A stretch of DNA of 64,000 bases from Betaproteobacteria bacterium HGW-Betaproteobacteria-9 (lineage in GTDB: Bacteria > Pseudomonadota > Gammaproteobacteria > Burkholderiales > Burkholderiaceae_C), in NCBI GenBank assembly GCA_002842215.1, contig PHCC01000003.1:186001-250000 (forward strand), written 5' to 3'. Position numbers and translations under genes: made by a program. Under the pieces are notes generated by a model. The model had not been told where the DNA came from. It made no database searches and was given only the letters and a program-made list of their open reading frames with translations. Positions 1 to 64,000 of the stretch are shown here, piece by piece. The stretch's first letter is position 1, and every line of letters begins with the position of its first letter.

Positions 1-730
1 GGCGCGGGTGGGTGTCGGAGGTGACCTCGGTGACTTTGCCTTGCAGCCGGATGCCGCGCGGTTTGTAGCCTTTCAGCTCGAACTTCTCGCTGATCACGGC
101 GACGATCTCGCCAGCCAGGAAGCCGCTTTCCTGCGCGGCCACGGCCTTGGCGAACGAGGCCGAGGCAAACGCATCGACCTCTTCGCGCGTGATGCCGTAT
201 TTCTTCGCCAGGTTCTCGGCGGTCTGGATCATGTTGATGCCGGCCGCCGGGTCCTTCAGGGCTTCCCACATGTAGTCCTTGAAGCCCACCGGCGCGCCGA
301 GCTTGAAGCCGGTGCGGTGGTCAAACGCGGCGATGGGGTTGCGCGTCATGCTCTCGGTGCCCACCACCAGCGCGGCTTCGCAGGCGCCGCCCTGGATGTG
401 TTCGCCGGCCTGGCGGAACAGTTCGAAGCCGGTGCCGCAGATGCGCTGCGCCATGATGGCCGGCACCTCCACCGGCACACCGGCGTACAGGCCGATGTGG
501 CGCGGCAGGAAGAACTGGTCGAAGTCGCCGGGCGCCATGTTGCCCGTGACCACCGAGCCGATGTGATCACCCGGCACACCCGAGCGCGTCAGTGCTTCGC
601 GGGCGGCCTTGATGCCCAGGTCGGTGGGCGAGATGTGGCCCAGCGCGCCGCAGTAGTCCACCATCGGCGTGCGCACGCCGTCGAGGATGAACACGTCGGC
701 AAACGCGTTGAAGAAGCCTTTTTGTGCCAT
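1..730 (-). CDS. Thiolase (acetyl-CoA acetyltransferase family), 3' end outside window
   Basis: About 243 N-terminal residues of a thiolase; the gene runs off the left edge. It would cleave a 3-ketoacyl-CoA with CoA, or condense two acyl-CoAs, in the cytoplasm. The start MAQKGFFNAF follows a GGAGA ribosome site. The nucleophilic cysteine is Cys98 in the motif AQRICGTGFE, with a conserved IGSVVTGNM stretch before it and an NPIAAFDHR stretch after it. It is the third gene of a leftward operon after a crotonase and a feruloyl-CoA synthetase-like ligase, so the inferred role is the thiolytic step of an aromatic side-chain beta-oxidation. The distal catalytic His and Cys motifs lie outside the window. 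Confidence 0.9.
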   Translation of the reverse strand, partial: MAQKGFFNAFADVFILDGVRTPMVDYCGALGHISPTDLGIKAAREALTRSGVPGDHIGSVVTGNMAPGDFDQFFLPRHIGLYAGVPVEVPAIMAQRICGTGFELFRQAGEHIQGGACEAALVVGTESMTRNPIAAFDHRTGFKLGAPVGFKDYMWEALKDPAAGINMIQTAENLAKKYGITREEVDAFASASFAKAVAAQESGFLAGEIVAVISEKFELKGYKPRGIRLQGKVTEVTSDTHPR

Positions 731-743
731 GGTGGTTGTCTCC

Positions 744-2600
744 TCAGACTTGAGGTTTGATGATGTAGCGCAGGCCTTCAGCGTGCAGCTTGGCCACCGT
801 GTCCGCGCGGTGCGTCAGCACGGCGCGCTGGTTGATCGATCCCTTGTCGGTGACTTCGCCGCGGTCGATGGTGGGCGGGTCGGCCAGCAGGCAGAGGCGG
901 GCGATGCGGTTGGCGCTGCCGGTGGCGGTCTTGGCCAGTTCGTTCACGATCGACTGGAACTGTGCCAGCACGGCCGGGTGGTCGAGCACGTCGTGCATCG
1001 AGGCATCCGCGGGCAGGTCGCTGAGGTTGCGCACCGCCGCGGTGGGGAACACCATGGCACCGACTTCCTTGAGGTTGATGCCGGTGAGCACCACGTCCTG
1101 GATGTAGGGTGCGCCGGCCGCGATGATCTTGCCGCGCAACGGACCGACGCTCACGAAGGTGCCGGTGGCGAGCTTGAAGTCTTCGGCGATGCGGCCGTCG
1201 AACTTCAGGCCCATGTGCACGTCGGTTTCGTCGATCCACTTCACCGCGTCGCCGGTCTTGAAGAAGCCTTCTTCGTCAAAGGCCTCGGCCGTCTCCTCGG
1301 GCTGGCGCCAGTAGCCGGGCGTGATGTTGGGACCGCGGTAGCGCACCTCGGTCTTGCCCTGCATGTCCACCAGCTTGAGTTCCAGGCCGGGCGTGGGCAA
1401 GCCGAGGTCGCCGGCCTTCACGTTGGGGTTGGTGACAAAGATGCCGAACGGACCGGACTCGGTCATGCCCAGGCCGGTGGTCATGACGATGCGTTCGCCA
1501 ATCTCGCGCTCCTGGCTTTCGAACAGGCTGTCCCAGATCGGCTGCGCCAGCGCGGCACCGGCGTAGAAGAACATGTTGACCTTCGACAGCAGCGTCTTGC
1601 GCAGCAGGTCGTCGGTCTGCATCGCGTTGGCGATGGCCTCGAAGCCGGTCGGCACGTTGAAGTACACCGTGGGCGCGATTTCGCGCAGGTTGCGCAGCGT
1701 CTCGTGCATCAGCGCGGGCGTCGGCTTGCCATCGTCGATGTACAGCGTGCCGCCGTGGTAGATCACCATGCCGAAGTTGTGGTTGCCGCCAAAGGTGTGG
1801 TTCCAGGGCAGCCAGTCCACCAGCACCAGCGGCTTCTCGGCCAGCACGGGCATGGACTGTGTCATTTGCTGCTGGTTGGCGCACCACAGGCGCTGCGTGT
1901 TGATCACGGCCTTGGGCAGCTTGGTCGAGCCCGAGGTGAAGAGGAATTTGGCGATGGTGTCCGGCCCGGTGGCCGCCATCGCGGCGTCTACCGCGGGCGT
2001 GGGCTCGGTGGCCAGCAGCGCGGCGAACGAGGTGGTGTCGCGGCCCGGCACGGTGCCTTTGGTGGTGACCAGTTCCACGCCGTCACCCAGCGTGGCAAGC
2101 ATGGCGCGGCTGTAGCGCAGTGCGTCGCTGGCGAACACCAGGCCCGGTGTCAGCGTCTTCACCACGTGGTGCAGCTTGTCGAAGTCCTGGCTGATCAGCG
2201 AGTAGGCGGGCGAGGTCGGGCAGTAGGCCACGCCGGCGTACAGGCAGCCCAGCGCCAGCAGCGCGTGTTCGAGATCGTTTTCGCTCAGGATCAGCACCGG
2301 TCGCTCGGCGCTCAGGCCGCGGTTCAGCAAGCCCTGGCCGATGCGGCGCGCCGCGTCCAGCGCCTGCGCGAACGTGATGTGTTGCCAGTCGCCGGTGCTG
2401 CCGTCGGCGTTCTTCACGCGGCGCGCAAACAGGGTCTGGTCCGGGCGTTCTTTCGCCCAGTGCACCAGCCGGTCGGTCAGGCGATCGGGGATGGGCAACA
2501 ACGCCTGGTCAGCGGCCAGGTAGTGCACACCGGTGTCACCGTCGCGCAAGGTGGCGCGGGTGACGCCGAATTTCAGGGGGCGGTATTTCGCTGCGGTCAT
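744..2600 (-). CDS. Feruloyl-CoA synthetase-like acyl-CoA ligase
   Basis: A 618-residue adenylate-forming enzyme that should activate a hydroxycinnamic or related aryl acid to its CoA thioester with ATP. I start it at MTAAKYRPLKFG because GGAGA lies just upstream; an in-frame ATG 72 nt further out has no such site. The P-loop reads FTSGSTKLPKAV, with Lys replacing the usual Gly, as in feruloyl-CoA synthetases. The second ATP motif is TGLGMTESGP, and GYWRQPEETAEAF plus FKTGDAVKW mark the hinge. It lies 13 nt upstream of the thiolase and is separated from the crotonase by a dispersed repeat. Substrate identity, ferulate against p-coumarate or a longer aryl acid, cannot be read from sequence alone. 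Confidence 0.85.
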   Translation of the reverse strand: MTAAKYRPLKFGVTRATLRDGDTGVHYLAADQALLPIPDRLTDRLVHWAKERPDQTLFARRVKNADGSTGDWQHITFAQALDAARRIGQGLLNRGLSAERPVLILSENDLEHALLALGCLYAGVAYCPTSPAYSLISQDFDKLHHVVKTLTPGLVFASDALRYSRAMLATLGDGVELVTTKGTVPGRDTTSFAALLATEPTPAVDAAMAATGPDTIAKFLFTSGSTKLPKAVINTQRLWCANQQQMTQSMPVLAEKPLVLVDWLPWNHTFGGNHNFGMVIYHGGTLYIDDGKPTPALMHETLRNLREIAPTVYFNVPTGFEAIANAMQTDDLLRKTLLSKVNMFFYAGAALAQPIWDSLFESQEREIGERIVMTTGLGMTESGPFGIFVTNPNVKAGDLGLPTPGLELKLVDMQGKTEVRYRGPNITPGYWRQPEETAEAFDEEGFFKTGDAVKWIDETDVHMGLKFDGRIAEDFKLATGTFVSVGPLRGKIIAAGAPYIQDVVLTGINLKEVGAMVFPTAAVRNLSDLPADASMHDVLDHPAVLAQFQSIVNELAKTATGSANRIARLCLLADPPTIDRGEVTDKGSINQRAVLTHRADTVAKLHAEGLRYIIKPQV

Positions 2601-2667
2601 GTCTTGTCTCCAGAGGCTTTTGTTCGTCTGCGCTTGTGGGTTCAAATCGGTCCGGCGCGCGTGTCTC

Positions 2668-2754
2668 AACACAGGGATGCCGAGGAACCGGCTTTGCCGG
2701 GCCTATGGCATCGTCCCCCTTCAAGGGGGGTGACGCCGAAGGCGGCGCGGGGGG
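2668..2754 (-). repeat. Dispersed GC-rich intergenic repeat, copy 1
   Basis: Read on the minus strand this matches the elements at 25757-25841 and 44021-44105. They share a CCCC-GCGCCGC start, a CTCAAGGGG or CTTGAAGGGGG hairpin and a CCCGGCAAAGCCGG hairpin. It fills the gap between the crotonase and ligase genes, directly after the crotonase stop codon. Confidence 0.65.
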
Positions 2755-3546
2755 TCACTCTTTCGTGACTTTTGCGGCCTTGCCTTGAAGGAACGCGCGC
2801 ACACGTTCCTTGGCTTCCGGCGCGCTCTGGGCGATGGAAGCCATCAGTGCTTCGGTGAACAGGCCGTGGTCGGCGGGCTGTTCGGCAATGCGGGGCAGGG
2901 CGTGCATGAGCGCGTAGTTGGTCATGGGCGCGTTGGTGGCGATGCGTGTGGCGAGCTCGATAGCTTTGTCCAGCGCGGTGCCGGTGGGCACGAGGTATTG
3001 CGCCAGTCCGATGCGCTCGCCGTCGGCGGCGTTGTAGACGCGGCCGGTGAGCATCATGTCGGTCATGCGCGCCGCGCCGATCAGCTTGGGGATGCGCACC
3101 GCGCCGCCGCCGCCCACGAAGATGCCACGCGTGCCTTCGGGCAAGGCGTAGAAGGTGGTTTCGTCGGCCACGCGGATGTGGCAGGCGCTGGCCAGTTCCA
3201 GGCCGCCGCCGACCACCGCGCCGTGCAGCGCAGCGATCACCGGCACGGTGCCTTTTTCGACGCAGTCGAGCGCGGTGTGCCACATGCGCGAGTGCATCAC
3301 GCCTTCGCCCGCGTCGCGCTCGCTCAGTTCCGACAGGTCCAGCCCGGCGCAGAAGTGTTCGCCGCTGCCGTCGATGACCGCCGCGCGCACGCTCTTGGGC
3401 AGGTTCTGGAACAGATCTCGGATCGCGAGGATCAGACCATCGTTCAGGGCGTTGCGTTTGGCTGCGCGGTTGAGCGTGACCACGGCAACTTCGGACTGTT
3501 CGCCACGCAGGCTCAGGGAGAGATCGGGATGGGTATTGGCGTTCAT
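2755..3546 (-). CDS. Enoyl-CoA hydratase/isomerase (crotonase) family protein
   Basis: A 263-residue crotonase-fold protein. The oxyanion-hole segments are visible: GEHFCAGLDLSEL around residues 62-74 and HGAVVGGGLELASACHIRV around 108-126, with an acidic residue in ALPEGTRGIF. The family hydrates or isomerises acyl-CoAs; some members are hydroxycinnamoyl-CoA hydratase-lyases, but I do not recognise that subfamily's signature here. As first gene of the operon with a feruloyl-CoA synthetase-like ligase and a thiolase, the likely job is hydration of an aryl-enoyl-CoA before thiolysis. Its start codon faces the amidohydrolase across a 113-bp divergent promoter region. Confidence 0.82.
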   Translation of the reverse strand: MNANTHPDLSLSLRGEQSEVAVVTLNRAAKRNALNDGLILAIRDLFQNLPKSVRAAVIDGSGEHFCAGLDLSELSERDAGEGVMHSRMWHTALDCVEKGTVPVIAALHGAVVGGGLELASACHIRVADETTFYALPEGTRGIFVGGGGAVRIPKLIGAARMTDMMLTGRVYNAADGERIGLAQYLVPTGTALDKAIELATRIATNAPMTNYALMHALPRIAEQPADHGLFTEALMASIAQSAPEAKERVRAFLQGKAAKVTKE

Positions 3547-3586
3547 GATGAAGGGAGTAACCTGCTTGTTGAGTGATGCGATTATT

Positions 3587-3601
3587 GTTATAACCCATAA
3601 C
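3587..3601. promoter_or_regulatory. Candidate operator GTTAT-N5-ATAAC in divergent promoter
   Basis: The inverted repeat GTTATAACCCATAAC lies in the AT-rich gap between the divergent crotonase operon and the amidohydrolase. The same half-sites with a 5-nt spacer and a shared ACTAA flank recur at 4622-4636. Size and symmetry fit a dimeric repressor of MarR or GntR type, but no such regulator gene is adjacent inside this window. Confidence 0.5.
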
Positions 3602-3659
3602 TAAATCAAGAAAAACCCTTCGTATTGATCTCCGTGTTTACCCTTAGAAGAGAGCCGCC

Positions 3660-4523
3660 ATGGACCACCACAACCTCATTGCCATCGACATCCACACCCA
3701 CGCCGAAGTGAGCTGCCGCAACCCCTTTGACAACTACGGCGAGGAATACGACCGCGCCGCCGACAAGTACTTCGGCAGCAACCGCCGGCCCACCATTGCC
3801 GAGACGGTGGCGTACTACCGCGAACGCAAGATCGGCCTGGTGATGTTCACGGTAGACAGCGAATCGCAGCTGGGCCGCCGCCGCATCCCCAACGAAGAAA
3901 TCGCGCAGGCCGCTCGCGAGAACAGCGACATGATGGTGGCCTTCGCCAGCATCGACCCGCACAAGGGCAAGATGGGTGCGCGCGAGGCCGAGCGCCTGAT
4001 CAAGGAAGATGGCATCAAGGGCTTCAAGTTCCATCCGACGGTGCAGGGCTACCACCCCTACGACAAGATGGCCTGGCCGATCTACGAGGTGATCAATGCC
4101 CACAAGCTGCCCGCCATCTTCCACACCGGCCACAGCGGCATCGGCAGTGGCATGCGCTGCGGCGGCGGCCTGCGTCTGGAGTACAGCAACCCCATGCACC
4201 TGGACGACGTGGCGATCGATTTCCCCGACATGCAGATCGTCATGGCGCACCCCAGCTTCCCCTGGCAGGACGAGGCGCTGAGCGTGGCCACGCACAAGCC
4301 CAACGTCTGGATCGACCTCTCGGGCTGGAGCCCGAAATACTTCCCCAAGCAGCTGGTGCAGTACGCCAACACCCTGCTCAAAGACCGTATCCTGTTCGGC
4401 AGCGACTACCCACTGATCACGCCCGAGCGCTGGATGAAAGACTTCGAGGTCGCCGGCTTCAAGCCCGAGGTGATGCCCGGCATCCTGAAAGGCAACGCAG
4501 TGCGCCTGCTGGGACTGGTCTGA
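3660..4523 (+). CDS. Amidohydrolase family 2 (ACMSD-like) protein
   Basis: A 287-residue metal-dependent TIM-barrel hydrolase or decarboxylase. The N-terminal metal motif is IDIHTHAEVS (His11, His13), a barrel histidine lies in FHTGHSGIGSG, and the C-terminal catalytic aspartate is in LFGSDYPLITPERW. This subfamily includes ACMSD-type decarboxylases and hydrolases of aromatic-degradation pathways. It is divergent from the feruloyl-CoA synthetase-like operon and shares its candidate operator, so a role in the same aryl-acid pathway is inferred. The start has a purine-rich site (AGAAGAGAG) about 8 nt upstream. Exact reaction unknown. Confidence 0.78.
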   Translation: MDHHNLIAIDIHTHAEVSCRNPFDNYGEEYDRAADKYFGSNRRPTIAETVAYYRERKIGLVMFTVDSESQLGRRRIPNEEIAQAARENSDMMVAFASIDPHKGKMGAREAERLIKEDGIKGFKFHPTVQGYHPYDKMAWPIYEVINAHKLPAIFHTGHSGIGSGMRCGGGLRLEYSNPMHLDDVAIDFPDMQIVMAHPSFPWQDEALSVATHKPNVWIDLSGWSPKYFPKQLVQYANTLLKDRILFGSDYPLITPERWMKDFEVAGFKPEVMPGILKGNAVRLLGLV

Positions 4524-4621
4524 CCAGACCCGGGGCCTTGGCGCGAAATGCCGTGGAGGGCGGAGGGCGCTGATGGGGTGGGGTTCTAGGGAAAACACCC
4601 ATGCCGTTATGGCGGTTCATG

Positions 4622-4636
4622 GTTATAAACAATAAC
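4622..4636. promoter_or_regulatory. Candidate operator GTTAT-N5-ATAAC before first TRAP binding protein
   Basis: GTTATAAACAATAAC, 68 nt before the start of the TRAP binding protein gene, repeats the half-sites, spacing and ACTAA flank of 3587-3601. This suggests common control of the aryl-CoA operon, the amidohydrolase and this transporter component. Confidence 0.5.
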
Positions 4637-4703
4637 TAAGCGGGGTGATAGCCGGGAACGCGCGCCACCGCTCATTGTTTGAGCACCACCACCGGAGAAG
4701 CAC

Positions 4704-5732
4704 ATGACTGCATGGAAATTCAAGATCGCCACCTTGGCGCTGGCCGCCTCGGCCAGCCTGTCCGCTTTCGCTCAGGAAGTGACCCTGCGCCTGCACCAGT
4801 TCCTGCCGCCGCAGGGCACGGTGCCGGCCAAGGCATTGACGCCATGGGCCAAGAAGATCGAGGCCGACTCGAACGGTCGCATCAAAATCCAGCTGTTTCC
4901 GTCGATGCAGCTGGGCGGCACCCCGCCGCAGCTGTTCGACCAGGCGCGCGACGGCGTGGTGGACATCGTCTGGACGCTGCCAGGCTACACCCCGGGGCGG
5001 TTCCCCAAGTCGGAGGTGTTTGAGCTGCCCTTCATCGCTGGCCTGTCGGCCGAGAAGACCTCTCGTGCGCTGTGGGAGTACGTGCAGAAGAACGCCATGG
5101 ATGAGTACAAGGACGTCCATGTGCTGGCCCTGCACACGCACGGCCCGGGTCTGTTCCACACCAAGCAACCGATCGTCGGGCTGGAAAGCCTGCGTGGCAT
5201 GAAGATCCGCGGCGGCACGCGGGTGGTCAACAGCATGTTGGTCAAGCTCGGCGCCACGCCGGTGGGCATGCCGGTGCCGGCGGTGACCGAGGCCCTGTCC
5301 AAGGGCGTGCTCGACGGCACCACGATTCCCTGGGAAGTGGCGCCGGCCCTGAAGGTGCAGGAGCTGGTGAAGAACCACACGACCTTTGCCGGTGACCGCG
5401 CGCTGTATGTGACCACCTTCGTGGTGGCCATGAACAAGGCGTCGTACAACAAGCTGCCGGCTGACCTGAAGAAGGTGATCGACGACAACTCCGGACTCGA
5501 GTTCAGCGCCATGATTGCGCGCACCCAGGACGTGGGTGACAACGTGGGCCGCGATCTGGCGATCAAGAACGGCAACAAGATCACCGAGCTGGAAGCGGCC
5601 GAAGTGCAGCGCTGGAAGCGCACCGCCGGCACGGTCGAGTCCGAATGGATCAAGGACATGCAGGCCAAGAATATCGACGGTGCCAAGCTGGTGTCCGATG
5701 CGCGCGCGCTGATCGCGAAGCACGCCAAATAA
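4704..5732 (+). CDS. TRAP transporter substrate-binding protein, DctP family (copy 1)
   Basis: A 342-residue periplasmic binding protein with a Sec signal peptide (cleavage after ASLSAFA, about residue 23). The mature protein opens EVTLRLHQFLPPQG and has typical DctP blocks: GGTPPQLFDQARDGVVDI, RGMKIRGGTR with the substrate-carboxylate arginine, and LDGTTIPWEV. It delivers an organic acid, probably aromatic, to a DctQM membrane complex. It is one of four close paralogues in the window (also 5857, 12166 and 13518) and the most divergent, for example IARTQDVGDN in place of FGxxMDDGDK. No DctQM gene adjoins it; a strong terminator follows. Confidence 0.9.
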   Translation: MTAWKFKIATLALAASASLSAFAQEVTLRLHQFLPPQGTVPAKALTPWAKKIEADSNGRIKIQLFPSMQLGGTPPQLFDQARDGVVDIVWTLPGYTPGRFPKSEVFELPFIAGLSAEKTSRALWEYVQKNAMDEYKDVHVLALHTHGPGLFHTKQPIVGLESLRGMKIRGGTRVVNSMLVKLGATPVGMPVPAVTEALSKGVLDGTTIPWEVAPALKVQELVKNHTTFAGDRALYVTTFVVAMNKASYNKLPADLKKVIDDNSGLEFSAMIARTQDVGDNVGRDLAIKNGNKITELEAAEVQRWKRTAGTVESEWIKDMQAKNIDGAKLVSDARALIAKHAK

Positions 5733-5752
5733 GCGCCGGCCCCAGGCACAGG

Positions 5753-5784
5753 AAAAGCCGGGCTGAACAAGCCCGGCTTTTTTT
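5753..5784 (+). terminator. Rho-independent terminator
   Basis: The stem AGCCGGGCT / AGCCCGGCT closes a five-base GAACA loop and is followed by seven T residues. It separates binding-protein copy 1 from copy 2, so the two are probably separate transcription units. Confidence 0.88.
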
Positions 5785-5856
5785 GCTGTCTTACCCTGGC
5801 CTGTGCCCCTTCGGACCCGGCCGGAACCGGCCATCTTTCAACGACAGGAGACTGCA

Positions 5857-6897
5857 ATGCCAAATATCAAACGTCGCACCGCGTTGGCCGCTCTGGGCGC
5901 CGTCGCCAGCACCTTGTTCGCTGGCGCTGCCCTGGCCCAGCAGACAGTGACCCTGCGCCTGCACCAGATGCTGCCACCGCAGGCCACCATTCCCGCCAAG
6001 GCCATCGTGCCCTGGGCCCAGAAGGTGGAAGCAGAGTCCGGCGGCCGCATCAAGATCCAGCTGTTCCACGCGATGCAACTGGGGGGTACGCCACCCCAGC
6101 TGTTCGACCAGGCGCGCGACGGCGTGGTCGACATCACCTGGACCGTGCTGGGCTACACGCCGGGGCGTTTCAACAAGTCCGAGGTGTTCGAGCTGCCGTT
6201 CATGAGCGGCTCGGCCGAGCAGTCCTCGCGCGCCTTTCAGGCGTACGTGGAGACGTTCGCCGCCGACGAGTTCAAGGACGTCAAGCTGATCGCGGTGCAC
6301 ACCCATGGCCCCGGTCTGTTCCACACCAAGCAGCCCGTGACTGGTCTGGAGAGCCTGCGCGGCATGAAGGTGCGCGGCGGCTCGCGCATCATCAACAACA
6401 TGCTGACCAAACTGGGTGCCACGCCGGTGGGCATGCCGGTGCCGGCGGTGACCGAAGCCCTGTCCAAGGGCGTGATCGACGGCACCACCATCCCATGGGA
6501 AGTGACGCCCTCGCTGAAGGTGACCGAACTGGTGAAGAACCACACCACCTTCGCGGGCAAGGAAGGCCTGTACACGCAGACCTTTGCCTTCTCGATGAAC
6601 AAGGCGTCCTACGAGAAGCTGCCGCCGGACCTGAAGAAGGTGATCGACAACAACTCGGGCCAGGTGGCCGCCGCCCTGTTCGGCAAGGCCATGGACGACG
6701 GCGACAAGGCGGGGCGCGAGATCGCCGTCAAGGCCGGCAACAAGATCACCGAGCTGGAGCTGGCCGAGGTGCAGCGCTGGAAGCGCACCGCGAGCACGGT
6801 GGAAACCGACTGGGTCAACGAGGTCAAGGCCAAGGGCATCGACGGCGCCAAGCTGGCGTCCGAGGCGCGCGCACTGATCGCCAAGTACAACAAGTAA
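5857..6897 (+). CDS. TRAP transporter substrate-binding protein, DctP family (copy 2)
   Basis: A 346-residue periplasmic protein. The start MPNIKRRTALAAL is chosen because CAGGAGA lies just upstream and a twin-Arg-free Sec signal follows, cleaved near AGAALA/QQ. It has the DctP hallmarks VTLRLHQMLPPQ, GGTPPQLFDQARDGVVDI and IDGTTIPWEV. Mid-protein it is nearly identical to copies 3 and 4, for example the stretch VFELPFMSGSAEQSSRAFQ, which also occurs in copy 3. It is the last gene before the NO-stress-like cargo, which separates it from the copies beside dctQM. Substrate unknown; an aromatic acid is inferred from context. Confidence 0.9.
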   Translation: MPNIKRRTALAALGAVASTLFAGAALAQQTVTLRLHQMLPPQATIPAKAIVPWAQKVEAESGGRIKIQLFHAMQLGGTPPQLFDQARDGVVDITWTVLGYTPGRFNKSEVFELPFMSGSAEQSSRAFQAYVETFAADEFKDVKLIAVHTHGPGLFHTKQPVTGLESLRGMKVRGGSRIINNMLTKLGATPVGMPVPAVTEALSKGVIDGTTIPWEVTPSLKVTELVKNHTTFAGKEGLYTQTFAFSMNKASYEKLPPDLKKVIDNNSGQVAAALFGKAMDDGDKAGREIAVKAGNKITELELAEVQRWKRTASTVETDWVNEVKAKGIDGAKLASEARALIAKYNK

Positions 6898-6920
6898 GCC
6901 GCACGTCTGCTGATCGGATG

Positions 6921-6950
6921 AGGGGCTGCCGGCGTGGGTTGGCAGCCCCT
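6921..6950. terminator. Hairpin, probable bidirectional terminator
   Basis: The 10-bp perfect stem AGGGGCTGCC / GGCAGCCCCT has a 10-nt loop and lies between the convergent ends of binding-protein copy 2 and the TDT transporter. The downstream T run is weak. Confidence 0.5.
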
Positions 6951-7022
6951 CTCCATTTGTGCTGTCGAGTGGCAGCAGTCCAGCAGGTCACCGCGGCGGC
7001 CGCGTCGGTGCCATCCGCCGGT

Positions 7023-8090
7023 TCATTGCCCTGCCGCGTGCCGCGCCCGACCCAGCAACCCTGAAACCAGGCCGAGAAACGCCGCGCACCAGGCCGCCAC
7101 AGCGATCGGGAAGAACACACGCGGAATGGCATCGAGGAACCCGATTCCCATCGCCTCGATCATGCGTTCGGTGCTCGCCGCGTACATGCCGAGCGGGAAC
7201 ACCGCGCCCCAGTAGAGCGGGTCGTAGCGCAGGGGAAAGCGCCGGTAGACATGGCGCCACAGCGCCAGCACGACCAGCATCGGGATCCACCAGGTTCCGG
7301 TGGCCCAGTAGAACACCGTGAAACCCTTCAGGAACGGCAGCAACGAGAGCAGGAACGGTGCGTCGGGCGAGTTGAGGATGAGCAGCGACCCCGCGAGTGT
7401 CGAGATCGCCATCGCGCCCATGTTGATCCAGTAGGGCGGTGACAGGTCGCCGGGCTCCAGCGTGAAGAAGGTGTAGCGGTAGAAGATCAGCGACATCATC
7501 CAGATGTAGAGCATCCCGCCCCACAGCCACATCGACAACGCCAGGAAGTTCAGCTCCAGCCGCACGGGCTGGCCCAGCCGCGCGGCGAGCAGGGCGCTCA
7601 AGGTCGCGATCGACTGCGTGGCGACCACCGCCAGCAGCCAGGCGCCGCTGATGCCCTTGTCCAGCGGCGGCTTGACCTGCTTGATCGTGAGCCCAGCGAA
7701 GATCGCATAGGTCAGCGTGACCCACAGCACGATCGCCAGGGCCCACAGCACGCCGGCCACGCGGCTGTCGTCGGTCAGCAGCAGGAACTGGCTGCCGACG
7801 ATGCTGGTGGCCGCGACGCTGGTGAAGAAGCCGGGCCCGCGCAGGTGGTCGAACAGGTCGCTGAAGAAGCGCTGCCGGTGGCGCAGTGCACGCAGCAGGT
7901 TCAGCAGGCACAACACCGCGTAGGCGACCAGGTTGAGCGCGAACAGCGCCCGGGCGAGCAGCGGATGGCCCAGCAGATGGGCGGCGATCGACACGATGCC
8001 GGTGGCCATCACCATGCCGAAGTAGGCAGGCGACAGGCCCGCCAGACCTGTCGTCGAGGGCGCAGCGACCGGGTGGCTGGTGTCCGTCAT
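7023..8090 (-). CDS. TDT/SLAC1-family transporter (TehA-like)
   Basis: A 355-residue integral membrane protein with about ten hydrophobic segments, opening GLSPAYFGMVMATGIVSIA, a signature of the tellurite-resistance/dicarboxylate TDT family. Relatives include TehA anion channels, SsuI-type sulfite exporters and MAE1 acid transporters, so anion export is the safe call. The start MTDTSHPVAAP was chosen over an upstream ATG because the longer N-terminus is Arg-rich and unlike the family. It lies 37 nt after the P450 gene on the same strand and is probably cotranscribed with it and with DUF2249. Confidence 0.82.
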   Translation of the reverse strand: MTDTSHPVAAPSTTGLAGLSPAYFGMVMATGIVSIAAHLLGHPLLARALFALNLVAYAVLCLLNLLRALRHRQRFFSDLFDHLRGPGFFTSVAATSIVGSQFLLLTDDSRVAGVLWALAIVLWVTLTYAIFAGLTIKQVKPPLDKGISGAWLLAVVATQSIATLSALLAARLGQPVRLELNFLALSMWLWGGMLYIWMMSLIFYRYTFFTLEPGDLSPPYWINMGAMAISTLAGSLLILNSPDAPFLLSLLPFLKGFTVFYWATGTWWIPMLVVLALWRHVYRRFPLRYDPLYWGAVFPLGMYAASTERMIEAMGIGFLDAIPRVFFPIAVAAWCAAFLGLVSGLLGRARHAAGQ

Positions 8091-8127
8091 GGTCAGGTGG
8101 CCTCGGCGACGCGCGATGACGTGCGCT

Positions 8128-9273
8128 TCAGCGCAGCCGGACCGGCACCCGACGCCAGCCGCCCAGGGGATAGGTCTCGCGCTCGGGCGACGCATCGGGC
8201 GCGGGATCGATGAGCGCCGTGGCCGTCAACAGCGCCTCCACGGCGACGACCAGTTCCATCGTCGCCAGCGGTCGCCCTGGGCACACGTGGATGCCGGTGC
8301 CATAGACGAGGTTGTGTGGCGCGTTCTGCTCGGGCCGGTAGGCGTCGGGATCGCCGAAGACGGCCTCGTCTCGGTTGGCCGAGGTCCAGTTGAGGTACAC
8401 GCGGTCGCCGGCGGCGAGTTCATGTTCCCCGATGCACACGGCACGTGTCGTCACGCGCCGGTTGACGAGGAAGGGGTCGTCGATGCGCAGCATCTCGTCG
8501 ATCGCCGGCGCAAGGTCCTGGGGACGGTCCCGCAACGCCTGCTGCACGTCCTGGTGGGTGGCGAGGAACCAGACGACGACACCCAAGGCCGCCGCCATCG
8601 ACGCGAGATCACCCGCAGTCCAGTTGCGCAGGATGGAGACGATGTCCGCTTCGCTCAAGGGCTTCCCGTCGAGCGTCGCGGTCAGCAGTGCGGTGGTCGG
8701 ATCGTCGGAGGTGGCCTGGCCCGGCGTGCGGCGCCTGCGCAGTTGCCTGCGGATGATCTCGTCGAACGCCGCGGCAACGGCGGCGCTGCGCGCGGTGTCG
8801 CCGCTGCGCGTGGCGGCGTGGTTGTCGGCCATCCAGGCGAGCAGTTCGTCCTCGATCCCCTGCCACCCCAGCCAGGCCGTTTGCGCCCGTACGGCGAACG
8901 GTCGGCCGATCTCGGCGACCGCGTCGACCACGGTGCCGCGCGGCAGCGCTGCCACGAGGGCATCGGCGATCGCACACACGCGGGGCTCCAGCGCGGCGAT
9001 CTGCGCAGGGGCGAAGAAGCCGTCGACCAGTGCACGCCAGGGCGCGTGTCCGGGCGGATCCATGCCATTCGGGACCGCGCGCCGCGCCGACACGGCCGAC
9101 GAGAAGGTCTGCGGGTCGTGTGCCGCCGCGACAACGTCGGCATGCCGGAACAGCGTAACGCCGCGAGGCGACCGGGCCAGCGCACAGGCGGTGCGCTGGC
9201 GGTCGTAGGTGCCCAGTTGGTCGGCAAGCACCTCGGGAGACAACGGCTCCCAGGTCGGGATCGGACGGGGCAT
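8128..9273 (-). CDS. Cytochrome P450 lacking the usual acid-alcohol pair
   Basis: A 381-residue soluble P450. The heme cysteine is Cys331 in YGTGIHVCPG (Tyr in place of the usual Phe), and the K-helix ExxR is Glu260-Arg263. The I-helix reads WTAGDLASM at 218-226, so the canonical AGx(D/E)T acid-alcohol pair for oxygen activation is replaced by Leu-Ala. That pattern fits P450s that do not work as ordinary monooxygenases, such as NO reductase or peroxide-using types; this is inference. No ferredoxin or reductase gene is adjacent, unlike the P450 at 49753. It lies downstream of a DUF2249 gene behind an NsrR-like operator. Confidence 0.85.
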   Translation of the reverse strand: MPRPIPTWEPLSPEVLADQLGTYDRQRTACALARSPRGVTLFRHADVVAAAHDPQTFSSAVSARRAVPNGMDPPGHAPWRALVDGFFAPAQIAALEPRVCAIADALVAALPRGTVVDAVAEIGRPFAVRAQTAWLGWQGIEDELLAWMADNHAATRSGDTARSAAVAAAFDEIIRRQLRRRRTPGQATSDDPTTALLTATLDGKPLSEADIVSILRNWTAGDLASMAAALGVVVWFLATHQDVQQALRDRPQDLAPAIDEMLRIDDPFLVNRRVTTRAVCIGEHELAAGDRVYLNWTSANRDEAVFGDPDAYRPEQNAPHNLVYGTGIHVCPGRPLATMELVVAVEALLTATALIDPAPDASPERETYPLGGWRRVPVRLR

Positions 9274-9279
9274 GGCGAA

Positions 9280-9537
9280 TCAGCGAACCATGAAGTCGAT
9301 GGCGATCGCGCCGGGCTCGCGCTGCCGGTACTCGATGGTCACGCGCTCGCCGTAACGCGAGCGCAACTGTTCCAGCAGAGGCAAGGGATCGTGGTCGTTG
9401 ACGAAGCGCATCGTTTCGCCGGGGTGCAGCGCATCGAGCGCGCCGAAGATCGCGGCATGGCGAAAGCGCTTGGCGACGCCTCGGGCGTCGAAGGGGTAGA
9501 TGGCTGACGGTGACAGGTGAAGATGGGGTTGCGACAT
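9280..9537 (-). CDS. DUF2249 domain protein
   Basis: An 85-residue protein covering one complete DUF2249 domain, including FDARGVAKRFRHAAIF, LHPGETMRFVNDHDP and the C-terminal EPGAIAIDFMVR. DUF2249 proteins occur widely beside hemerythrins and nitrogen-oxide genes in proteobacteria; their biochemistry is poorly known and a small-ligand or redox role is usually suggested. It is the first gene after the NsrR-like operator, 6 nt before the P450 gene, which argues for an NO-responsive operon of DUF2249, P450 and TDT transporter. Confidence 0.85.
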   Translation of the reverse strand: MSQPHLHLSPSAIYPFDARGVAKRFRHAAIFGALDALHPGETMRFVNDHDPLPLLEQLRSRYGERVTIEYRQREPGAIAIDFMVR

Positions 9538-9587
9538 CGCGGGATCCTTGGGTCGGGAGAAGGTGGGGAGGTCGGCGCATCGTTTTT

Positions 9588-9610
9588 AAGATGCATTTCC
9601 GATGCATCTA
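9588..9610. promoter_or_regulatory. NsrR-like operator
   Basis: The perfect inverted repeat AGATGCAT-N5-ATGCATCT lies about 50 nt upstream of the DUF2249 start. The left half with flanks, AAGATGCATTT, equals the published NsrR half-site consensus, and the 5-nt spacer also fits. NsrR is an Fe-S repressor released by nitric oxide. Confidence 0.7.
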
Positions 9611-9720
9611 TGTTATCGGTCCTCGAACGACAAAGCAATGAAGGCCTGTGGCCAGCTCACTCGACCCATCCGGTGCCCACCCACCATGATGGGCATGCCG
9701 CGGCCGGCGGCAGGTGGACG

Positions 9721-10268
9721 TCAATCGATCGACGGGATGCTGCGCCGCTGGCGCATCGCCTTGCCGATCTCGGCCAGTGCATCGTCCCCGAGGAGCCGCG
9801 AGGCCATCGGAAGCAGTTCGGCCTCCTCACGCGCGATATGCCGCTCGTACATGCAGATGAACGGCTCGACGTCCGTGGGGTCCAAACTCACCGAGTCGCC
9901 CGCTGCGATGGCGTGCAGCACCTCACGCAGGCGCTGCCACCGGAAATCCAGCGCTCGATGGTCGAGCGTCAGCGAATCGATCAGCTCGCGGATGCAGATC
10001 GCATCCGAGCCGGCCATCGACTCGATCAGGGCCGGAAACAGGGCTATCTCCTCGTCGGCGTGGTGGTCCTTGGCTGCGATGTCGAAGCAGCGCATCACCG
10101 CTGCTGCGGCAGCACGTGCGTCTTCGTCCGGATCGCGGCCGAGCAGATGCGCCACCAGTCGCCGCACGTGGCGCACTGTCGCTCGACGCGGCGATGGCAG
10201 CCCGAAAGCACCTCCAGCGGCGCCTCGAATCCTGAGGCCGCCGCATGGCCGGAGATCGTCATCGACAT
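9721..10268 (-). pseudogene. Hemerythrin-like protein, frameshifted
   Basis: The coding signal of a hemerythrin HHE-domain protein is split between two frames. The N-terminal part, from MSMTISGHAAASGFEAPLEV to CHRRVERQCAT, is in one frame. The rest (RRLVAHLLGRD, then DHHADEEIALFPAL, LDHRALDF and MYERHIAREEAELLPMA, which carry the iron ligands) is in another. Adding one base near 10166 would restore ACG-CTG-CGG-CGA and one continuous protein of about 182 residues. AGGAGG is correctly spaced before the ATG at 10268. The usual role is O2, NO or iron sensing. The break may be a real mutation or a sequencing error. Confidence 0.72.
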
Positions 10269-10458
10269 GGGCATCGCCTCCTGGCCAGACGCCGTGCCTG
10301 GCAGGGGAACGGCGGCGTGTGAAGGGTGCGCTGATCGGAACCATCGCCTTGGAGCGCCGCGCACTTGATGCGGCCGAGGCAGCGGCGCAAGCCGGTCACA
10401 CGGACGAAGCCGTGAGGGCAGGGCTGGTGCAGGGCTTTTTGCATCGATTCGGCGTGGG

Positions 10459-11016
10459 TCAGCTCAGCATGGTCAGCGCGACGGCCAGACACCCCCAGGC
10501 GGCGAGCCCCGCGCCGGCCGCGACCTGCACGACGGCCGCAGCCACGAAGGCCTCGCGGGGGCGGCACATTGCCACGAGCCCGTGGTACGCGATGCCGCAG
10601 CTCAACCCGAGACCGGCCAGCAACACCGCCGCAGGCGCTGCCATGCCGGGCAGCGCAAAGCCCGCCGCAGAACCCCACAGCGGCAGCGGCGCCAGCGCGG
10701 CGAGCAGGCGCGCCTCGTGCGGCCCGAGAACCATTGCATACGCGCCTGCGATGTGACGGAACAGCTGGCCGGCCACCGCCACCGAGGCGAACTCCGCCAG
10801 CAGGACCAGCACCGACAGTTCACCCCATGGATGGCTGCCATCCCTGATGTCGGAAGGGCCGATCGTGCCGGCCAGATAGAGGACCACAGGTGGCAGCAAC
10901 GCGACGGGCAGCACGATCTGCAGGAACAGGCGCCACCCGGCGGGGCGGGCGCGCAGCAGTTCGGGCCAGCCGCGCTCGGCGGAAAGCGGCAGGGCAGCCA
11001 GGGTGTAGATATTCAT
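10459..11016 (-). CDS. Small integral membrane protein, Yip1-like
   Basis: A 185-residue protein with about five hydrophobic segments. The start MNIYTLAALPLSAERGW was chosen because the longer frame upstream overlaps the regulator's promoter palindromes. The N-terminal ERGWPELLRARPAGWRLFLQIVLPVALLPP resembles bacterial Yip1/YohC-type inner-membrane proteins. No catalytic motif is visible. It is divergent from the MarR gene across a 50-bp gap that holds two palindromes, so the MarR protein probably controls both. Function unknown; its place in the NO-stress-like cargo suggests stress-related membrane physiology. Confidence 0.65.
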   Translation of the reverse strand: MNIYTLAALPLSAERGWPELLRARPAGWRLFLQIVLPVALLPPVVLYLAGTIGPSDIRDGSHPWGELSVLVLLAEFASVAVAGQLFRHIAGAYAMVLGPHEARLLAALAPLPLWGSAAGFALPGMAAPAAVLLAGLGLSCGIAYHGLVAMCRPREAFVAAAVVQVAAGAGLAAWGCLAVALTMLS

Positions 11017-11057
11017 CGCGCTGACCGTGAAAATCGCTTGACCATAGTATTCAACTA

Positions 11058-11072
11058 TATCATGACATGATA
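11058..11072. promoter_or_regulatory. Palindrome in MarR promoter, candidate autoregulatory operator
   Basis: TATCATGACATGATA is a perfect 7-1-7 palindrome overlapping the first possible MarR start codon. A second inverted repeat, ATAGT-N5-ACTAT, abuts it at 11044-11058. MarR dimers typically bind such sites and repress their own divergent promoter. Confidence 0.55.
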
Positions 11073-11531
11073 CAAAAAAGCATGCCTTCAAGATCACCCA
11101 AGACGCCACCGGCCGGCTCGTCGAAAGCGCTGGACAAGAGCGACTTCGAGCGCCTGTCGGACTTCCGGCACCGGCTTCGTCAGTTCCTTCGCGCCAGCGA
11201 GCTCACCTGCCGCACGCATGGGCTCACGGCGCTGCAGTACCAGCTGTTGCTGCACGTGGCCGGCTTTCCGGGCCGGTCGTGGGCCACGATCGGGGAACTC
11301 GCCGAGCGGTTGCAGGCCCAGCACCATGGCGTCGTGGCGCTGGTGGATCGCTGTGCGGCCCTGGGTTGGCTGGCGCGCCGCCCCGGTCGGGAGGATGGCC
11401 GTATGGTCGAGATACACCTGCTGCCCCAGGGCGAGCGACTGCTGGCCAGGGTGGCGAGCCTGCACCGTGACGAGCTGCACACGCTGCTCGGTGAGTTCTC
11501 GGCCGCAGTGCCGGATCGTCGTGCGCCGTGA
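11067..11531 (+). CDS. MarR-family transcriptional regulator
   Basis: A 154-residue winged-helix regulator. The recognition core is LTALQYQLLLHVAGFPGRSW, then ATIGELAERLQAQHHGVVALV and the wing RRPGREDGRMVEIHLLPQGE, followed by a C-terminal dimerisation helix. The ATG at 11067 lies inside a palindrome and lacks a clear ribosome site; an in-frame ATG at 11082 is an equally possible start. It is divergent from the Yip1-like membrane protein gene, and the palindromes between them suggest local autoregulation. Ligand unknown. Confidence 0.85.
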   Translation: MIQKSMPSRSPKTPPAGSSKALDKSDFERLSDFRHRLRQFLRASELTCRTHGLTALQYQLLLHVAGFPGRSWATIGELAERLQAQHHGVVALVDRCAALGWLARRPGREDGRMVEIHLLPQGERLLARVASLHRDELHTLLGEFSAAVPDRRAP

Positions 11532-11719
11532 TCCAGATGCATTTCAGCGAGCCGGTGATGTTCCTTGAGCGACCGGCACTGCTGGATGCCGAAGCGGCTT
11601 GGAGCGCCTGGCCCTGGGCAGCGAGCGCTGAGTGTGGTGTGGAGATGCCCAGGTGGCAGTCGGGATCGAGCGGCACCTGCAACCGCTTCGTCAGATCAGG
11701 TCGTCAAGCCAACAAGCCC

Positions 11720-11869
11720 GCTGCGAACAACGCATCCCGCGTGGTCCATGGGTGCACTCAGTATGGTCCCGCTGGTCGACTCGGTGCAGTACAGCATCTT
11801 GCGCTCCGGCCCACCGAAGGCCAGGTTGGTGAGCGAGGCGCCGGTCTCAGCGCGCAGCACCTGCACCGG
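11720..11869 (-). pseudogene. SMP-30/gluconolactonase-like C-terminal fragment
   Basis: The minus strand encodes TGASLTNLAFGGPERKMLY followed by CTESTSGTILSA, which resembles the conserved last blades of SMP-30/gluconolactonase/LRE proteins (family pattern LTNVAFGGPDxxTLYxTxS). No start or upstream domain is present, so it is a remnant. Similarity judged by eye only. Confidence 0.45.
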
Positions 11870-12006
11870 CTCGGCGCGGTGGTGGGTGTGAGCAACCTGC
11901 ACGTCTATGCCGCCATGAAGGGTCTGCCCCTGGAAGAGTTTCTGCAGACCCGAAATGCGCCCACGGCCCTGTACTCGGTGGCGGCCGTTCCTGCCAGTTA
12001 ACCGCC

Positions 12007-12035
12007 TGGTGCATACCAAACCGACATAGCTGAAA
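12007..12035 (+). promoter_or_regulatory. Upstream conserved block, copy A
   Basis: A 29-bp block beginning TGGTGCATACCA and ending CATAGCTGAAA matches 13359-13387 at 25 of 29 positions. Both blocks end exactly 130 nt before the start codon of a TRAP binding protein gene. It contains an imperfect palindrome TGGTGCATACCA, so it may be an operator or activator site. Confidence 0.45.
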
Positions 12036-12165
12036 TTTGCACTTGCCACTTTTCAATAGGTGGCGAAGCGCGCACAGTCCCGGGCGTCCAGTGGTTCGAC
12101 GCGTCCGGGCTGTTTTCCGACCGCCGAGCGAACCGAATCCCCCACCGTTTCCTGGAGACAAAGAC

Positions 12166-13200
12166 ATGTCCTCGTTCCGCCGTCGCGCCCTTCTGGCGCT
12201 GGCCACCCTGTCCGCCCTGACGGGCGCCTCCCTGGCCCAGGCCCAGACCGTCACCTTTCGCCTGCACCAGTTCCTGCCGCCGCAGGCCGCCATCCCGGCC
12301 AAGGCCATCATTCCCTGGGCGAAAAAGGTGGAGGCCGAGTCCGGTGGTCGCATCAAGATCCAGCTGTTCCACGCCATGCAGATGGGCGGCACGCCGCCCC
12401 AGCTGTTCGACCAGGCACGCGACGGCGTGGTTGACATCACTTGGACCGTGCTGGGCTACACGCCGGGGCGTTTCAACAAGTCCGAGGTGTTCGAGCTGCC
12501 GTTCATGAGCGGTTCGGCGGAGCAATCCTCGCGCGCCTTCCAGGCGTACGTGGAGAAATTCGCCGCCGACGAGTTCAAGGACGTCAAGTTGCTCGCGGTG
12601 CACACCCACGGCCCGGGCCTGTTCCACACCAAGGCCCCGGTGACGGGGCTGGAGAGCCTGCGTGGCATGAAGATCCGTGGCGGCTCGCGCATCATCAACA
12701 ACATGCTCACCAAGCTGGGTGCCAACCCGGTGGGCATGCCGGTGCCGGCCGTGACCGAAGCCTTGTCCAAAGGCGTGATCGACGGCACCACGATTCCCTG
12801 GGAAGTGACGCCCGCGCTCAAGGTGAGCGAGCTGGTGAAGAACCACACCACCTTCGCCGGCCAGCAGGGTCTCTACACCCAGACCTTCGCGTTTTCCATG
12901 AACCGCGCGGCCTACAACAAGCTGCCCGATGAGCTGAAGAAGGTCATCGACAACAACGCCGGCATTGAAACCGCGGCCATGTTCGGCCGGGCCATGGACG
13001 AGGGCGACAAGGCGGGCCGTGCCATCGCCGAGAAAGCCGGCAACAACATCGTGGCGCTGGACGTGGCCGAAACCCAGCGCTGGCGCCGTACCGCTGGCAC
13101 CGTGGAGACCGACTGGATCAACGAGATGAAGGGCAAGAACATCGATGGCGCCAAGCTGGCATCGGAGGCGCGTGCACTGATTGCCAAGTACTCGAAGTGA
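12166..13200 (+). CDS. TRAP transporter substrate-binding protein, DctP family (copy 3)
   Basis: A 344-residue periplasmic protein; the start MSSFRRRALLAL lies after CTGGAGA and is followed by a Sec signal cleaved near SLAQA/QT. The mature sequence carries VTFRLHQFLPPQA, GGTPPQLFDQARDGVVDI, RGMKIRGGSRIINNML and IDGTTIPWEV. It is nearly collinear with copies 2 and 4. Residues AMDEGDKAGRAIAEKAGNNI and DVAETQRWRRTAGTV group it with copy 4 rather than with copies 1 and 2. It lies downstream of a conserved 29-bp block shared with copy 4. Ligand unknown. Confidence 0.9.
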   Translation: MSSFRRRALLALATLSALTGASLAQAQTVTFRLHQFLPPQAAIPAKAIIPWAKKVEAESGGRIKIQLFHAMQMGGTPPQLFDQARDGVVDITWTVLGYTPGRFNKSEVFELPFMSGSAEQSSRAFQAYVEKFAADEFKDVKLLAVHTHGPGLFHTKAPVTGLESLRGMKIRGGSRIINNMLTKLGANPVGMPVPAVTEALSKGVIDGTTIPWEVTPALKVSELVKNHTTFAGQQGLYTQTFAFSMNRAAYNKLPDELKKVIDNNAGIETAAMFGRAMDEGDKAGRAIAEKAGNNIVALDVAETQRWRRTAGTVETDWINEMKGKNIDGAKLASEARALIAKYSK

Positions 13201-13358
13201 ACGCCTGAGCGGGCGCATGGGCCGTCGGGTCCATACGCCCGTGCGCTTCCGGATGCGCCAGGACCACAGGGGGTGGGCGCTTTTTTGGGGTGCGTGCGCT
13301 TGTTCGTTCGATGGACATCAGGTTTTGTCATGTCATACCAATCTGACATTGAACCAGT

Positions 13359-13387
13359 TGGTACATATCAACCCGGCATAGCTGAAA
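13359..13387 (+). promoter_or_regulatory. Upstream conserved block, copy B
   Basis: Partner of 12007-12035. It begins TGGTACATATCA, ends CATAGCTGAAA, and lies 130 nt before the start codon of binding-protein copy 4. The leader sequences between block and start codon are otherwise unlike each other, which suggests the block itself is under selection. Confidence 0.45.
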
Positions 13388-13517
13388 GAAGCGTTCCGAT
13401 CTGGTCAGCGCCCTTGATCAGGTTCAAAGTTCCGGCGCTTGCCAAACGATGGCTGCGCTATGACGCAGCCACTTGCGCCGTGATCAGCGGACGACTTTTT
13501 TCATCCCCGGAGAACCC

Positions 13518-14558
13518 ATGAGCTTCTTGAATCGCCGAACCACCCTGGCCGCGCTGGGCGCCGCCCTGACCACCCTGATGGCGGGTAGCGCGCTGGCCCA
13601 GCAGACCGTGACGCTGCGCCTGCACCAGTTCCTGCCGCCCCAGGCCCCCATTCCCTCCAAGGCCCTGGTGCCCTGGGCCAAGAAGATCGAGGCCGAATCG
13701 GGTGGCCGCATCAAGGTGCAGCTGTTCCACGCCATGCAGATGGGCGGCACGCCGCCGCAACTGTTTGACCAGGCGCGCGACGGCGTGGCCGACCTCACCT
13801 GGACGGTGCTGGGCTACACCCCCGGCCGCTTCAACAAGTCCGAAGTGTTCGAGCTGCCTTTCATGGGCGGTGTCTCCGAACAGTCCTCACGGGCCTTTCA
13901 GGAATACGTCGAGAAGTTCGCGGCCGACGAATTCCGCAGCGTCAAGCTGATCGCTGTGCACACGCACGGCCCGGGCCTGTTCCACACCAAGCAGCCGGTG
14001 ACCGGCCTGGAGAGTCTGCGCGGCATGAAGATCCGCGGCGGCTCGCGCATCATCAACAACATGCTGGGCAAGCTGGGCGCCACGCCCGTGGGCATGCCGG
14101 TGCCTGCGGTGACCGAGGCCCTGTCCAAGGGCGTGATCGACGGCACGACCATCCCCTGGGAAGTCACGCCTTCGCTCAAGATCACCGAACTGGTGAAGAA
14201 CCACACCACGTTCGCGGGCAAGGAAGGCCTGTTCACCCAGACCTTTGCCTTCACCATGAACCGCACGGCGTACGACAAGCTGCCGGCCGACCTGAAGAAG
14301 GTGATCGACAACAACTCGGGTGTCGAGACCGCGGCCATGTTCGGCCGCGTGATGGACGATGCCGACAAAGTGGGCCGTGACATCGCCGTCAAGGCGGGCA
14401 ACAACATCGTGGCACTCGACGTGGCCGAGACCCAGCGCTGGCGCCGCACGGCGGGTGCGGTCGAGGCCGACTGGGTCAAGGAGATGAAGGGCAAGAACAT
14501 CGACGGCGCCAAGCTGGCCTCGGAGGCCCGTGCCCTGATTGCCAAACACACGAAGTAA
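13518..14558 (+). CDS. TRAP transporter substrate-binding protein, DctP family (copy 4)
   Basis: A 346-residue periplasmic protein; start MSFLNRRTTLAAL after CCGGAGA, signal peptide cleaved near GSALA/QQ. It carries all the DctP blocks listed for the other copies, including FHTKQPVTGLESLRGMKIRG, IDGTTIPWEV and ALIAKHTK at the C-terminus. It is the copy nearest to dctQM and therefore the best candidate for the cognate binding protein, although a hairpin and a separate promoter lie between them. One small variation is GVADLTW where the others have GVVDI(T/V)W. Confidence 0.9.
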   Translation: MSFLNRRTTLAALGAALTTLMAGSALAQQTVTLRLHQFLPPQAPIPSKALVPWAKKIEAESGGRIKVQLFHAMQMGGTPPQLFDQARDGVADLTWTVLGYTPGRFNKSEVFELPFMGGVSEQSSRAFQEYVEKFAADEFRSVKLIAVHTHGPGLFHTKQPVTGLESLRGMKIRGGSRIINNMLGKLGATPVGMPVPAVTEALSKGVIDGTTIPWEVTPSLKITELVKNHTTFAGKEGLFTQTFAFTMNRTAYDKLPADLKKVIDNNSGVETAAMFGRVMDDADKVGRDIAVKAGNNIVALDVAETQRWRRTAGAVEADWVKEMKGKNIDGAKLASEARALIAKHTK

Positions 14559-14615
14559 GTGCTTTGTGATGCCTCCGGGGTGCGCGCCGTCTTCTGACGG
14601 GGGCCCCTCGGGGGC

Positions 14616-14640
14616 GATGTCCTGCCAGGTGCAGGACATC
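14616..14640. terminator. Hairpin after binding-protein copy 4
   Basis: A perfect 10-bp stem GATGTCCTGC / GCAGGACATC with a 5-nt loop lies 57 nt after the stop codon. It lacks a T run, so it may be an mRNA-stabilising or partial-termination hairpin that lowers expression of dctQM relative to the binding protein. Confidence 0.45.
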
Positions 14641-14668
14641 GAAAGATGTTTCGTTAAGGGAAATTGAT

Positions 14669-14696
14669 TTAACAATAAGAAACTTTGAGCTATAGT
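14669..14696 (+). promoter_or_regulatory. Sigma-70 type promoter for dctQM
   Basis: TTAACA, 16 bp, then TATAGT in an AT-rich stretch, about 85 nt before the DctQ start. Each hexamer has five of six consensus bases. Confidence 0.55.
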
Positions 14697-14780
14697 CCCG
14701 CCGCTGCGCAAAGGGCGGCGGTGGAAGAAAAACCATGGGAGACAATTGGCGCTGGCCAACCCCCATAAGAAGGACCAGAA

Positions 14781-15302
14781 ATGATTGACTGGATTTACCG
14801 GTTTGCCCGGTGGACCGCCCTGTTTGGCGGCATCGTGCTTGTGGCACTGACCCTCATGGTCGTGGCCAGCGTCGCCGGACGCGCGCTGATCGGCATCGGG
14901 CTCGGGCCTGTGCCGGGCGACTTTGAACTGGTGGAAGTCGGCGTCGGCATCGCCATCTTCTTCTTCATGCCCTGGTGCTACCTGCGCGGTGGCCATGCCA
15001 CGGTGGACCTGCTCTACATGCACACGCCGCGCTGGGCGCAAAAGGCGGTGGACACCATCAGTGACGTCCTGATGACGCTGGTCTGGTTGGTGCTGACCTG
15101 GAAACTCTGGGAAGGCATGCTGGAGAAAAAGGAATACATGGAAACCACCTTCATCCTGCAGATGCCGGTGTGGTGGGCTTATGCCCTGTGTCTGGTGGGC
15201 GCCGTGATCGGCTGTGTCTGCTACGTCGCCAAAACCCTGACCCGTTTTGGTCTCGGGTCCGAGCCCGAAGGCTGGACGGTTGAATCCAACGCAGGGCACT
15301 GA
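14781..15302 (+). CDS. TRAP transporter small membrane subunit DctQ
   Basis: A 173-residue inner-membrane protein with four hydrophobic helices (about residues 12-34, 48-66, 87-108 and 130-150) and the family motif GGHATVDLLY after the second helix. DctQ partners the large DctM subunit in Na+- or H+-coupled uptake of acids delivered by a DctP protein. The start MIDWIYRFARW lies after AGAAGGA. It is followed after 5 nt by dctM, which is broken, so this TRAP system may be inactive in this strain. Confidence 0.9.
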   Translation: MIDWIYRFARWTALFGGIVLVALTLMVVASVAGRALIGIGLGPVPGDFELVEVGVGIAIFFFMPWCYLRGGHATVDLLYMHTPRWAQKAVDTISDVLMTLVWLVLTWKLWEGMLEKKEYMETTFILQMPVWWAYALCLVGAVIGCVCYVAKTLTRFGLGSEPEGWTVESNAGH

Positions 15303-15307
15303 ACATC

Positions 15308-16592
15308 ATGTCAACCGTTGAACTCGCTCTCTGGTCGTTCCCCATCCTGCTGTTCATGATCTTCATCCGGCTGCCCATCGGGCTGTCGATGCTGGTGTGT
15401 GGACTGGGCGGTGCCTGGATGGTCTATGGGTCGGTGGACCCGATCCTGAACCAGCTCAAGCAGGTGACTTACAGCACCTTCTCGAACTACAACCTGTCGG
15501 TCATCCCGCTGTTCCTGCTCATGGGGCAGTTCGCTGCGCTGGGCGGCCTGTCGCAGGCGCTGTTCAAGGCGGCTGGCCATGGCTGCGGTGGGCGCCTGTG
15601 CCGGCTTCGGCGCCATCTGCGGCTCCTCGCTGGCCACGGCGGCGACGATGGGCCAGGTGGCCCTGCCTGAACTCAAGCGCGCGGGTTACGCCGGTGGCAT
15701 CTCCACCGCCTGCCTGGCCGCGGGCGGCACGCTGGGCATCCTGATCCCGCCGTCTGTGGTGCTGGTGATCTACGCCATTCTGACCGAGCAGAACATCGCC
15801 AAGCTGTTCCTGGCGGCTTTCGTGCCCGGCATCCTGGCCGCTGTGGGCTACATGATCGTGATCGCGATCTATGCGCGGCTCAAGCCGCATGAAGTGGGCT
15901 CCATGGCGCCCATGCCCATGAAGGACCGCTGGATCGCCACCGTCAAGGTGTGGCCGGTGATGGTGATCTTCATCGCCGTGGTCGGCGGCATCTACACCGG
16001 CCTGTTCACACCGACCGAGGGTGCAGCCATTGGCGCGTTCGGCACCGGCCTCTCGGCCTGGTTCAGCGGCGGTCTCAACCGCAAGACCCTGCTGGGCGCG
16101 GTGCTGGGCACCGCGATCGCCACCGGCATGATCTTCATGATCGTGCTGGGCGCCGGCCTGTACAACACCTTCCTCGCCTTGTCGCAACTGCCGCAGGAAG
16201 CCGCGAGCATGGTGTCGGGCTGGGGTGTGAGCCCCATCTTGGTGCTGATCGCTATTTTGTTGCTGTACGTGATCCTGGGCTGTTTCATGGACTCGCTGTC
16301 CATGATCCTGCTGACCATTCCGGTGTTTTTCCCCATCGTGACCGCGCTCGACTTCGGCCTGCCGCCCGAGGAGTTCGCCATCTGGTTCGGCATCCTGGTG
16401 CTGATCGTGGTGGAGGTGGGGCTGATCACGCCGCCGGTGGGCATGAACCTGTTCGTCATCAACTCGATGGCGCGCGACACACCGATCACGCAAACCTACC
16501 GCGCCATCCTGCCGTTCGTGACCAGTGACTTCATCCGCACCGCGATCCTGGTGGCCTTCCCCGGCATCACGCTGTTTGTGCTGCGGCTGTGA
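15308..16592 (+). pseudogene. TRAP transporter large subunit DctM, broken by internal deletion
   Basis: The first frame runs from MSTVELALWSFPILLF to LGGLSQALFKAA at about 15574 and then leaves the family pattern. The family sequence resumes in another frame at LAMAAVGACAGFGAICGSS (from about 15573) and continues to the normal C-terminus LFVLRL at 16592. About ten residues that normally link these blocks (a LGHxxGG-type segment) are missing, so roughly 30 nt, not a multiple of three, have been lost. The first frame stops at 15670. Unless this is a sequence error, no full-length DctM can be made and the permease is inactive. I see no slippery heptamer that would suggest programmed frameshifting. 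Confidence 0.8.
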
Positions 16593-16624
16593 AGACCGGT
16601 TATCGAAAGCCTGCATAGCTGAAT

Positions 16625-16653
16625 GGGCCTGCGAGCAATTGCAGGCCCTTTTT
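16625..16653 (+). terminator. Rho-independent terminator after dctM
   Basis: The stem GGGCCTGC / GCAGGCCC with an 8-nt loop is followed by five T residues, closing the TRAP unit. The 10-mer CATAGCTGAA just before it also occurs in the blocks at 12007 and 13359. Confidence 0.85.
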
Positions 16654-16709
16654 CTGGGCGCTACATTGGGGCGGCTTTTGCGATCGACACCCCGGAACAG
16701 GAGACCTGC

Positions 16710-17699
16710 ATGAACCTCAAAACCTTGTTTTCCCGGCGCACCGTGATGGTTTCCGCCTTCGCTCTGGGCGCTTTTGGCCTGGCGACACCCGCGATGGCAC
16801 AGGCCTTCCCCAGCAAACCGCTGCGCATCGTGGTGCCGTTCGCCGCCGGGGGGGCCGGTGACCTCACGGCCCGCATCGTGGGCGCGGCCTTGAGCCAGTC
16901 GCTGGGCCAGCCGGTCACCATCGAAAACCGCCCCGGCGCCGGAGGGGTGGTGGCCGCCAGCACGGTGGCGCGTGCCGAGCCCGACGGCCACACCCTGTTC
17001 CTCATGTCCAACGGCACCGCCGTGACCGCCAGCCTGTACAAGAGCCTGCCCTACGACACGCTCAAGGACTTCACACCCGTCTCCACGCTGGGCACCTTCG
17101 ACCTGGCGGTGCTGGTGCCGGCCGACTCGCCTCACAAGACCCTGGGTGATCTGGTCGCGTTCGCCAAGGCCCATCCCAACAAGCTCAACATCGGCAGCAT
17201 CAACATCGGCAGCACGCAGAACCTGGCGGCCGAGCTGTTCAAGTCCAGCGCCGACATGGAAGCGCAGATCGTGCCTTTCAACGGCACGCCGAACCTGGTC
17301 GGTGCCTTGCGTGGCAAGCAGGTGGATGCCGCCGTCGAGATCCTCGGCCCGGCACTGACGCAGATCCAGGCCGGCGCCTTCCGCGCGCTCGCGGTCACCG
17401 GCCAGAAACGTTCCACCGTGCTGCCCGAGGTGCCGACCGCCGTCGAGCAGGGCGTGAAGGGTTTTGTGGCCTCGTCGTGGAATGCATTGGCCGTGCCCTC
17501 GAAAACGCCGAGCGATGTGGTGGCGCGCCTGAACAAGGACATCAACGCCGCGCTGGCGAAACCCGACGTGCGCAAGAAGCTGGCCGATCTGAACATCGAC
17601 CCTGATGGCAGCACGCCCGAGCAGGCGGCTGAACTGCTGGCCGCTGACATCAAACGCTGGGGCGCGGTGATTCAGCGCGCAAACATCCCGAAACAATGA
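16710..17699 (+). CDS. Bug/TctC-family periplasmic binding protein
   Basis: A 329-residue protein with a Sec signal peptide (cleavage near TPAMA/QA) and the Bug family pattern: FPSKPLRIVVPFAAGGAGDL at the N-terminus, IENRPGAGGVVAA, and a central GSINIGSTQNLAAELFK ligand loop. AGGAGA lies just before the start MNLKTLFSRR. Bug proteins bind carboxylates and amino acids and are expanded in Burkholderiales; most have no linked TctAB permease, and none is seen here. It is followed closely by a dehydrogenase gene and an AEC transporter gene, which suggests one unit feeding the neighbouring protocatechuate pathway. Confidence 0.88.
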   Translation: MNLKTLFSRRTVMVSAFALGAFGLATPAMAQAFPSKPLRIVVPFAAGGAGDLTARIVGAALSQSLGQPVTIENRPGAGGVVAASTVARAEPDGHTLFLMSNGTAVTASLYKSLPYDTLKDFTPVSTLGTFDLAVLVPADSPHKTLGDLVAFAKAHPNKLNIGSINIGSTQNLAAELFKSSADMEAQIVPFNGTPNLVGALRGKQVDAAVEILGPALTQIQAGAFRALAVTGQKRSTVLPEVPTAVEQGVKGFVASSWNALAVPSKTPSDVVARLNKDINAALAKPDVRKKLADLNIDPDGSTPEQAAELLAADIKRWGAVIQRANIPKQ

Positions 17700-17712
17700 G
17701 AGAGGACGGCAC

Positions 17713-18621
17713 ATGGACATCCTGCCAGTGGACGCGCTGCGTATTGGACTGATCGGCTACGGAGAGGTGGGCCGCATCTTCGGCGCTGGCCTCAACGCGG
17801 CCGCTGCCTGGGACCTCAAGTTCGCCGATCCGGCGCAGCGCGACGAGCCGCTGGCGCATGCTGCTGCGCAAGGCATTGAGGCCTGCGACGGTGTGGCCAG
17901 CCTGTGTGCCCGGTCCACGCTGGTGATCTCGGCCGTGACCGCGTCTAGCACGCTGGCCGTGGCGCAGGCCGCTGCCGCCCAGATCCGGCCCGGCTGCTTT
18001 TTCCTCGATCTCAACTCCGCATCGCCCGGCACCAAGCAGCGGGCCGCCGCCCTGATCGAAGCGGCGGGCGCGTTTTACGTCGAAGCCGGCGTCATGACCT
18101 CGGTGCCGCCCTATGGCATCCGCGTGCCCATGTTGCTGGGCGGTCCGCACGCGGCGCACCTGTTGCCGGTGCTGGCCGAACTGGGCATGGACGCCAAAGT
18201 GGCCAGCGAGCAGCTGGGCATCGCCTCGGCCACCAAGATGTGCCGCAGCGTGATGATCAAGGGGCTGGAGGCGCTGGTGATCGAGAGCTACGCCACGGCG
18301 CGCCACCACGGCGTCGAAGACGCCATGATCGCCACGCTGCAAGAGACCTTTCCTTCGATCGACTGGCAGAAGCAGGGCAGCTATTTCTTCAGCCGCGTGG
18401 CGCAGCACGGCAAGCGCCGCGCCGAAGAGATGCGCGAGGTGGCCAACACCGTGCGCGAGGCCGGCTTCGAGCCCTTCATGGCCGCGGCCATTGCGCAGAA
18501 ACACGACTGGATGGCCGCGCAGTCGCGCGCCGGGCATTTCGCCGGCCTGGGTCAGAACCCGCCGTGGCAGGCCTTTGCCGACCGCCTGCTGGCGACGCGT
18601 CCTGCCGCCAACGACGCATAA
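17713..18621 (+). CDS. NAD(P)-dependent beta-hydroxyacid dehydrogenase-like protein with DUF1932 C-terminus
   Basis: A 302-residue cytosolic oxidoreductase. The Rossmann motif is IGLIGYGEVGRIFGAG (residues 11-26). The middle has FLDLNSASPGTKQRAA and GVMTSVPPYG, as in 6-phosphogluconate/3-hydroxyisobutyrate dehydrogenase relatives, and the C-terminal helical part resembles DUF1932 (KMCRSVMIKGLEAL, with the conserved Lys). It starts 13 nt after the Bug gene and ends 14 nt before the AEC transporter. The substrate is unknown; its place beside the lig operon suggests a hydroxy- or oxo-acid intermediate of aromatic degradation. Confidence 0.82.
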   Translation: MDILPVDALRIGLIGYGEVGRIFGAGLNAAAAWDLKFADPAQRDEPLAHAAAQGIEACDGVASLCARSTLVISAVTASSTLAVAQAAAAQIRPGCFFLDLNSASPGTKQRAAALIEAAGAFYVEAGVMTSVPPYGIRVPMLLGGPHAAHLLPVLAELGMDAKVASEQLGIASATKMCRSVMIKGLEALVIESYATARHHGVEDAMIATLQETFPSIDWQKQGSYFFSRVAQHGKRRAEEMREVANTVREAGFEPFMAAAIAQKHDWMAAQSRAGHFAGLGQNPPWQAFADRLLATRPAANDA

Positions 18622-18635
18622 AGCCCCTTTCACAC

Positions 18636-19610
18636 ATGCTCGACATCCTGGCCATCACCGGCCCGATCTACCTCTGTATCGCGGCCGGTTATGCCAGCGT
18701 GCGCTGGAACCTGTTCACCAAGGCCGACATGCGCGTCTTCGGCAAGTTCGTGATCCAGATCGCGTTGCCCGCGCTGCTGTTCAACGCGCTCGCTTCGCGC
18801 CCGCTCGGCGAGGTGGTGCACCCGGGTTACCTGCTGGCGTTCGCCGCCGGTTCGCTGGCGCTGATCGGGTTGGCGCTGTGGTTCGCGCGCACCGTGCTGC
18901 GCAAGCGCCTGACCGAGAGCGCGTATGTGGCCATGGGCATGACCTGCTCCAACAGCGGCTATGTGGGCTACCCCGTGATGCTGCTGCTGTTCGGGCCGCT
19001 GGGCGGCGTGATCCTGGCGCTCAACCTGATCGTGGAAAACCTCATCAAGCTGCCACTGCTGTTCACGCTGGCCGACGCGGGCGCGCACGAAGGCGAGCGG
19101 CCTTCGCTGCTGCAGGCGTTGAAGCAGACCGGCGAGCGCCTGGTGCGCAACCCCATGATCGTCGCCATCTTCGCCGGCTTCGTGGTGGCCTTGCTGGGCT
19201 GGCAGCTGCCCGCGGTGATCACGCGAACCGTGACCCTGTTTTCGGCCGCGAGCAGCGGCATGGCGCTGTTCATCATCGGTGGCACGCTGGTGGGCCTGCA
19301 GGTCAAGGGCATGCGCCGCCAGGTGTCGCTGATCGCCGTGGGCAAGCTGCTGCTGCACCCGCTGGCGGTGTTCGCCGCCGTCTCGCTCTTGCCGCTGTTG
19401 GGGCTGCCTGCCGTTGACGGCGATCTGCGCACCGCGGCCGTGCTCTCGGCCGCCATGCCCATGCTGGGCATCTATTCCATCCTGGCGCAGCGCCACGGCT
19501 TTGAGGGGTTCACCGCGGCGGCGCTACTGGCCACCACGGCCGCCTCATTCTTCTCGCTCAGCGCCATCCTCTGGCTGATGCGCCACAGTGCGGGCTGGCT
19601 AGCTGGATGA
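18636..19610 (+). CDS. AEC (auxin efflux carrier) family transporter
   Basis: A 324-residue membrane protein with about ten hydrophobic helices in the inverted-repeat arrangement of the AEC/BASS superfamily. Typical features are FVIQIALPALLFNALASRP in helix 2 and the GMTCSNSGYVGYPV crossover motif around residues 88-101, where the transport-site Asn lies. Bacterial AEC proteins export or import carboxylates such as malate or aromatic acids. Its 3' end overlaps the converging LysR gene by 12 nt. Being just upstream of the lig operon it may carry protocatechuate or a pathway acid, but this is inference. Confidence 0.82.
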   Translation: MLDILAITGPIYLCIAAGYASVRWNLFTKADMRVFGKFVIQIALPALLFNALASRPLGEVVHPGYLLAFAAGSLALIGLALWFARTVLRKRLTESAYVAMGMTCSNSGYVGYPVMLLLFGPLGGVILALNLIVENLIKLPLLFTLADAGAHEGERPSLLQALKQTGERLVRNPMIVAIFAGFVVALLGWQLPAVITRTVTLFSAASSGMALFIIGGTLVGLQVKGMRRQVSLIAVGKLLLHPLAVFAAVSLLPLLGLPAVDGDLRTAAVLSAAMPMLGIYSILAQRHGFEGFTAAALLATTAASFFSLSAILWLMRHSAGWLAG

Positions 19611-20507
19611 ATGGATCGCGTCCAGCGTCTGGCGGATCAGGTTGAGTGTGGTCTGCTGCGTGAGCGTGGCGGGGCGCAGCGAGCTGGTGGCCAGACACAG
19701 GCGGGTGCGCAGCGGCGGCTGGACCGAGCGCGTGCGGTAGGCCGACGGCCGGATCGAGCTGGCCACCGCGTTGCGCGAGAGCAGGGCAGCGCCCGCGCCG
19801 TCGGCCACCAGGTCCAGGATGGCGGACACGCCGTCGATCTCCAGCGCCACCATTGGCCTGCAACCGATGTTGGCCATTTCGGATTCCACGTGCATGCGCA
19901 AGGCGTTGGGCCGGCTCGGGATCACCAGCGGCAACTTCGCCACCTCGGCCAGTGACACGGGGGGCGGGGGCGGCTCTTCGGCCAGTCCGGCCGGGCGGGG
20001 TTCCACCAGCAGCAACTCTTCGTCCTGCAGCGGCGAGATGTCGATCTCCGGCGCGGGCTGGGCGTTGTAGAGCACGGCGATGTCCAGCCGCCCGGTCGCC
20101 AGCCATTCCTGCATGGTGGCCGACAGACCTTCGCTGATCGACAGGCTGGCTTCGGGCAGCTGGGCGCGAAAGGCGCGCGTGAGCGGCACCGTGAGCACCC
20201 GCGCCAGACTGGGCGGCAGACCGATGGCCACGCGCCCGGCCAGCGCACCGCGCACCCGGCCCAGCTCTTCGCGCGCCCGCTCCACCTGATGCAGGATGCC
20301 GCGGCCGTGTTCCAGCAGCAGCTTGCCGGCTTCGGTGGGTGTGGCGCCGCGGCCGTTGCGCACCAGCAGGTTCTGGCGCAACTCCACCTCCAGCAGGCGC
20401 ACCTGGCGCGAGAGGGCGGGTTGTGCCACGTCCAGCGCGAGCGAGGCTTTGGTGAAGCTGCCCAGCTCGGCGACGCGCACGAAATATTCGAGTTGTTTGA
20501 GATCCAT
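19599..20507 (-). CDS. LysR-type regulator, probable regulator of the lig operon
   Basis: A 302-residue LysR protein. The N-terminal winged helix is MDLKQLEYFVRVAELGSFTK, then ALDVAQPALSRQVRLLE, with a linker helix and a periplasmic-binding-fold effector domain (VAIGLPPSLARVLTVPL, ADGAGAALLSRNAV). It is divergent from ligJ across a 156-bp intergenic region, the classic arrangement for a LysR activator of an aromatic operon. The effector is probably protocatechuate or a ring-cleavage product. An unusual EEPPPPPVS proline run sits in the effector domain. Confidence 0.88.
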   Translation of the reverse strand: MDLKQLEYFVRVAELGSFTKASLALDVAQPALSRQVRLLEVELRQNLLVRNGRGATPTEAGKLLLEHGRGILHQVERAREELGRVRGALAGRVAIGLPPSLARVLTVPLTRAFRAQLPEASLSISEGLSATMQEWLATGRLDIAVLYNAQPAPEIDISPLQDEELLLVEPRPAGLAEEPPPPPVSLAEVAKLPLVIPSRPNALRMHVESEMANIGCRPMVALEIDGVSAILDLVADGAGAALLSRNAVASSIRPSAYRTRSVQPPLRTRLCLATSSLRPATLTQQTTLNLIRQTLDAIHSSS

Positions 20508-20663
20508 GGCCTGTATTTCTGAGGAATAGCTCCATCATAGATATAGTTTTTTGTTCTAGCTGATAGCGCGCCGGGAGGCTGGTTTCGCAGCGTGGTGAAG
20601 TTCACAATCCGCCATTCAAAGCCCTGTCCGGCATGGGCCGCAACCGCATCTGGAACCTTCCGC
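20508..20663. promoter_or_regulatory. Divergent LysR/ligJ promoter region
   Basis: A short AT-rich tract in an otherwise GC-rich sequence, with ATAGATATAG and a run of six T near 20537-20553, lies between the LysR start and ligJ. TATAGT-like hexamers can be read on both strands. This is where the LysR protein would bind; I cannot fix the exact box. Confidence 0.45.
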
Positions 20664-21710
20664 ATGAGCCAGCAAAAGCCCCTCATCATCGACTGCCACG
20701 GCCACTACACCACGGCACCCAAGGCGCTGGAGACCTGGCGCAACGCGCAGATCGCCGGTATCAAGGACCCGGCTTCGATGCCGAAGGTGTCGGACCTGAA
20801 GATCAGCGACGACGAACTGCGCGAGTCCATCGAGACCAACCAGCTGCGCCTGATGAAGGAACGTGGTTCGGACCTCACCATCTTCTCGCCGCGCGCCAGC
20901 TTCATGGCCCACCACATCGGCGACTTCAACATCAGCTCCACCTGGGCCGCGATCTGCAACGAGCTCTGCTACCGCGTGAGCCAGCTGTTCCCCGACAACT
21001 TCATCCCCGCCGCCATGCTGCCGCAGAGCCCGGGCGTGGACCCTGCGACCTGCATCCCCGAGCTGGAGCGCTGCGTCAAGGAATACGGCAACGTTGGCAT
21101 CAACCTGAACCCCGATCCTTCGGGCGGTCACTGGACCAGCCCGCCCCTGAGCGACAAGGCCTGGTACCCGATCTACGAAAAGATGGTCGAGTACGACATC
21201 CCGGCCATGGTGCACGTGTCCACCAGTTGCAACGCCTGCTTCCACACCACCGGCGCCCACTACCTGAACGCCGACACCACGGCTTTCATGCAGTGCCTGA
21301 CCAGCGACCTGTTCAAGGACTTCCCGACGCTCAAGTTCATCATCCCGCACGGCGGCGGCGCGGTGCCCTACCACTGGGGCCGTTTCCGTGGCCTGGCGCA
21401 GGAGCTGAAGAAGCCGCTGCTGAAAGACCACCTGCTGAACAACATCTTCTTCGACACCTGCGTCTACCACCAGCCGGGTATCGATCTGCTGACCAAGGTG
21501 ATCCCGGTGGACAACATCCTGTTCGCTTCGGAAATGATTGGCGCCGTGCGCGGCATCGACCCCGAGACCGGCCACTACTACGACGACACCAAGCGCTACA
21601 TCGAAGCGAGCACCATCGTCGTGGGCGACGACCGCTACAAGGTGTACGAGGGGAACGCGCGGCGTGTGTTCCCGCGGCTCGATGCGGCATTGAAGGCCAA
21701 AGGCCGCTGA
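20664..21710 (+). CDS. ligJ: 4-oxalomesaconate hydratase
   Basis: A 348-residue amidohydrolase-superfamily lyase. It hydrates 4-oxalomesaconate to 4-carboxy-4-hydroxy-2-oxoadipate in the protocatechuate 4,5-cleavage pathway. Metal and catalytic positions: IIDCHGHYTT (His12, His14), FIIPHGGGAVPYHWGRFRG, and FASEMIGAVRG near the C-terminus. LNPDPSGGHWTSPPLSDKAW is typical of LigJ/PmdE. The start MSQQKPLIIDCHG is chosen because the longer frame lacks family similarity. It is the first gene of the ligJKIABC operon, opposite a LysR gene, matching Comamonas pmdE in position. Confidence 0.92.
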   Translation: MSQQKPLIIDCHGHYTTAPKALETWRNAQIAGIKDPASMPKVSDLKISDDELRESIETNQLRLMKERGSDLTIFSPRASFMAHHIGDFNISSTWAAICNELCYRVSQLFPDNFIPAAMLPQSPGVDPATCIPELERCVKEYGNVGINLNPDPSGGHWTSPPLSDKAWYPIYEKMVEYDIPAMVHVSTSCNACFHTTGAHYLNADTTAFMQCLTSDLFKDFPTLKFIIPHGGGAVPYHWGRFRGLAQELKKPLLKDHLLNNIFFDTCVYHQPGIDLLTKVIPVDNILFASEMIGAVRGIDPETGHYYDDTKRYIEASTIVVGDDRYKVYEGNARRVFPRLDAALKAKGR

Positions 21711-21716
21711 CTTTCT

Positions 21717-21800
21717 CCTTCCCCCTCTGGGGGAAGGCAGGGATGGGGGCAGGCGCAACGCGAGCCCCCACCCAACCCTCCCCCAGAGGGGGAGGGCTCC
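21717..21800. repeat. Large imperfect hairpin between ligJ and ligK
   Basis: Two self-complementary arms, centred on CCCCCTCTGGGGG and CCCCCAGAGGGGG, are also complementary to each other around a GGGGGC-N13-GCCCCC core. This is a type of GC-rich intergenic hairpin often dispersed in proteobacterial genomes. There is no T run, so it is more likely a processing or stability element within the operon than a terminator. Confidence 0.55.
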
Positions 21801-21821
21801 ATACAAACCAAGGAGATCAAC

Positions 21822-22505
21822 ATGTACGAACTCGGCGTCGTTTACCGCAACATCACCCGAGCCGACCGCGCTGCGGCCGACGGCCTGGCCGCGCTGGGCT
21901 CGGCCACCGTGCACGAGGCCATGGGCCGTGTCGGCTTGTTGAAACCCTACATGCGCCCGATCCAGACCGGCGTGCAGGTGTCCGGCACGGCCATCACCGT
22001 GCTGCTGCAGCCCGGTGACAACTGGATGATGCATGTGGCGGCGGAGCAGATCCAGCCCGGCGACATCGTTGTCGCGACCGTCACGGCCGAGTGCAGCGAC
22101 GGCTATTTCGGCGACCTGCTGGCCACCAGCTTCCAAGCGCGCGGCGCCCGTGGCCTGATCATTGACGCCGGCGTGCGCGACGTGAAGACGCTCAAGGAAA
22201 TGAACTTCCCGGTGTGGTCCAAGACGATCTCTTCCAAGGGCACCATCAAGGCCACGCTGGGCTCGGTGAACATCCCCATCGTCTGCGCCGGCATGCTGGT
22301 GACGCCCGGCGACGTGGTCGTGGCCGACGACGATGGTGTGGTCTGCGTGCCCGCGGCGCGTGCGGCGGAAACGCTGGCGGCTGCCATCAAGCGCGAGAGC
22401 TTCGAAGGCGAGAAGCGCGACAAGCTGGCCTCGGGTGTGTTGGGCCTGGACATGTACAAGATGCGCGAGCCTCTCGCTGCAGCTGGCCTCAAGTACATCG
22501 ACTGA
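21822..22505 (+). CDS. ligK: 4-carboxy-4-hydroxy-2-oxoadipate aldolase / HMG aldolase
   Basis: A 227-residue RraA-fold class II aldolase that splits 4-carboxy-4-hydroxy-2-oxoadipate into pyruvate and oxaloacetate, the last step of the 4,5-cleavage route. Visible motifs are [15 protein letters not shown], the substrate/metal loop [17 protein letters not shown] and [21 protein letters not shown] is ideally spaced before the ATG. It corresponds to Comamonas pmdF and lies between ligJ and ligI, separated from ligJ by a hairpin repeat. Confidence 0.92.
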
Positions 22506-22549
22506 ATTTTCTCCGCCTCCGCTGCAAGCGAACTGTTTGAAAGCCCTTC

Positions 22550-23482
22550 ATGAGCAAACCGACTTCCGGTGACTTCACCAAGACCGCCGGCTGGATGGAC
22601 TGGTACACCGGCCCGTCCAAGCCCACCTTCCAGCTGCCCGCGGGCGCGGTGGACGCGCACTGCCACGTGTTCGGCCCGGGGGCAGAGTTCCCTTATGCAC
22701 CCGAGCGCAAGTACACGCCCTGCGACGCATCGAAGCACGAGCTGTACGCATTGCGCGACCACCTCGGTTTTGCCCGCAACGTGGTGGTGCAGGCCACCTG
22801 CCACGGGGCGGACAACCGCGCCATGGTCGACGCACTGGTCAGCAGCGGGGGCAAGGCGCGTGGCGTCGCCACGGTCAAGCGCAGCGTGAGCGACGCCGAG
22901 ATTCAGGCCATGCACGACGCTGGTGTGCGTGGCGTGCGCTTCAACTTCGTCAAGCGCCTGGTGGACTTCACGCCCAAGGACGAGCTGCTGGAGATCGCCG
23001 GCCGCATCGCCAAGTGGGGCTGGCACGTCGTCATCTATTTCGAGGCGGTGGACCTGCCCGAGCTGTGGGACTTCTTCACCGCGCTGCCCACCACCGTGGT
23101 GGTGGACCACATGGGCCGCCCCGATGTGTCGCTGCCGGTGGACGGCCCGCAGTTCGCGCTGTTCGAAAAGTTCATGCGCGAACACAGCAACGTGTGGAGC
23201 AAGGTCAGTTGCCCCGAGCGCCTGTCCGTCACCGGCCCCAAGGCCCTGAACGGCGAGCAGAACGCTTACGCCGACGTGATTCCGTTTGCGAAACGCATCG
23301 TCGAGCAGTTCCCCGACCGCGTGCTCTGGGGCACCGATTGGCCACACCCGAACCTGAAAGACCACATGCCCGACGACGGCCTGCTGGTGGACTTCATCCC
23401 GCACATTGCACCGACTGCGGAACTGCAGCAGAAGCTGCTGGTCACCAATCCCATGAAGCTCTACTGGCCCGAGGAGGTCTGA
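22550..23482 (+). CDS. ligI: 2-pyrone-4,6-dicarboxylate hydrolase
   Basis: A 310-residue amidohydrolase that opens 2-pyrone-4,6-dicarboxylate to 4-oxalomesaconate. Family features are GAVDAHCHVFGPGAEFPY near residue 27, the residues KYTPCDAS that contact the pyrone, VVDHMGRPDVS and the C-terminal catalytic aspartate in VLWGTDWPHPN. Unlike most amidohydrolases, LigI works without a metal. It is 2 nt from ligA and corresponds to pmdD. All lig genes here have very short gaps, consistent with one transcript. Confidence 0.93.
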   Translation: MSKPTSGDFTKTAGWMDWYTGPSKPTFQLPAGAVDAHCHVFGPGAEFPYAPERKYTPCDASKHELYALRDHLGFARNVVVQATCHGADNRAMVDALVSSGGKARGVATVKRSVSDAEIQAMHDAGVRGVRFNFVKRLVDFTPKDELLEIAGRIAKWGWHVVIYFEAVDLPELWDFFTALPTTVVVDHMGRPDVSLPVDGPQFALFEKFMREHSNVWSKVSCPERLSVTGPKALNGEQNAYADVIPFAKRIVEQFPDRVLWGTDWPHPNLKDHMPDDGLLVDFIPHIAPTAELQQKLLVTNPMKLYWPEEV

Positions 23483-23483
23483 C

Positions 23484-24802
<1,319 letters not shown>

Positions 24803-24803
24803 C

Positions 24804-25754
24804 ATGACCATCAAAGTAGCCCTCGCCGGCGCCGGCGCCTTCGGCATCAAGCACCTGGACGGCATCAAGAACATCGACGGCGTTGAAGTCGTCTCGCTGA
24901 TCAGCCGCGATCTGGAGAAGACCAAGGAAGTCGCACACAAGTACGGCATCGGGCACGTCACCACCGACCTCGCCGACAGCCTGGCGCTGAAGGAAGTCGA
25001 CGCTGTGATCCTCTGCACGCCCACGCAGATGCACGCCGAACAGACGCTCGCCTGCCTGAAGGCCGGCAAACACGTGCAGGTGGAGATTCCCCTCGCCGAC
25101 AACCTCAAGGGTGCCGAAGAAGTGGTGGCGCTGCAGAAGCAGACCGGTCTGGTGGCGATGTGCGGTCACACCCGCCGCTTCAACCCCAGCCACCAGTACG
25201 TGAACCAGGAAATCACGGCCGGCCGGTTCAACATCCAGCAGATGGACGTGCAGACCTACTTCTTCCGCCGCACCAACACCAACGCGCTGGGCCAGGCCCG
25301 CAGCTGGACCGACCACCTGCTGTGGCACCACGCCGCCCACACCGTGGACCTGTTCGCCTACCAGTGCAACAGCCCCATCGTGATGGCCAACGCCATCCAG
25401 GGCCCGATCCACCCGGTGCTGGGCATCGCCATGGACATGAGCATCCAGCTCAAGGCCGCCAACGGCGCCATCTGCACGCTGAGCCTCTCGTTCAACAACG
25501 ACGGACCGCTGGGCACCTTCTTCCGCTACATCGGCGACACCGCGACCTACATCGCGCGCTACGACGACCTGTTCACCGGCAAGGAAGAGAAGATCGACGT
25601 GTCGAAGGTGGCCGTGTCCATGAACGGCATCGAGCTGCAGGACCGCGAGTTCTTCGCCGCCATCAAGGAAGGCCGCGAGCCGAACTCCAGCGTGGCCAAG
25701 GTGTTCAACTGCTACCAGGTGCTGCACAACCTGGAACAGCAACTGAAAGGATAA
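24804..25754 (+). CDS. ligC: 4-carboxy-2-hydroxymuconate-6-semialdehyde dehydrogenase
   Basis: A 316-residue Gfo/Idh/MocA-family NAD(P)-dependent enzyme. It oxidises the ring-cleavage hemiacetal to 2-pyrone-4,6-dicarboxylate. The Rossmann motif VALAGAGAFGIKHLDGI starts at residue 5, followed by AVILCTPTQMHAEQTLACL, KHVQVEIPLADN and MCGHTRRFNPSHQYV in the substrate domain. It starts one base after the ligB stop codon and ends the operon. It corresponds to pmdC. A dispersed repeat follows. Confidence 0.93.
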   Translation: MTIKVALAGAGAFGIKHLDGIKNIDGVEVVSLISRDLEKTKEVAHKYGIGHVTTDLADSLALKEVDAVILCTPTQMHAEQTLACLKAGKHVQVEIPLADNLKGAEEVVALQKQTGLVAMCGHTRRFNPSHQYVNQEITAGRFNIQQMDVQTYFFRRTNTNALGQARSWTDHLLWHHAAHTVDLFAYQCNSPIVMANAIQGPIHPVLGIAMDMSIQLKAANGAICTLSLSFNNDGPLGTFFRYIGDTATYIARYDDLFTGKEEKIDVSKVAVSMNGIELQDREFFAAIKEGREPNSSVAKVFNCYQVLHNLEQQLKG

Positions 25755-25756
25755 GC

Positions 25757-25841
25757 CCACCCCTGCGGCGCTGCGCGCCTTCCCCTCAAGGGGACGACGC
25801 CAGCGGCCCGGCAAAGCCGGTTCCGCGGCGTCACGGGGTGG
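25757..25841 (+). repeat. Dispersed GC-rich intergenic repeat, copy 2
   Basis: Same family as 2668-2754 (reverse orientation) and 44021-44105, with a CCCCTCAAGGGG hairpin and CCCGGCAAAGCCGG. It lies directly after the lig operon and may act as a transcription or mRNA 3'-end element. Confidence 0.65.
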
Positions 25842-25920
25842 AGCCACCTCGCGCCGAGGCATACCATTAACGGCTCCATCCTCACGGCTGGGGCCGTTTT
25901 CCATTTCAGGAGCTCACACC

Positions 25921-26919
25921 ATGCAACAACGCCAACTCGGCCCCTTCAAAGTCTCAGCCATCGGTCTGGGCTGCATGAACATCTGCCACGCCTACGGTGC
26001 CCCCGTGTCCGAGCAGCAGGCCGAGCGTGTGCTGCTCGGCGCGCTGGACGCGGGCGTGACGCACTTCGACACCGCCGCGCTCTACGGTTTCGGCGCCAGC
26101 GAAACGCTGGTGGGCAAATACCTGAGCAAACACCGCTCGAAATTCACGCTCGCCAGCAAATGCGGCATGCAGGGTGTGCCGAACGAACAAGGCGTGAAGG
26201 TGCGCGTCATCGACGGCCGGCCCGAGACCATCAAAGCCACCTGCGAAGCGGCCTTGAAGCGTCTGCAGACCGACGTGATCGACCTCTACTACCTGCACCG
26301 CTGGGACAAGACAGTGCCCATCGAAGACAGCGTGGGCGCCCTGAGCGATCTGGTGCGTGCGGGCAAGATCCAGACCATCGGCCTCTCCGAGGTGTCGGCA
26401 CCCACCTTGCGCCGTGCGCAGGCGGTGCACCCCATCACCGCCGTGCAGACCGAATACTCGCTGTGGACGCGCAACCCCGAGATCGCTGTGCTCGACACCT
26501 GCCGCGAATTCGGCATCGCCTTCGTCGCCTTCAGCCCGGTGGCTCGCGGCTTCCTGTGCGGTGAGCTCAACGTGGGTGCCTTCGACGCCAAGGACATTCG
26601 CCGCAGCATGCCGCGTTTTGCGCCCGAGAACTACGCCGCCAACCTCACGCTGCTGCCCGGCTACCTGGCCATGGCCAACGAGGTGGGCTGCACCCCGGCG
26701 CAGCTCGCCATCGCCTGGCTGCTGCACCGCGGCGAGAACATCCTGCCCATCCCCGGCACCACCAGCGTGGAGCACCTGCAGGACGACCTGGGCGCGGTGA
26801 ATGTCAAGCTCGACGCCTCCGTGATGGCGCGGCTCGACGACCACATCAACCAGCGCACCGTGAAGGGCGAGCGCTACAACGCGCAGGGCAACAGTGAGGT
26901 GGACACCGAGGTGTTCTGA
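25921..26919 (+). CDS. Aldo/keto reductase
   Basis: A 332-residue TIM-barrel NADPH-dependent oxidoreductase. The catalytic tetrad can be read: Asp in HFDTAALYGFGASE, Tyr in the same stretch, Lys in FTLASKCGMQG and His in YYLHRWDKTVPIEDS. The NADPH-binding end is NILPIPGTTSVEHLQDD. AGGAG lies before the start MQQRQLGPFK. It follows the lig operon on the same strand after a repeat, with its own ribosome site. The substrate is probably an aldehyde or ketone; a link to aromatic metabolism is possible but unproven. Confidence 0.9.
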   Translation: MQQRQLGPFKVSAIGLGCMNICHAYGAPVSEQQAERVLLGALDAGVTHFDTAALYGFGASETLVGKYLSKHRSKFTLASKCGMQGVPNEQGVKVRVIDGRPETIKATCEAALKRLQTDVIDLYYLHRWDKTVPIEDSVGALSDLVRAGKIQTIGLSEVSAPTLRRAQAVHPITAVQTEYSLWTRNPEIAVLDTCREFGIAFVAFSPVARGFLCGELNVGAFDAKDIRRSMPRFAPENYAANLTLLPGYLAMANEVGCTPAQLAIAWLLHRGENILPIPGTTSVEHLQDDLGAVNVKLDASVMARLDDHINQRTVKGERYNAQGNSEVDTEVF

Positions 26920-27009
26920 GTCGCGAGGGTGCAGCGGGTGAACCCTCTGGTTGCCAAGGTGTAAGCTGGGCACGGACACAACAACCAGAGCAAGGAGAAA
27001 GGGCGCGTC

Positions 27010-28344
27010 ATGCAGCACATCAAACGGTTTTTCTGGGTCTATCTGCTGGTCCTGGCGGGTCTCTGGTGGTTCACCGATCAGACCGTCTGGACCGAGCTTC
27101 CCCACTTTTTTGCTTGGCGCAGTGTCTTGATGCAGGGCAGCGGCGTGCTGGCCATCGGCGTGATGAGCGCGGCGATGGTGCTGGCCGTGCGGCCCGTGGT
27201 GTTCGAGCCCTGGCTGGGTGGGCTGGACAAGATGTACCGGCTGCACAAGTGGCTGGGCATCTCGGGCCTGGTGCTGTCCATCGGCCACTGGCTGTTGTCG
27301 GAGTCGGCCAAATGGATGGTCGGCCTGGGCTGGCTGGCTCGCCCGGAGCGCGGACCCCGCCCCACCCTGGTGGATGAACCGGTCCGGCAGTTCTTCATGA
27401 ACCAGCGCGGACTGGCCGAGGGCCTGGGCGAGTGGGCGTTTTATGCGGCCGTGGCGCTGATGGCGCTGGCACTGATCAAACGCTTCCCTTACCGGTACTT
27501 CTTCCGCACCCACCACCTGCTCGCCGTGGCCTATCTGGTGCTGGTGTGGCACTCGGTGGTGCTGCTGCAGTTCGACTACTGGAGCGGTGTGCTGGGACCG
27601 GTGATGGCGCTGCTGATGGCCGGGGGCAGCATCGCCGCCGTGATGGTGCTGTTCGGCCGCGTGGCCGTCCACCGGCAACTGGTGGGCGAGGTGGCGGCCG
27701 TCCGTCTCCACCCTGCGCTGAATGTCATCGAGGTCGACATAGGGTTCCAGGGGCGCTGGGCGGGCCACGAGGCGGGCCAGTTCGCCTTCGTGACCTTGCA
27801 CGAAAAGGAGGGCGCGCATCCTTACACCATCACGTCCGCCTGGGCCGACGATGGCCGCCTGACCTTCATCATCAAGGCCCTGGGCGACTACACCCGCACC
27901 CTGGCCGATACGGTCCAGGTGGGGGACGTGGTCAAGGTGGAGGGGCCCTATGGACGCTTCAATTTCGCGGGCCCGCGGCCGCGCCAGATCTGGGTGGGCG
28001 CGGGCATCGGCATCACGCCCTTCATCTCGCGCATGAAAGCCCTGGCCCAGGCGTCCGATGACAAGACCATCGACCTGTTCCACACCACGGCCGTCTACGA
28101 TGAGCACGCCATCGGTCTGATCGAGGCCGACGCGAAAGCCGCAGGTGTCCGCCTGCACGTGTCGTGGGACGAACGCGACGGCTGGCTGACCGCGGCACGC
28201 ATCGCCGAGCAGGTTCCCGAATGGCGCGATGCCGACTTCTGGTTCTGCGGACCGGCCGCGTTCGGCCGCACGCTGAAGAAGGATTTCGTGGCCCTGGGTC
28301 TGGACGAGACACGCTTCCACCAGGAACTGTTCGAGATGCGGTGA
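27010..28344 (+). CDS. Ferric reductase-like transmembrane flavocytochrome
   Basis: A 444-residue protein of the NOX/FRE superfamily. The N-terminal half has about six helices with heme-b histidines (YRLHKWLGISGLVLSIGHW and FRTHHLLAVAYLVLVWHSV). It is followed by an FAD-binding barrel (GQFAFVTLHEKEGAHPYTIT, where HPYTIT is the FAD motif) and an NAD(P) domain (GAGIGITPFISRM, WFCGPAAFGRTLKKDF). It would move electrons from cytosolic NAD(P)H across the inner membrane to ferric iron or another acceptor. AAGGAG lies about 13 nt before the start. No obvious partner gene. Confidence 0.87.
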   Translation: MQHIKRFFWVYLLVLAGLWWFTDQTVWTELPHFFAWRSVLMQGSGVLAIGVMSAAMVLAVRPVVFEPWLGGLDKMYRLHKWLGISGLVLSIGHWLLSESAKWMVGLGWLARPERGPRPTLVDEPVRQFFMNQRGLAEGLGEWAFYAAVALMALALIKRFPYRYFFRTHHLLAVAYLVLVWHSVVLLQFDYWSGVLGPVMALLMAGGSIAAVMVLFGRVAVHRQLVGEVAAVRLHPALNVIEVDIGFQGRWAGHEAGQFAFVTLHEKEGAHPYTITSAWADDGRLTFIIKALGDYTRTLADTVQVGDVVKVEGPYGRFNFAGPRPRQIWVGAGIGITPFISRMKALAQASDDKTIDLFHTTAVYDEHAIGLIEADAKAAGVRLHVSWDERDGWLTAARIAEQVPEWRDADFWFCGPAAFGRTLKKDFVALGLDETRFHQELFEMR

Positions 28345-28437
28345 CGGCGGCGCTCCGGCGGCGACCTTCCTGGAACCACTCTTCCCGTCCAGCGCCCCAA
28401 CTGCCCTCTGCCGCAGGGGGCTTGCCTTGCGAGTGTT

Positions 28438-29802
28438 TCAGCGGGCGCTCAGGAAGTCGCCCACTTCCAGCAGGATCAGCTCGTTGTCGTCGGCCTTGTT
28501 CGGCTCGCGGCTGCTGGAGAACGGCAGGTTGTTGTCGTTGCCCACGACGATGTGCGTCGCGTCCACCACGTCCACGTTTTCAATCGTGAAGAAGGGGAAG
28601 CTCAGCACACCGTTGGTCAAAGGCTTGCGGGCCAGCTCGTTCGGGTCGGCGATGGCCATGAGGTCGATGTGGCCTATCTTGCGCAGCGGGCCGCCCACGT
28701 TGGCCTCGCTCAGCTCGACCTTGACGATGCGTTTGAATTTCGCGAGATCGTGGAAGCAGTCTGTGCGCTTCTGGCCTTCGGGGCAGGCCTTGTCGGCCGT
28801 GCCTTCGCCGTTGTCGCGCTCGATGATCAGGCCCGTCGTCGCGTCGATCATGTTGAAGTCGCCGATGGCGTGGTGGTTGGCGTCGAGCACGTACTTCCAG
28901 TGGCGGCCGGTCCATTGCTCGGCCTTCACGTCGAACTCCAGCACGCGCAGGAACTGCTTGCCATCCAACGCTTCGGGTGCCTTGCTGGCTTCGTCCCACA
29001 GCGCGCCTTCGAGCAGGGCGTAGAGCTTGCTGCCGTCGGGCGAGGAGGCCAGGCCTTCGTAGCCCTTGGAGCGGCGCGACTGGAACTTCAGCTCGCCATT
29101 CGGCGCGCCCGGGGTGATGACCGAAGGATGGTCCGGCGAGACGATGGGCTTGCCGTCCACCTTTGTTTCGTGGACGGCCCGTACCCGGCCCTTCATGTCG
29201 GCCTTGATGAGGTACGGGCCAAACTCGTCGCCGATCCAGAAGTGCCCGCCAGCGATCTGGAAGCCTTCGGTGTCGAAATCGGACCCGGTGAGGTAGCGCT
29301 GCTTCGTGCCTTCGTGGACGATGCGGAACGGCACCTTCTTGTCGGGGTCGTGCAGGAACACGGTCTGCAGGCGCTTGAACTGGCCGCTCTTGAAATCCAC
29401 CGCGTAGCGGTTGAGGAACAGCGCGAAATCGGGCGAGTTGGCCTTGGAGCCGGCGCCGTTGTCGGTCAGCAGCCAGAAGCTGCCGTCGGCCAGGCGCTTG
29501 ATGCCCGAGTGGCCCTGGATGGGCTGGCCCTTGAACGGCAGCGACACGCCGGTGGGGCGGCCGGCGGACTTGCCTTCGACCGAGCCGATGGCGTCGACCC
29601 GCTGGCCGGTGGTGAACTTGCCGCTGACCTGCAGGTCGGCCGGGGCGTCCTTGGGGGCGGCGATGAAGGTCTGCGCCGGCAGGATGGCGTGGCCTGTGAG
29701 CGTGGCGGGGAAGGCGGTCTGGGCCTGGGCTTGCAAAGGCAGGCTGGCGATGGCGAGCAGGGTGGCGCTCAGCGTCAGGGACAGGGTGGGGGATCGGCGC
29801 AT
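28438..29802 (-). CDS. Esterase-like/phytase-like secreted protein
   Basis: A 454-residue exported protein with a signal peptide (cleavage near LQAQA/QT). The start MRRSPTLSLTLSATLL was chosen since the frame further upstream is Arg-rich and lacks a signal. Recognisable blocks are GHSGIKRLADGSFWLLTDNG, FDTEGFQIAGGHFWIGDEFG, GYEGLASSPDGSKLYALLEG and NVDVVDATHIVVGNDNNLPF. This is the pattern of the 'esterase-like activity of phytase' beta-propeller family. It would act in the periplasm on phosphate or carboxyl esters. It converges with the ferric reductase-like gene. Confidence 0.85.
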   Translation of the reverse strand: MRRSPTLSLTLSATLLAIASLPLQAQAQTAFPATLTGHAILPAQTFIAAPKDAPADLQVSGKFTTGQRVDAIGSVEGKSAGRPTGVSLPFKGQPIQGHSGIKRLADGSFWLLTDNGAGSKANSPDFALFLNRYAVDFKSGQFKRLQTVFLHDPDKKVPFRIVHEGTKQRYLTGSDFDTEGFQIAGGHFWIGDEFGPYLIKADMKGRVRAVHETKVDGKPIVSPDHPSVITPGAPNGELKFQSRRSKGYEGLASSPDGSKLYALLEGALWDEASKAPEALDGKQFLRVLEFDVKAEQWTGRHWKYVLDANHHAIGDFNMIDATTGLIIERDNGEGTADKACPEGQKRTDCFHDLAKFKRIVKVELSEANVGGPLRKIGHIDLMAIADPNELARKPLTNGVLSFPFFTIENVDVVDATHIVVGNDNNLPFSSSREPNKADDNELILLEVGDFLSAR

Positions 29803-29942
29803 GGTCGGGCGGGCTCTCGGTCGTCGGTGGTGGGGAGCGCCTGCAACGGTGCAGGCGGTCGCGCCACTGTGCCGGGCCTGTTTGACGCGACGGCGACGGT
29901 TCGATGGCAACGCCGTGACAGGCGCTGCCAGAGCCTCAACAG

Positions 29943-30311
29943 TCAGGCACCACCGCGAAACAAAGAGAAGCCCCAGGCCGTGAACTTGAACGGCAGGTGG
30001 ACATGCTGCGCCGTGTCGGCGATGTGGAAGCGGTAAGGCACCACCTCCAGGAACGCCGGCTCGGGCACGGCAACACCCTGGGCGCGGTAGAAGGCTCCCA
30101 CCTCAAACCGCACCTCGTAGCCGCCGGCCGTGATGGCCTGGCTCATGAGCGCGGGGTGGGCCAGCAGGCCGTTGCTGCCCACGGTGCCCTCGGCGATCAG
30201 CGGCCCGTGCGGCAGGCCGTCCGGCCCCAGGCGCTGCACCGCCACGCGCAGGCCCGCCGCGACGCGGCCGCTGGCCACGTCCACACAATGGATGGAGAGT
30301 CCGCCGTTCAT
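29943..30311 (-). CDS. uraH: 5-hydroxyisourate hydrolase
   Basis: A 122-residue transthyretin-like enzyme that hydrolyses 5-hydroxyisourate to OHCU in urate breakdown. LSIHCVDVASGRVAAGLRV at the N-terminus holds the catalytic His, GGYEVRFEVGAFY is the middle strand and VVPYRFHIADTAQHVHLPFKF the third motif. The usual C-terminal YRGS tetrapeptide reads FRGG-Ala here, a variation worth noting. It is the last gene of an uraD-Bug-uraH operon, 7 nt after the Bug gene. Confidence 0.92.
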   Translation of the reverse strand: MNGGLSIHCVDVASGRVAAGLRVAVQRLGPDGLPHGPLIAEGTVGSNGLLAHPALMSQAITAGGYEVRFEVGAFYRAQGVAVPEPAFLEVVPYRFHIADTAQHVHLPFKFTAWGFSLFRGGA

Positions 30312-30318
30312 GCGGCGC

Positions 30319-31293
30319 TCAGTTCAGCCGCGCGCCCGAGGCCTTGACTTCGGGTGCCCACTCGCTCACCTGGTCGGCCACGAACTTGGTGAACTCGGCT
30401 GCGCTCATCTTCTCGGGCGTGACGCCCAGATCGGCCAAGCGCTTGGCCACGTCGGGCCGCGACACCACGTCGGCCACGGCCGCGTTGATCTTGTCCACCA
30501 CGTCTTTCGGCGTGCCGGCCGGTGCGGAGATACCGAGGAAGTTTTCCGCCAGCAGCTTGGGGAAGCCGGCTTCGATCACCGAGGGCACACCGGGTGACAT
30601 CGCTGAGCGGGTGCGCGAGGTCACGGCGATGCCGATCAGCTTGCCTTCTTTCATGTAGGGCACGTTCTGCGTCAACGTGTCCACCGCGAACTGCAGCTGG
30701 CCGCCGAGCAGGTCGGTGTGCATGGGCGACGAACCTTTGTAGGGTACGTGTTCCATCTTCAGCTTGTACTGGTTCTTGAACATCTCGCCGACGATGTGGC
30801 CGATGGAGCCCACGCCGCCGCTGCCGTAGTTGACCGGCGTCGTCTGCGCGCTGATCCACTTCACCAGCTCGGGCATGGTCTTGGCCGGCACCGAGGGGTG
30901 CACCACGAACACGTTGGGTACTGAGCCGATGTGCGCGATGTGCGTGAAGCTCTTCACCGGGTCGTAGGGCGCCTTGTCCATCATGAAAGGCGAGATGCTC
31001 ATGGGCGCGGTGTTCGACAGCAACAGCGTGTAGCCATCGGGCGCGGCCTTGGCCACCTCGTTGGCGCCGATGGTGCTGCCGGCTCCCGGCTTGTTCTCGA
31101 TGATCACGGTCTGTCCCAGCTTCTCCTGAAGGCCGGGCTGCAACAGGCGCGCCACGATGTCCGACGAACCACCGGGTGCGAAGGTGACGACGATCTTGAT
31201 CGGCTTCTGCGGCCAGACCTGAGCGTGGGCGGTGGCGGCCGCGAAGGGCAGCAGGGCGCTGGCGGCGAGGAGGATGCGGCGGGTGGGTTTCAT
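30319..31293 (-). CDS. Bug/TctC-family periplasmic binding protein in ureide operon
   Basis: A 324-residue exported binding protein with signal peptide cleaved near ATAHA/QV and the Bug pattern: WPQKPIKIVVTFAPGGSSDI, IIENKPGAGSTIGA and MEHVPYKGSSPMHTDLLGGQ. Its ATG overlaps the uraD stop codon (ATGA), and uraH follows after 7 nt, so the three are translationally linked. The inferred ligand is a purine-derived ureide such as allantoin, urate or a related acid. No TctAB permease genes are nearby. Confidence 0.88.
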   Translation of the reverse strand: MKPTRRILLAASALLPFAAATAHAQVWPQKPIKIVVTFAPGGSSDIVARLLQPGLQEKLGQTVIIENKPGAGSTIGANEVAKAAPDGYTLLLSNTAPMSISPFMMDKAPYDPVKSFTHIAHIGSVPNVFVVHPSVPAKTMPELVKWISAQTTPVNYGSGGVGSIGHIVGEMFKNQYKLKMEHVPYKGSSPMHTDLLGGQLQFAVDTLTQNVPYMKEGKLIGIAVTSRTRSAMSPGVPSVIEAGFPKLLAENFLGISAPAGTPKDVVDKINAAVADVVSRPDVAKRLADLGVTPEKMSAAEFTKFVADQVSEWAPEVKASGARLN

Positions 31294-31883
31294 GGCTGGG
31301 TTCCTGCAAGGGTGGAGACGGCGGGGCGAGACGAAAGGGGGGTGGGAGCGTCGGGCTGGACCACACGGGCCAGCCGTCCGCGCATGACTTCGCAGATCTG
31401 CTGCAAGGCGGTGTGTCGTTCGGTGGCGTCGTCGTGGGTCAGGCGCGCTTCGAAGGCCTCGAACACCGAGGCCAGTGTGTCGTGCAGTCGCAGCGCGGCG
31501 ATGAAGGGGTAGCCGAAGCGCGCGTGGTAACGCTGGTTGAGCGCGGCGATGCGCTGTACGGTGGCGGCGTCCAGGCTCAGCAGGCCCAGGCGGGCCTGTT
31601 CGTTTTGCGAGTCCGTGGTCATGGTGCCCGCCTGGGCTTCCTGCCCCGCGAGTTCGGGGTGGGCGCGCAGCAGCGCCAGCTGCCGCGCCTCGTCGGCGCA
31701 GTGGATCACGCGGGCCATGGCGTCGAACAGCGCGGCTTGGCTGGCGAACGGGTGCAGCGACCAGGCGCGCTCCGCGACCCAGGGCGAGTGCTCGACCACC
31801 GAGCCCAGCAGCGCATTGAACGCGGCTTCGTCCAGCGAACGGAGCTCGGAGATCGTCAAGGGGGTGGCGGGCTTTGAGGACAT
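31290..31883 (-). CDS. uraD: OHCU decarboxylase
   Basis: A 197-residue enzyme converting 2-oxo-4-hydroxy-4-carboxy-5-ureidoimidazoline to S-allantoin. Family signatures are FNALLGSVVEHSPWVAERAW, the catalytic segment LLRAHPELAGQEA and LNQRYHARFGYPFIAA near the C-terminal half. The final 25 residues, rich in Pro and Ser, extend past the conserved domain. The start MSSKPATPLTISEL lies 78 nt from the divergent LysR gene. With uraH it completes the two steps after urate oxidase, whose gene is not in the window. Confidence 0.92.
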   Translation of the reverse strand: MSSKPATPLTISELRSLDEAAFNALLGSVVEHSPWVAERAWSLHPFASQAALFDAMARVIHCADEARQLALLRAHPELAGQEAQAGTMTTDSQNEQARLGLLSLDAATVQRIAALNQRYHARFGYPFIAALRLHDTLASVFEAFEARLTHDDATERHTALQQICEVMRGRLARVVQPDAPTPLSSRPAVSTLAGTQP

Positions 31884-31961
31884 CTTGGGCCTCAGTTTGA
31901 GGTCGATTTGCGTTGCAGTCCATCGCATAATTTGCTCTCAGTCATTCGAATAAACAGCACG

Positions 31962-32933
31962 ATGAGCAACCCCAACAGTCCCCTGCACCCGAAAGCGTTG
32001 CGTTATGTGGCGGCGGTGGCCCAGCTGGGCTCGGTCCAGGCCGCCGCGCGCGAGGTGTCGATCTCCGCCTCGGCCATCGACCGCCAGATCCTGATCCTGG
32101 AGGAAGACCTGGGTGTGCCGCTGTTCGAGCGCCTGCCGCGCGGCATGCGGCTGACCGCGGCGGGCGAGCTGCTGCTGGCGCTGTCGCAGCGCTGGAAGGC
32201 CGACCTCAACCGCACGCTGTCCGACATCAAGCAGCTGCAGGGTGTCAACCACGGCCAGTTGCGCCTGGCCGCCATGGACAGCCACGCCAACGGCTTCCTG
32301 CCCGATTTCCTGCAGGCGGCGGCGCGCGAGCACCCGGGCATCGTGATCGACATCGAGATCGTCAGCCCCGACGAGGCAGTGACCCACCTGCTCAGCGGCG
32401 ACGTGGACATCGCCGTGGCCTTCAACCTCAAGCCCCAGCGCGACCTGAACCTGATCTGGAGCGCCGAGCTGCCGCTGGGCTGCGCGGTGGCGGCCTCGCA
32501 CCCGCTGGCCGCGCTCGCCGAGGTCGGCTTCAAGGACGTGGCGGCCTGGCCGCTGGCCGCGCAGAGCCGGGCGCTGGCAATCCGCCGCTATCTGGAAAAG
32601 CGCCACGGCTGGCTGCTGCAGGAAGCGCGGCCGCCGCTGGTGACGAACTCGCTGCAGTTGGTCAAAAGCCTGGTGCGCAGCGGCAGCCACGTGGCGCTGA
32701 CCTCGGAGCTGGACGTCGGCCCCGAGGTGCTCGACGGCAGCGTGGTGTTTGTGCCGCTGCGCGACCGCAACGCGCAGGCGCAGAGCGTGTCGGTCGCCAC
32801 CAGCGCCAGCCGTCCGCTGCCGCGCATTGCGCGCATCGTGGCGGAGTCGCTGGCGGTCCATGTGGACCTGCACCTGCAGCGGGTGCGCCAGGTGGGCGCT
32901 GAAACAAAACGAAAAGAACCGGTACCTCGCTGA
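31962..32933 (+). CDS. LysR-type regulator, probable regulator of the ureide operon
   Basis: A 323-residue LysR protein. The DNA-binding helix is LRYVAAVAQLGSVQAAAREV, then ISASAIDRQILILEEDLGVP, followed by an effector domain (GQLRLAAMDSHANGFLPDFL). I chose MSNPNSPLHPKAL as start, since the longer frame overlaps the uraD promoter. It is divergent from uraD over 78 nt, so it most likely controls uraD-Bug-uraH with a purine metabolite as effector. The C-terminus ends in a basic tail (KRKEPVPR). Confidence 0.87.
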   Translation: MSNPNSPLHPKALRYVAAVAQLGSVQAAAREVSISASAIDRQILILEEDLGVPLFERLPRGMRLTAAGELLLALSQRWKADLNRTLSDIKQLQGVNHGQLRLAAMDSHANGFLPDFLQAAAREHPGIVIDIEIVSPDEAVTHLLSGDVDIAVAFNLKPQRDLNLIWSAELPLGCAVAASHPLAALAEVGFKDVAAWPLAAQSRALAIRRYLEKRHGWLLQEARPPLVTNSLQLVKSLVRSGSHVALTSELDVGPEVLDGSVVFVPLRDRNAQAQSVSVATSASRPLPRIARIVAESLAVHVDLHLQRVRQVGAETKRKEPVPR

Positions 32934-33002
32934 CACCCTGGGACGGCCTGGCCCCGGCACCATGACGGTCATGTTCAACAAGGTTCTGAAAGGACCCCCG
33001 TC

Positions 33003-33473
33003 ATGAAAACCTGGATCAAACGCACCCTCATCGGGCTGACCACCGCCACCGTGGTGCTGGGCGGTCTCACCGCCTGCGGCAGCCGTGGCGACCACGCCCG
33101 TGGCTGGAGCGAAGAGCGCGTCACCGAAATGCGCGGCAAGGCGATCGAACGCATCAGCAGCAAGCTTGAACTCAACGCCGAACAGAAGCAGAAGCTCGGC
33201 GTTCTGGCCGATGAAATGATCGCCTCGCGCAAGGCCTTCCGGGGTGAGGGTGGCGATCCACGCGCCGACTTCAAGGCCCTGGTCGCGGGCGAGAAGTTTG
33301 ACCGCGCCGAGGCGCAGAGCCTGCTCGACCAGAAAACCGCCGCCGTGCAAGGCAACGCGCCCAAGGTGCTGACCGCACTCGCCGACTTCTACGACAGCCT
33401 CAACCCCGAGCAGCAACGCCAGGTGCGCGAAAAGCTGGACAAGCGCGGTCACGGCCGGTGGGGCCGGAGCTGA
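33003..33473 (+). CDS. Spy/CpxP-like periplasmic lipoprotein
   Basis: A 156-residue protein with a lipoprotein signal (lipobox LTAC, Cys at residue 25). The mature part is helical and charged, with LELNAEQKQKLGVLADEMI and SLNPEQQRQVREKLDKRG, two LTxxQ-like repeats of the Spy/CpxP family. These proteins act as periplasmic chaperones or as inhibitors of envelope-stress sensor kinases. It lies just upstream of a CpxAR-like response regulator and kinase, which supports an envelope-stress role. AGGA lies before the start. Confidence 0.83.
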   Translation: MKTWIKRTLIGLTTATVVLGGLTACGSRGDHARGWSEERVTEMRGKAIERISSKLELNAEQKQKLGVLADEMIASRKAFRGEGGDPRADFKALVAGEKFDRAEAQSLLDQKTAAVQGNAPKVLTALADFYDSLNPEQQRQVREKLDKRGHGRWGRS

Positions 33474-33510
33474 TCGGACGAGCGAAGCACACGTTCTGAA
33501 TGCACAGACC

Positions 33511-33867
33511 ATGTCGCCCGCTTTTGAACCCATCCACCACCTGGCTCAGCAGAGCCGGGCCCATGCCCCGGTCCTGCTGGCCGGGGCCGACGACCCGCAT
33601 GCCGAGCTGCTGGCCATGGTCTGGGGCCCGCGTTTCGACCGCCAGCACGCGCTCGATCTCTGGGCCCGGCTCTCGCAGCAACAACCCGCCGAGGCCTTGC
33701 CGCTGCTGCCCGCGCTGATCTCGGCGGCCGACCGCTTTGACGCCCTCGGTGTGCCGGTGCAGCACCGGCTGCGCCGCCTGATCGTGCGACACCACGCAGC
33801 GACGGAGCCCCGGACTGTCACCGCCCGTGACAGGACGCCAGGGGGCCGTGTTCAGCTGTCAGAATGA
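33511..33867 (+). CDS. Hypothetical protein before response regulator
   Basis: A 118-residue open frame with plausible codon use, sitting between the Spy-like gene and the response regulator. I see no known domain. It contains a helical, Leu/Ala-rich central part (ELLAMVWGPRFDRQHALDLW, LPLLPALISAADRFDALG) and a basic C-terminal half. Its stop codon is 4 nt before the regulator's start, which would suit translational coupling. The ribosome site is weak, so it could be a chance frame. Confidence 0.45.
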   Translation: MSPAFEPIHHLAQQSRAHAPVLLAGADDPHAELLAMVWGPRFDRQHALDLWARLSQQQPAEALPLLPALISAADRFDALGVPVQHRLRRLIVRHHAATEPRTVTARDRTPGGRVQLSE

Positions 33868-33871
33868 GTTC

Positions 33872-34576
33872 ATGCACCGCATCCTGCTCATCGACGACGA
33901 CGAACAGCTCGGTCCTCCGCTGGCCACGTACTTCCAGCGTTTCGAGCTGCAACTCACCCACGCTTTTCGGCCCAGCGACGGACTGGCCCGTTTGCGCGCG
34001 GGGAGCTTCGACGCCGCCATCCTCGACGTGATGCTGCCCGAGATGGACGGCTTCGAGCTCTGCCGCACCATCCGCAAGGAGAGCGACATCCCCATCGTCA
34101 TGCTCACCGCGCGCGGCGAGGTGATGGACCGCGTGGTCGGCCTGGAAATCGGTGCCGACGATTACCTGCCGAAGCCTTTCGAGCCGCGTGAACTCGTGGC
34201 GCGCCTGCAGACCGTGCTGCGCCGCCGCCGGGCCAGCCTGGCGCCGCTGAACGCCACGCCGGACTCCGCCAACGGTGAACTCCGCTTCGAGGGCCTCACG
34301 CTCGACCCCGCGCGCCGCAGCGTCGTGCGCGAAGGGCAAGACGTCGAACTCACCGGCACCGAATTCGAACTGCTGCTGTTGCTGGCCCGCGAGCCCGGCA
34401 AGGTGTTCAGCCGCGACGACATCCTCAACCAGCTGCGCGGCCATGAGGCCGAGCTGTACACCCGCGCGGTGGACATTGTGGTCAGCCGCCTGCGCAAGAA
34501 GCTGGAGCCGCTGGACTGCATCAAGACCCTGCGCAACGCCGGCTACTCGCTCGCGCTGCGGCGCCTGACCCAATGA
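33872..34576 (+). CDS. OmpR/CpxR-family response regulator
   Basis: A 234-residue two-domain regulator. The receiver shows the acidic pocket LLIDDDEQ, phospho-acceptor Asp52 in AILDVMLPEMDG, the Thr in VMLTARGE and the Lys in YLPKPFEPRE. The C-terminal winged helix has ELTGTEFELLLLLAREPGKV and the recognition helix RAVDIVVSRLRKKLE. It pairs with the kinase starting 10 nt later. The start MHRILLIDDDE is clear from the family. A CpxR-like role in cell-envelope stress is inferred from the Spy-like neighbour. Confidence 0.92.
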   Translation: MHRILLIDDDEQLGPPLATYFQRFELQLTHAFRPSDGLARLRAGSFDAAILDVMLPEMDGFELCRTIRKESDIPIVMLTARGEVMDRVVGLEIGADDYLPKPFEPRELVARLQTVLRRRRASLAPLNATPDSANGELRFEGLTLDPARRSVVREGQDVELTGTEFELLLLLAREPGKVFSRDDILNQLRGHEAELYTRAVDIVVSRLRKKLEPLDCIKTLRNAGYSLALRRLTQ

Positions 34577-34586
34577 GCAGCTCTCC

Positions 34587-35981
34587 ATGACCGACGCTCG
34601 AGCCAAGAAACTGTCTTCGTGGAAGCGCGCCAAACACCGCATCGCGCACTCCATCAAGCTGCGCATGGTGCTGGTGTTCCTGCTGCTCGCGGCGGGCATG
34701 ACCTTCGTGTTTTTCACCGGCGCGCAGAAGGCGTTTTCCATGGGCTGGCGCGAAGCCGCGCGCCCGCTGCTGATGGACTACGTGGACCGCATCGCCGCCG
34801 AGATCACGAACGGCGGACAGCCCAGCGTGGAGCGCGCCCTGGCCGTCACCGAGCGCCTGCCACTCACCGTGCGCATCGCAGGACCGCAGGTGAACTGGGC
34901 CTCGCACCCCGGTCAGGCCGAGTCGGACTGGATGCGCGACAAACCTGATGACAGCGGGCCGCGCAACGGTGACAAGAACGGCGAAAAATGGGGCAACGGC
35001 AAAGACTGGAACGGCATCCTGCAGCGCGACACCGCCGACGGGCACACCATTCAGTTCGGTATCAATGACGAGGTGTTCGTGCGCCGCCCGCGCCTGATCG
35101 GCTACGCGCTCACCTCGTTGCTCGTGCTCACGCTGCTGGCCTGGCTCTACGTGCGCCGTCTGCTCAAGCCGCTGGACGCCATCGGCGAAGGCGCTCGCCG
35201 CTTCGGTGCGGGCGACTTCAGCCAGCCCATACCCGAGCGCTGCCTGCACGGTCCCGACGAACTGGGCGAACTTGCCGCCACCATCAACACCATGGGCCAG
35301 GACATCCGGCAGATGCTTGACGCCAAGCGCGCGCTGCTGCTCGCCATCAGCCACGAGCTGCGCAGTCCACTCACCCGCGCGCGGCTCAACACCGAACTGC
35401 TGCCCGAAACGGCCGAGGTCAGCCCGCAGCGCGAAGCCCTGTTGCGCGACCTGCAAGAAATGGCCCGCCTCATCACCGACCTGCTGGCGAGCGAGCGCCT
35501 GGCCGCCAACCACGCCGCGCTGCAACGCGAACCGGTGGCGCTGGAGGTGCTGGCGCGCGAGGTCATTGGCGAGCTGCAGACCCGCCACCCCGAGGCCGCA
35601 CGCACCGCACTGCACGCCGCGCCCGACCTGCCCACCTTGCAACTCGACCCGGCGCGCATGCGCCTGCTGCTGCGCAACCTGCTCGACAATGCGCTGCGCC
35701 ACAGCGCGGGTGCGCCGCTGCCGCCCGAACTGCACCTGAGCGCCGAAGGGCAGGGCATCCAGATCGAGGTGCGCGACCACGGCCCCGGTGTGCCCGACGA
35801 CCAGCTTCCCCAGCTGGCCGAACCCTTCTTCCGTCCCGACACCGCGCGTACCCGTGCGCAGGGCGGCGTGGGCCTGGGGCTGTATCTGTGCAAGCTGGTG
35901 GCGCAGGCGCACGGCGGCACGTTTGCGGTGCGCAATGCGTTGCCCGGGCTGGCTGTGCGGGTGGTGCTGCCGCCGCGCTGA
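34587..35981 (+). CDS. Sensor histidine kinase (CpxA/RstB-like)
   Basis: A 464-residue membrane kinase with two transmembrane helices (about residues 25-45 and 170-190) flanking a periplasmic domain with a Gly/Asn/Lys-rich stretch (SGPRNGDKNGEKWGNGKDW). A HAMP linker follows. The H-box is LLAISHELRSPLTRARLN, the N-box LLRNLLDNALRHS, and G-boxes DHGPGVPDD and GVGLGLYLCKLV. It should phosphorylate the adjacent regulator. It is last in the Spy-like/regulator/kinase unit and converges with the dienelactone hydrolase-like gene. Confidence 0.92.
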   Translation: MTDARAKKLSSWKRAKHRIAHSIKLRMVLVFLLLAAGMTFVFFTGAQKAFSMGWREAARPLLMDYVDRIAAEITNGGQPSVERALAVTERLPLTVRIAGPQVNWASHPGQAESDWMRDKPDDSGPRNGDKNGEKWGNGKDWNGILQRDTADGHTIQFGINDEVFVRRPRLIGYALTSLLVLTLLAWLYVRRLLKPLDAIGEGARRFGAGDFSQPIPERCLHGPDELGELAATINTMGQDIRQMLDAKRALLLAISHELRSPLTRARLNTELLPETAEVSPQREALLRDLQEMARLITDLLASERLAANHAALQREPVALEVLAREVIGELQTRHPEAARTALHAAPDLPTLQLDPARMRLLLRNLLDNALRHSAGAPLPPELHLSAEGQGIQIEVRDHGPGVPDDQLPQLAEPFFRPDTARTRAQGGVGLGLYLCKLVAQAHGGTFAVRNALPGLAVRVVLPPR

Positions 35982-35992
35982 CGGCTGGAAAC

Positions 35993-36889
35993 CTACTTCT
36001 GCGCCACCCGGGTGTCTTCGCTGCCAGGGTGGCCGCTGAGCCCCGCGAAGAACGCGAGCATGCGGTCCCGGCTGTCGTCGGCGGCCTGAGCATTCCGGCC
36101 CACCAGCTTGCCCAGGTAGCGCTGGAGCACGATGTCCAGGTCGAAGGAATGGGCCGCTTCGGGGTAGACGATCAGCTGCAGGTTGGCACCGGTGGAGCGC
36201 ACGCCTTCGCATTCGCTGGCAGGCACCCAGTCGTCCTGGCCTCCGCCAAACACCAGCAGCGGTGTTTTCAGTTGCACGGAGCGGCGTTCGAAGGCGCCGC
36301 ACCAGGGGTAGAAGGCCACGACCCCGCGAAAGCCGTCGGTGGCTCCGGCCTGGCCGTGCGGACCATCGCCCTTGGCCACCTTGATCGCCACGCTGCCGCC
36401 GTTGCTCTGGCCCATGAGGAACACGCTGCCACGGTCGACAAAGGGCTGTGCCTGCAGGTAGCGCAACGCATCGTGGGCGTCGTAGGTGCGGTAGTCGCGG
36501 GCATCCGCCAGCCGGTCGAAGCTCTCGCACACCTTGCCGCCGCCCTGGTTGCGGGGCCCAAAACTGTCGAGGTTGAGCACCACGAAGCCCTTGCTCACCA
36601 GATGTTCGGCGTAACGGTTCATGGTGTAGCGAACCGGCGCTTGCCAGCCACCGCAGCCATGCATCAGCACCACCGCCGGAAAGGGGCCATCGCCTTCGGG
36701 CCGCGAGAGTTCGGCCCGCAGGCTGACCTTGTTCGCGCTGTGACCCTGTGTGGCTTCAAAGGTGACTCTTTCGCTGGCCTGCGCCGAGTGGGCCAGCAGC
36801 ACGCCGAGGATCAGCTTGCCCAGCCACAGTGGCAACCGGCGTGGCCGGGCGTGTTCAGCGAGACCGCTCGTGTGTTTCAAATCGTTCAA
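35993..36889 (-). CDS. Dienelactone hydrolase-family alpha/beta hydrolase
   Basis: A 298-residue alpha/beta hydrolase with an N-terminal hydrophobic segment (LPLWLGKLILGVLLAHSAQA) that looks like a signal peptide, so it may be exported. The oxyanion stretch is PAVVLMHGCGGW, the nucleophile elbow FLMGQSNGGSVAI (Ser), the acid lies in VFGGGQDDWVPASE and the His in PEAAHSFDLDI. Ser in place of the Cys of classical dienelactone hydrolase suggests an esterase. No operon partner; it converges with the kinase gene. Confidence 0.82.
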   Translation of the reverse strand: MNDLKHTSGLAEHARPRRLPLWLGKLILGVLLAHSAQASERVTFEATQGHSANKVSLRAELSRPEGDGPFPAVVLMHGCGGWQAPVRYTMNRYAEHLVSKGFVVLNLDSFGPRNQGGGKVCESFDRLADARDYRTYDAHDALRYLQAQPFVDRGSVFLMGQSNGGSVAIKVAKGDGPHGQAGATDGFRGVVAFYPWCGAFERRSVQLKTPLLVFGGGQDDWVPASECEGVRSTGANLQLIVYPEAAHSFDLDIVLQRYLGKLVGRNAQAADDSRDRMLAFFAGLSGHPGSEDTRVAQK

Positions 36890-37217
36890 CCCTGTGGCGT
36901 TGTGTGACGGGGCAACCCGTCAACGGGTCGATCCAAGGTCTGGATTTTCGGATACCCCCCTCAGCACCCGCAAGGTGCAACCGGCCAGAAGGTGCTCATT
37001 CCAGCGCGAACGGTGTGCCCGCCCGCCGACTGCCGGCCGCAGCGAAACCAATGGTTTTAGTCAACAGAACATTGCGTCTGCTCAATGCTTGAAGCGGGTG
37101 TATTGATTAACATAAATTTACAAATACAAAGGCACTCTGGAAGCTGGAAAAGGCGAGGCATTTCGTACTCAGGGATGAGCGTGTGCGCGCCTTGAGGTTT
37201 ATCAAGAAGGTGCTTTC
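36890..37217. other. Intergenic region upstream of the PqqD/ATP-grasp operon
   Basis: No convincing gene, including no obvious short precursor-peptide gene, in these 328 bases. The notable feature is an AT-rich tract around 37102-37130 (TTGATTAACA followed by TTTACAAATAC) inside GC-rich sequence, a likely promoter for the operon. The first ribosome site, AAGAAGG, sits near 37204. Confidence 0.5.
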
Positions 37218-37544
37218 ATGAACAAAAAAAACGGGCAGGCGACGGATGCCGCGGATCCCGGTCCAACCCTGTCAAAGGGCCCGCGGCGGTTGCAATTCTT
37301 TGGCGAAGAATTCGTGCTCGATACGGTGTCGGGTCTGTTCTACCGGCTCACGCCGGCGGCCCATCTCGTGCTGCAGGCCCATGAACAGGGTCTGCAGAGT
37401 CAGCAGTTCCCAGGGCTTCTGAAGCAGCACTACGGCATTGACCCGGCGAGCGCTGCGCGCGATGTCGAGTTGCTGCTCAACCAGATGGTCTCACTGGGGT
37501 TGCTGGGCCCGCAGTCGGAGCGGCTCCAGGAAGGCCGGGCATGA
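37218..37544 (+). CDS. PqqD-like peptide-binding (RRE) protein
   Basis: A 108-residue protein whose residues 25-97 fit the PqqD/RiPP-recognition-element fold: FGEEFVLDTVSGLFYRLTPA, AAHLVLQAHEQGLQSQQFP, then DVELLLNQMVSLGLL. PqqD proteins bind a leader or carrier peptide and present it to a modifying enzyme. The N-terminal 20 residues are polar and flexible. The gene overlaps the ATP-grasp start by 4 nt (ATGA), the first of three such overlaps. No precursor peptide gene was found beside it, so what it binds is open. Confidence 0.75.
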   Translation: MNKKNGQATDAADPGPTLSKGPRRLQFFGEEFVLDTVSGLFYRLTPAAHLVLQAHEQGLQSQQFPGLLKQHYGIDPASAARDVELLLNQMVSLGLLGPQSERLQEGRA

Positions 37545-38695
37545 GCGCAGCACCGGGCCGTTTCCAAGCAAGCTCGCACCGCAGCCCGCAGGGTGAAGGT
37601 ACGCCCATGAGCGCGATCCAACGCAGCGTGGCGGTCACCGGCATGCACCGCGGGGAGAACCCCCAACCCGGAGCTTCCGTTGTCGCCAGCTTGCGCCGCC
37701 AGTTTCCCGGGCTGCGCACGGTCGGTCTTTCCTACGATCCGTTGGAGAGCAGCCTGTACGGGCAGGGCAGCGATCACCCCGATGCGGCCTACCTGATCCC
37801 CTTCCCCGGAGCGGGTGCGCGGGCTTTGCTCGACCGGCTGGACATGATCCGCCAGAGTGAAGACATCGGCTACATCATTCCCTGCCTCGATTCCGAGATC
37901 GAAAACTACCTGCAGATCGAAGAGCAACTGAAGGAACGTGGCATCCGCTGCATCCTGCCCACCCGCCAGTCCTTCGAGGACCGGCACAAGGCTTCGCTCT
38001 ACGACTTCTGTCTGCGCAACGACATCCCGAGTCCGGTCACCCTCATCGCCCACGACGCGCTGGCGGTGGAGCGTTGTGCGGCCGAGGTCGGCTACCCGGT
38101 CTATGTGAAGGGGCGGCTGTACCACGCCGAACTGGTTCACTCGCGCGAGGGACTGGTGGCCGGGTACGACGAGATCGTGCAGACCTGGGGCTGGCCCGTG
38201 ATGGTGCAGGAAACCCTCAGCGGTGAGGAGTACGACGTGACGGGCGTGGGCGATGGCGAGGGCGGCATCGTGCAAAGCTGTTCCATCCGCAAGCTCCTGC
38301 GCACTTCTCACGGCAAGGGTTTCGCTGGCATCGTCGTGCAGGACCCGGACATGGATGCGTTGTCCGAACGGATCATCCGCGCGCTGCGCTGGAACGGCCC
38401 TTTCGAACTCGAGTTCATCAAGGTGCCGGGCCGTCCGCATGCGCTGATGGAGATCAACCCGCGCTTTCCGGCCTGGATCGACTTCCCCTCGCAGATCGGG
38501 TGCAACCTGCCCGCGCTGCTGTTCGAGCGCCTGCTCGGGCATGCCGTCAAACCACCACCGGCCTGCCGGCCGGGCCAGATGTTCGTGCGCCACAGCGTGG
38601 ATCTCGCGGGTGATTTCGCCGACTTTGCGGCCATGGCCAGCAGCGGCGAACGCATCTTCCGGCCCCTACAGAAACCAGAACAGGTCACACCATGA
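37541..38695 (+). CDS. ATP-grasp ligase
   Basis: A 384-residue ATP-grasp enzyme related to carbamoyl-phosphate-synthase-type ligases. An N-terminal preATP-grasp Rossmann-like part (VAVTGMHRGENP, LIPFPGAGARALLDRL, IIPCLDSEIENYLQI) precedes the ATP-binding half (GYPVYVKGRLYHAELVHS, PVMVQETLSGEEYDVTG, and Mg-binding HALMEINPRFPAW). The family joins a carboxylate to an amine or thiol through an acyl-phosphate. The start overlaps the PqqD-like gene; an in-frame ATG at 37607 with GAAGG is an alternative. The next gene, a PLP decarboxylase, overlaps its stop by 4 nt. Substrate unknown. Confidence 0.85.
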   Translation: MSAAPGRFQASSHRSPQGEGTPMSAIQRSVAVTGMHRGENPQPGASVVASLRRQFPGLRTVGLSYDPLESSLYGQGSDHPDAAYLIPFPGAGARALLDRLDMIRQSEDIGYIIPCLDSEIENYLQIEEQLKERGIRCILPTRQSFEDRHKASLYDFCLRNDIPSPVTLIAHDALAVERCAAEVGYPVYVKGRLYHAELVHSREGLVAGYDEIVQTWGWPVMVQETLSGEEYDVTGVGDGEGGIVQSCSIRKLLRTSHGKGFAGIVVQDPDMDALSERIIRALRWNGPFELEFIKVPGRPHALMEINPRFPAWIDFPSQIGCNLPALLFERLLGHAVKPPPACRPGQMFVRHSVDLAGDFADFAAMASSGERIFRPLQKPEQVTP

Positions 38696-40116
38696 ACAAC
38701 GAATACCTTCCGCCCGTCATCAGCGCCGAGCTGGGTCGGCACGCGCTGGATGCCGCTGCTGATCGCAATCTCTACGCCCGTGGCACGCGTACGCCCACCC
38801 TGTTCGAAATCGACGGCATTCCTGTGGCCGCGCTGGTGCAGCAGTTCGGCTCGCCGCTGTTCGTGTTCTCCGAGCACGACCTGCGTGAAAAAGCCCGCCA
38901 CCTGCGGGCGGCCTTCACCAGCCGCTACGAGAACACCCGCTTTGCCTGGTCCTACAAGACCAACTACCTCTCGGCCATTTGCCAGGTGTTCCACGATGAA
39001 GGCTGGATGGCCGAGGTGGTTTCGGATTTCGAATACCAGAAGGCCCGCAAGCTCGGCATGGCGGGCAAGGACATCGTTTTCAACGGACCGTACAAGCCAC
39101 GCCCGATCCTGGAACAGGCCGTTCGCGAGCGGGCGCTGATCCAGATCGACAACTGGGACGAACTCGGCCTCATCGAAGAGCTGACCCGAGACATCGATGA
39201 ACCGCTGGAGGTGGGCATCCGCGTCTGGCTCGATGCCGGCATCCGGCCGATCTGGTCGAAGTTCGGTTTTGCCGTGGAAAACGGCGAGGCGGCGCGCGCC
39301 GCCCACCGCATCCAGGCGAACCCGAAGCTCTCACTGCACACGCTGCACACGCACATCGGCACCTACATCCTCGACCCCAATGCCTACCGCGTGGCCGTCA
39401 CCAAACTGCTGGCCCTGCGCGAGCAGCTCCATGCCGCACAACAGCACTGGGTGCCCTGCGTCAACCTGGGTGGAGGCTTTCCATCGAACAGCCTGTTGCA
39501 CGGCATGACCGGGCCCGCCGAACGGGTGGTGCCGCCCATCGATGCCTACGCCGAGGCCATCACCGAGGTGCTCAACCGCCTGCCTCCCGGGCAGCGGCCG
39601 CAACTGCGCTTCGAAAGCGGGCGCCACCTGGTGGACGAGGCCGGGTACCTGCTCACCTCCGTGGTGGCCGTCAAGGGCATCCGGCACCCCATGACCGAGC
39701 AGGCCGGTCTGCGCGACTACAAGGAACAGCTGCTCGTGGGCGAGGCTGCCCGCACCAGCTACGTCATGGACGCCGGCATCAACCTGCTCTACACCGCGGC
39801 CTGGTACCAGATGGACATACGGCCCTCGCGCGCCGTCGAAGCGCCGCCGTCGCTGTCGCGCCTGTACGGACCCCTTTGCATGGCGATCGATGTGCTTCGT
39901 TACAGCATCGATCTGCCGCCCTTGAAGGTGGGTGACATCCTCACCCTGCACCCGGTGGGGGCCTACAACGTGTCGCAGGCCATGCAGTTCATCGACTACC
40001 GCCCGGCGGTGGTGCTCATCGGCATGGATGGCAAGCCCGAACTCATCCGTGCGCACGAGGTGCTGCACGATGTGGACGGCCCCGAGCGCATGCCCGCTCA
40101 CCTGGTGCGCCCGTGA
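38692..40116 (+). CDS. Fold-type III PLP-dependent decarboxylase (diaminopimelate/ornithine decarboxylase-like)
   Basis: A 474-residue enzyme of the Orn/DAP/Arg decarboxylase 2 family. The PLP lysine is in FAWSYKTNYLSAICQVFHDE; the phosphate-binding glycine loop is VNLGGGFPSNS; EAARTSYVMDAGIN and the cross-subunit motif YGPLCMAIDVLRYS (GPxCxxxD) are in the C-terminal barrel. LHTLHTHIGTYILD matches the HxGS-type segment of the family with Thr at the end. It is longer than DapDC by about 50 residues. Lying between an ATP-grasp gene and a transporter-peptidase gene, it is probably not the housekeeping LysA. Confidence 0.85.
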   Translation: MNNEYLPPVISAELGRHALDAAADRNLYARGTRTPTLFEIDGIPVAALVQQFGSPLFVFSEHDLREKARHLRAAFTSRYENTRFAWSYKTNYLSAICQVFHDEGWMAEVVSDFEYQKARKLGMAGKDIVFNGPYKPRPILEQAVRERALIQIDNWDELGLIEELTRDIDEPLEVGIRVWLDAGIRPIWSKFGFAVENGEAARAAHRIQANPKLSLHTLHTHIGTYILDPNAYRVAVTKLLALREQLHAAQQHWVPCVNLGGGFPSNSLLHGMTGPAERVVPPIDAYAEAITEVLNRLPPGQRPQLRFESGRHLVDEAGYLLTSVVAVKGIRHPMTEQAGLRDYKEQLLVGEAARTSYVMDAGINLLYTAAWYQMDIRPSRAVEAPPSLSRLYGPLCMAIDVLRYSIDLPPLKVGDILTLHPVGAYNVSQAMQFIDYRPAVVLIGMDGKPELIRAHEVLHDVDGPERMPAHLVRP

Positions 40117-42353
40117 CCAAAGCGCAATCGAGCCCCATCGCCGGACGCTCCGACGGCCCCGAAGTCGAAGCGCCCACGGGCGCCACGGTCCAGGCCCGGC
40201 GCGTGTCGGTGCGGGGGGTGGTCGAGGCTTTCGGGCAGTCGCTGGGCGGCGTCTTTTTCATCGAACAGCCCTGGCTGGGGCTGCTGCTCTGGGGCGCCTT
40301 GCTGAGCCGCCCGGCGCTGGCCCTGTTTGCGCTGTGCGGCCTGCTGTCGGGTGTGCTGGTCGGGGGGATCCTGCGTGTCCAGGATGCGCCGGGCCTGGGT
40401 GGCGGCGTCAAGGCCAATGCACTGCTGACGGCGGTGGTCACCGGCTGGATGATCGGCCCCATGGGCATGCCCTGGGCGCAGCAGCTGGTGATGGCCGCCG
40501 CCGCCGCGATGGCCGCAGCCTTGATGACCGCAGCCCTCATGCGGGTGCTGGCCCGCAGCTTCCTGCCGGTGCTGCTCTGGGGCTACTGCCTGATCGCGGC
40601 GATGTTGTTCAGCATCTGCCCGGATTGCACCGTGCGCGCCGCCTACACCATGCCCGTCTGGCCAATGCCGACCGATGCTCTGGGCTGGCTCGGCAGCTTC
40701 CTGCGTTCCATGGCGTCGCTCATGTATTCGCCGCATGCCGTGGCCGGCGTGCTGGTATGCATCGCCGTGCTGCTGTGGTCGCGGGCCATGTTCCTGGCCG
40801 GCCTGGCGGGCTGGCTCGGCGGGGTGTTGCTGTCGCTGGGTTTCCAGCGGCTGGGGCTGAGCTTTGTCTGGCTGCCGCTGTCGTACAACTATTTCATTGC
40901 CGGCATGGCGCTGGGTGCGGTGATCTTCCTGCCGGGGCGGCTGAGCCTGCCGGTGGCCGCTGTGGCCGGTGTACTCACCGCCTTCTTCGGGCTGGTGCTG
41001 CAGTACGTGCTGGGTTGGTCGGCCACGAGCTACCTGCCCGTGTCATCGGCGCTGGTCATCTGGGTCGGCATGGGCGCACTCACGCTCGCTGGCGAGCGGG
41101 CCATCGTGGAGCGCAACGCCATGCCGGGCGAGCCGCCCGAACAGCGCTGGTGGATCGAGGCCTACTGGCGCGCGCGCTACGGCCGCCCGGTGCCGCTGTT
41201 TGCCGTGCCCGTGGCCGGCGAACTGCTGATTGCCCAGGGCTTTGAGGGGCGCATCAGCCACACCGGCATCTACCGCCATGCGCTGGACTTCCAGCGTTCC
41301 CCCGCGGCCGAGGCGGTGGGCGGTTCGATCTGGGGCGCTCCCGTCACGGCGCCGGCGCCCGGCATCATCGAGCGGGCGCACGACGGCGTGGTGGACAACC
41401 CGCTGGGCGTGAGCAACTACGCCGAAAAGTGGGGCAACCATGTGGTGATCCGCCTCGACGCTGGCGGCTGGGCCATGCTCGCGCACCTGCAGCAGGGCAC
41501 GGTGGCGGTTGTGCCGGGGGCCCGGGTTGAGACCGGCAGCTACCTCGGCCGCGTGGGCAATTCCGGTCGCTCGCCGGTGCCCCACCTGCACCTGCAGTTG
41601 CAGGGCTCGCCCGAACCCGGTGCGGCCACGCGCCCGTTCCGGCTCGCCAACTATTTCACCGCCGAGGCACCGGCCGCCGCACTGACGCGCTGGCACGCCT
41701 CGGCCGTTCCCCCCGAGGGCGACGTGCTGGCCCAGGCGCAGGCCAATCCGGTGGTCTACAGCACCCTGGTCGGCATGGCCCCGGGCACCGCCGTGTGGAC
41801 CAGCGAGGTGCAGGGCGACATTCCGCGTGCGTTCAACCCCGGGCCGGCTCACGTGCAACAACTCCAGGTGCGCATCGACAGCCTGGGTGAGCAGGTGCTG
41901 GACGCTGGCAAACAGGGACGCCTGGTGCTGGCACTCGATCCCGATGCGCTGCGTGTCATGGCGCTGGACGATGCGAGCGCACCGTTGTTGCGCCTGCTCG
42001 CGATGGGGGCCGTTTCCATGCCGTATGCGGCACGCGTGGGCACCCGCTGGAGCGACGTCCCACCGGTGGTGCCCGGTGGCGGCTGGTGGCGGCCCTGGGC
42101 GCTGCTGCTGGCGCCCTACCGTCCCCATCCGTTTCCCGTCGTCCATGGCATCTGCACCGCCATCGCGGAGCCTGGCCCGAGCGGTTCGGTGCTGGAGTGG
42201 GTGAGCACGCTGCAGGCCCCCGGTGCGTCCGGGCCGCACAAGCTCACGTGCCAGTTTGCGCCTCTGCGAGGGCCTGTGAAGCTGCAGGCCGAATTTGCGG
42301 CCGGGGTCCTCACCTTCCGCCTCTTGTCCTTTGAGCCCGCGACCCCCGGTTGA
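40113..42353 (+). CDS. Urea transporter-like membrane domain fused to M23 peptidase domain
   Basis: A 746-residue two-part protein starting at GTG, overlapping the decarboxylase stop (GTGA). Residues 35-320 hold about ten hydrophobic helices with urea-transporter character: an N-terminal FGQSLGGVFFIEQPWLGLLL segment, GVKANALLTAVVTGWMIGP and, in the second half, SLMYSPHAVAGVLVCIAVLL. After about residue 370 comes an M23/LytM-like domain with HTGIYRHALDF, a WGNHVVIRLD strand and the zinc motif PHLHLQLQG. The last 220 residues have no recognised domain. The peptidase part should lie outside the inner membrane, so the protein links small-molecule passage to peptide or cell-wall cleavage. Confidence 0.72.
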   Translation: MTKAQSSPIAGRSDGPEVEAPTGATVQARRVSVRGVVEAFGQSLGGVFFIEQPWLGLLLWGALLSRPALALFALCGLLSGVLVGGILRVQDAPGLGGGVKANALLTAVVTGWMIGPMGMPWAQQLVMAAAAAMAAALMTAALMRVLARSFLPVLLWGYCLIAAMLFSICPDCTVRAAYTMPVWPMPTDALGWLGSFLRSMASLMYSPHAVAGVLVCIAVLLWSRAMFLAGLAGWLGGVLLSLGFQRLGLSFVWLPLSYNYFIAGMALGAVIFLPGRLSLPVAAVAGVLTAFFGLVLQYVLGWSATSYLPVSSALVIWVGMGALTLAGERAIVERNAMPGEPPEQRWWIEAYWRARYGRPVPLFAVPVAGELLIAQGFEGRISHTGIYRHALDFQRSPAAEAVGGSIWGAPVTAPAPGIIERAHDGVVDNPLGVSNYAEKWGNHVVIRLDAGGWAMLAHLQQGTVAVVPGARVETGSYLGRVGNSGRSPVPHLHLQLQGSPEPGAATRPFRLANYFTAEAPAAALTRWHASAVPPEGDVLAQAQANPVVYSTLVGMAPGTAVWTSEVQGDIPRAFNPGPAHVQQLQVRIDSLGEQVLDAGKQGRLVLALDPDALRVMALDDASAPLLRLLAMGAVSMPYAARVGTRWSDVPPVVPGGGWWRPWALLLAPYRPHPFPVVHGICTAIAEPGPSGSVLEWVSTLQAPGASGPHKLTCQFAPLRGPVKLQAEFAAGVLTFRLLSFEPATPG

Positions 42354-42410
42354 CGGGGGTGACGGAGCAGCGAGATTCTGTTTTTTGTGTCCAACCTGAA
42401 GGAGATCATG

Positions 42411-44012
42411 ATGATGAAACTGGGAAAAAAATCCGCATTGACGCTGGCCACTCTGGCCATGCCCCTGGTGCTCACGGGTTGCGCCAACGTGCTGCGCGTG
42501 GCACCCCACGCCGAGCTCAAGGTCTTTGATCCGGTGTGGACCACCGCGTACATCACGCGCAACCACGGCTACCTGATCTACGACACCCTGTTCGCGATGG
42601 ACGAGAACTTCGAGCCCCAGCCGCAGATGGTGGACAAGTGGACCGTTTCGCCCGACAACAAAACTTGGACCTTCACCCTGCGCGAAGGCCTGAAATGGCA
42701 CGATGGCACCGCCGTGACGGCCGAGGACTGCGTGGCCTCGTTGCAGCGCTGGAGCAAACGCGACGGCGCGGGTCAGCAGCTGTTCCGTGATGTCGAGAGC
42801 CTCACCGCCCAGGACGCCCGCAGCTTCACCCTGAAACTGCGCGAGCCCAACGGCCAGGTGCTGCAGACCCTGGCCAAGGTGTCGGCCAACGTGCCGTTCA
42901 TGATGCCCAAGGCGGTCGCTGCAACCGACCCCTTCACGCCGATCACCAGCAAGATCGGGTCTGGCCCCTACCGGTACAGCTGGGCGCAGTCGAGGCCCTT
43001 CGTCAAGACGGTCTACCTCAAGAACAACAACTACGTGCCGCGTGCGGAGCCGCTGTCGATGACGGCGGGCAGCAAGGCGGGCCAGGCCGACCGCATCGAG
43101 TGGATCTACCACGACACGCAGGAAGACATGGCCCGTTCGCTGATCCGGGGTAAGGTGGACTACGTCGAGTCGCCCTCGGCCCGGGTGCTGCCGCTGTTCG
43201 AAGGCAAGAAGAAGGTCGTGGTGAACACCACCGATCCGCTGGGCAACATCGCCATGGCGCGCTTCAACATGTTGCAGCCACCGTTTGACAACGTGGCCGT
43301 GCGCCGGGCCGCCCTCATGGTGATGCAGCAGGAGGACTACATGCGCGCGGCGCTGGGGGACCCCAAGTACTGGCGCACCTGCTACTCCATCTTCCCCTGC
43401 GGCACCCCTTTGTCCAACGAGGCCGGCAGTGCCGCGCTGAAAGCCCCGGGCCTGGATGCGGCCCGGAAGGCCTTGCAGGACGCCAGGTACGACGGCACGC
43501 CGGTCGTGATCCTCAACCCGGTGGACAGCCCGGTGATCTCGGCCCTCACGCAGGTCACGGCCGAGAAGCTGCGCGCCATCGGCATGACGGTGCAGGTGCA
43601 GGACATGCCGTGGGCCGAGCTCACGCAGCGCCGCGTGAACCGCGGGCCGGTGAAAGACGGGGGTTGGAGCATGTTCCACACCTGGTGGCTTGCCGGTGAC
43701 CTGCTCGACCCCTCGGCCATCGCCTATTCGGGCGATCCCGAGACCGGCTGGTTCGGCTGGCTCAAAGACGCCGAGCTCGAAACCCAGCGCGCCGCCTTCA
43801 GCCGGGCCATGACGTCCGCCGACCGCAAGGCCGCGGCCGAGAAGGTGCAGCAGCGCATCGTTGACGACGCGGCTGTGGGCATTCTCGGGCAGTTCTTCGA
43901 GCCTGTTGCCTACAGCAGCAAGATCAGCGGCATCACCTCGCCCATCCAGTTCTACTGGCAGATGTGGACCGAGTCGCCTTTCATGCGCTCGCCCGCGCAG
44001 CCCGCACGCTGA
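42411..44012 (+). CDS. Family-5 (peptide/nickel type) solute-binding lipoprotein
   Basis: A 533-residue extracytoplasmic binding protein with a lipoprotein signal (lipobox LTGC about 24 residues in). The SBP_bac_5 signature is present: GYLIYDTLFAMDENFEPQPQ, WTFTLREGLKWHDGTAVTAE, and MARFNMLQPPFDNVAVRRA. Three ATGs follow AAGGAG in frame; I chose the middle one, 6 nt from the site. It comes 57 nt after the urea-transporter/M23 gene, but no DppBCDF-type permease or ATPase genes follow, so it must use a distant ABC system or act as a receptor. Confidence 0.88.
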   Translation: MMKLGKKSALTLATLAMPLVLTGCANVLRVAPHAELKVFDPVWTTAYITRNHGYLIYDTLFAMDENFEPQPQMVDKWTVSPDNKTWTFTLREGLKWHDGTAVTAEDCVASLQRWSKRDGAGQQLFRDVESLTAQDARSFTLKLREPNGQVLQTLAKVSANVPFMMPKAVAATDPFTPITSKIGSGPYRYSWAQSRPFVKTVYLKNNNYVPRAEPLSMTAGSKAGQADRIEWIYHDTQEDMARSLIRGKVDYVESPSARVLPLFEGKKKVVVNTTDPLGNIAMARFNMLQPPFDNVAVRRAALMVMQQEDYMRAALGDPKYWRTCYSIFPCGTPLSNEAGSAALKAPGLDAARKALQDARYDGTPVVILNPVDSPVISALTQVTAEKLRAIGMTVQVQDMPWAELTQRRVNRGPVKDGGWSMFHTWWLAGDLLDPSAIAYSGDPETGWFGWLKDAELETQRAAFSRAMTSADRKAAAEKVQQRIVDDAAVGILGQFFEPVAYSSKISGITSPIQFYWQMWTESPFMRSPAQPAR

Positions 44013-44020
44013 GACGAAAC

Positions 44021-44105
44021 ACCCCCCGCGCCGCTTCGCGTCACCTCACTCAAGGGGGAGGCACTGGCCTTCCGGCAAAGCCGGCCCGGCGGTGCCCTGG
44101 GTTGG
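44021..44105 (+). repeat. Dispersed GC-rich intergenic repeat, copy 3
   Basis: Third copy of the family at 2668-2754 and 25757-25841, with a CCCCCCGCGCCGC start, a CTCAAGGGGG segment and a CCGGCAAAGCCGG hairpin. It sits just after the solute-binding lipoprotein gene. Confidence 0.65.
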
Positions 44106-44278
44106 ACCGTTTCATGCGGCGCGGGTGGCGCTCCGGCACCATGGAAAGCTGACATGGAGTGGGCGGCGCCGACCGCCCGCAAGCGGGTCTCGGTGGCCCT
44201 GCCGTGACCCGTACCCCGGGTTTCCCGGACTTGTCTCGGGTCATGGTCGGCGGACCCGGGCTGTGCGATGCTGCTGAC

Positions 44279-46078
44279 ATGAACATGCCCACGCTCCCCG
44301 GCTTCGCCACCGCGCCCACGCGCTTCCTGTTTTTCACCGGCAAGGGCGGCGTCGGCAAGACCTCGCTGTCCACCGCCACCGCCATCGCGCTGGCCGACGC
44401 CGGCCAGCGTGTGCTGCTGGTCAGCACGGACGCAGCGTCCAACCTCGACGAGATGCTCGGCGTTCCACTGTCCAACCGGCCGGTGCCCGTGCCCGGTGTG
44501 CTGGAGTTGCAGATGCTCAACATCGACCCCGACACCGCCGCCGAGGCCTACCGCCAGCGTGTGCTCGCACAGCTCGAAGCCGGTGCAACCGACGAAGAGC
44601 GCAGCACCGTGCGTGAACAGCTCTCGGGCGCCTGCACCACCGAGATCGCCGCCTTCGACGAGTTCGCCGCGCTGCTGGCGGGCGAGGGCATTGACGGTGG
44701 CTACGACCACGTGGTCTTCGACACCGCACCCACCGGCCACACCCTGCGCCTGCTGAGCCTGCCCAAGGCCTGGACCGGCTTCCTCGCTGGCAACGACCGC
44801 GGTGCCTCCTGCCTCGGCCCGCACTCGGGTCTGAAGATGCAGGAAGCGCGCTTCAACGCCGCGCTGCGAGCGCTGAGCGACCCCGCGCTCACCACCGTGG
44901 TGCTCGTCACCCGGCCCGACCCGCGCCCCATGCAGGAGGCCGCGCGCACCGCCGAAGAACTGCGCCAGCTCGGCCTGGCCAACCAGCGCCTGGCCGTCAA
45001 CGGTGTGTTCCACGCCATCAGCGCCAGCGACCACATCGCCAACGCCATCGAAGCGCTGGGCCGCCAGGCCCTGAATGAGATGCCCGACGCACTCGCCCGC
45101 CTGCCTCGCGACGAGGTGCCTTTGCGCGCCTTCGACACCGTGGGCCTGCCCGCGCTGCGGGCGCTGTTGCAAGGTGGCGATGTGCTTGCACCTGTGCCCG
45201 CATCGGCAGCCCCCGTGCTGCCCGCCGAGCCGCTGTCTCGCATGGCCGACGAGCTCGCCGCCGTCGGCCACGGCCTCATCATGGTCATGGGCAAAGGCGG
45301 CGTGGGCAAGACCACCATCGCCGCCGCGCTCGCCGTGGGCCTGGTGCAGCGCGGCCACAGCGTGCACCTCACCACCACCGACCCGGCCGCCCACGTGGCC
45401 GACGCCTTGAACGGCAGTCTCCAGGGCCTCAAGGTCGGCCGCATCGACCCCAAGGCCGAGACCGCCGCCTACATCGCCAAGATCATGGCCACGCGCGGCA
45501 AGGCGCTGGACGAACAAGGCCAGGCCCTGCTGCTCGAGGACCTGCAGTCGCCCTGCACCGAAGAAGTGGCCGTGTTCCACGCCTTCAGCCGCGTCGTCAA
45601 CGAAGCGCGCAGCGCCTTCGTGGTGCTCGACACCGCGCCCACCGGCCACAGCCTGCTGCTGATGGACGCCACCGGCGCCTACCACCGCCAGATGATGCAG
45701 CAGTACGAAGGCAAGGCAGAGGGCAAAGGCCTGCACATCATCACGCCGCTCATGCGCCTGCAGGACGGCAGCATGACGCGCGTCATCATCGTCACCCTGC
45801 CCGAAGTCACCCCGGTCAGCCAGGCCGCCGCCCTGCAAGACGACCTGCGCCGCGCGAAGATCGAACCCTGGGCCTGGGTCATCAACAAAAGCATCGCCGC
45901 CACCGGCACGACCGACCCGCTGCTGCAGGCACGGCTGGCGGGGGAAATCCGGCAGACGGAGCGGATTGCGGGCGGGCTGGCGAAGCGGACGTTTGTGCTG
46001 CCTTGGTTGGCGGTGCCGCCGGTGGGGGTGCAGGCCTTGGGCGCATTGGGGACACCAGACTCAACCGTCGATACCTGA
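44279..46078 (+). CDS. ArsA-type anion-transport ATPase (two-domain)
   Basis: A 599-residue protein with two homologous ATPase halves. Each has a deviant Walker A (FFTGKGGVGKTSLSTATAIA near residue 19 and VMGKGGVGKTTIAAALAVGL in the second half) and a DTAPTGHT/DTAPTGHS switch (FDTAPTGHTLRLL, LDTAPTGHSLLLM). This is the ArsA/GET3 architecture, which in bacteria energises arsenite export with ArsB. No arsR, arsD, arsB or acr3 is nearby, so it may serve another partner. The start MNMPTLPGFATAP was chosen by family fit. A repeat lies upstream. Confidence 0.9.
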   Translation: MNMPTLPGFATAPTRFLFFTGKGGVGKTSLSTATAIALADAGQRVLLVSTDAASNLDEMLGVPLSNRPVPVPGVLELQMLNIDPDTAAEAYRQRVLAQLEAGATDEERSTVREQLSGACTTEIAAFDEFAALLAGEGIDGGYDHVVFDTAPTGHTLRLLSLPKAWTGFLAGNDRGASCLGPHSGLKMQEARFNAALRALSDPALTTVVLVTRPDPRPMQEAARTAEELRQLGLANQRLAVNGVFHAISASDHIANAIEALGRQALNEMPDALARLPRDEVPLRAFDTVGLPALRALLQGGDVLAPVPASAAPVLPAEPLSRMADELAAVGHGLIMVMGKGGVGKTTIAAALAVGLVQRGHSVHLTTTDPAAHVADALNGSLQGLKVGRIDPKAETAAYIAKIMATRGKALDEQGQALLLEDLQSPCTEEVAVFHAFSRVVNEARSAFVVLDTAPTGHSLLLMDATGAYHRQMMQQYEGKAEGKGLHIITPLMRLQDGSMTRVIIVTLPEVTPVSQAAALQDDLRRAKIEPWAWVINKSIAATGTTDPLLQARLAGEIRQTERIAGGLAKRTFVLPWLAVPPVGVQALGALGTPDSTVDT

Positions 46079-46236
46079 TGATTTCATTGATTTTTCCGTG
46101 GAAATAGGGAGATTCTGGTTTCACACGGAAAAGGGGATGCTTCCCCGCGAGTTGCTCAGCAAGGGAGCTCAATTCGGTTCTCGGACGCTGTTCAGCCTTC
46201 CTGATGAGGCATGTCGCACAGAGCGAAAGAGACAGC

Positions 46237-46265
46237 TTGCCAAGCTCGGATCTGTGTTTTATATT
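46237..46265 (+). promoter_or_regulatory. Sigma-70 promoter of the HTH/nucleotidyltransferase operon
   Basis: TTGCCA, exactly 17 bp, then TATATT, both close to consensus, about 30 nt before the start codon. The -10 box runs into the palindrome at 46263-46293. Confidence 0.7.
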
Positions 46266-46293
46266 CTGTATTCGTGATTTGCGAATACAGAAT
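46263..46293. promoter_or_regulatory. Perfect 12-bp inverted repeat, candidate autorepressor operator
   Basis: ATTCTGTATTCG and its exact complement CGAATACAGAAT are separated by 7 nt. The site covers the end of the -10 box and the transcription start and ends 3 nt before the start codon of a winged-helix protein gene. No T run follows, so it is an operator rather than a terminator. Confidence 0.75.
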
Positions 46294-46296
46294 GAA

Positions 46297-46980
46297 ATGC
46301 AGCTAAAGCCCCAAGATTTCCTGGTCGCCCTCAAGCTCGTGGCTTGGGGTGATCAGCGCTGGACGTATGCGCGCCTGGCGCAGGAGCTGGGTTTGAGCGC
46401 GTCAGAGGCGCATGCCTCGGTGAAGCGGGGTTTGTTGTCTGGGTTGCTCTTGCAGAACCGTGCGCCAACGGCGTCGCTTGCGGACGCTGCCGGTGCGGGA
46501 GCTCAGGCGCTCCAGGAGCCGCAGGGTATTTATCGGATCACGCGCAAGCGGGTGCGCAGAAGTGCGGTACCCGCAGAAGAGGCCGGTCCGCCGGACAACC
46601 CGGTGCGGGTTCATGCCCAGGCGCTGGCGGAATTCGCCTTGCACGGAGCCAAGTACGCGTTTCCCGGTGTGCGCCTGCCGCTGGCGGTGGGGGTGCCCAC
46701 GAGCCACAGCGCGCCGGCCTTTGCTGGCGTGTTCGCACCGGGCAGCACAGATTTCGTCTGGCCACATCCGAACGGTTCGGTGCGTGGCATTGGGGTGGAG
46801 CCGCTGCATCCTTCGGTGCCGTTTGCGGCCATGCAGGACGCGAAGCTGTATGAGATGCTGGCCCTTTTCGATGCCCTGCGCGTGGGCAAGGCGCGCGAGC
46901 GGGGCATGGCGATGGAGCGGCTGCTGGCCCTGATTGACCCGAGCGCGCCCACGTCGCAAAAGGAGGCGCCCCGTGGCTGA
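46297..46980 (+). CDS. Winged-helix DNA-binding protein, putative antitoxin/autorepressor
   Basis: A 227-residue protein. The N-terminal 70 residues look like a winged helix (ALKLVAWGDQRWTYARLAQE, LGLSASEAHASVKRGLLSG). The middle, residues 90-125, is variable and basic, and the C-terminal part (ALAEFALHGAKYAFPGVRLP, SVPFAAMQDAKLYEMLALFD) is an unrecognised domain that may contact the partner. The start is set by an ATG directly after a perfect palindrome, which it probably binds. The partner nucleotidyltransferase gene overlaps its 3' end by 8 nt. The organisation resembles an AbiE-type type IV toxin-antitoxin pair. Confidence 0.72.
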   Translation: MQLKPQDFLVALKLVAWGDQRWTYARLAQELGLSASEAHASVKRGLLSGLLLQNRAPTASLADAAGAGAQALQEPQGIYRITRKRVRRSAVPAEEAGPPDNPVRVHAQALAEFALHGAKYAFPGVRLPLAVGVPTSHSAPAFAGVFAPGSTDFVWPHPNGSVRGIGVEPLHPSVPFAAMQDAKLYEMLALFDALRVGKARERGMAMERLLALIDPSAPTSQKEAPRG

Positions 46981-47662
46981 CCCGAACCTCGCGTTGTTGA
47001 TGGGCATGGCGCGCGCGATGGGGTCGCTGTGCGAGCAGGTGGTGTTCGTGGGCGGTTGCGCCACGGGCTTGCTGATCGACAACCCAGGTTTGATGGATGT
47101 GCGGCCCACCGAAGATGTGGACGCCATCGTGGAGGTGGCTTCGCTCGCCGGCTACCACCATCTGGCCGACCAACTGGCGCAACGCGGCTTCAAGCAGACC
47201 ATGGCAGACAACACGCCACCGTTTCGCTGGTTCTGGAGCCGCCTGCAGCTGGACCTGGTGCCGGTGGACGAAAAGGTGCTGGGGTTTGCCAATCGGTGGT
47301 ACCGCGCCGGCTTTGAGTCGGCGGAGCAGGCCAGCCTAGAAGATGGTTTGGTTCTGCGGCACCTGTCGGCGCCGTACTTCCTGGCCACGAAGTTCGAAGC
47401 TTTCAAAGACCGGGGCCGCGACGATGTGTTCGTGAGCCACGACCTGGAAGACATCCTGACCGTGGTGGAAGGGCGAGTAGCCCTTGTGCAAGAGGTCAAG
47501 GCCGCGCCCGACCATGTGCGGGTGCACATCGGTCAATCGGTGGCGGGCTTGTTGGCCTTGCCCGCGTTCAGCAACGCCTTGCCCGGCCTATTGAGCGATC
47601 CGGAACGAGAAGAGACCGTTTTCGCGCGCCTGAGCCAGATGTCCACGTTTGCCGCAACATGA
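46973..47662 (+). CDS. Nucleotidyltransferase, AbiEii/AbiGii toxin-like
   Basis: A 229-residue protein starting at GTG after an ideal AGGAGG site. The nucleotidyltransferase signature is VFVGGCATGLLID (Gly27-Gly28) followed by RPTEDVDAIVEV with the catalytic pair Asp48 and Asp50 in DxD. LSAPYFLATKFEAFKDRGRD and DLEDILTVVEG are also as in AbiEii/MenT-type enzymes. Such toxins add nucleotides to tRNA or other acceptors. It overlaps the upstream winged-helix gene, so production of the two proteins is coupled. Both host-defence and housekeeping roles are possible. Confidence 0.78.
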   Translation: MADPNLALLMGMARAMGSLCEQVVFVGGCATGLLIDNPGLMDVRPTEDVDAIVEVASLAGYHHLADQLAQRGFKQTMADNTPPFRWFWSRLQLDLVPVDEKVLGFANRWYRAGFESAEQASLEDGLVLRHLSAPYFLATKFEAFKDRGRDDVFVSHDLEDILTVVEGRVALVQEVKAAPDHVRVHIGQSVAGLLALPAFSNALPGLLSDPEREETVFARLSQMSTFAAT

Positions 47663-47672
47663 ACACAGACCG

Positions 47673-48101
47673 ATGAAAACCCTCCCCCTCCGCCTCACCC
47701 CCGGTCAGGACCTGCGCGAAGCGCTCGAAGCCACCGTGCGCGCAGAAGGTTGCCAGGCCGCGTTCGTGCTCTCGGGCATCGGCAGTCTGGTGGACGCGCG
47801 TATCCGTTTCGCGGGGGCGGACGAACCGCTGTGCATCTGCGGGGACTCGGAAATCCTGAGCCTGTCGGGCACGGTGGGGGTGGGCGCTGCGGGGGACGCA
47901 GAGCGGGGTCATTCGCACCTGCACATGGCCGTGGCGGCCGCCACAGGCGAGGTGTTTGGCGGGCATGTAGCACCGGGTTGCCGGGTGCGCACGACGGCTG
48001 AGGTGTTGCTGGCGCTGTTGCCCGAATGGGCATTCACGCGCGAGCCGGATGCCTCCACCGGCTACACGGAACTGGTGGTGAAGGCGCGCGAAGGCTCGTG
48101 A
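47673..48101 (+). CDS. PPC/DUF296 domain protein
   Basis: A 142-residue single-domain protein of the PPC (AT-hook-associated, DUF296) family: LPLRLTPGQDLREALEA, AAFVLSGIGSLVDARIRF, the glycine-rich SLSGTVGVG and the metal-site stretch GHSHLHMAVAAATGEVFGGH. Bacterial members form trimers with a metal-binding His cluster; some bind DNA or ligands, but function is not settled. It begins 10 nt after the nucleotidyltransferase stop, so it could be a third gene of that operon, and it converges with the ferredoxin reductase gene. Confidence 0.85.
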   Translation: MKTLPLRLTPGQDLREALEATVRAEGCQAAFVLSGIGSLVDARIRFAGADEPLCICGDSEILSLSGTVGVGAAGDAERGHSHLHMAVAAATGEVFGGHVAPGCRVRTTAEVLLALLPEWAFTREPDASTGYTELVVKAREGS

Positions 48102-48123
48102 GGCTGGAGCCCTGCGCAGCCGC

Positions 48124-49368
48124 TCACTTCACCAGCAGACTCGCCAAATCAAAGCCCACGTCGCCCGCTTGCTCGCGCGTGGGCGACGCGCCCGCGTCAA
48201 GCAGCTTGCGCACCAGCAGGTGGTCTTTGCTGGCGTTGACGCTGTCGGCGGCGATGAGTCGGTTGCCCTTGAAGTGGTAGACGGTGAACGTGCCGGCGGC
48301 CATGTCGCCGCGCACGGCCCAGCCGTCGGCGCCCATGGAGAGGCCGGCCATCTGCAGCTTCTTGTCGTACTGGTCGCTCCAGAACCAGGGCGTGGCGGTG
48401 AAGGGGCGGTCTTGCCCGAGCAGCGCGGCGGCAGCGCTCTTGCCTTGCTCGGTGGCGTTTTGCACCGATTCGAGCCGGAGCAACGAGCCGTCGGCCAGGC
48501 GGCGCGCGGTGCAGTCGCCAGCGGCCACGATGAGCGGGTCGCTGGTGCGGCCGCAGGCGTCGACCACGATGCCGCGCTCGCATTCGAGTCCCGCCTCGCG
48601 AGCGAGCTGGTCGTTGGCGCTGACGCCGATGCCCACCACCACCAGGCCCGCGGGCACGACGCTGCCGTCGGCCAGTTGTACGCCGGTCACGCCTTGGGCG
48701 TCGGCTTCGATGGCGGCGACCTGCGCGCCCAGCACCAGCTGCACGCCGTGACCGCAGTGCAGCTCGGCGTACCAGTCGCTCAGCACGGGCGCGAGCACGC
48801 GGCCGAGCAGGCGCGGTGCGGCTTCGAGCACGGTGACTGTCAGACCTTTCTTGCGCGCGGTGGCCGCCACTTCGAGACCGATGAAACCGCCACCGATGAC
48901 CACCACCGGGCGCTGTTGTTCAATGCAGGTGGTCAGGCGTTCGGTGATGGCGCTGGCGTCGTCTTTCGAGCGCAGCGCCAGCACGCCGGGCGCGTCGCCG
49001 CCGGGCAGGGGCAGGGCGCGTGGTGTGCTGCCGGTGGCCAGCACCAGGCCGGTGTAGGGCAGGGCGCTGCCGTCAGCCAGCACCACGGTTTTCGCCGTGC
49101 GGTCGATGGCTTTGACGGGCGTGCCGGTGCGCAGCTCGATGCCTTTGCGCGCCAGCATCTCGGGGGCGCGCATCACCAGTTGCGCCGCGTCCATCTCGCC
49201 CGCCATCCAGGCCTTGGAGAGCGGTGGGCGGTGGTAGGGGCCGTGGGGTTCGTCGCCGAGCAGCGTGATGGCGCCTTCGAAGCCACCGCTGCGCAGGGCT
49301 TCGGCGGTCATCACGCCGGCCTGGCCCGCGCCGACGATCACGATGCCGGCCGTGGTCGGCGTGTTCAT
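48124..49368 (-). CDS. Ferredoxin--NAD(+) reductase of a class I P450 system
   Basis: A 414-residue FAD enzyme of the putidaredoxin-reductase type. FAD site IVIVGAGQAGVMTAEALRSG at the N-terminus, NAD site VVVIGGGFIGLEVAATARKK, second FAD motif VAAGDCTARRLADGS. The start ATG overlaps the ferredoxin stop codon (ATGA); an in-frame ATG 9 nt upstream is less likely. It passes electrons from NADH to the adjacent 2Fe-2S ferredoxin and so to the P450. The order P450-ferredoxin-reductase forms a complete electron chain. Confidence 0.92.
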   Translation of the reverse strand: MNTPTTAGIVIVGAGQAGVMTAEALRSGGFEGAITLLGDEPHGPYHRPPLSKAWMAGEMDAAQLVMRAPEMLARKGIELRTGTPVKAIDRTAKTVVLADGSALPYTGLVLATGSTPRALPLPGGDAPGVLALRSKDDASAITERLTTCIEQQRPVVVIGGGFIGLEVAATARKKGLTVTVLEAAPRLLGRVLAPVLSDWYAELHCGHGVQLVLGAQVAAIEADAQGVTGVQLADGSVVPAGLVVVGIGVSANDQLAREAGLECERGIVVDACGRTSDPLIVAAGDCTARRLADGSLLRLESVQNATEQGKSAAAALLGQDRPFTATPWFWSDQYDKKLQMAGLSMGADGWAVRGDMAAGTFTVYHFKGNRLIAADSVNASKDHLLVRKLLDAGASPTREQAGDVGFDLASLLVK

Positions 49369-49688
49369 TCCTGGCATTCCGGCAGGTGCACCACGCCGCC
49401 TTCCAGCGCGGGGCCGGCCTTGATCTGGCAGGCCAGGCGGCTGTTGGGGCGGCGCTCGGCCACCACGTTCTCCAGCATGTCGAGCTCGCCCTGCGTGGGC
49501 GCCGGCAGCACGCCGGCCAGCAGATCATCCACATAGCAGTGGCAGGTGGCGCAGGCGCAGGAGCCGCCGCATTCGCCGACGATGCCGTCCACGCCGTTGG
49601 CGGTGGCGCCCTGCATCAGGCTCCAGCCGTCGGCGAGGTTGAGGGTGGTGGACTGGCCGCTGGCCTCGATGAAGGTGATGTTTGCCAT
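49365..49688 (-). CDS. 2Fe-2S ferredoxin (putidaredoxin-like)
   Basis: A 107-residue adrenodoxin-type ferredoxin. Cluster ligands are in GECGGSCACATCHCYVDD and RLACQIKAG (the CxxxxxCxxC and distal Cys pattern). It carries single electrons from the reductase encoded just downstream to the P450 encoded 64 nt upstream. GGAGACA lies before the start MANITFIEASG. Spacing and overlap place it in one leftward operon with both partners. Confidence 0.94.
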   Translation of the reverse strand: MANITFIEASGQSTTLNLADGWSLMQGATANGVDGIVGECGGSCACATCHCYVDDLLAGVLPAPTQGELDMLENVVAERRPNSRLACQIKAGPALEGGVVHLPECQE

Positions 49689-49752
49689 GATGTCTCCAGA
49701 AAACAGAAAGGCGCTGCCCGGTGACGGACAGCGCGATGGTAGGGCCAGCGGC

Positions 49753-50931
49753 TTAAGCGGCTCTGAGTTCGAGCACCAGCGGGCTGCGGAAGGTGGACGA
49801 GGGCATCCAGGGCAGCTGGTCGGCCACGCGGCGGTAGTCGGGCATCACCTTGTGGAACTCGTCGAAGGCGATCTTCACCGCCAGGCGCGCGATGGCGGTG
49901 CCGAGACAGGCGTGCACACCGCCGCCAAAACCGAGGTGGCCGCGCGGCTTGCGGGTGATGTCGTACACGTCGGGGTTCGGGTACTGGCGCTCGTCGCGGT
50001 TGCCGCTGCCGTAGGCCAGGCAGACGAAGTCGCCTTCCTTCATGGTCTGGCCGTGGAGCGTCACGTCTTTCATCAGGCGACGGCGGAAGCGCTGGGCCGA
50101 GGTGTTGAAGCGCAGGCTTTCTTCGATCGCGTCGGGCAGCAGCTCGGGGTTGGCCACCACGGCCTTGCGGGCTTCGTCGAACGTGGCCAGGTTGTAGGCG
50201 AACATCATCATGAAGCCGCCGAGCGATTCGACGCCGGCCATGATCAGCGTGGTGGTGGTCAGCAGCACCTCGCGGTCGTCCAGCCGGTCGCCGTCGATCT
50301 CGGCCAGCGCGAAGTTGCTGATCAGGTCGTTGCGCGGCTCGGCGCGGCGCATCGCGATCACCTTGCTGGCGTACTCCTGCATCCAGTTGTAGGCCGCAAT
50401 GTGCTCCGGACCCTTGGCGCGGGTGCGGGCGTCGCTTTGCACCATCAGCACGGCGTTGTCGCGCACGATCTGTTCGTCCACGATGGCCTCGTCACCCATG
50501 GGCAGGCCGAGCGCGGCCATCAGCACCTTGACGGTGAACTGCGACGAGACTTCCTTGAAGTCGAACTGCTGCGTGCCCTTGAGCTGGCCGAACACCTGTT
50601 TGGCCACGTCGCGGATGGGCTCTTCCAGCGCGAGCAGGTTGCGCTTCATGAAGGCGTGCTGGATCAGGCCGCGCAGGCGGTCGTGTTTCGGTGGGTCGGA
50701 GCTGCCGAGCGTGGCGCCAGCGCGGCCGGGCAGCTCGGTCATGAGGTTGCCGCTGGCGCTGGAGTAGGTCTGCCAGTCCTGGCCGGCGGAGACGATGTCC
50801 GCGTAACGCGACAGGATCCACATCTGGGCTTCTTCGCTCCAGAAGCAGGGCGCCTCGTCACGCAGGTGCTTGTAATAAGGGAAGGGGTCGGCGTCAACGG
50901 CCGGCGAATACGGATCGAAATGGAAGCTCAT
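49753..50931 (-). CDS. Cytochrome P450 of a three-component class I system
   Basis: A 392-residue soluble bacterial P450. Heme ligand Cys342 in FGGGVHACLG, K-helix ExxR at Glu271-Arg274, I-helix MAGVES (Ala-Gly-x-Glu-Ser, residues 231-236), which keeps a normal acid-alcohol pair for oxygen activation. It is followed by its own ferredoxin and reductase genes and diverges from an AraC gene over 111 nt. Together with the ligA/ligB-like pair nearby, hydroxylation or O-demethylation of a methoxylated benzoate-type compound is a reasonable but unproven idea. Confidence 0.92.
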   Translation of the reverse strand: MSFHFDPYSPAVDADPFPYYKHLRDEAPCFWSEEAQMWILSRYADIVSAGQDWQTYSSASGNLMTELPGRAGATLGSSDPPKHDRLRGLIQHAFMKRNLLALEEPIRDVAKQVFGQLKGTQQFDFKEVSSQFTVKVLMAALGLPMGDEAIVDEQIVRDNAVLMVQSDARTRAKGPEHIAAYNWMQEYASKVIAMRRAEPRNDLISNFALAEIDGDRLDDREVLLTTTTLIMAGVESLGGFMMMFAYNLATFDEARKAVVANPELLPDAIEESLRFNTSAQRFRRRLMKDVTLHGQTMKEGDFVCLAYGSGNRDERQYPNPDVYDITRKPRGHLGFGGGVHACLGTAIARLAVKIAFDEFHKVMPDYRRVADQLPWMPSSTFRSPLVLELRAA

Positions 50932-51042
50932 GGCGGTGTCTCCTGTGGGTGGAATCCGGAACGGACTGTAGGCCTCCCGGCGCCGATTGGCACTGCACTT
51001 AGCAGGGATAATTCTTGTACTTTTGAATCAAGGTGTTCCGCC

Positions 51043-51981
51043 ATGCCGCAGACGAACCCATCCCCGCCACGCGCCCGGCCCTCCCGCAGCCAGCCCATGG
51101 CCATCCCGCGTTTTGCGCTCTACGGCGAGGCCGCGGCACCTGGCCAGGACATGCTGCACATCGAGTCGGTGGCGTCGCGCAGCCGGCTCTACCACTGGGA
51201 GATTGAGCCCCATGTGCACCAGGGTCTGTATCAAATCCTCTGGCTGCAAAGGGGTTCGGCCGAGGTGGTGCTGGACGAATGGCGCGCGGCGGTGGCCGGG
51301 CCGGCCGCCATCGTGGTGCCGCCGGGGGTGGTGCACGGCTTCGTGTTTGCGCCCGAAACCGATGGCCGCGTGCTCACGCTCAGCGCGCGGTTTCTGGTGG
51401 AGGGCGAGTTCCAGGCCGTGGGGGAGGCGTTCAGGGCGCTGTTCTCCGCGCCGGGGGTCTTGCATTTTTCGCCCGACGATGGCGAGGCCGAGCGCCTGAA
51501 CGTGCAGCTCGGCGAGCTGGCCGCCGAGTTCGCCCTGCCCGGTTCGGCCGACGCGCCGGTGGTGCAGTGGCTGGCGCGGGCCGTGGTCTGGCGCCTGGCC
51601 CGCGCCAGCGAGCAGGGCCAGCGCGAGGGCGGCGAGCGCGCCCACCAGCACCAGGCGCTGTTCACGCGCTTCCTGCTGCTGGTGGAGCAGCATTTTCTGG
51701 AGCACTGGCCGCTGGAGCGGTATGCGTCGCGCCTGGGGCTGTCCACCCAGCGGCTCAACCGCCTGGCGCGCGCGGGCAGTGGGCGCAGCGCGCTGGAACT
51801 GGTGCACGAGCGCCTCACGCGCGAGGCCTGTCGGCGGCTGGTCTACATCGCCGCGCCCGCGGCCAGCCTGGCGCTGGAGCTGGGCTTTGAAGACCCGGCC
51901 TATTTCTCCCGCTTCTTCAAGCGCCGCACGGGCCTGAGCCCGCAGCGCTGGCGCGAGGCGCAGCGCCCGCCGGTGGCTTAG
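51043..51981 (+). CDS. AraC-family regulator, probable activator of the P450 operon
   Basis: A 312-residue regulator with an N-terminal cupin-like sensor domain (YHWEIEPHVHQGLYQILWLQ, AIVVPPGVVHGFVFAPETDG) and a C-terminal double helix-turn-helix (LERYASRLGLSTQRLNRLAR and LALELGFEDPAYFSRFFKRR). The pattern resembles PobR-type activators of aromatic metabolism. It is divergent from the P450 gene, so that operon is the likely target. Its 3' end overlaps the converging LysR gene by 4 nt. Confidence 0.9.
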   Translation: MPQTNPSPPRARPSRSQPMAIPRFALYGEAAAPGQDMLHIESVASRSRLYHWEIEPHVHQGLYQILWLQRGSAEVVLDEWRAAVAGPAAIVVPPGVVHGFVFAPETDGRVLTLSARFLVEGEFQAVGEAFRALFSAPGVLHFSPDDGEAERLNVQLGELAAEFALPGSADAPVVQWLARAVVWRLARASEQGQREGGERAHQHQALFTRFLLLVEQHFLEHWPLERYASRLGLSTQRLNRLARAGSGRSALELVHERLTREACRRLVYIAAPAASLALELGFEDPAYFSRFFKRRTGLSPQRWREAQRPPVA

Positions 51982-52901
51982 GGTCTGGCGCGTGGCGCCC
52001 CGGCCGTCGCGCCCGGCGCCAGCGCGTCGAGCCGTTCGCGCAACCAGCGGTGGGCCGCGTCGTCCTGGTGGCGCCGGTGCCAGATCATGTACATCGGCAA
52101 CGACGGGCAGGGCGTCGGTACTTCGGCGCGGGCGAATTCGCGCATGAAGCTGTCGTGTAGCAGGGCGGGCGCCGTGGCCAGCAGCGGGCTGCCGCGCAGG
52201 AAAGTGGGCAGGCCACCGAAGCCGGGCACCATGATGGCAAAACGCCGCTGGAGGCCTTGTGCAGCGAGCGTGCGGTCGAGGTAGATCGTGCGTTTCGGTT
52301 CGTAGACCACGGTGACGTGATCGGCGGCGAGGTAGTCGGCCAGCGTGGCCGGGGCTGCGCGCACCGCCGCGTCGTAGTAGACGCAGTAGCGGTCTTCGAA
52401 AATGCGCTTTTGCATGATGTCGCTGCCCTCGGGCGGGCGCGGGCTGATGGCGATGTCGCACACGCCGTCGCGCAGCATCTCCAGGCTCGGGATGTCCGAG
52501 GGAATGACACGCAGCGCCACGCCGGGCGCCTGTTCGCGCAGCACCCGCGCCAGCGCGGGCAGCAACACATCGCGCTGGAAGTCGTTGGCGGCGATGGTGA
52601 TGGTGCGCAGCCAGCGCGCGGGGTCGAAGGCGCCAGTGTGGGCAAAGCCCTGCAGCTGGCGCAGCAGTTCGCGCGCCTGCACGGCCAGCTCGCCCGCGCG
52701 CGCCGTGGCCACGATACCGCGCCCGCTTTTCACGAACAGCGCGTCGCCCGTGATCGCGCGCAGTTTGTCGAGCTGGTGGCTCACGGCCGACTGCGTGACG
52801 CCCAGCGACTGCGCCGCGCCGGTGATGCTGCCCGCCTCCACCACCGCCACCAGCAACTGCAACAGGCGGGCATCCAGATCTGACCAATCGAAATTATTCA
52901 T
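51978..52901 (-). CDS. LysR-type regulator, probable regulator of the second ligA/ligB pair
   Basis: A 307-residue LysR protein. The N-terminal helix-turn-helix is LLVAVVEAGSITGAAQSLGV followed by TQSAVSHQLDKLRAITGDAL. The effector domain contains TITIAANDFQRDVLLPALAR. Two Met codons are possible; I chose MNNFDWSDLDARLL, where family similarity begins. It diverges from the ligA-like gene over 93 nt that contain GAATGATCATC-type symmetric sequence. The ligand is probably a catechol- or gallate-type compound, unknown. Confidence 0.88.
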   Translation of the reverse strand: MNNFDWSDLDARLLQLLVAVVEAGSITGAAQSLGVTQSAVSHQLDKLRAITGDALFVKSGRGIVATARAGELAVQARELLRQLQGFAHTGAFDPARWLRTITIAANDFQRDVLLPALARVLREQAPGVALRVIPSDIPSLEMLRDGVCDIAISPRPPEGSDIMQKRIFEDRYCVYYDAAVRAAPATLADYLAADHVTVVYEPKRTIYLDRTLAAQGLQRRFAIMVPGFGGLPTFLRGSPLLATAPALLHDSFMREFARAEVPTPCPSLPMYMIWHRRHQDDAAHRWLRERLDALAPGATAGAPRARP

Positions 52902-52994
52902 GTGTTTGATGATCATTCATCTGTTTATCTTTGGCAATAGTCTGGAAATACTCGTGCCTTGACCCAAGTCAATCCACCCACGCAGGAGACAGAT

Positions 52995-53339
52995 GTGAGC
53001 AAAATCATTCCCGGCACCTCGCCGTTCGATGGCAGCGCGGCGCAAAAGGGCTACGCCTTGAACAAGATGTGCTTTTCGTTCAACGACAAGGCCAACCGCG
53101 ACGCCTTTGTCGCCGACCCCGAGGCCTACATGCTGCAGTACGGTCTGAACAGCGAGCAGGCCGAGGCCATTCGCTCCAAGCAGGTTCTGGCGCTGATCGC
53201 GGCCGGCGGCAACGCCTACTACCTCGCCAAGTTCGCCGGCATCTTCGGCCTGGACATGCAGGACATCGGTGCGCAGCAGACCGGCATGACCAAGGATCAG
53301 TTCAAGGCCAAGCTCGTCGCGGCCAACGAACAGTGTTGA
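52995..53339 (+). CDS. LigA-like extradiol dioxygenase small subunit (second copy)
   Basis: A 114-residue LigA-family alpha subunit starting at GTG five bases after AGGAGA. It keeps GTSPFDGSAAQKGYALNKMC, FVADPEAYMLQYGLNSEQAE and GGNAYYLAKFAGIFGLDMQD. It lacks the C-terminal tail of the 145-residue copy at 23484 and differs across much of its length, so it is not a recent duplicate. With the downstream LigB-like subunit it should form an extradiol dioxygenase for protocatechuate or a related substrate such as gallate or 3-O-methylgallate. Confidence 0.88.
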   Translation: MSKIIPGTSPFDGSAAQKGYALNKMCFSFNDKANRDAFVADPEAYMLQYGLNSEQAEAIRSKQVLALIAAGGNAYYLAKFAGIFGLDMQDIGAQQTGMTKDQFKAKLVAANEQC

Positions 53340-53374
53340 CCCCTTAGCCCCTCACGACACACGGAGACACTTTC

Positions 53375-54223
53375 ATGGCACAACTCATCGGTGGCCTCGC
53401 CACATCGCACATCCCCGCCATCGGCGGCGCCATCCACAACGGCAAGCAGAACGAGCCCTACTGGAAGCCCTTCTTCGACGGTTTCCCTCCCATCCACCAG
53501 TGGCTGGACAAGGTCAAGCCCGACGTGGTGGTGGTGTTCTACAACGACCACGGCCTGAACTTTTTCCTCGACAAGATGCCGACCTTCGCCGTGGGCGCCG
53601 CCGCAACCTACAGCAACGCCGACGAAGGCTGGGGCATCCCCACGCTGCCGCCGATTCCCGGCTGTCCGGAGCTGTCGTGGCACATCATCAACCAGCTGAT
53701 CGCGAAAGAGTTCGACATCGTGACCTGCCAGGAAATGCTGGTGGACCACGCCTGCACGCTGCCGCTCAAGCTGTTCTGGCCCGAGCACGAGGTGGCGCCG
53801 GTGCAGATCGTGCCGATCGACATCAACACGGTGCAGTTCCCGTTGCCCACGGCCAAGCGGGTCTACAAGCTGGGCAAGGCGGTGGGTGAGGCGATCCAGA
53901 GCTGGGACAGCGACAAGCGCGTGGCGGTGATGGCCACGGGCGGCCTGTCGCACCAGCTGGACGGCGAACGTGCGGGCTTCATCAACAAAAAGTTCGATCT
54001 GCAGTTCCTGGACAGCATGGAAACGAACCCCGAGTGGGCGACGCAGTTCAGCGACCTGGAGCTGGTGGAAAAGGCGGGCACGCAGGGCGTGGAGTTGCTG
54101 ATGTGGCTGGCGATGCGGGCTGCCTTGACCGCAGGGGGTTCGGGTGTGCGCAAGGTGCACAGCAACTACCACATCCCGATTTCGAACACGGCTACGGGTG
54201 TTTTGGCGCTGGAGACGGTTTGA
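53375..54223 (+). CDS. LigB-like extradiol dioxygenase catalytic subunit (second copy)
   Basis: A 282-residue class III extradiol dioxygenase. The Fe(II) ligand residues are kept: His12 in TSHIPAIGGA, a His in YNDHGLNFF and a Glu in GVELLMWLAMRA, with the base His in TGGLSHQLDGERAG. The region where classical LigB has [10 protein letters not shown] reads DEGWGIPTLPPIPG, and VDHACTLPLKLFWPEHEVAP differs from LigB, so the substrate pocket is probably altered. It lies 35 nt after the small subunit under a divergent LysR gene. A terminator follows. Confidence 0.9.
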   Translation: MAQLIGGLATSHIPAIGGAIHNGKQNEPYWKPFFDGFPPIHQWLDKVKPDVVVVFYNDHGLNFFLDKMPTFAVGAAATYSNADEGWGIPTLPPIPGCPELSWHIINQLIAKEFDIVTCQEMLVDHACTLPLKLFWPEHEVAPVQIVPIDINTVQFPLPTAKRVYKLGKAVGEAIQSWDSDKRVAVMATGGLSHQLDGERAGFINKKFDLQFLDSMETNPEWATQFSDLELVEKAGTQGVELLMWLAMRAALTAGGSGVRKVHSNYHIPISNTATGVLALETV

Positions 54224-54248
54224 CGTTGTTCTCGTTGTGATTCGAGAG

Positions 54249-54271
54249 AGGGAGCCTTTGGCTCCCTTTTT
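54249..54271 (+). terminator. Rho-independent terminator after second ligB
   Basis: The stem GGGAGCC / GGCTCCC with a TTT loop is followed by five T residues, 26 nt after the dioxygenase stop codon. The same stem in opposite orientation ends rpoD at 54574-54596. Confidence 0.88.
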
Positions 54272-54315
54272 CGTTCTTGCTTGGTTGGCGGGTGCATAGA
54301 GCGCCGGGTACTTAA

Positions 54316-54530
54316 CTCCGCTCATGTCCCCCGGAACGGGCTGCGCCCGTTCCTCCTCCTTTACTTCGCTGCGTCAAGCACCCGACGCTCCATGCACTGA
54401 GGCGATGTGGGCGCGCCCACCTCTGCAGGCACGCCCACCTGCAAGCGTCTCGCTGAGGTGGGGCGTACTGCGCAGCGAAGTAAAGGAGGAGGCCTCGGCC
54501 GTAGGCCGAGGCCGGGGGACATGAGCGGAG
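54316..54530. repeat. REPIN-like composite palindromic element
   Basis: Two arms of about 60 bp in inverted orientation enclose a 97-bp centre. Each arm reads CTCCGCTCATGTCCCCCGG, then a short hairpin, then a conserved 22-base block ending ACTTCGCTGCG. The outer and inner blocks of the two arms are identical. The hairpins differ in sequence (AACGGG-ctgcg-CCCGTT at 54335-54351; CCTCGGCC-gta-GGCCGAGG at 54493-54511) but both pair perfectly, a sign of selection for structure. The element sits between two convergent terminators; no transposase is present. Confidence 0.75.
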
Positions 54531-54573
54531 CAGTGCGCCCCGCCTCTGCGAGACACACCACAAAAGCGGGCAC

Positions 54574-54596
54574 AAAAAAGGGAGCCAAAGGCTCCC
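54574..54596 (-). terminator. Rho-independent terminator of rpoD
   Basis: On the minus strand, GGGAGCC / GGCTCCC with a TTT loop is followed by a run of six T, 29 nt after the rpoD stop codon. It is an inverted copy of the terminator at 54249-54271. Confidence 0.88.
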
Positions 54597-54624
54597 TCTC
54601 GTGGCGCGTCAGAAAGACCGCCGA

Positions 54625-56943
54625 TTACATCGAATCGATGAAGCTGCGCAGCTTGTCCGAACGGCTCGGGTGCTTGAGCTTTCGCACCGCCTTCGACTCG
54701 ATCTGACGGATGCGCTCGCGCGTCACGTCGAACTGCTTGCCCACTTCTTCCAGCGTGTGGTCGGTCGACATTTCGATGCCGAAACGCATGCGCAGCACCT
54801 TGGCTTCGCGCGGCGTCAGGCTGTCAAGAATTTCCTTCACCACGTCGCGCAGACCGGCCTGCATCGCAGCCTCGATCGGCGCGGTGTTCGCCTGGTCTTC
54901 GATGAAATCACCCAGGTGCGAATCGTCGTCGTCGCCGATGGGCGTTTCCATCGAAATCGGCTCTTTCGCGATCTTCATGATCTTGCGGATTTTGTCTTCC
55001 GGCATCTCCATCTTCTCGGCCAGGATCGACGCATCGGGTTCAAAACCGTGCTCCTGCAAGTGCTGGCGAGAGATGCGGTTCATCTTGTTGATGGTCTCGA
55101 TCATGTGCACCGGGATGCGGATCGTGCGCGCCTGGTCGGCGATCGAGCGCGTGATCGCCTGGCGGATCCACCAGGTGGCATACGTCGAGAACTTGTAGCC
55201 GCGGCGGTATTCGAACTTGTCCACCGCCTTCATCAGGCCGATGTTGCCTTCCTGGATCAGGTCCAGGAACTGCAGGCCACGGTTGGTGTACTTCTTGGCG
55301 ATCGAGATCACGAGACGCAGGTTGGCCTCGATCATTTCTTTCTTCGCGTCGCGCGAGGTGGACTCGCCCGAGTTCATCCGCTTGTGGATGTCTTTCAGGT
55401 GCGCCAACGGCACGACCACGCTGCTCTGGATGTTCATCAGGCCGGTCTGCAGTTCCTGCACCGGCGGGATGTTGCGCTGCATGATCACGCTCCACGGCTT
55501 GCCGGCAGCGGCCTGCTTTTCAACCCACTTCAGGTTCAGCAGGTTGGCCGGGAAGTCGGCGATGAACTTGTCCTGCGGCATGCCGCACTTGTCCACGATG
55601 ATGCGGCGCAGCTCGCGCTCTTTCTTGCGCACTTCGTCGACCTGGCTGCGCATCGTGCTGCACAGTTTTTCAATCGCTTTGGCGGTGAAACGGATCGACA
55701 TCAGCGTCTCGGTGATGGCGATCTGCGTCTTCAGGTAGGTCGGCGTGCCGTAGCCTTCCTTGTCGTAGGTCTTGTGCAGCTTCTCGAACAGCGAACGCAG
55801 GGTGTCGAAGCGGGTCAGCGCTTCGCGCTTGAGTTCTTCGAGTTTGCGGGTGAGGGCCTTGGAGCCGCCCTTGCCGTCGTCGTCGTCGGCTTCGTCGTAG
55901 TCGTCGAAGTCTTCTTCGGCCACGTAATCGTCGGCCGCATCGGCGTCGGCAAAACCGTCCACCACGGTGGAGATCACGACCTTGCCTTCGCGGATGTCTT
56001 CGGACATGGCCAGGATGTCGGCGATGGTGGCCGGGCTCTCGCTGATGGCGGCCATCATGTCGTTCAGGCCGCCTTCGATGCGCTTGGCGATCTCGATCTC
56101 GCCTTCGCGCGTCAGCAGTTCGACCGTGCCCATTTCGCGCATGTACATGCGCACCGGGTCGGTGGTGCGGCCGAATTCGCTGTCCACGGTGGACAGGGCG
56201 GCTTCGGCTTCTTCTTCGGCTTCTTCTTCGGTCGCGGCGGTCGGGCCGGTGTTGTTCAGCAGCAGGGTTTCGGCGTCGGGCGTCTGTTCGTAGACGGCCA
56301 CACCCATGTCGTTCAGCAGCGAAACCACCACTTCCAGCGTCTCGGCCTCGACCAGCTTGTCGGGCAGGTGGTCGTTGATTTCGCCGTGCGTCAGGTAGCC
56401 GCGCGTCTTGCCCAGCTTGATCAGGGTTTTCAGGCGCTCGCGGCGGTTCTTGGCTTCTTCTTCGGACAGGACGGTTTCGTCCAGACCGAATTCCTTCATC
56501 AGCGCGCGCTCCTTGGCCTTGCTGATCTTCATGCGCAGCGGCTTGACCTTCTCGACCGGCTGGGCGGTGGCGTCGACCGTTTCGGTCTCGGCTTCGACTT
56601 CACCGGTCAGGTCGTCTTCGATGTCGCTCAGGTCGGCGTCATCCAGGTCGGCGCCTTCTTTGGCAGCGGCCTTGGGTTTGCGGCCGCGCTTGGCAGCGGG
56701 TTTGCCGGCCGAAGCGGCTTTGGCCGGGCGGCCCGCCTTTTTCTTCGACTCGGCGCTCGCGTCGACAACGTCGAGCTCGTCGGCAGCGGTCTTGCGGGCG
56801 GGGGATTTGGCAGCGGGTTTGGCAGGCATCTTGGCGGTCACAGAGGTTTTCTTGGGCACTTCGGGAGCGGCTGTGCCAGCTTTGGCCTTGGTGGCTGTTT
56901 TTGTGCTGGACTGGACAGGCGTACTGGACTTCTTCGCAGGCAT
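54625..56943 (-). CDS. rpoD: RNA polymerase sigma-70 factor RpoD
   Basis: A 772-residue housekeeping sigma factor. The first about 115 residues are low-complexity and rich in Lys, Ala and Pro ([29 protein letters not shown]), a betaproteobacterial extension. Region 1.1 follows. Core region 2 shows [20 protein letters not shown] and the -10 recognition helix [20 protein letters not shown]; region 4 has [20 protein letters not shown] and the -35 helix [20 protein letters not shown]. An acidic nonconserved insert ([17 protein letters not shown]) lies between regions 1 and 2. It is transcribed after dnaG, with a 287-bp gap. Confidence 0.97.
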
Positions 56944-57230
56944 GAGGACCTCAAAAAATGGCAGAAACAGGACCGGCAGAACTCACAAAAATCGCCAAAA
57001 GGTCGCCGCGGGCGGCCACTCCGGTGGTTTTTGTCGTGCACTACGCCCACCTTTCGCCGGAAAGGGCGGGCCTGCAAGCTGTGTGGGCGATCATTTGGTG
57101 TGCAGTCCTTGCGGGGTTCCGTCAGGCCCAAGGGGCGCTGAGGTGGCCAGGGGGATTCCCGAGTTCCCCTGTCTAGGGGCAGGCCTGTGCCGGAGGTGCT
57201 GCTGTCGCGCTTGCGGTGCGTAACCCTAGA

Positions 57231-59231
57231 TTATACCGGCGGGGCGCTTTTCAAGGCCTTGATGCGCTCATTGACCCGCTTGTAGTCTTCATACGCCGTG
57301 GCATCGCCCTGCTGCACCCGGGCCGCCAGCAGGCCGGCCAGGGCCTCCAGGGCGTCACCGCGCAGGCGGTCCATCACGTCGGCCAACTCGGCCAGCTCCA
57401 ACGCCGAGTCGGCGCCCATGGTGGCCTGTTCCACCTGGCCGCAGGCAAAAGCTTCGTGTTCACCGCCCCGCAGGGCCTCGCGCAACGCTGCCCAGGGCTG
57501 CGGGCCGTGTTCGTGCAGCTGCGCTTCGAGCCAGGCAAACACCGGCCCGTGGGGCGCCGGCAGGTGCGCGAGCATGGCGTGGTCGTCCGCGGACAGTGTG
57601 TCCCAGGCCTCGGCATTGGCCAGCAGCAGGCCCACGGCCCGGTCGGCCCGGCTACCGCCCGCGCGGCGCTGGCCGAGCATGCGCGGCGGTGGGGGAGGAC
57701 CTTTGCGCCACTTGCCATAGCCCTTGTTGCCGTAGGTGCCTTTGCCGTAGCCGCTGCTTGCGCCGCTGCCGTAGGACCCACCGCCTGAGGGGCTGTAGGA
57801 CTGGGTGTAGCCGCCTTGATCCCCGTGGTCTTGTGTGTGGCTGCCACCGTCATAGGCGTGCGTCGAGGACGCTGAGGGCTCGTGGTTCGTCGGGCGCTGG
57901 GTGCGCGCGCCGCCACCGGCCTGTTGCCAGAGCTGCAGCAGGTCGGCACTGCCGATGCCGATGCCGTTGGCCAGTTCGGTGATCAGCTGGCGTTTCAGTG
58001 CGCCGTCGGGTAGGGCGCTCCACAGCGGGCGGGCTTGACTCGCCATGCGGGCGCGGCCTTCGGCGCTGGTCAGGTCGCAGTCGGCGCTGGCGGCGTCGAT
58101 CAGGAAGCGCGAGAGCGGCACCGCATCCTTCACGCATTGCGCAAAGGCTTCTTCGCCGTTGGCGCGGATGTAGCTGTCGGGGTCGTGTTCGGCGGGCAGG
58201 AAGAGGAATTTGACGCTGCGCGTGTCGGTGGCCAGGGGCAGGGCGGCATCCAGCGCCTTGCGCGCGGCGCGCCGACCGGCGCCGTCGCCGTCGAAGCTGA
58301 AGACCACGCTGTCGGTGAAGCGGAAGAGTTTCTGCACGTGGTCGGCGGTGCAGGCCGTGCCCAGCGTGGCGACGGCGTTGGCAAAACCGAGCTGGGCCAG
58401 GGCGACCACGTCCATGTAGCCCTCGGTGACGAGCGCATAGCCCGCCACTCGGATGGCGGTGCGCGCCTCGAACAGGCCGTAGAGTTCGCGGCCCTTGCTG
58501 AACACCGGCGTCTCGGGCGAGTTCAGGTACTTGGGTTCGCCCTTGTCGAGCACGCGCCCGCCAAAGCCGATGTACTCGCCTTTGACGTTGCGGATGGGGA
58601 ACATGATGCGGTCGCGGAAGCGGTCGTAGCGTTTCGCTTCACCGTCCTGGCCTTTTTCATCCTCGTGCACGATCACCATGCCGGATTCGACCAGCAGCGC
58701 ATCGGCATAGTCCGGGAATACGCTGGCCAGGCTGCGCCAGCCTTCGGGCGCGTAGCCCAGGCCAAAGGTCTTGGCGATCTCGCCCGACAGGCCACGCCCC
58801 TTGAGGTAGGCCACGGCACGCGGCGAACCCTTCAGATGCTTCATGTAGGCGTGGGCCGCCTTCTCCAGCACGTCGTTGAGCGTCACCTGTTTCTGGCGTT
58901 GCAACGCGGCGCGCTCGCGGTCTTGCGGCGAGGCGTCGTCTTCGGGCACCTGAAGGCCGGTCTGCTGCGCCAGGTCTTTCACCGCCTCGATGAACGTCAT
59001 GCCGGCGTGCTCCATCAGGAACCCGATGGCGTTGCCATTGGCGCCGCAGCCGAAGCAGTGGTAGAACTGTTTGGTTGGGCTGACGCTGAATGAGGGTGAC
59101 TTTTCACCGTGGAACGGGCACAGTCCCATCAGGTTGGCGCCGCCCTTCTTCAGCTGGACGAAGCGGCCCACCACGTCGACCACGTCGACGCGGTTGAGCA
59201 GTTCCTGAATGAAAGTCTGGGGGATGGCCAC
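57231..59231 (-). CDS. dnaG: DNA primase DnaG
   Basis: A 666-residue primase that makes RNA primers at the replication fork. The start is taken at GTG giving (M)AIPQTFIQELLNRVD, the family N-terminus. The zinc-binding domain is CPFHGEKSPSF with HCFGCG; the RNA polymerase/TOPRIM domain shows VTEGYMDVVALAQ and FSFDGDGAG. A Gly/Ser/Tyr-rich linker (around residues 460-530, with GGGSYGSGASSGYGKG) joins it to the C-terminal helicase-binding domain. The dnaG-rpoD order is the conserved macromolecular-synthesis arrangement, here without rpsU. Confidence 0.97.
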   Translation of the reverse strand: MAIPQTFIQELLNRVDVVDVVGRFVQLKKGGANLMGLCPFHGEKSPSFSVSPTKQFYHCFGCGANGNAIGFLMEHAGMTFIEAVKDLAQQTGLQVPEDDASPQDRERAALQRQKQVTLNDVLEKAAHAYMKHLKGSPRAVAYLKGRGLSGEIAKTFGLGYAPEGWRSLASVFPDYADALLVESGMVIVHEDEKGQDGEAKRYDRFRDRIMFPIRNVKGEYIGFGGRVLDKGEPKYLNSPETPVFSKGRELYGLFEARTAIRVAGYALVTEGYMDVVALAQLGFANAVATLGTACTADHVQKLFRFTDSVVFSFDGDGAGRRAARKALDAALPLATDTRSVKFLFLPAEHDPDSYIRANGEEAFAQCVKDAVPLSRFLIDAASADCDLTSAEGRARMASQARPLWSALPDGALKRQLITELANGIGIGSADLLQLWQQAGGGARTQRPTNHEPSASSTHAYDGGSHTQDHGDQGGYTQSYSPSGGGSYGSGASSGYGKGTYGNKGYGKWRKGPPPPPRMLGQRRAGGSRADRAVGLLLANAEAWDTLSADDHAMLAHLPAPHGPVFAWLEAQLHEHGPQPWAALREALRGGEHEAFACGQVEQATMGADSALELAELADVMDRLRGDALEALAGLLAARVQQGDATAYEDYKRVNERIKALKSAPPV

Positions 59232-59273
59232 CTGAGTATTCTCCCACCCGAAAAGAATCACAGGAGACACCAC

Positions 59274-60920
59274 ATGACCAGCATCTACGACCAGGACCTG
59301 CCCCGCAACGAGGCCAACTTTGCGCCCTTCTCACCGCTGTCCTTCATTGAGCGCACGGCCGAGGTCTACCCGGACAGGTTGGCCATCGTGCACGGTGCGC
59401 TGCGCCAGACCTGGATCCAGACATACACCCGTGCCCGCCAGCTCGCCAGCGCCCTGCAGCGCGCTGGCATTGGCAAGAACGACACGGTGGCCGTGATGCT
59501 GCCCAACACACCGCCGATGGTCGAAGCGCACTTTGGCGTGCCCATGGCGGGTGCCGTGCTCAACGCGCTCAACACCCGGCTGGACCCGGAAGCGATTGCT
59601 TTCATGCTCGATCACGGCGAGGCCAAGGTCGTGATCGTGGACCCGGAGTTTGCGGGCACCCTGCGCCAGGCGCTGGCGCTGCGGCAACACAAGTCGCCCT
59701 TGCTGGTGATCGACGTGGAAGACGCCCTTTTCACCGGTGAGACGCAGTCCGCGGGCAGCACCACCTATGAATCGTTCCTGGATGGCGGCGACCCGGCTTT
59801 CGCCTGGAGCCTGCCCGCCGACGAGTGGGACGCCATCGCACTCAACTACACCAGCGGCACCACCGGCAACCCCAAGGGTGTGGTCTACCACCACCGCGGT
59901 GCGGCCACCAACGCGATCAGCAACATCCTCGAATGGGACATGCCCAAGCACGCTGTTTACCTCTGGACACTGCCCATGTTCCACTGCAATGGCTGGTGCT
60001 TTCCCTGGACAGTGGCGGCGCGTGCGGGGGTGAACGTGTGCCTGCGCCGGGTGGACCCACAGGCCATTTTTGACGCCATGCGGAACCACGGTGTGACGCA
60101 CTATTGCGGCGCACCCATCGTGCACGGCCTGCTGGTCAACGCGCCTGCTGCCATGAAGGCTGGTGTGCCGGCCGGTATCAAGGCCATGGTGGCGGGCGCA
60201 GCGCCACCGGCTTCGATGATCGAAGGCATGGAGCAGATGGGTTTTGACCTCACCCATGTCTACGGCCTGACCGAGGTCTACGGCCCGGCCACGGTCTGCG
60301 CCAAACACGCCGCCTGGGACGAGCTGGACATTGGGGAACGTGCCCGCCTCAACGCGCGCCAGGGCGTGCGCTACCACCTGCAGCGCGACGTGCGTGTGTT
60401 GAACCCGGAAACCATGATGCCCGTGCCACAGGACGGCGAGACCATGGGCGAGATCATGTTCAAGGGCAACATCACCATGAAGGGTTATCTGAAGAACCCG
60501 ACGACGACGCAGGAGGCGTTTGCCGGCGGCTGGTTCCACAGTGGTGATCTGGCGGTGCAGTACCCCGACGGTTATTTCAAGATCAAGGACCGCAGCAAGG
60601 ACATCATCATTTCGGGCGGCGAGAACATCTCGTCGATCGAGGTCGAGGACGTGCTGTACCGGCACCCCGACGTGCTGGCGGCGGCCGTGGTGGCGCGGCC
60701 CGATCCGAAGTGGGGTGAGACACCCTGTGCGTTTGTGGAACTGAAGTTCGGTGTGCACACCACGCCCGAAGACATCGTGGCGCATTGCAAGAAGCACCTG
60801 GCCGGGTTCAAGGTGCCGCGTTTCGTGGTGTTCGGTGAACTGCCCAAGACGAGCACCGGCAAGATTCAGAAGTTTGAGTTGCGGAAACGCGCAGGTTCGG
60901 CCGAAGCCATCGACGTCTGA
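59274..60920 (+). CDS. Acyl-CoA synthetase (AMP-forming), AlkK-like
   Basis: A 548-residue adenylate-forming ligase. ATP motifs are YTSGTTGNPKGV near residue 192 and THVYGLTEVYGP; GWFHSGDLAVQYPDGYFKIKDRSKD holds the hinge aspartate, and the C-terminal lysine is in TSTGKIQKFELRK. MFHCNGWCFPW is typical of medium-chain and AlkK-type acyl-CoA synthetases. CAGGAGA lies before the start MTSIYDQDLPR. It is divergent from dnaG over 42 nt. The likely substrates are medium-chain or short branched fatty acids. Confidence 0.9.
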   Translation: MTSIYDQDLPRNEANFAPFSPLSFIERTAEVYPDRLAIVHGALRQTWIQTYTRARQLASALQRAGIGKNDTVAVMLPNTPPMVEAHFGVPMAGAVLNALNTRLDPEAIAFMLDHGEAKVVIVDPEFAGTLRQALALRQHKSPLLVIDVEDALFTGETQSAGSTTYESFLDGGDPAFAWSLPADEWDAIALNYTSGTTGNPKGVVYHHRGAATNAISNILEWDMPKHAVYLWTLPMFHCNGWCFPWTVAARAGVNVCLRRVDPQAIFDAMRNHGVTHYCGAPIVHGLLVNAPAAMKAGVPAGIKAMVAGAAPPASMIEGMEQMGFDLTHVYGLTEVYGPATVCAKHAAWDELDIGERARLNARQGVRYHLQRDVRVLNPETMMPVPQDGETMGEIMFKGNITMKGYLKNPTTTQEAFAGGWFHSGDLAVQYPDGYFKIKDRSKDIIISGGENISSIEVEDVLYRHPDVLAAAVVARPDPKWGETPCAFVELKFGVHTTPEDIVAHCKKHLAGFKVPRFVVFGELPKTSTGKIQKFELRKRAGSAEAIDV

Positions 60921-60929
60921 GTTGGCCAG

Positions 60930-62798
60930 TCAATCCCCCGCCACGATCCCCTCGCGCCGCGGATCGGCGCCGCCCAGCCACACCGGCCTGCCATCTTTCG
61001 CACCACGCTGGATCGCCTGCAGACCGCTCGGCATGGGCGTCTCGCTGACGGTGTGGCCGCGTTGCTGCAGGGCCTGCACGGTGGCGGGAGGGAAGCGGCC
61101 GGCTTCGAGCATCACGGGGCCGCCCAGCGTGCCGAAGTTGGGCAGGTCGATGGCGGCCTGCGGGCTCAGGCCCCAGTGCAGCGCGCCCAGCAGAGTCTTG
61201 GCGGTGAAGTGAATGATGAGCGCGCCGCCCGGGCTACCCGCGCTCATCAGCAGTTGACCGCTGTCGCGGTCGAACACCAGCGTGGGCGACATGGACGAAC
61301 GCGGCCGTTTGCCCGGCTCGACGCGGTTGGCCACGGGCCGGCCCTGCGCGTCGGCAGGTGCGAAGCTGAAATCGGTCAGCTCGTTGTTGAGCAGAAAACC
61401 CCCAGGTCGCGAGGGGTCGGTGTTCACCATCAGCCGGGCGCCGAAGCCGGCTTCGATGGTGGAGGTCATGGCCAGCGCGTTGCCAAACCGGTCGACGATG
61501 CTGATGTGGCTGGTGCCGTACTCGGCTTGTTCGGGCATGGGCGCCCAGGCCATGGCGCGGCCACCGGGCTGACCGGCGGGTGCCTGCGGCAGGCGCACCG
61601 GGCCGATCAGGCGGGCGCGCTCGTCCAGGTAGCGGGCGTCGAGCAGGCTGCCCCAGCGCCCGGCCGGTGGCGCCACGAAATCGGGGTCGGCCAAATACAG
61701 CGCGCGGTCGGCGAACGCCAGGCGGGAAGCCTCGGCGTAGGTGTGCAGCCAGTCGGGGCCGGGCAGGCCGTCTGACAGCGACGCGCCGGCCTGCGGTGTG
61801 CGCGCCAGCAGGCCGAGGATCTGCCCGATGGCGATGGCGCCCGAACTCGGTGGCGGGAAGCCGCAGATGCGCAGCGCGCGTTGTGTGGCCGTGTGGTCAA
61901 AGCACAGGGCGTCACGCTCCTTGGGCCGGTACGCCTTGAGGTCGTCCAGATCGAGCTGACCGGGGTTGCTCGGGTGCCGCTGCACTTTCGCAACCAGCGC
62001 CCTTGCCACCGCACCTTCGTGCAGGGCCTGCGGGCCGGTGGCGGCGATCCGGCGCAGCACCTGCGCAAGCTCGGGGTTGCGCAGCACGTGGCCCACCGGG
62101 TGGGGCTGGCCGTCGCGCTGGTAGAAGTAGGCCGCGGCCACCGGGTCCTGCTTCAGCGCGCTCTCGGCCTGCAGCAGCGCGTGCAGCCGCGGACTGACCG
62201 GGAAGCCCTGATCGGCCAGCCGGATCGCGGGATCGAACAGGCGCGCCCAGGGCAGCCGGCCGTGTTGCCGATGGGCCAGCGCCAGCATGGCCACCGTGCC
62301 GGGCACACCCACCGAGCGGCCGCCCACCACGGCCTGCAGGAAGGGCAGGGGTCGGCCGTCGTCTGCGAGGAACAACTTTTCCGTTGCCGCGGCCGGTGCC
62401 GTCTCGCGCCCGTCAAAGGCCTGGACACGTCGACCATCGTGGTGCAGCAGGAAGGCGCCACCGCCGATGCCACTGGACTGCGGCTCCACCAGGGTGAGCA
62501 CCATCTGCACGGCGATGGCCGCGTCCACGGCGCTGCCACCGGCGCGCAGAATGTGCACGCCGGCTTCGGTGGCCAGGGGGTTGGCGGCCGCCACGGCGTG
62601 CTGACGCAGCGTCCAGCCCGGCTTCGGGGTTGTACCCGTTGCCGCTTCGGGTTGCGCCACCGGGCCGATGGTCGCAGGCACCGCCGCGGTGTCGCGGGCG
62701 GTGGGTGCGGAGCAGGCCGTCAGCAACAGCGCCAGGGTGATCACCACCGGCCAGGGGTGCGTGGCAGTTCGACCAAGGATTTTTGTGCGTTCTGTCAT
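60930..62798 (-). CDS. ggt: Gamma-glutamyltransferase lipoprotein
   Basis: A 622-residue precursor with lipoprotein signal (lipobox LTAC near residue 28). It cleaves the gamma-glutamyl bond of glutathione and related compounds. The propeptide is cut before the catalytic Thr of EYGTSHISIVDRFGNALAMT, producing large and small subunits. Substrate residues lie in FDGRETAPAAATEKLF and KRPRSSMSPTLVFDRDSG, followed by GSPGGALIIHF. Lipid anchoring differs from the soluble periplasmic E. coli enzyme. It converges with the acyl-CoA synthetase gene. Confidence 0.92.
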   Translation of the reverse strand: MTERTKILGRTATHPWPVVITLALLLTACSAPTARDTAAVPATIGPVAQPEAATGTTPKPGWTLRQHAVAAANPLATEAGVHILRAGGSAVDAAIAVQMVLTLVEPQSSGIGGGAFLLHHDGRRVQAFDGRETAPAAATEKLFLADDGRPLPFLQAVVGGRSVGVPGTVAMLALAHRQHGRLPWARLFDPAIRLADQGFPVSPRLHALLQAESALKQDPVAAAYFYQRDGQPHPVGHVLRNPELAQVLRRIAATGPQALHEGAVARALVAKVQRHPSNPGQLDLDDLKAYRPKERDALCFDHTATQRALRICGFPPPSSGAIAIGQILGLLARTPQAGASLSDGLPGPDWLHTYAEASRLAFADRALYLADPDFVAPPAGRWGSLLDARYLDERARLIGPVRLPQAPAGQPGGRAMAWAPMPEQAEYGTSHISIVDRFGNALAMTSTIEAGFGARLMVNTDPSRPGGFLLNNELTDFSFAPADAQGRPVANRVEPGKRPRSSMSPTLVFDRDSGQLLMSAGSPGGALIIHFTAKTLLGALHWGLSPQAAIDLPNFGTLGGPVMLEAGRFPPATVQALQQRGHTVSETPMPSGLQAIQRGAKDGRPVWLGGADPRREGIVAGD

Positions 62799-62894
62799 GC
62801 TTGCGGTTGGTTAGGGAGGACAGCCCATGCGCCGCTTGCCAATAATCAAGCAGCATGGAGGGTGGTTGCGCTATTTTGAATCCTGAAGTGCAAT

Positions 62895-62938
62895 CCAGCC
62901 CAATAGCCAGCCCAATAGCCAGCCCAATAGCCAGCCCA
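62895..62938. repeat. 12-bp tandem repeat
   Basis: The unit CCAGCCCAATAG is present three full times plus eight bases, in the gap between ggt and the secretion ATPase, ending 10 nt before the ATPase start. Copy-number change would alter the leader or promoter spacing of that gene without shifting any reading frame. Confidence 0.85.
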
Positions 62939-62948
62939 GGAAGCCCTG

Positions 62949-64000
62949 ATGACGATGACCACGCCGCCCCTCTCCGCCAACGCAGTCGGTCCCTTTGGTG
63001 GGCCCACGCGTCAGGTGGTGCACAGCCTGCCTTTGCTGATGGCTGCGCTGGAAGCGCAGCATCACCAGCCCATCGTCACCTTGCGCGACGCCTTGCTGCA
63101 GCTGCGCATGCTGGACGAGCCCACGCTGGCGGCCCTGGCCGAAGAGAGCCCCGACCTGTTGCGTTCCCGGTCGTCAGAACTGGTGGTGCGCCTGCTGCTG
63201 ACGGACGACGAGTTGCAGCGCGCGCTGGCCCGCGTGGCGGGCGTGGTGGAGATCGAGGTGCTGGGCTTTGATGTCGAGCGCAATGCGTTTGGCATCCTGC
63301 CCTTGCGCGCAGCACATGCCCACCATGTGGTGCCGCTGGGCATGGTCAACGAGCAGTTTTATGTCGCTTCCTGTGCGCCGACCAACGAAGAACTGCAGCA
63401 CCAGTTGTGCACGCAGACCGGCCACACCGTGCGCCTCGTTTGGGCCAGCCGCGACGCGATCGAACGGCGGCTGGAGTTGCAGGACCGCATCGAGCACGCC
63501 GGCCATGCCCACAGCCCCAGCGCCATCGTCGACGACGTGCGCCGCCGCATGCTGCCGCCCCAGGCGATGGTTCAACACAACGAAGCGGCGGGGCTCGAGG
63601 ACCTCGTGATGCAGGCCATGGTCGAAGTGGGCACGGCCGGCGAGGCCGAGCAGCTGGCTTCGGCGGCAGAGTCGGCCGGCATGGTGCGACTGGTCAACCA
63701 GATGATCGCCGAGGCCCAGAGCACCGGCGTGTCCGACATTCACATCGAGGCCAATCCAGGCGACGCGCTCACCGCGATCCGGTTCCGGCGCGATGGCGAC
63801 CTGGAGCCCTATCTGTGGCTGCCCGCCAAACTGCGCGCACCCCTGGTCTCGCGGGTCAAGATCATGGCCCGACTCGACATCGGCGAGCGCCGCCGGCCGC
63901 AGGACGGCAAGATCGATTTTTCCGAGTTCGGAGGCAAGGCGCTGGAGCTGCGCGTGGCGGTGATGCCCACGCACGACGGGCTCGAAGACGTGGTGCTGCG
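62949..64000 (+). CDS. GspE/PilB-family secretion ATPase, 3' end outside window
   Basis: About 350 N-terminal residues of a type II secretion/type IV pilus-type ATPase. An N-terminal MshEN-like domain (LRDALLQLRMLDEPTLAALA, LGFDVERNAFGILPLRAAHA) is followed by the start of the ATPase N2 domain with MIAEAQSTGVSDIHIEANPG and RRRPQDGKIDF. The Walker A, Asp-box and tetra-Cys motif would lie past the right edge. No ribosome site is clear; ATG at 62955 is an alternative start. It would power pilus or pseudopilus assembly, or an adhesion system. Confidence 0.85.
   Translation, partial: MTMTTPPLSANAVGPFGGPTRQVVHSLPLLMAALEAQHHQPIVTLRDALLQLRMLDEPTLAALAEESPDLLRSRSSELVVRLLLTDDELQRALARVAGVVEIEVLGFDVERNAFGILPLRAAHAHHVVPLGMVNEQFYVASCAPTNEELQHQLCTQTGHTVRLVWASRDAIERRLELQDRIEHAGHAHSPSAIVDDVRRRMLPPQAMVQHNEAAGLEDLVMQAMVEVGTAGEAEQLASAAESAGMVRLVNQMIAEAQSTGVSDIHIEANPGDALTAIRFRRDGDLEPYLWLPAKLRAPLVSRVKIMARLDIGERRRPQDGKIDFSEFGGKALELRVAVMPTHDGLEDVVL

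Follow-up and report, generated by a model that had tools for sequence, protein, structure and literature searches.

The window, by which we mean the whole 64-kb stretch of DNA analyzed, carries four forward-strand genes in which each junction is a 4-nt overlap (ATGA between genes 1 and 2, ATGA between genes 2 and 3, and GTGA between genes 3 and 4). Core gene 1 (37218..37544, +) encodes a PqqD-like small protein (Pfam PqqD, 27.5 bits, cut-off 23.4), core gene 2 (37541..38695, +) an ATP-grasp ligase (ATPgrasp_Ter, 35.3 bits, cut-off 29.1), core gene 3 (38692..40116, +) a PLP fold-III (alanine-racemase-fold) decarboxylase (Orn_Arg_deC_N 85.6, Orn_DAP_Arg_deC 45.4) and core gene 4 (40113..42353, +) a three-domain protein with a urea-transporter (UT) fold, an M23 peptidase and a predicted LolA-like domain (UT 71.2, Peptidase_M23 45.4). 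The fifth gene (42387..44012, +) encodes a family-5 solute-binding lipoprotein (SBP5; SBP_bac_5, 205.5 bits), whose lipobox, LTGC, was read by eye and whose start may be a later ATG. Pfam placed an OmpR-type response regulator (33827..34576, +), a HAMP/HisKA sensor histidine kinase (34587..35981, +) and a dienelactone-hydrolase-like enzyme (DLH; 35993..36889, -) before the core. ORF coordinates and Pfam scores agree with the overlaps and family motifs recorded in an earlier note on this DNA. A sigma-70 promoter scan of 35900-44600 gave none, with 0.7 expected.

Conservation and Co-occurrence of the Operon

Among the best 80 of at least 570 decarboxylase relatives, 66 loci had all four core genes in the same order, and the PqqD-like gene directly preceded the ATP-grasp gene in 75. 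The 66 complete loci, mostly from MAGs, fell under 16 NCBI phylum labels plus one unlabelled locus, and all 80 under 17 phyla plus one unlabelled, the labels being taken from MAG titles in which errors are possible. Some carriers, among them Chthoniobacter flavus Ellin428 and Thermodesulfatator autotrophicus S606, are named isolates rather than MAGs, so direct testing is possible.

Co-occurrence in these 80 loci is biased, since the search alignment was seeded from loci that already had the UT-M23 gene. Counts in 398 genomes of the phylum are independent of adjacency, with two of the three profiles built from the 80 loci; they found the decarboxylase in 39, the ligase in 37, the membrane protein in 36 and all three in 32, at E-value limits of our choosing (1e-80 for the decarboxylase, 1e-40 for ATP-grasp and UT-M23), and Fisher's p was 1.5e-37 or lower for each pair of these three large genes. 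The UT-M23 count was reduced from 40 by removing genomes that matched the UT part only or the M23 part only (G652, G590, G304 and G364), and partial rows were retained for G433, G453, G478 and G526. Pairwise distances of five families also correlated (rho 0.76-0.92 over 20-63 shared loci). Besides the window, alignments held rows from 66 (decarboxylase), 73 (ATP-grasp) and 62 (UT-M23) of the 80 loci; members outside length limits were omitted, hence the decarboxylase tree covers 66 of 80, and the opposite-strand UT-M23 of L073 was also left out.

With the four genes in order in most of the best 80 loci and the three large ones co-occurring in the 398 genomes, the arrangement is beyond chance, and the PqqD-like protein, ATP-grasp ligase, decarboxylase and UT-M23-LolA-like protein form one inherited unit. 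The named phyla are presumably diderm, and an operon that stays intact in two-membrane bacteria bearing 16 phylum labels must serve something general. The literature searched held no description of the four-gene operon, in keeping with the earlier remark that no described pathway has this set, in which ligase, decarboxylase and PqqD-like protein prove to be conserved.

That remark had, however, concerned a five-gene cluster including the binding lipoprotein. Core genes 1-4 do co-occur elsewhere; SBP5 does not, matching in 1 of 96 loci searched (L047; L128 and L129 were not long enough to reveal it) and in two same-family regions, L133 and L134, the latter apparently the same record as L047. 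SBP5 therefore lies outside the conserved unit, confined to one lineage, and was rejected as a conserved part of the system.

The Membrane Protein and Its Envelope Partners

The AlphaFold2 model of core gene 4 (mean pLDDT 89.4, pTM 0.87) resolves what had been noted as a membrane/M23 fusion: the M23 assignment stands, the membrane part is a urea-transporter domain, and an additional LolA-like domain is predicted after M23. The protein thus comprises a domain satisfying our criterion for the urea-transporter fold (about aa 28-355; 40194..41177, +), an M23 endopeptidase with intact active-site residues (about aa 356-531; 41178..41705, +) and, as modeled, a LolA-like half-barrel (aa 533-746; 41709..42350, +). 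A profile of the C-terminal domain gave a single, chance-level match among PDB sequences (E 1.1).

In alignments of the window and 62 loci, H383, D392, H458, H491 and H493, which we take to be the zinc ligands and catalytic His of an M23 endopeptidase, were invariant in all 63 rows; the domain is nearest to peptidoglycan hydrolases. Unlike UT-A, UT-B and dvUT, the UT domain is here fused to M23 and LolA-like domains, and the presumed polar urea-coordinating residues of dvUT have largely changed: the second-repeat Glu is never Glu (0/63), the first-repeat Gln is kept in 5/63, the first-repeat Thr is Ser in 55/63 and the second-repeat Thr is kept in 28/63.

Within the best 80 of at least 570 decarboxylase relatives, a TPR protein was matched by profile in 53 loci and an unnamed outer-membrane-type barrel in 37. 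The C-terminal residue of the barrel family is F, W or Y in 26 of 28 rows, and a scan of two barrel proteins gave neither Pfam nor NCBIfam matches. Gene fusions show that UT-M23-LolA, TPR and barrel belong together: L102 encodes UT-M23-LolA-TPR-TPR in a single 1085-aa protein (also by Pfam), TPR and barrel are fused in L055, L079, L081, L087 and L101, and UT halves flank TPR in L048, L049, L050 and L070 (by Pfam for L048, L049 and L070). Neither a TPR nor a barrel gene was found in the window's branch, where the binding lipoprotein occurs instead.

PgaA, BcsC and AlgK/AlgE are exporters that pair TPR with an outer-membrane barrel. The present loci likewise join a TPR scaffold to an outer-membrane-type barrel, in one protein in the five fusion loci; they differ in that no polysaccharide synthase was seen and in the lack of Pfam or NCBIfam matches for the two barrels scanned. 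Our neighbor tally covers 121 of 244 listed neighbors, two being UT genes, with 25 of 178 families listed, and among these 25 there was no membrane glycosyltransferase or synthase.

The invariant M23 active site, the presumed diderm nature of the named phyla and the recurrence of two-component genes near the core could also fit a cell-wall system, in which the ligase and decarboxylase yield an amine attached to peptidoglycan or derived from it, its insertion or release falls to the UT-M23-LolA protein, and TPR and barrel link the wall to the outer membrane. We consider this unlikely, as wall chemistry alone leaves the UT channel, LolA-like domain and barrel unexplained and no wall-synthesis family was among the 25 listed.

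The PqqD-like Protein, Ligase, and Decarboxylase

PqqD domains are peptide-recognition elements of known RiPP pathways. The PF05402 score exceeded the Pfam cut-off in the window and in L074 (56.4 bits), and the closest NCBIfam model was the lasso-peptide PqqD, which at 31.7 bits for the window and 46.8 bits for L074 stayed below its cut-off of 70. Both points would suit a RiPP-like route, in which a ribosomal peptide, offered by the PqqD-like protein to the ATP-grasp enzyme and decarboxylase, loses its leader to M23, but a blastp-short search of 995 small ORFs near the 80 loci and the window found no group of at least three loci across groups. The sole group common to at least three loci (L048, L050 and L052) was entirely Verrucomicrobiota; the search is weak for very short peptides, misses remote genes and lists no two-locus groups. 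A peptide route is unsupported for want of such a broadly common ORF and is improbable given, in addition, the kinship of M23 to peptidoglycan hydrolases and the absence of a prominent exporter or other maturase among the 121 neighbors (25 of 178 families listed; Radical_SAM in 3). The main text of a graspetide survey mentions no decarboxylase, urea transporter or M23 (PMC8939145).

K150, K190, E289, E291, E304, N306 and R308 of the ATP-grasp ligase were invariant in 74 of 74 rows (window plus 73 loci). Its nearest solved chain is 2pn1 (E 8.6e-24), and it scored below cut-off for every NCBIfam model matched. We take K150, K190, E291, E304 and N306 to be the ATP- and Mg-binding residues of ATP-grasp ligases.

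Every catalytic residue checked is kept in the decarboxylase, whose nearest solved relative is N-citrylornithine decarboxylase (7kh2, 315.6 bits), ahead of the best DAPDC (238.9) and BtrK (153.5-155). Identity with LysA was rejected: the protein scored 196 bits against the lysA model (cut-off 298), a true lysA lies elsewhere in the genome (415 bits), and the position of the specificity-helix Arg of DAPDC 1twi (R343), mapped through alignments to solved relatives, is T in 62 and S in 5 of 67 rows (window plus 66 loci). The decarboxylase is thus not the primary-metabolism orthologue that the earlier note had weighed. The decarboxylase family stands apart, and could easily be mistaken for lysA.

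Like FigC/FslC of the rhizoferrin pathway, the family has Met after the catalytic Cys (67/67) and keeps the specificity-helix Thr and Tyr, but it is paired with an ATP-grasp ligase instead of an NIS synthetase, and where FigC has T330 it has an invariant Trp (W371). The residues proposed as citrate contacts in FigC (PMC7857480) are replaced: H357 by I and R387 by Q in 67/67 rows, and N389 by M in 61/67, else L. With 200 bits against a cut-off of 500, identity with FslC/FigC was rejected. The pocket resembles that of N-citrylornithine decarboxylase apart from these contacts, and probably suits an amino acid that bears a conjugate on its side chain.

A metallophore or scavenging system, with a FigC-like decarboxylase yielding a small chelator for export and later recovery through the window's SBP5, would draw on the kinship to the rhizoferrin enzyme, on SBP5 matches to NikA (64.9 bits) and CntA (46.3), both far below cut-off as is the best, GsiB (68.2), and on metal-efflux genes seen by eye near L042, L076 and L097, but is very unlikely given the replaced citrate contacts, the single lineage of SBP5, the lack of an ABC-permease match in the 64-kb window and the absence of siderophore or metal families from the 25 listed of 178.

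Another analogy in chemistry is the butirosin pathway, in which BtrJ, an ATP-grasp ligase, acts before fold-III decarboxylation of the conjugate by BtrK, the order we propose here. BtrK is nonetheless a more distant relative; no acyl-carrier gene was seen adjoining the core, nor was an acyl-carrier domain among the 25 families listed of 178 from genes near the loci.

A Proposed Trans-Envelope System

The best explanation, to which we give about an even chance, is cytosolic synthesis and decarboxylation of a conjugate whose product is handled by a trans-envelope complex. In the cytosol, the ATP-grasp enzyme, assisted by the PqqD-like adaptor, would link a carboxylate to an amino-acid side chain, and the decarboxylase would strip the alpha-carboxyl from the conjugate, a step that N-citrylornithine decarboxylase performs on a different one, to leave an amide-linked amine. 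The UT-fold domain may pass the product through the inner membrane or anchor its path; in the periplasm, the LolA-like domain may bind ligand and the M23 domain may open peptidoglycan, letting the complex reach across, with TPR and barrel continuing the path to the outer membrane. The OmpR/EnvZ-type pair sometimes adjoining the core may control the operon.

The earlier proposal of an amine product on a peptide or carrier survives in its ligase/decarboxylase route with a conjugate-suited pocket, its peptide lacking support from the small ORFs near the 80 loci and the window. Fusion of M23 and LolA-like domains to a channel fold, with TPR and barrel in many relatives, suggests an envelope-spanning complex, and lends no support to the extracellular cleavage and re-uptake once proposed, as relatives often have TPR and barrel, not the lipoprotein. 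Export is the more likely guess over import. Somewhat short of an even chance is the fuller claim, that this is an undescribed diderm system of at least 16 phyla in which the PqqD/ATP-grasp/decarboxylase set produces an amide-linked amine of a new class, passed from the UT-M23-LolA-like protein to TPR and then barrel. If true, the metabolite class, this use of the urea-transporter fold and the envelope-spanning assembly would all be new.

Genes Adjoining the Core

An arsenic link was rejected, ArsA lying downstream in the window and again in L133, a relative from the same genus, with no match in 96 loci, as was a metal-efflux link, seen by eye in few loci and absent from the 25 recurring families listed of 178. 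DLH, a neighbor in L047, L053, L133 and L134, did not turn up outside the window's own branch and was rejected as part of the system. Homologues of the window's sensor kinase lie close to the core in relatives: regulator/kinase genes adjoin it or stand one ORF off in nine (L035, L038, L040, L059, L100, L105, where the regulator alone is covered, L110, L119 and L120).

Conservation of the Four-Gene Core

Four + strand genes overlapping in succession, proposed by the earlier note from the sequence, were borne out by ORF coordinates and Pfam matches. Gene 1 (37218-37544) encodes a PqqD-like protein, gene 2 (37541-38695) an ATP-grasp ligase, gene 3 (38692-40116) a PLP decarboxylase of the alanine-racemase fold, and gene 4 (40113-42353) a membrane protein of 746 aa in which a urea-transporter (UT) fold is combined with M23 peptidase and LolA-like domains (UT-M23). 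The genome containing the window comprises 5.26 Mb in 57 contigs.

A search with the membrane protein across 274 genomes of the class returned remote relatives. In 11 of 14 regions, drawn from 13 other genomes, ligase and decarboxylase genes lay beside the UT-M23 gene, and a PqqD-like gene was found 5' of the ligase in 10 of these 11, the exception being locus L036, where the contig stretch stops. Two further regions, L043 (decarboxylase only) and L044, were truncated by contig ends. In L042, the 10.9 kb preceding the UT-M23 gene (10989-13061) held neither ligase nor decarboxylase, and 154 nt of contig remain beyond the gene; by eye, this gene sits behind putative heavy-metal efflux pump genes.

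Alignment of the decarboxylase against GTDB species genomes gave at least 570 relatives, the best 80 of which were retained. Among these best 80, the ligase was directly upstream of the decarboxylase in 78 loci, PqqD preceded the ligase in 75, the UT-M23 gene was downstream of the decarboxylase in 70, and all four genes were present in 66, which carried 16 NCBI phylum labels (one locus unlabeled) and were mostly MAGs. Eight of the 14 incomplete loci were truncated by record ends (L053, L071, L078, with 1.2 kb left, L084, L088, L094, L115, and L124), in three the UT-M23 gene lay upstream or was encoded on the opposite strand (L055, L063, and L073), two had no UT-M23 gene (L075 and L091), and one, an Aquificota record, held a lone decarboxylase of the family with no partner (L061:7920-9272). 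Decarboxylase rows were identical in L071 and L072, a Mariprofundaceae and a Sulfurimonas MAG, probably through a binning error.

Profile searches of 398 genomes of the phylum detected the decarboxylase in 39, the ligase in 37, and UT-M23 in 36 (excluding four UT-only or M23-only genomes), with all three present in 32. Pairwise distances between families were correlated (rho 0.76 to 0.92), compared with a highest rho of at most 0.55 in 200 permutations per pair. The core genes are a conserved unit, and searches of open PMC papers yielded no published description of the set.

PqqD occurred at the C terminus of a larger protein in L035 (2505-3272), L037 (6787-7608), L038 (11640-12410), and L040 (7535-8320). 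These proteins are 255 to 273 aa long, with an N-terminal part resembling a TetR-type helix-turn-helix by eye; PqqD was the only domain matched by Pfam in those of L035 and L038.

Predicted Chemistry of the Ligase and Decarboxylase

The decarboxylase profile was closest to the N-citrylornithine decarboxylase FigC (7kh2, 315.6 bits), followed by diaminopimelate decarboxylase (DAPDC, 238.9 bits). According to the FigC study, R343 of DAPDC contacts the distal carboxylate, ODC/ADC-type enzymes rely on a specificity-helix Asp, and the side-chain amine is bound by an Asp beside the catalytic Cys; FigC has T327/T330/Y331 and M355 in place of these residues, with docking-derived citrate contacts at H357, R387, and perhaps N389 (PMC7857480). 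We mapped these positions onto the family through alignments to solved relatives. The specificity-helix site is T/S, W371 (T330 in FigC) and M397 are invariant, and Y372 is present in 65 of 67 sequences. The family shares with FigC the Thr (here T/S) and Tyr of the specificity helix and the Met following the catalytic Cys. Given this pocket, the enzyme is unlikely to act on diaminopimelate or a basic amino acid in free form. A bona fide lysA is encoded elsewhere in the genome. Citrate is also unlikely, since the three citrate positions hold I399, Q429, and M431.

The ligase is a carbamoyl phosphate synthetase (CPSase)-like ATP-grasp enzyme (match to 2pn1, E 8.6e-24), and the catalytic positions that were checked are invariant. 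Catalytic residues checked in the decarboxylase and in the M23 domain are likewise intact. The simplest reading of these sequences is that the decarboxylase would act on a side-chain conjugate made by the neighboring ligase; the order of reactions and type of product that we propose are likewise predictions.

Divergence of the Urea-Transporter Pore

The Gln (GQVMF) and Glu (GEVMF) of the solved urea transporter dvUT align to residues 46 and 202 of the window's UT-M23 protein, at which Gln occurs in 5 of 63 family rows and Glu in none. The first-repeat Thr is replaced by Ser in 55 of 63 rows and the second-repeat Thr is retained in 28, while one Asn per repeat is invariant (n = 63). The window's own pore diverges more (G46, L155, S202, and P309). 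Provided that these aligned residues coordinate urea, as in the dvUT structure, UT-M23 would have a UT fold of altered selectivity; any direction of transport is putative.

TPR, Barrel, and Two-Component Neighbors

Neighbor clustering gave one big cluster, of TPR and outer-membrane-type barrel proteins, drawn from 55 of the 80 loci. Within 3 kb of the core, TPR profile matches occurred in 53 loci (in L048 and L051 the sole match is a UT-TPR gene), barrel matches in 37, both in 34, and at least one in 56. Neither was matched in 24 loci; the sequence beyond the core is shorter than 1.2 kb in 13 of these, and the other 11, including the cyanobacterial and Accumulibacter loci, have room. Two barrel proteins scanned matched no Pfam or NCBIfam model, and in the PDB the barrel profile matched only OmpA and a pair of designed barrels, all weakly (E between 4e-4 and 0.2); the C-terminal residue is F, W, or Y in 26 of 28 rows. 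TPR-barrel fusions were found in L055, L079, L081, L087, and L101, and a Planctomycetota locus encodes a 1085-aa UT-M23-LolA-TPR-TPR fusion (L102:3165-6422). A second UT gene close to the core, with TPR repeats between its two halves, was present in L048 (12549-14000), L049 (13718-15229), L050 (13705-15216), and L070 (9929-11374). As far as is known, the labeled phyla are diderm, consistent with an assembly that may span the envelope.

Among 121 other neighbors, two-component genes were the commonest of the families listed (seven response regulators and five HATPase; next families, three). They adjoin the core or stand one ORF off in the window and nine relatives, and may regulate it.

The Window's Branch

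A tree of the decarboxylase, built by a quick method with no bootstrap, placed the window and Rhodoferax locus L047 within a group of Verrucomicrobiota rows (96 at the starred fork, 93 at the inner fork). The gene occurred in just 3 of 250 genomes of the window's family, its own included, and was likely gained horizontally in this branch. L134, from a searched genome (G773) of the same GTDB family, is apparently the same record as L047. TPR and barrel profile matches were absent from the window, L047, L133, and L134, and the rest of the window's genome had none save one generic TPR. Instead, this branch carries a family-5 binding lipoprotein gene (SBP5; 42387-44012, +, 33 nt after the UT-M23 gene in the window) and a divergent dienelactone-hydrolase gene. 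The fifth gene, which the earlier note had placed in the operon, is lineage-specific.

Just 3' of SBP5 lies a gene for a two-domain ArsA-type ATPase (44159-46078; 719 bits to arsen_driv_ArsA), likewise present in the same-genus relative L133. Two overlapping ORFs follow (46204-47662), one with a weak, sub-threshold AsnC-type helix-turn-helix match and the other with no Pfam match but nucleotidyltransferase-like by eye, and after them a PCC-domain protein gene starts at 47649.
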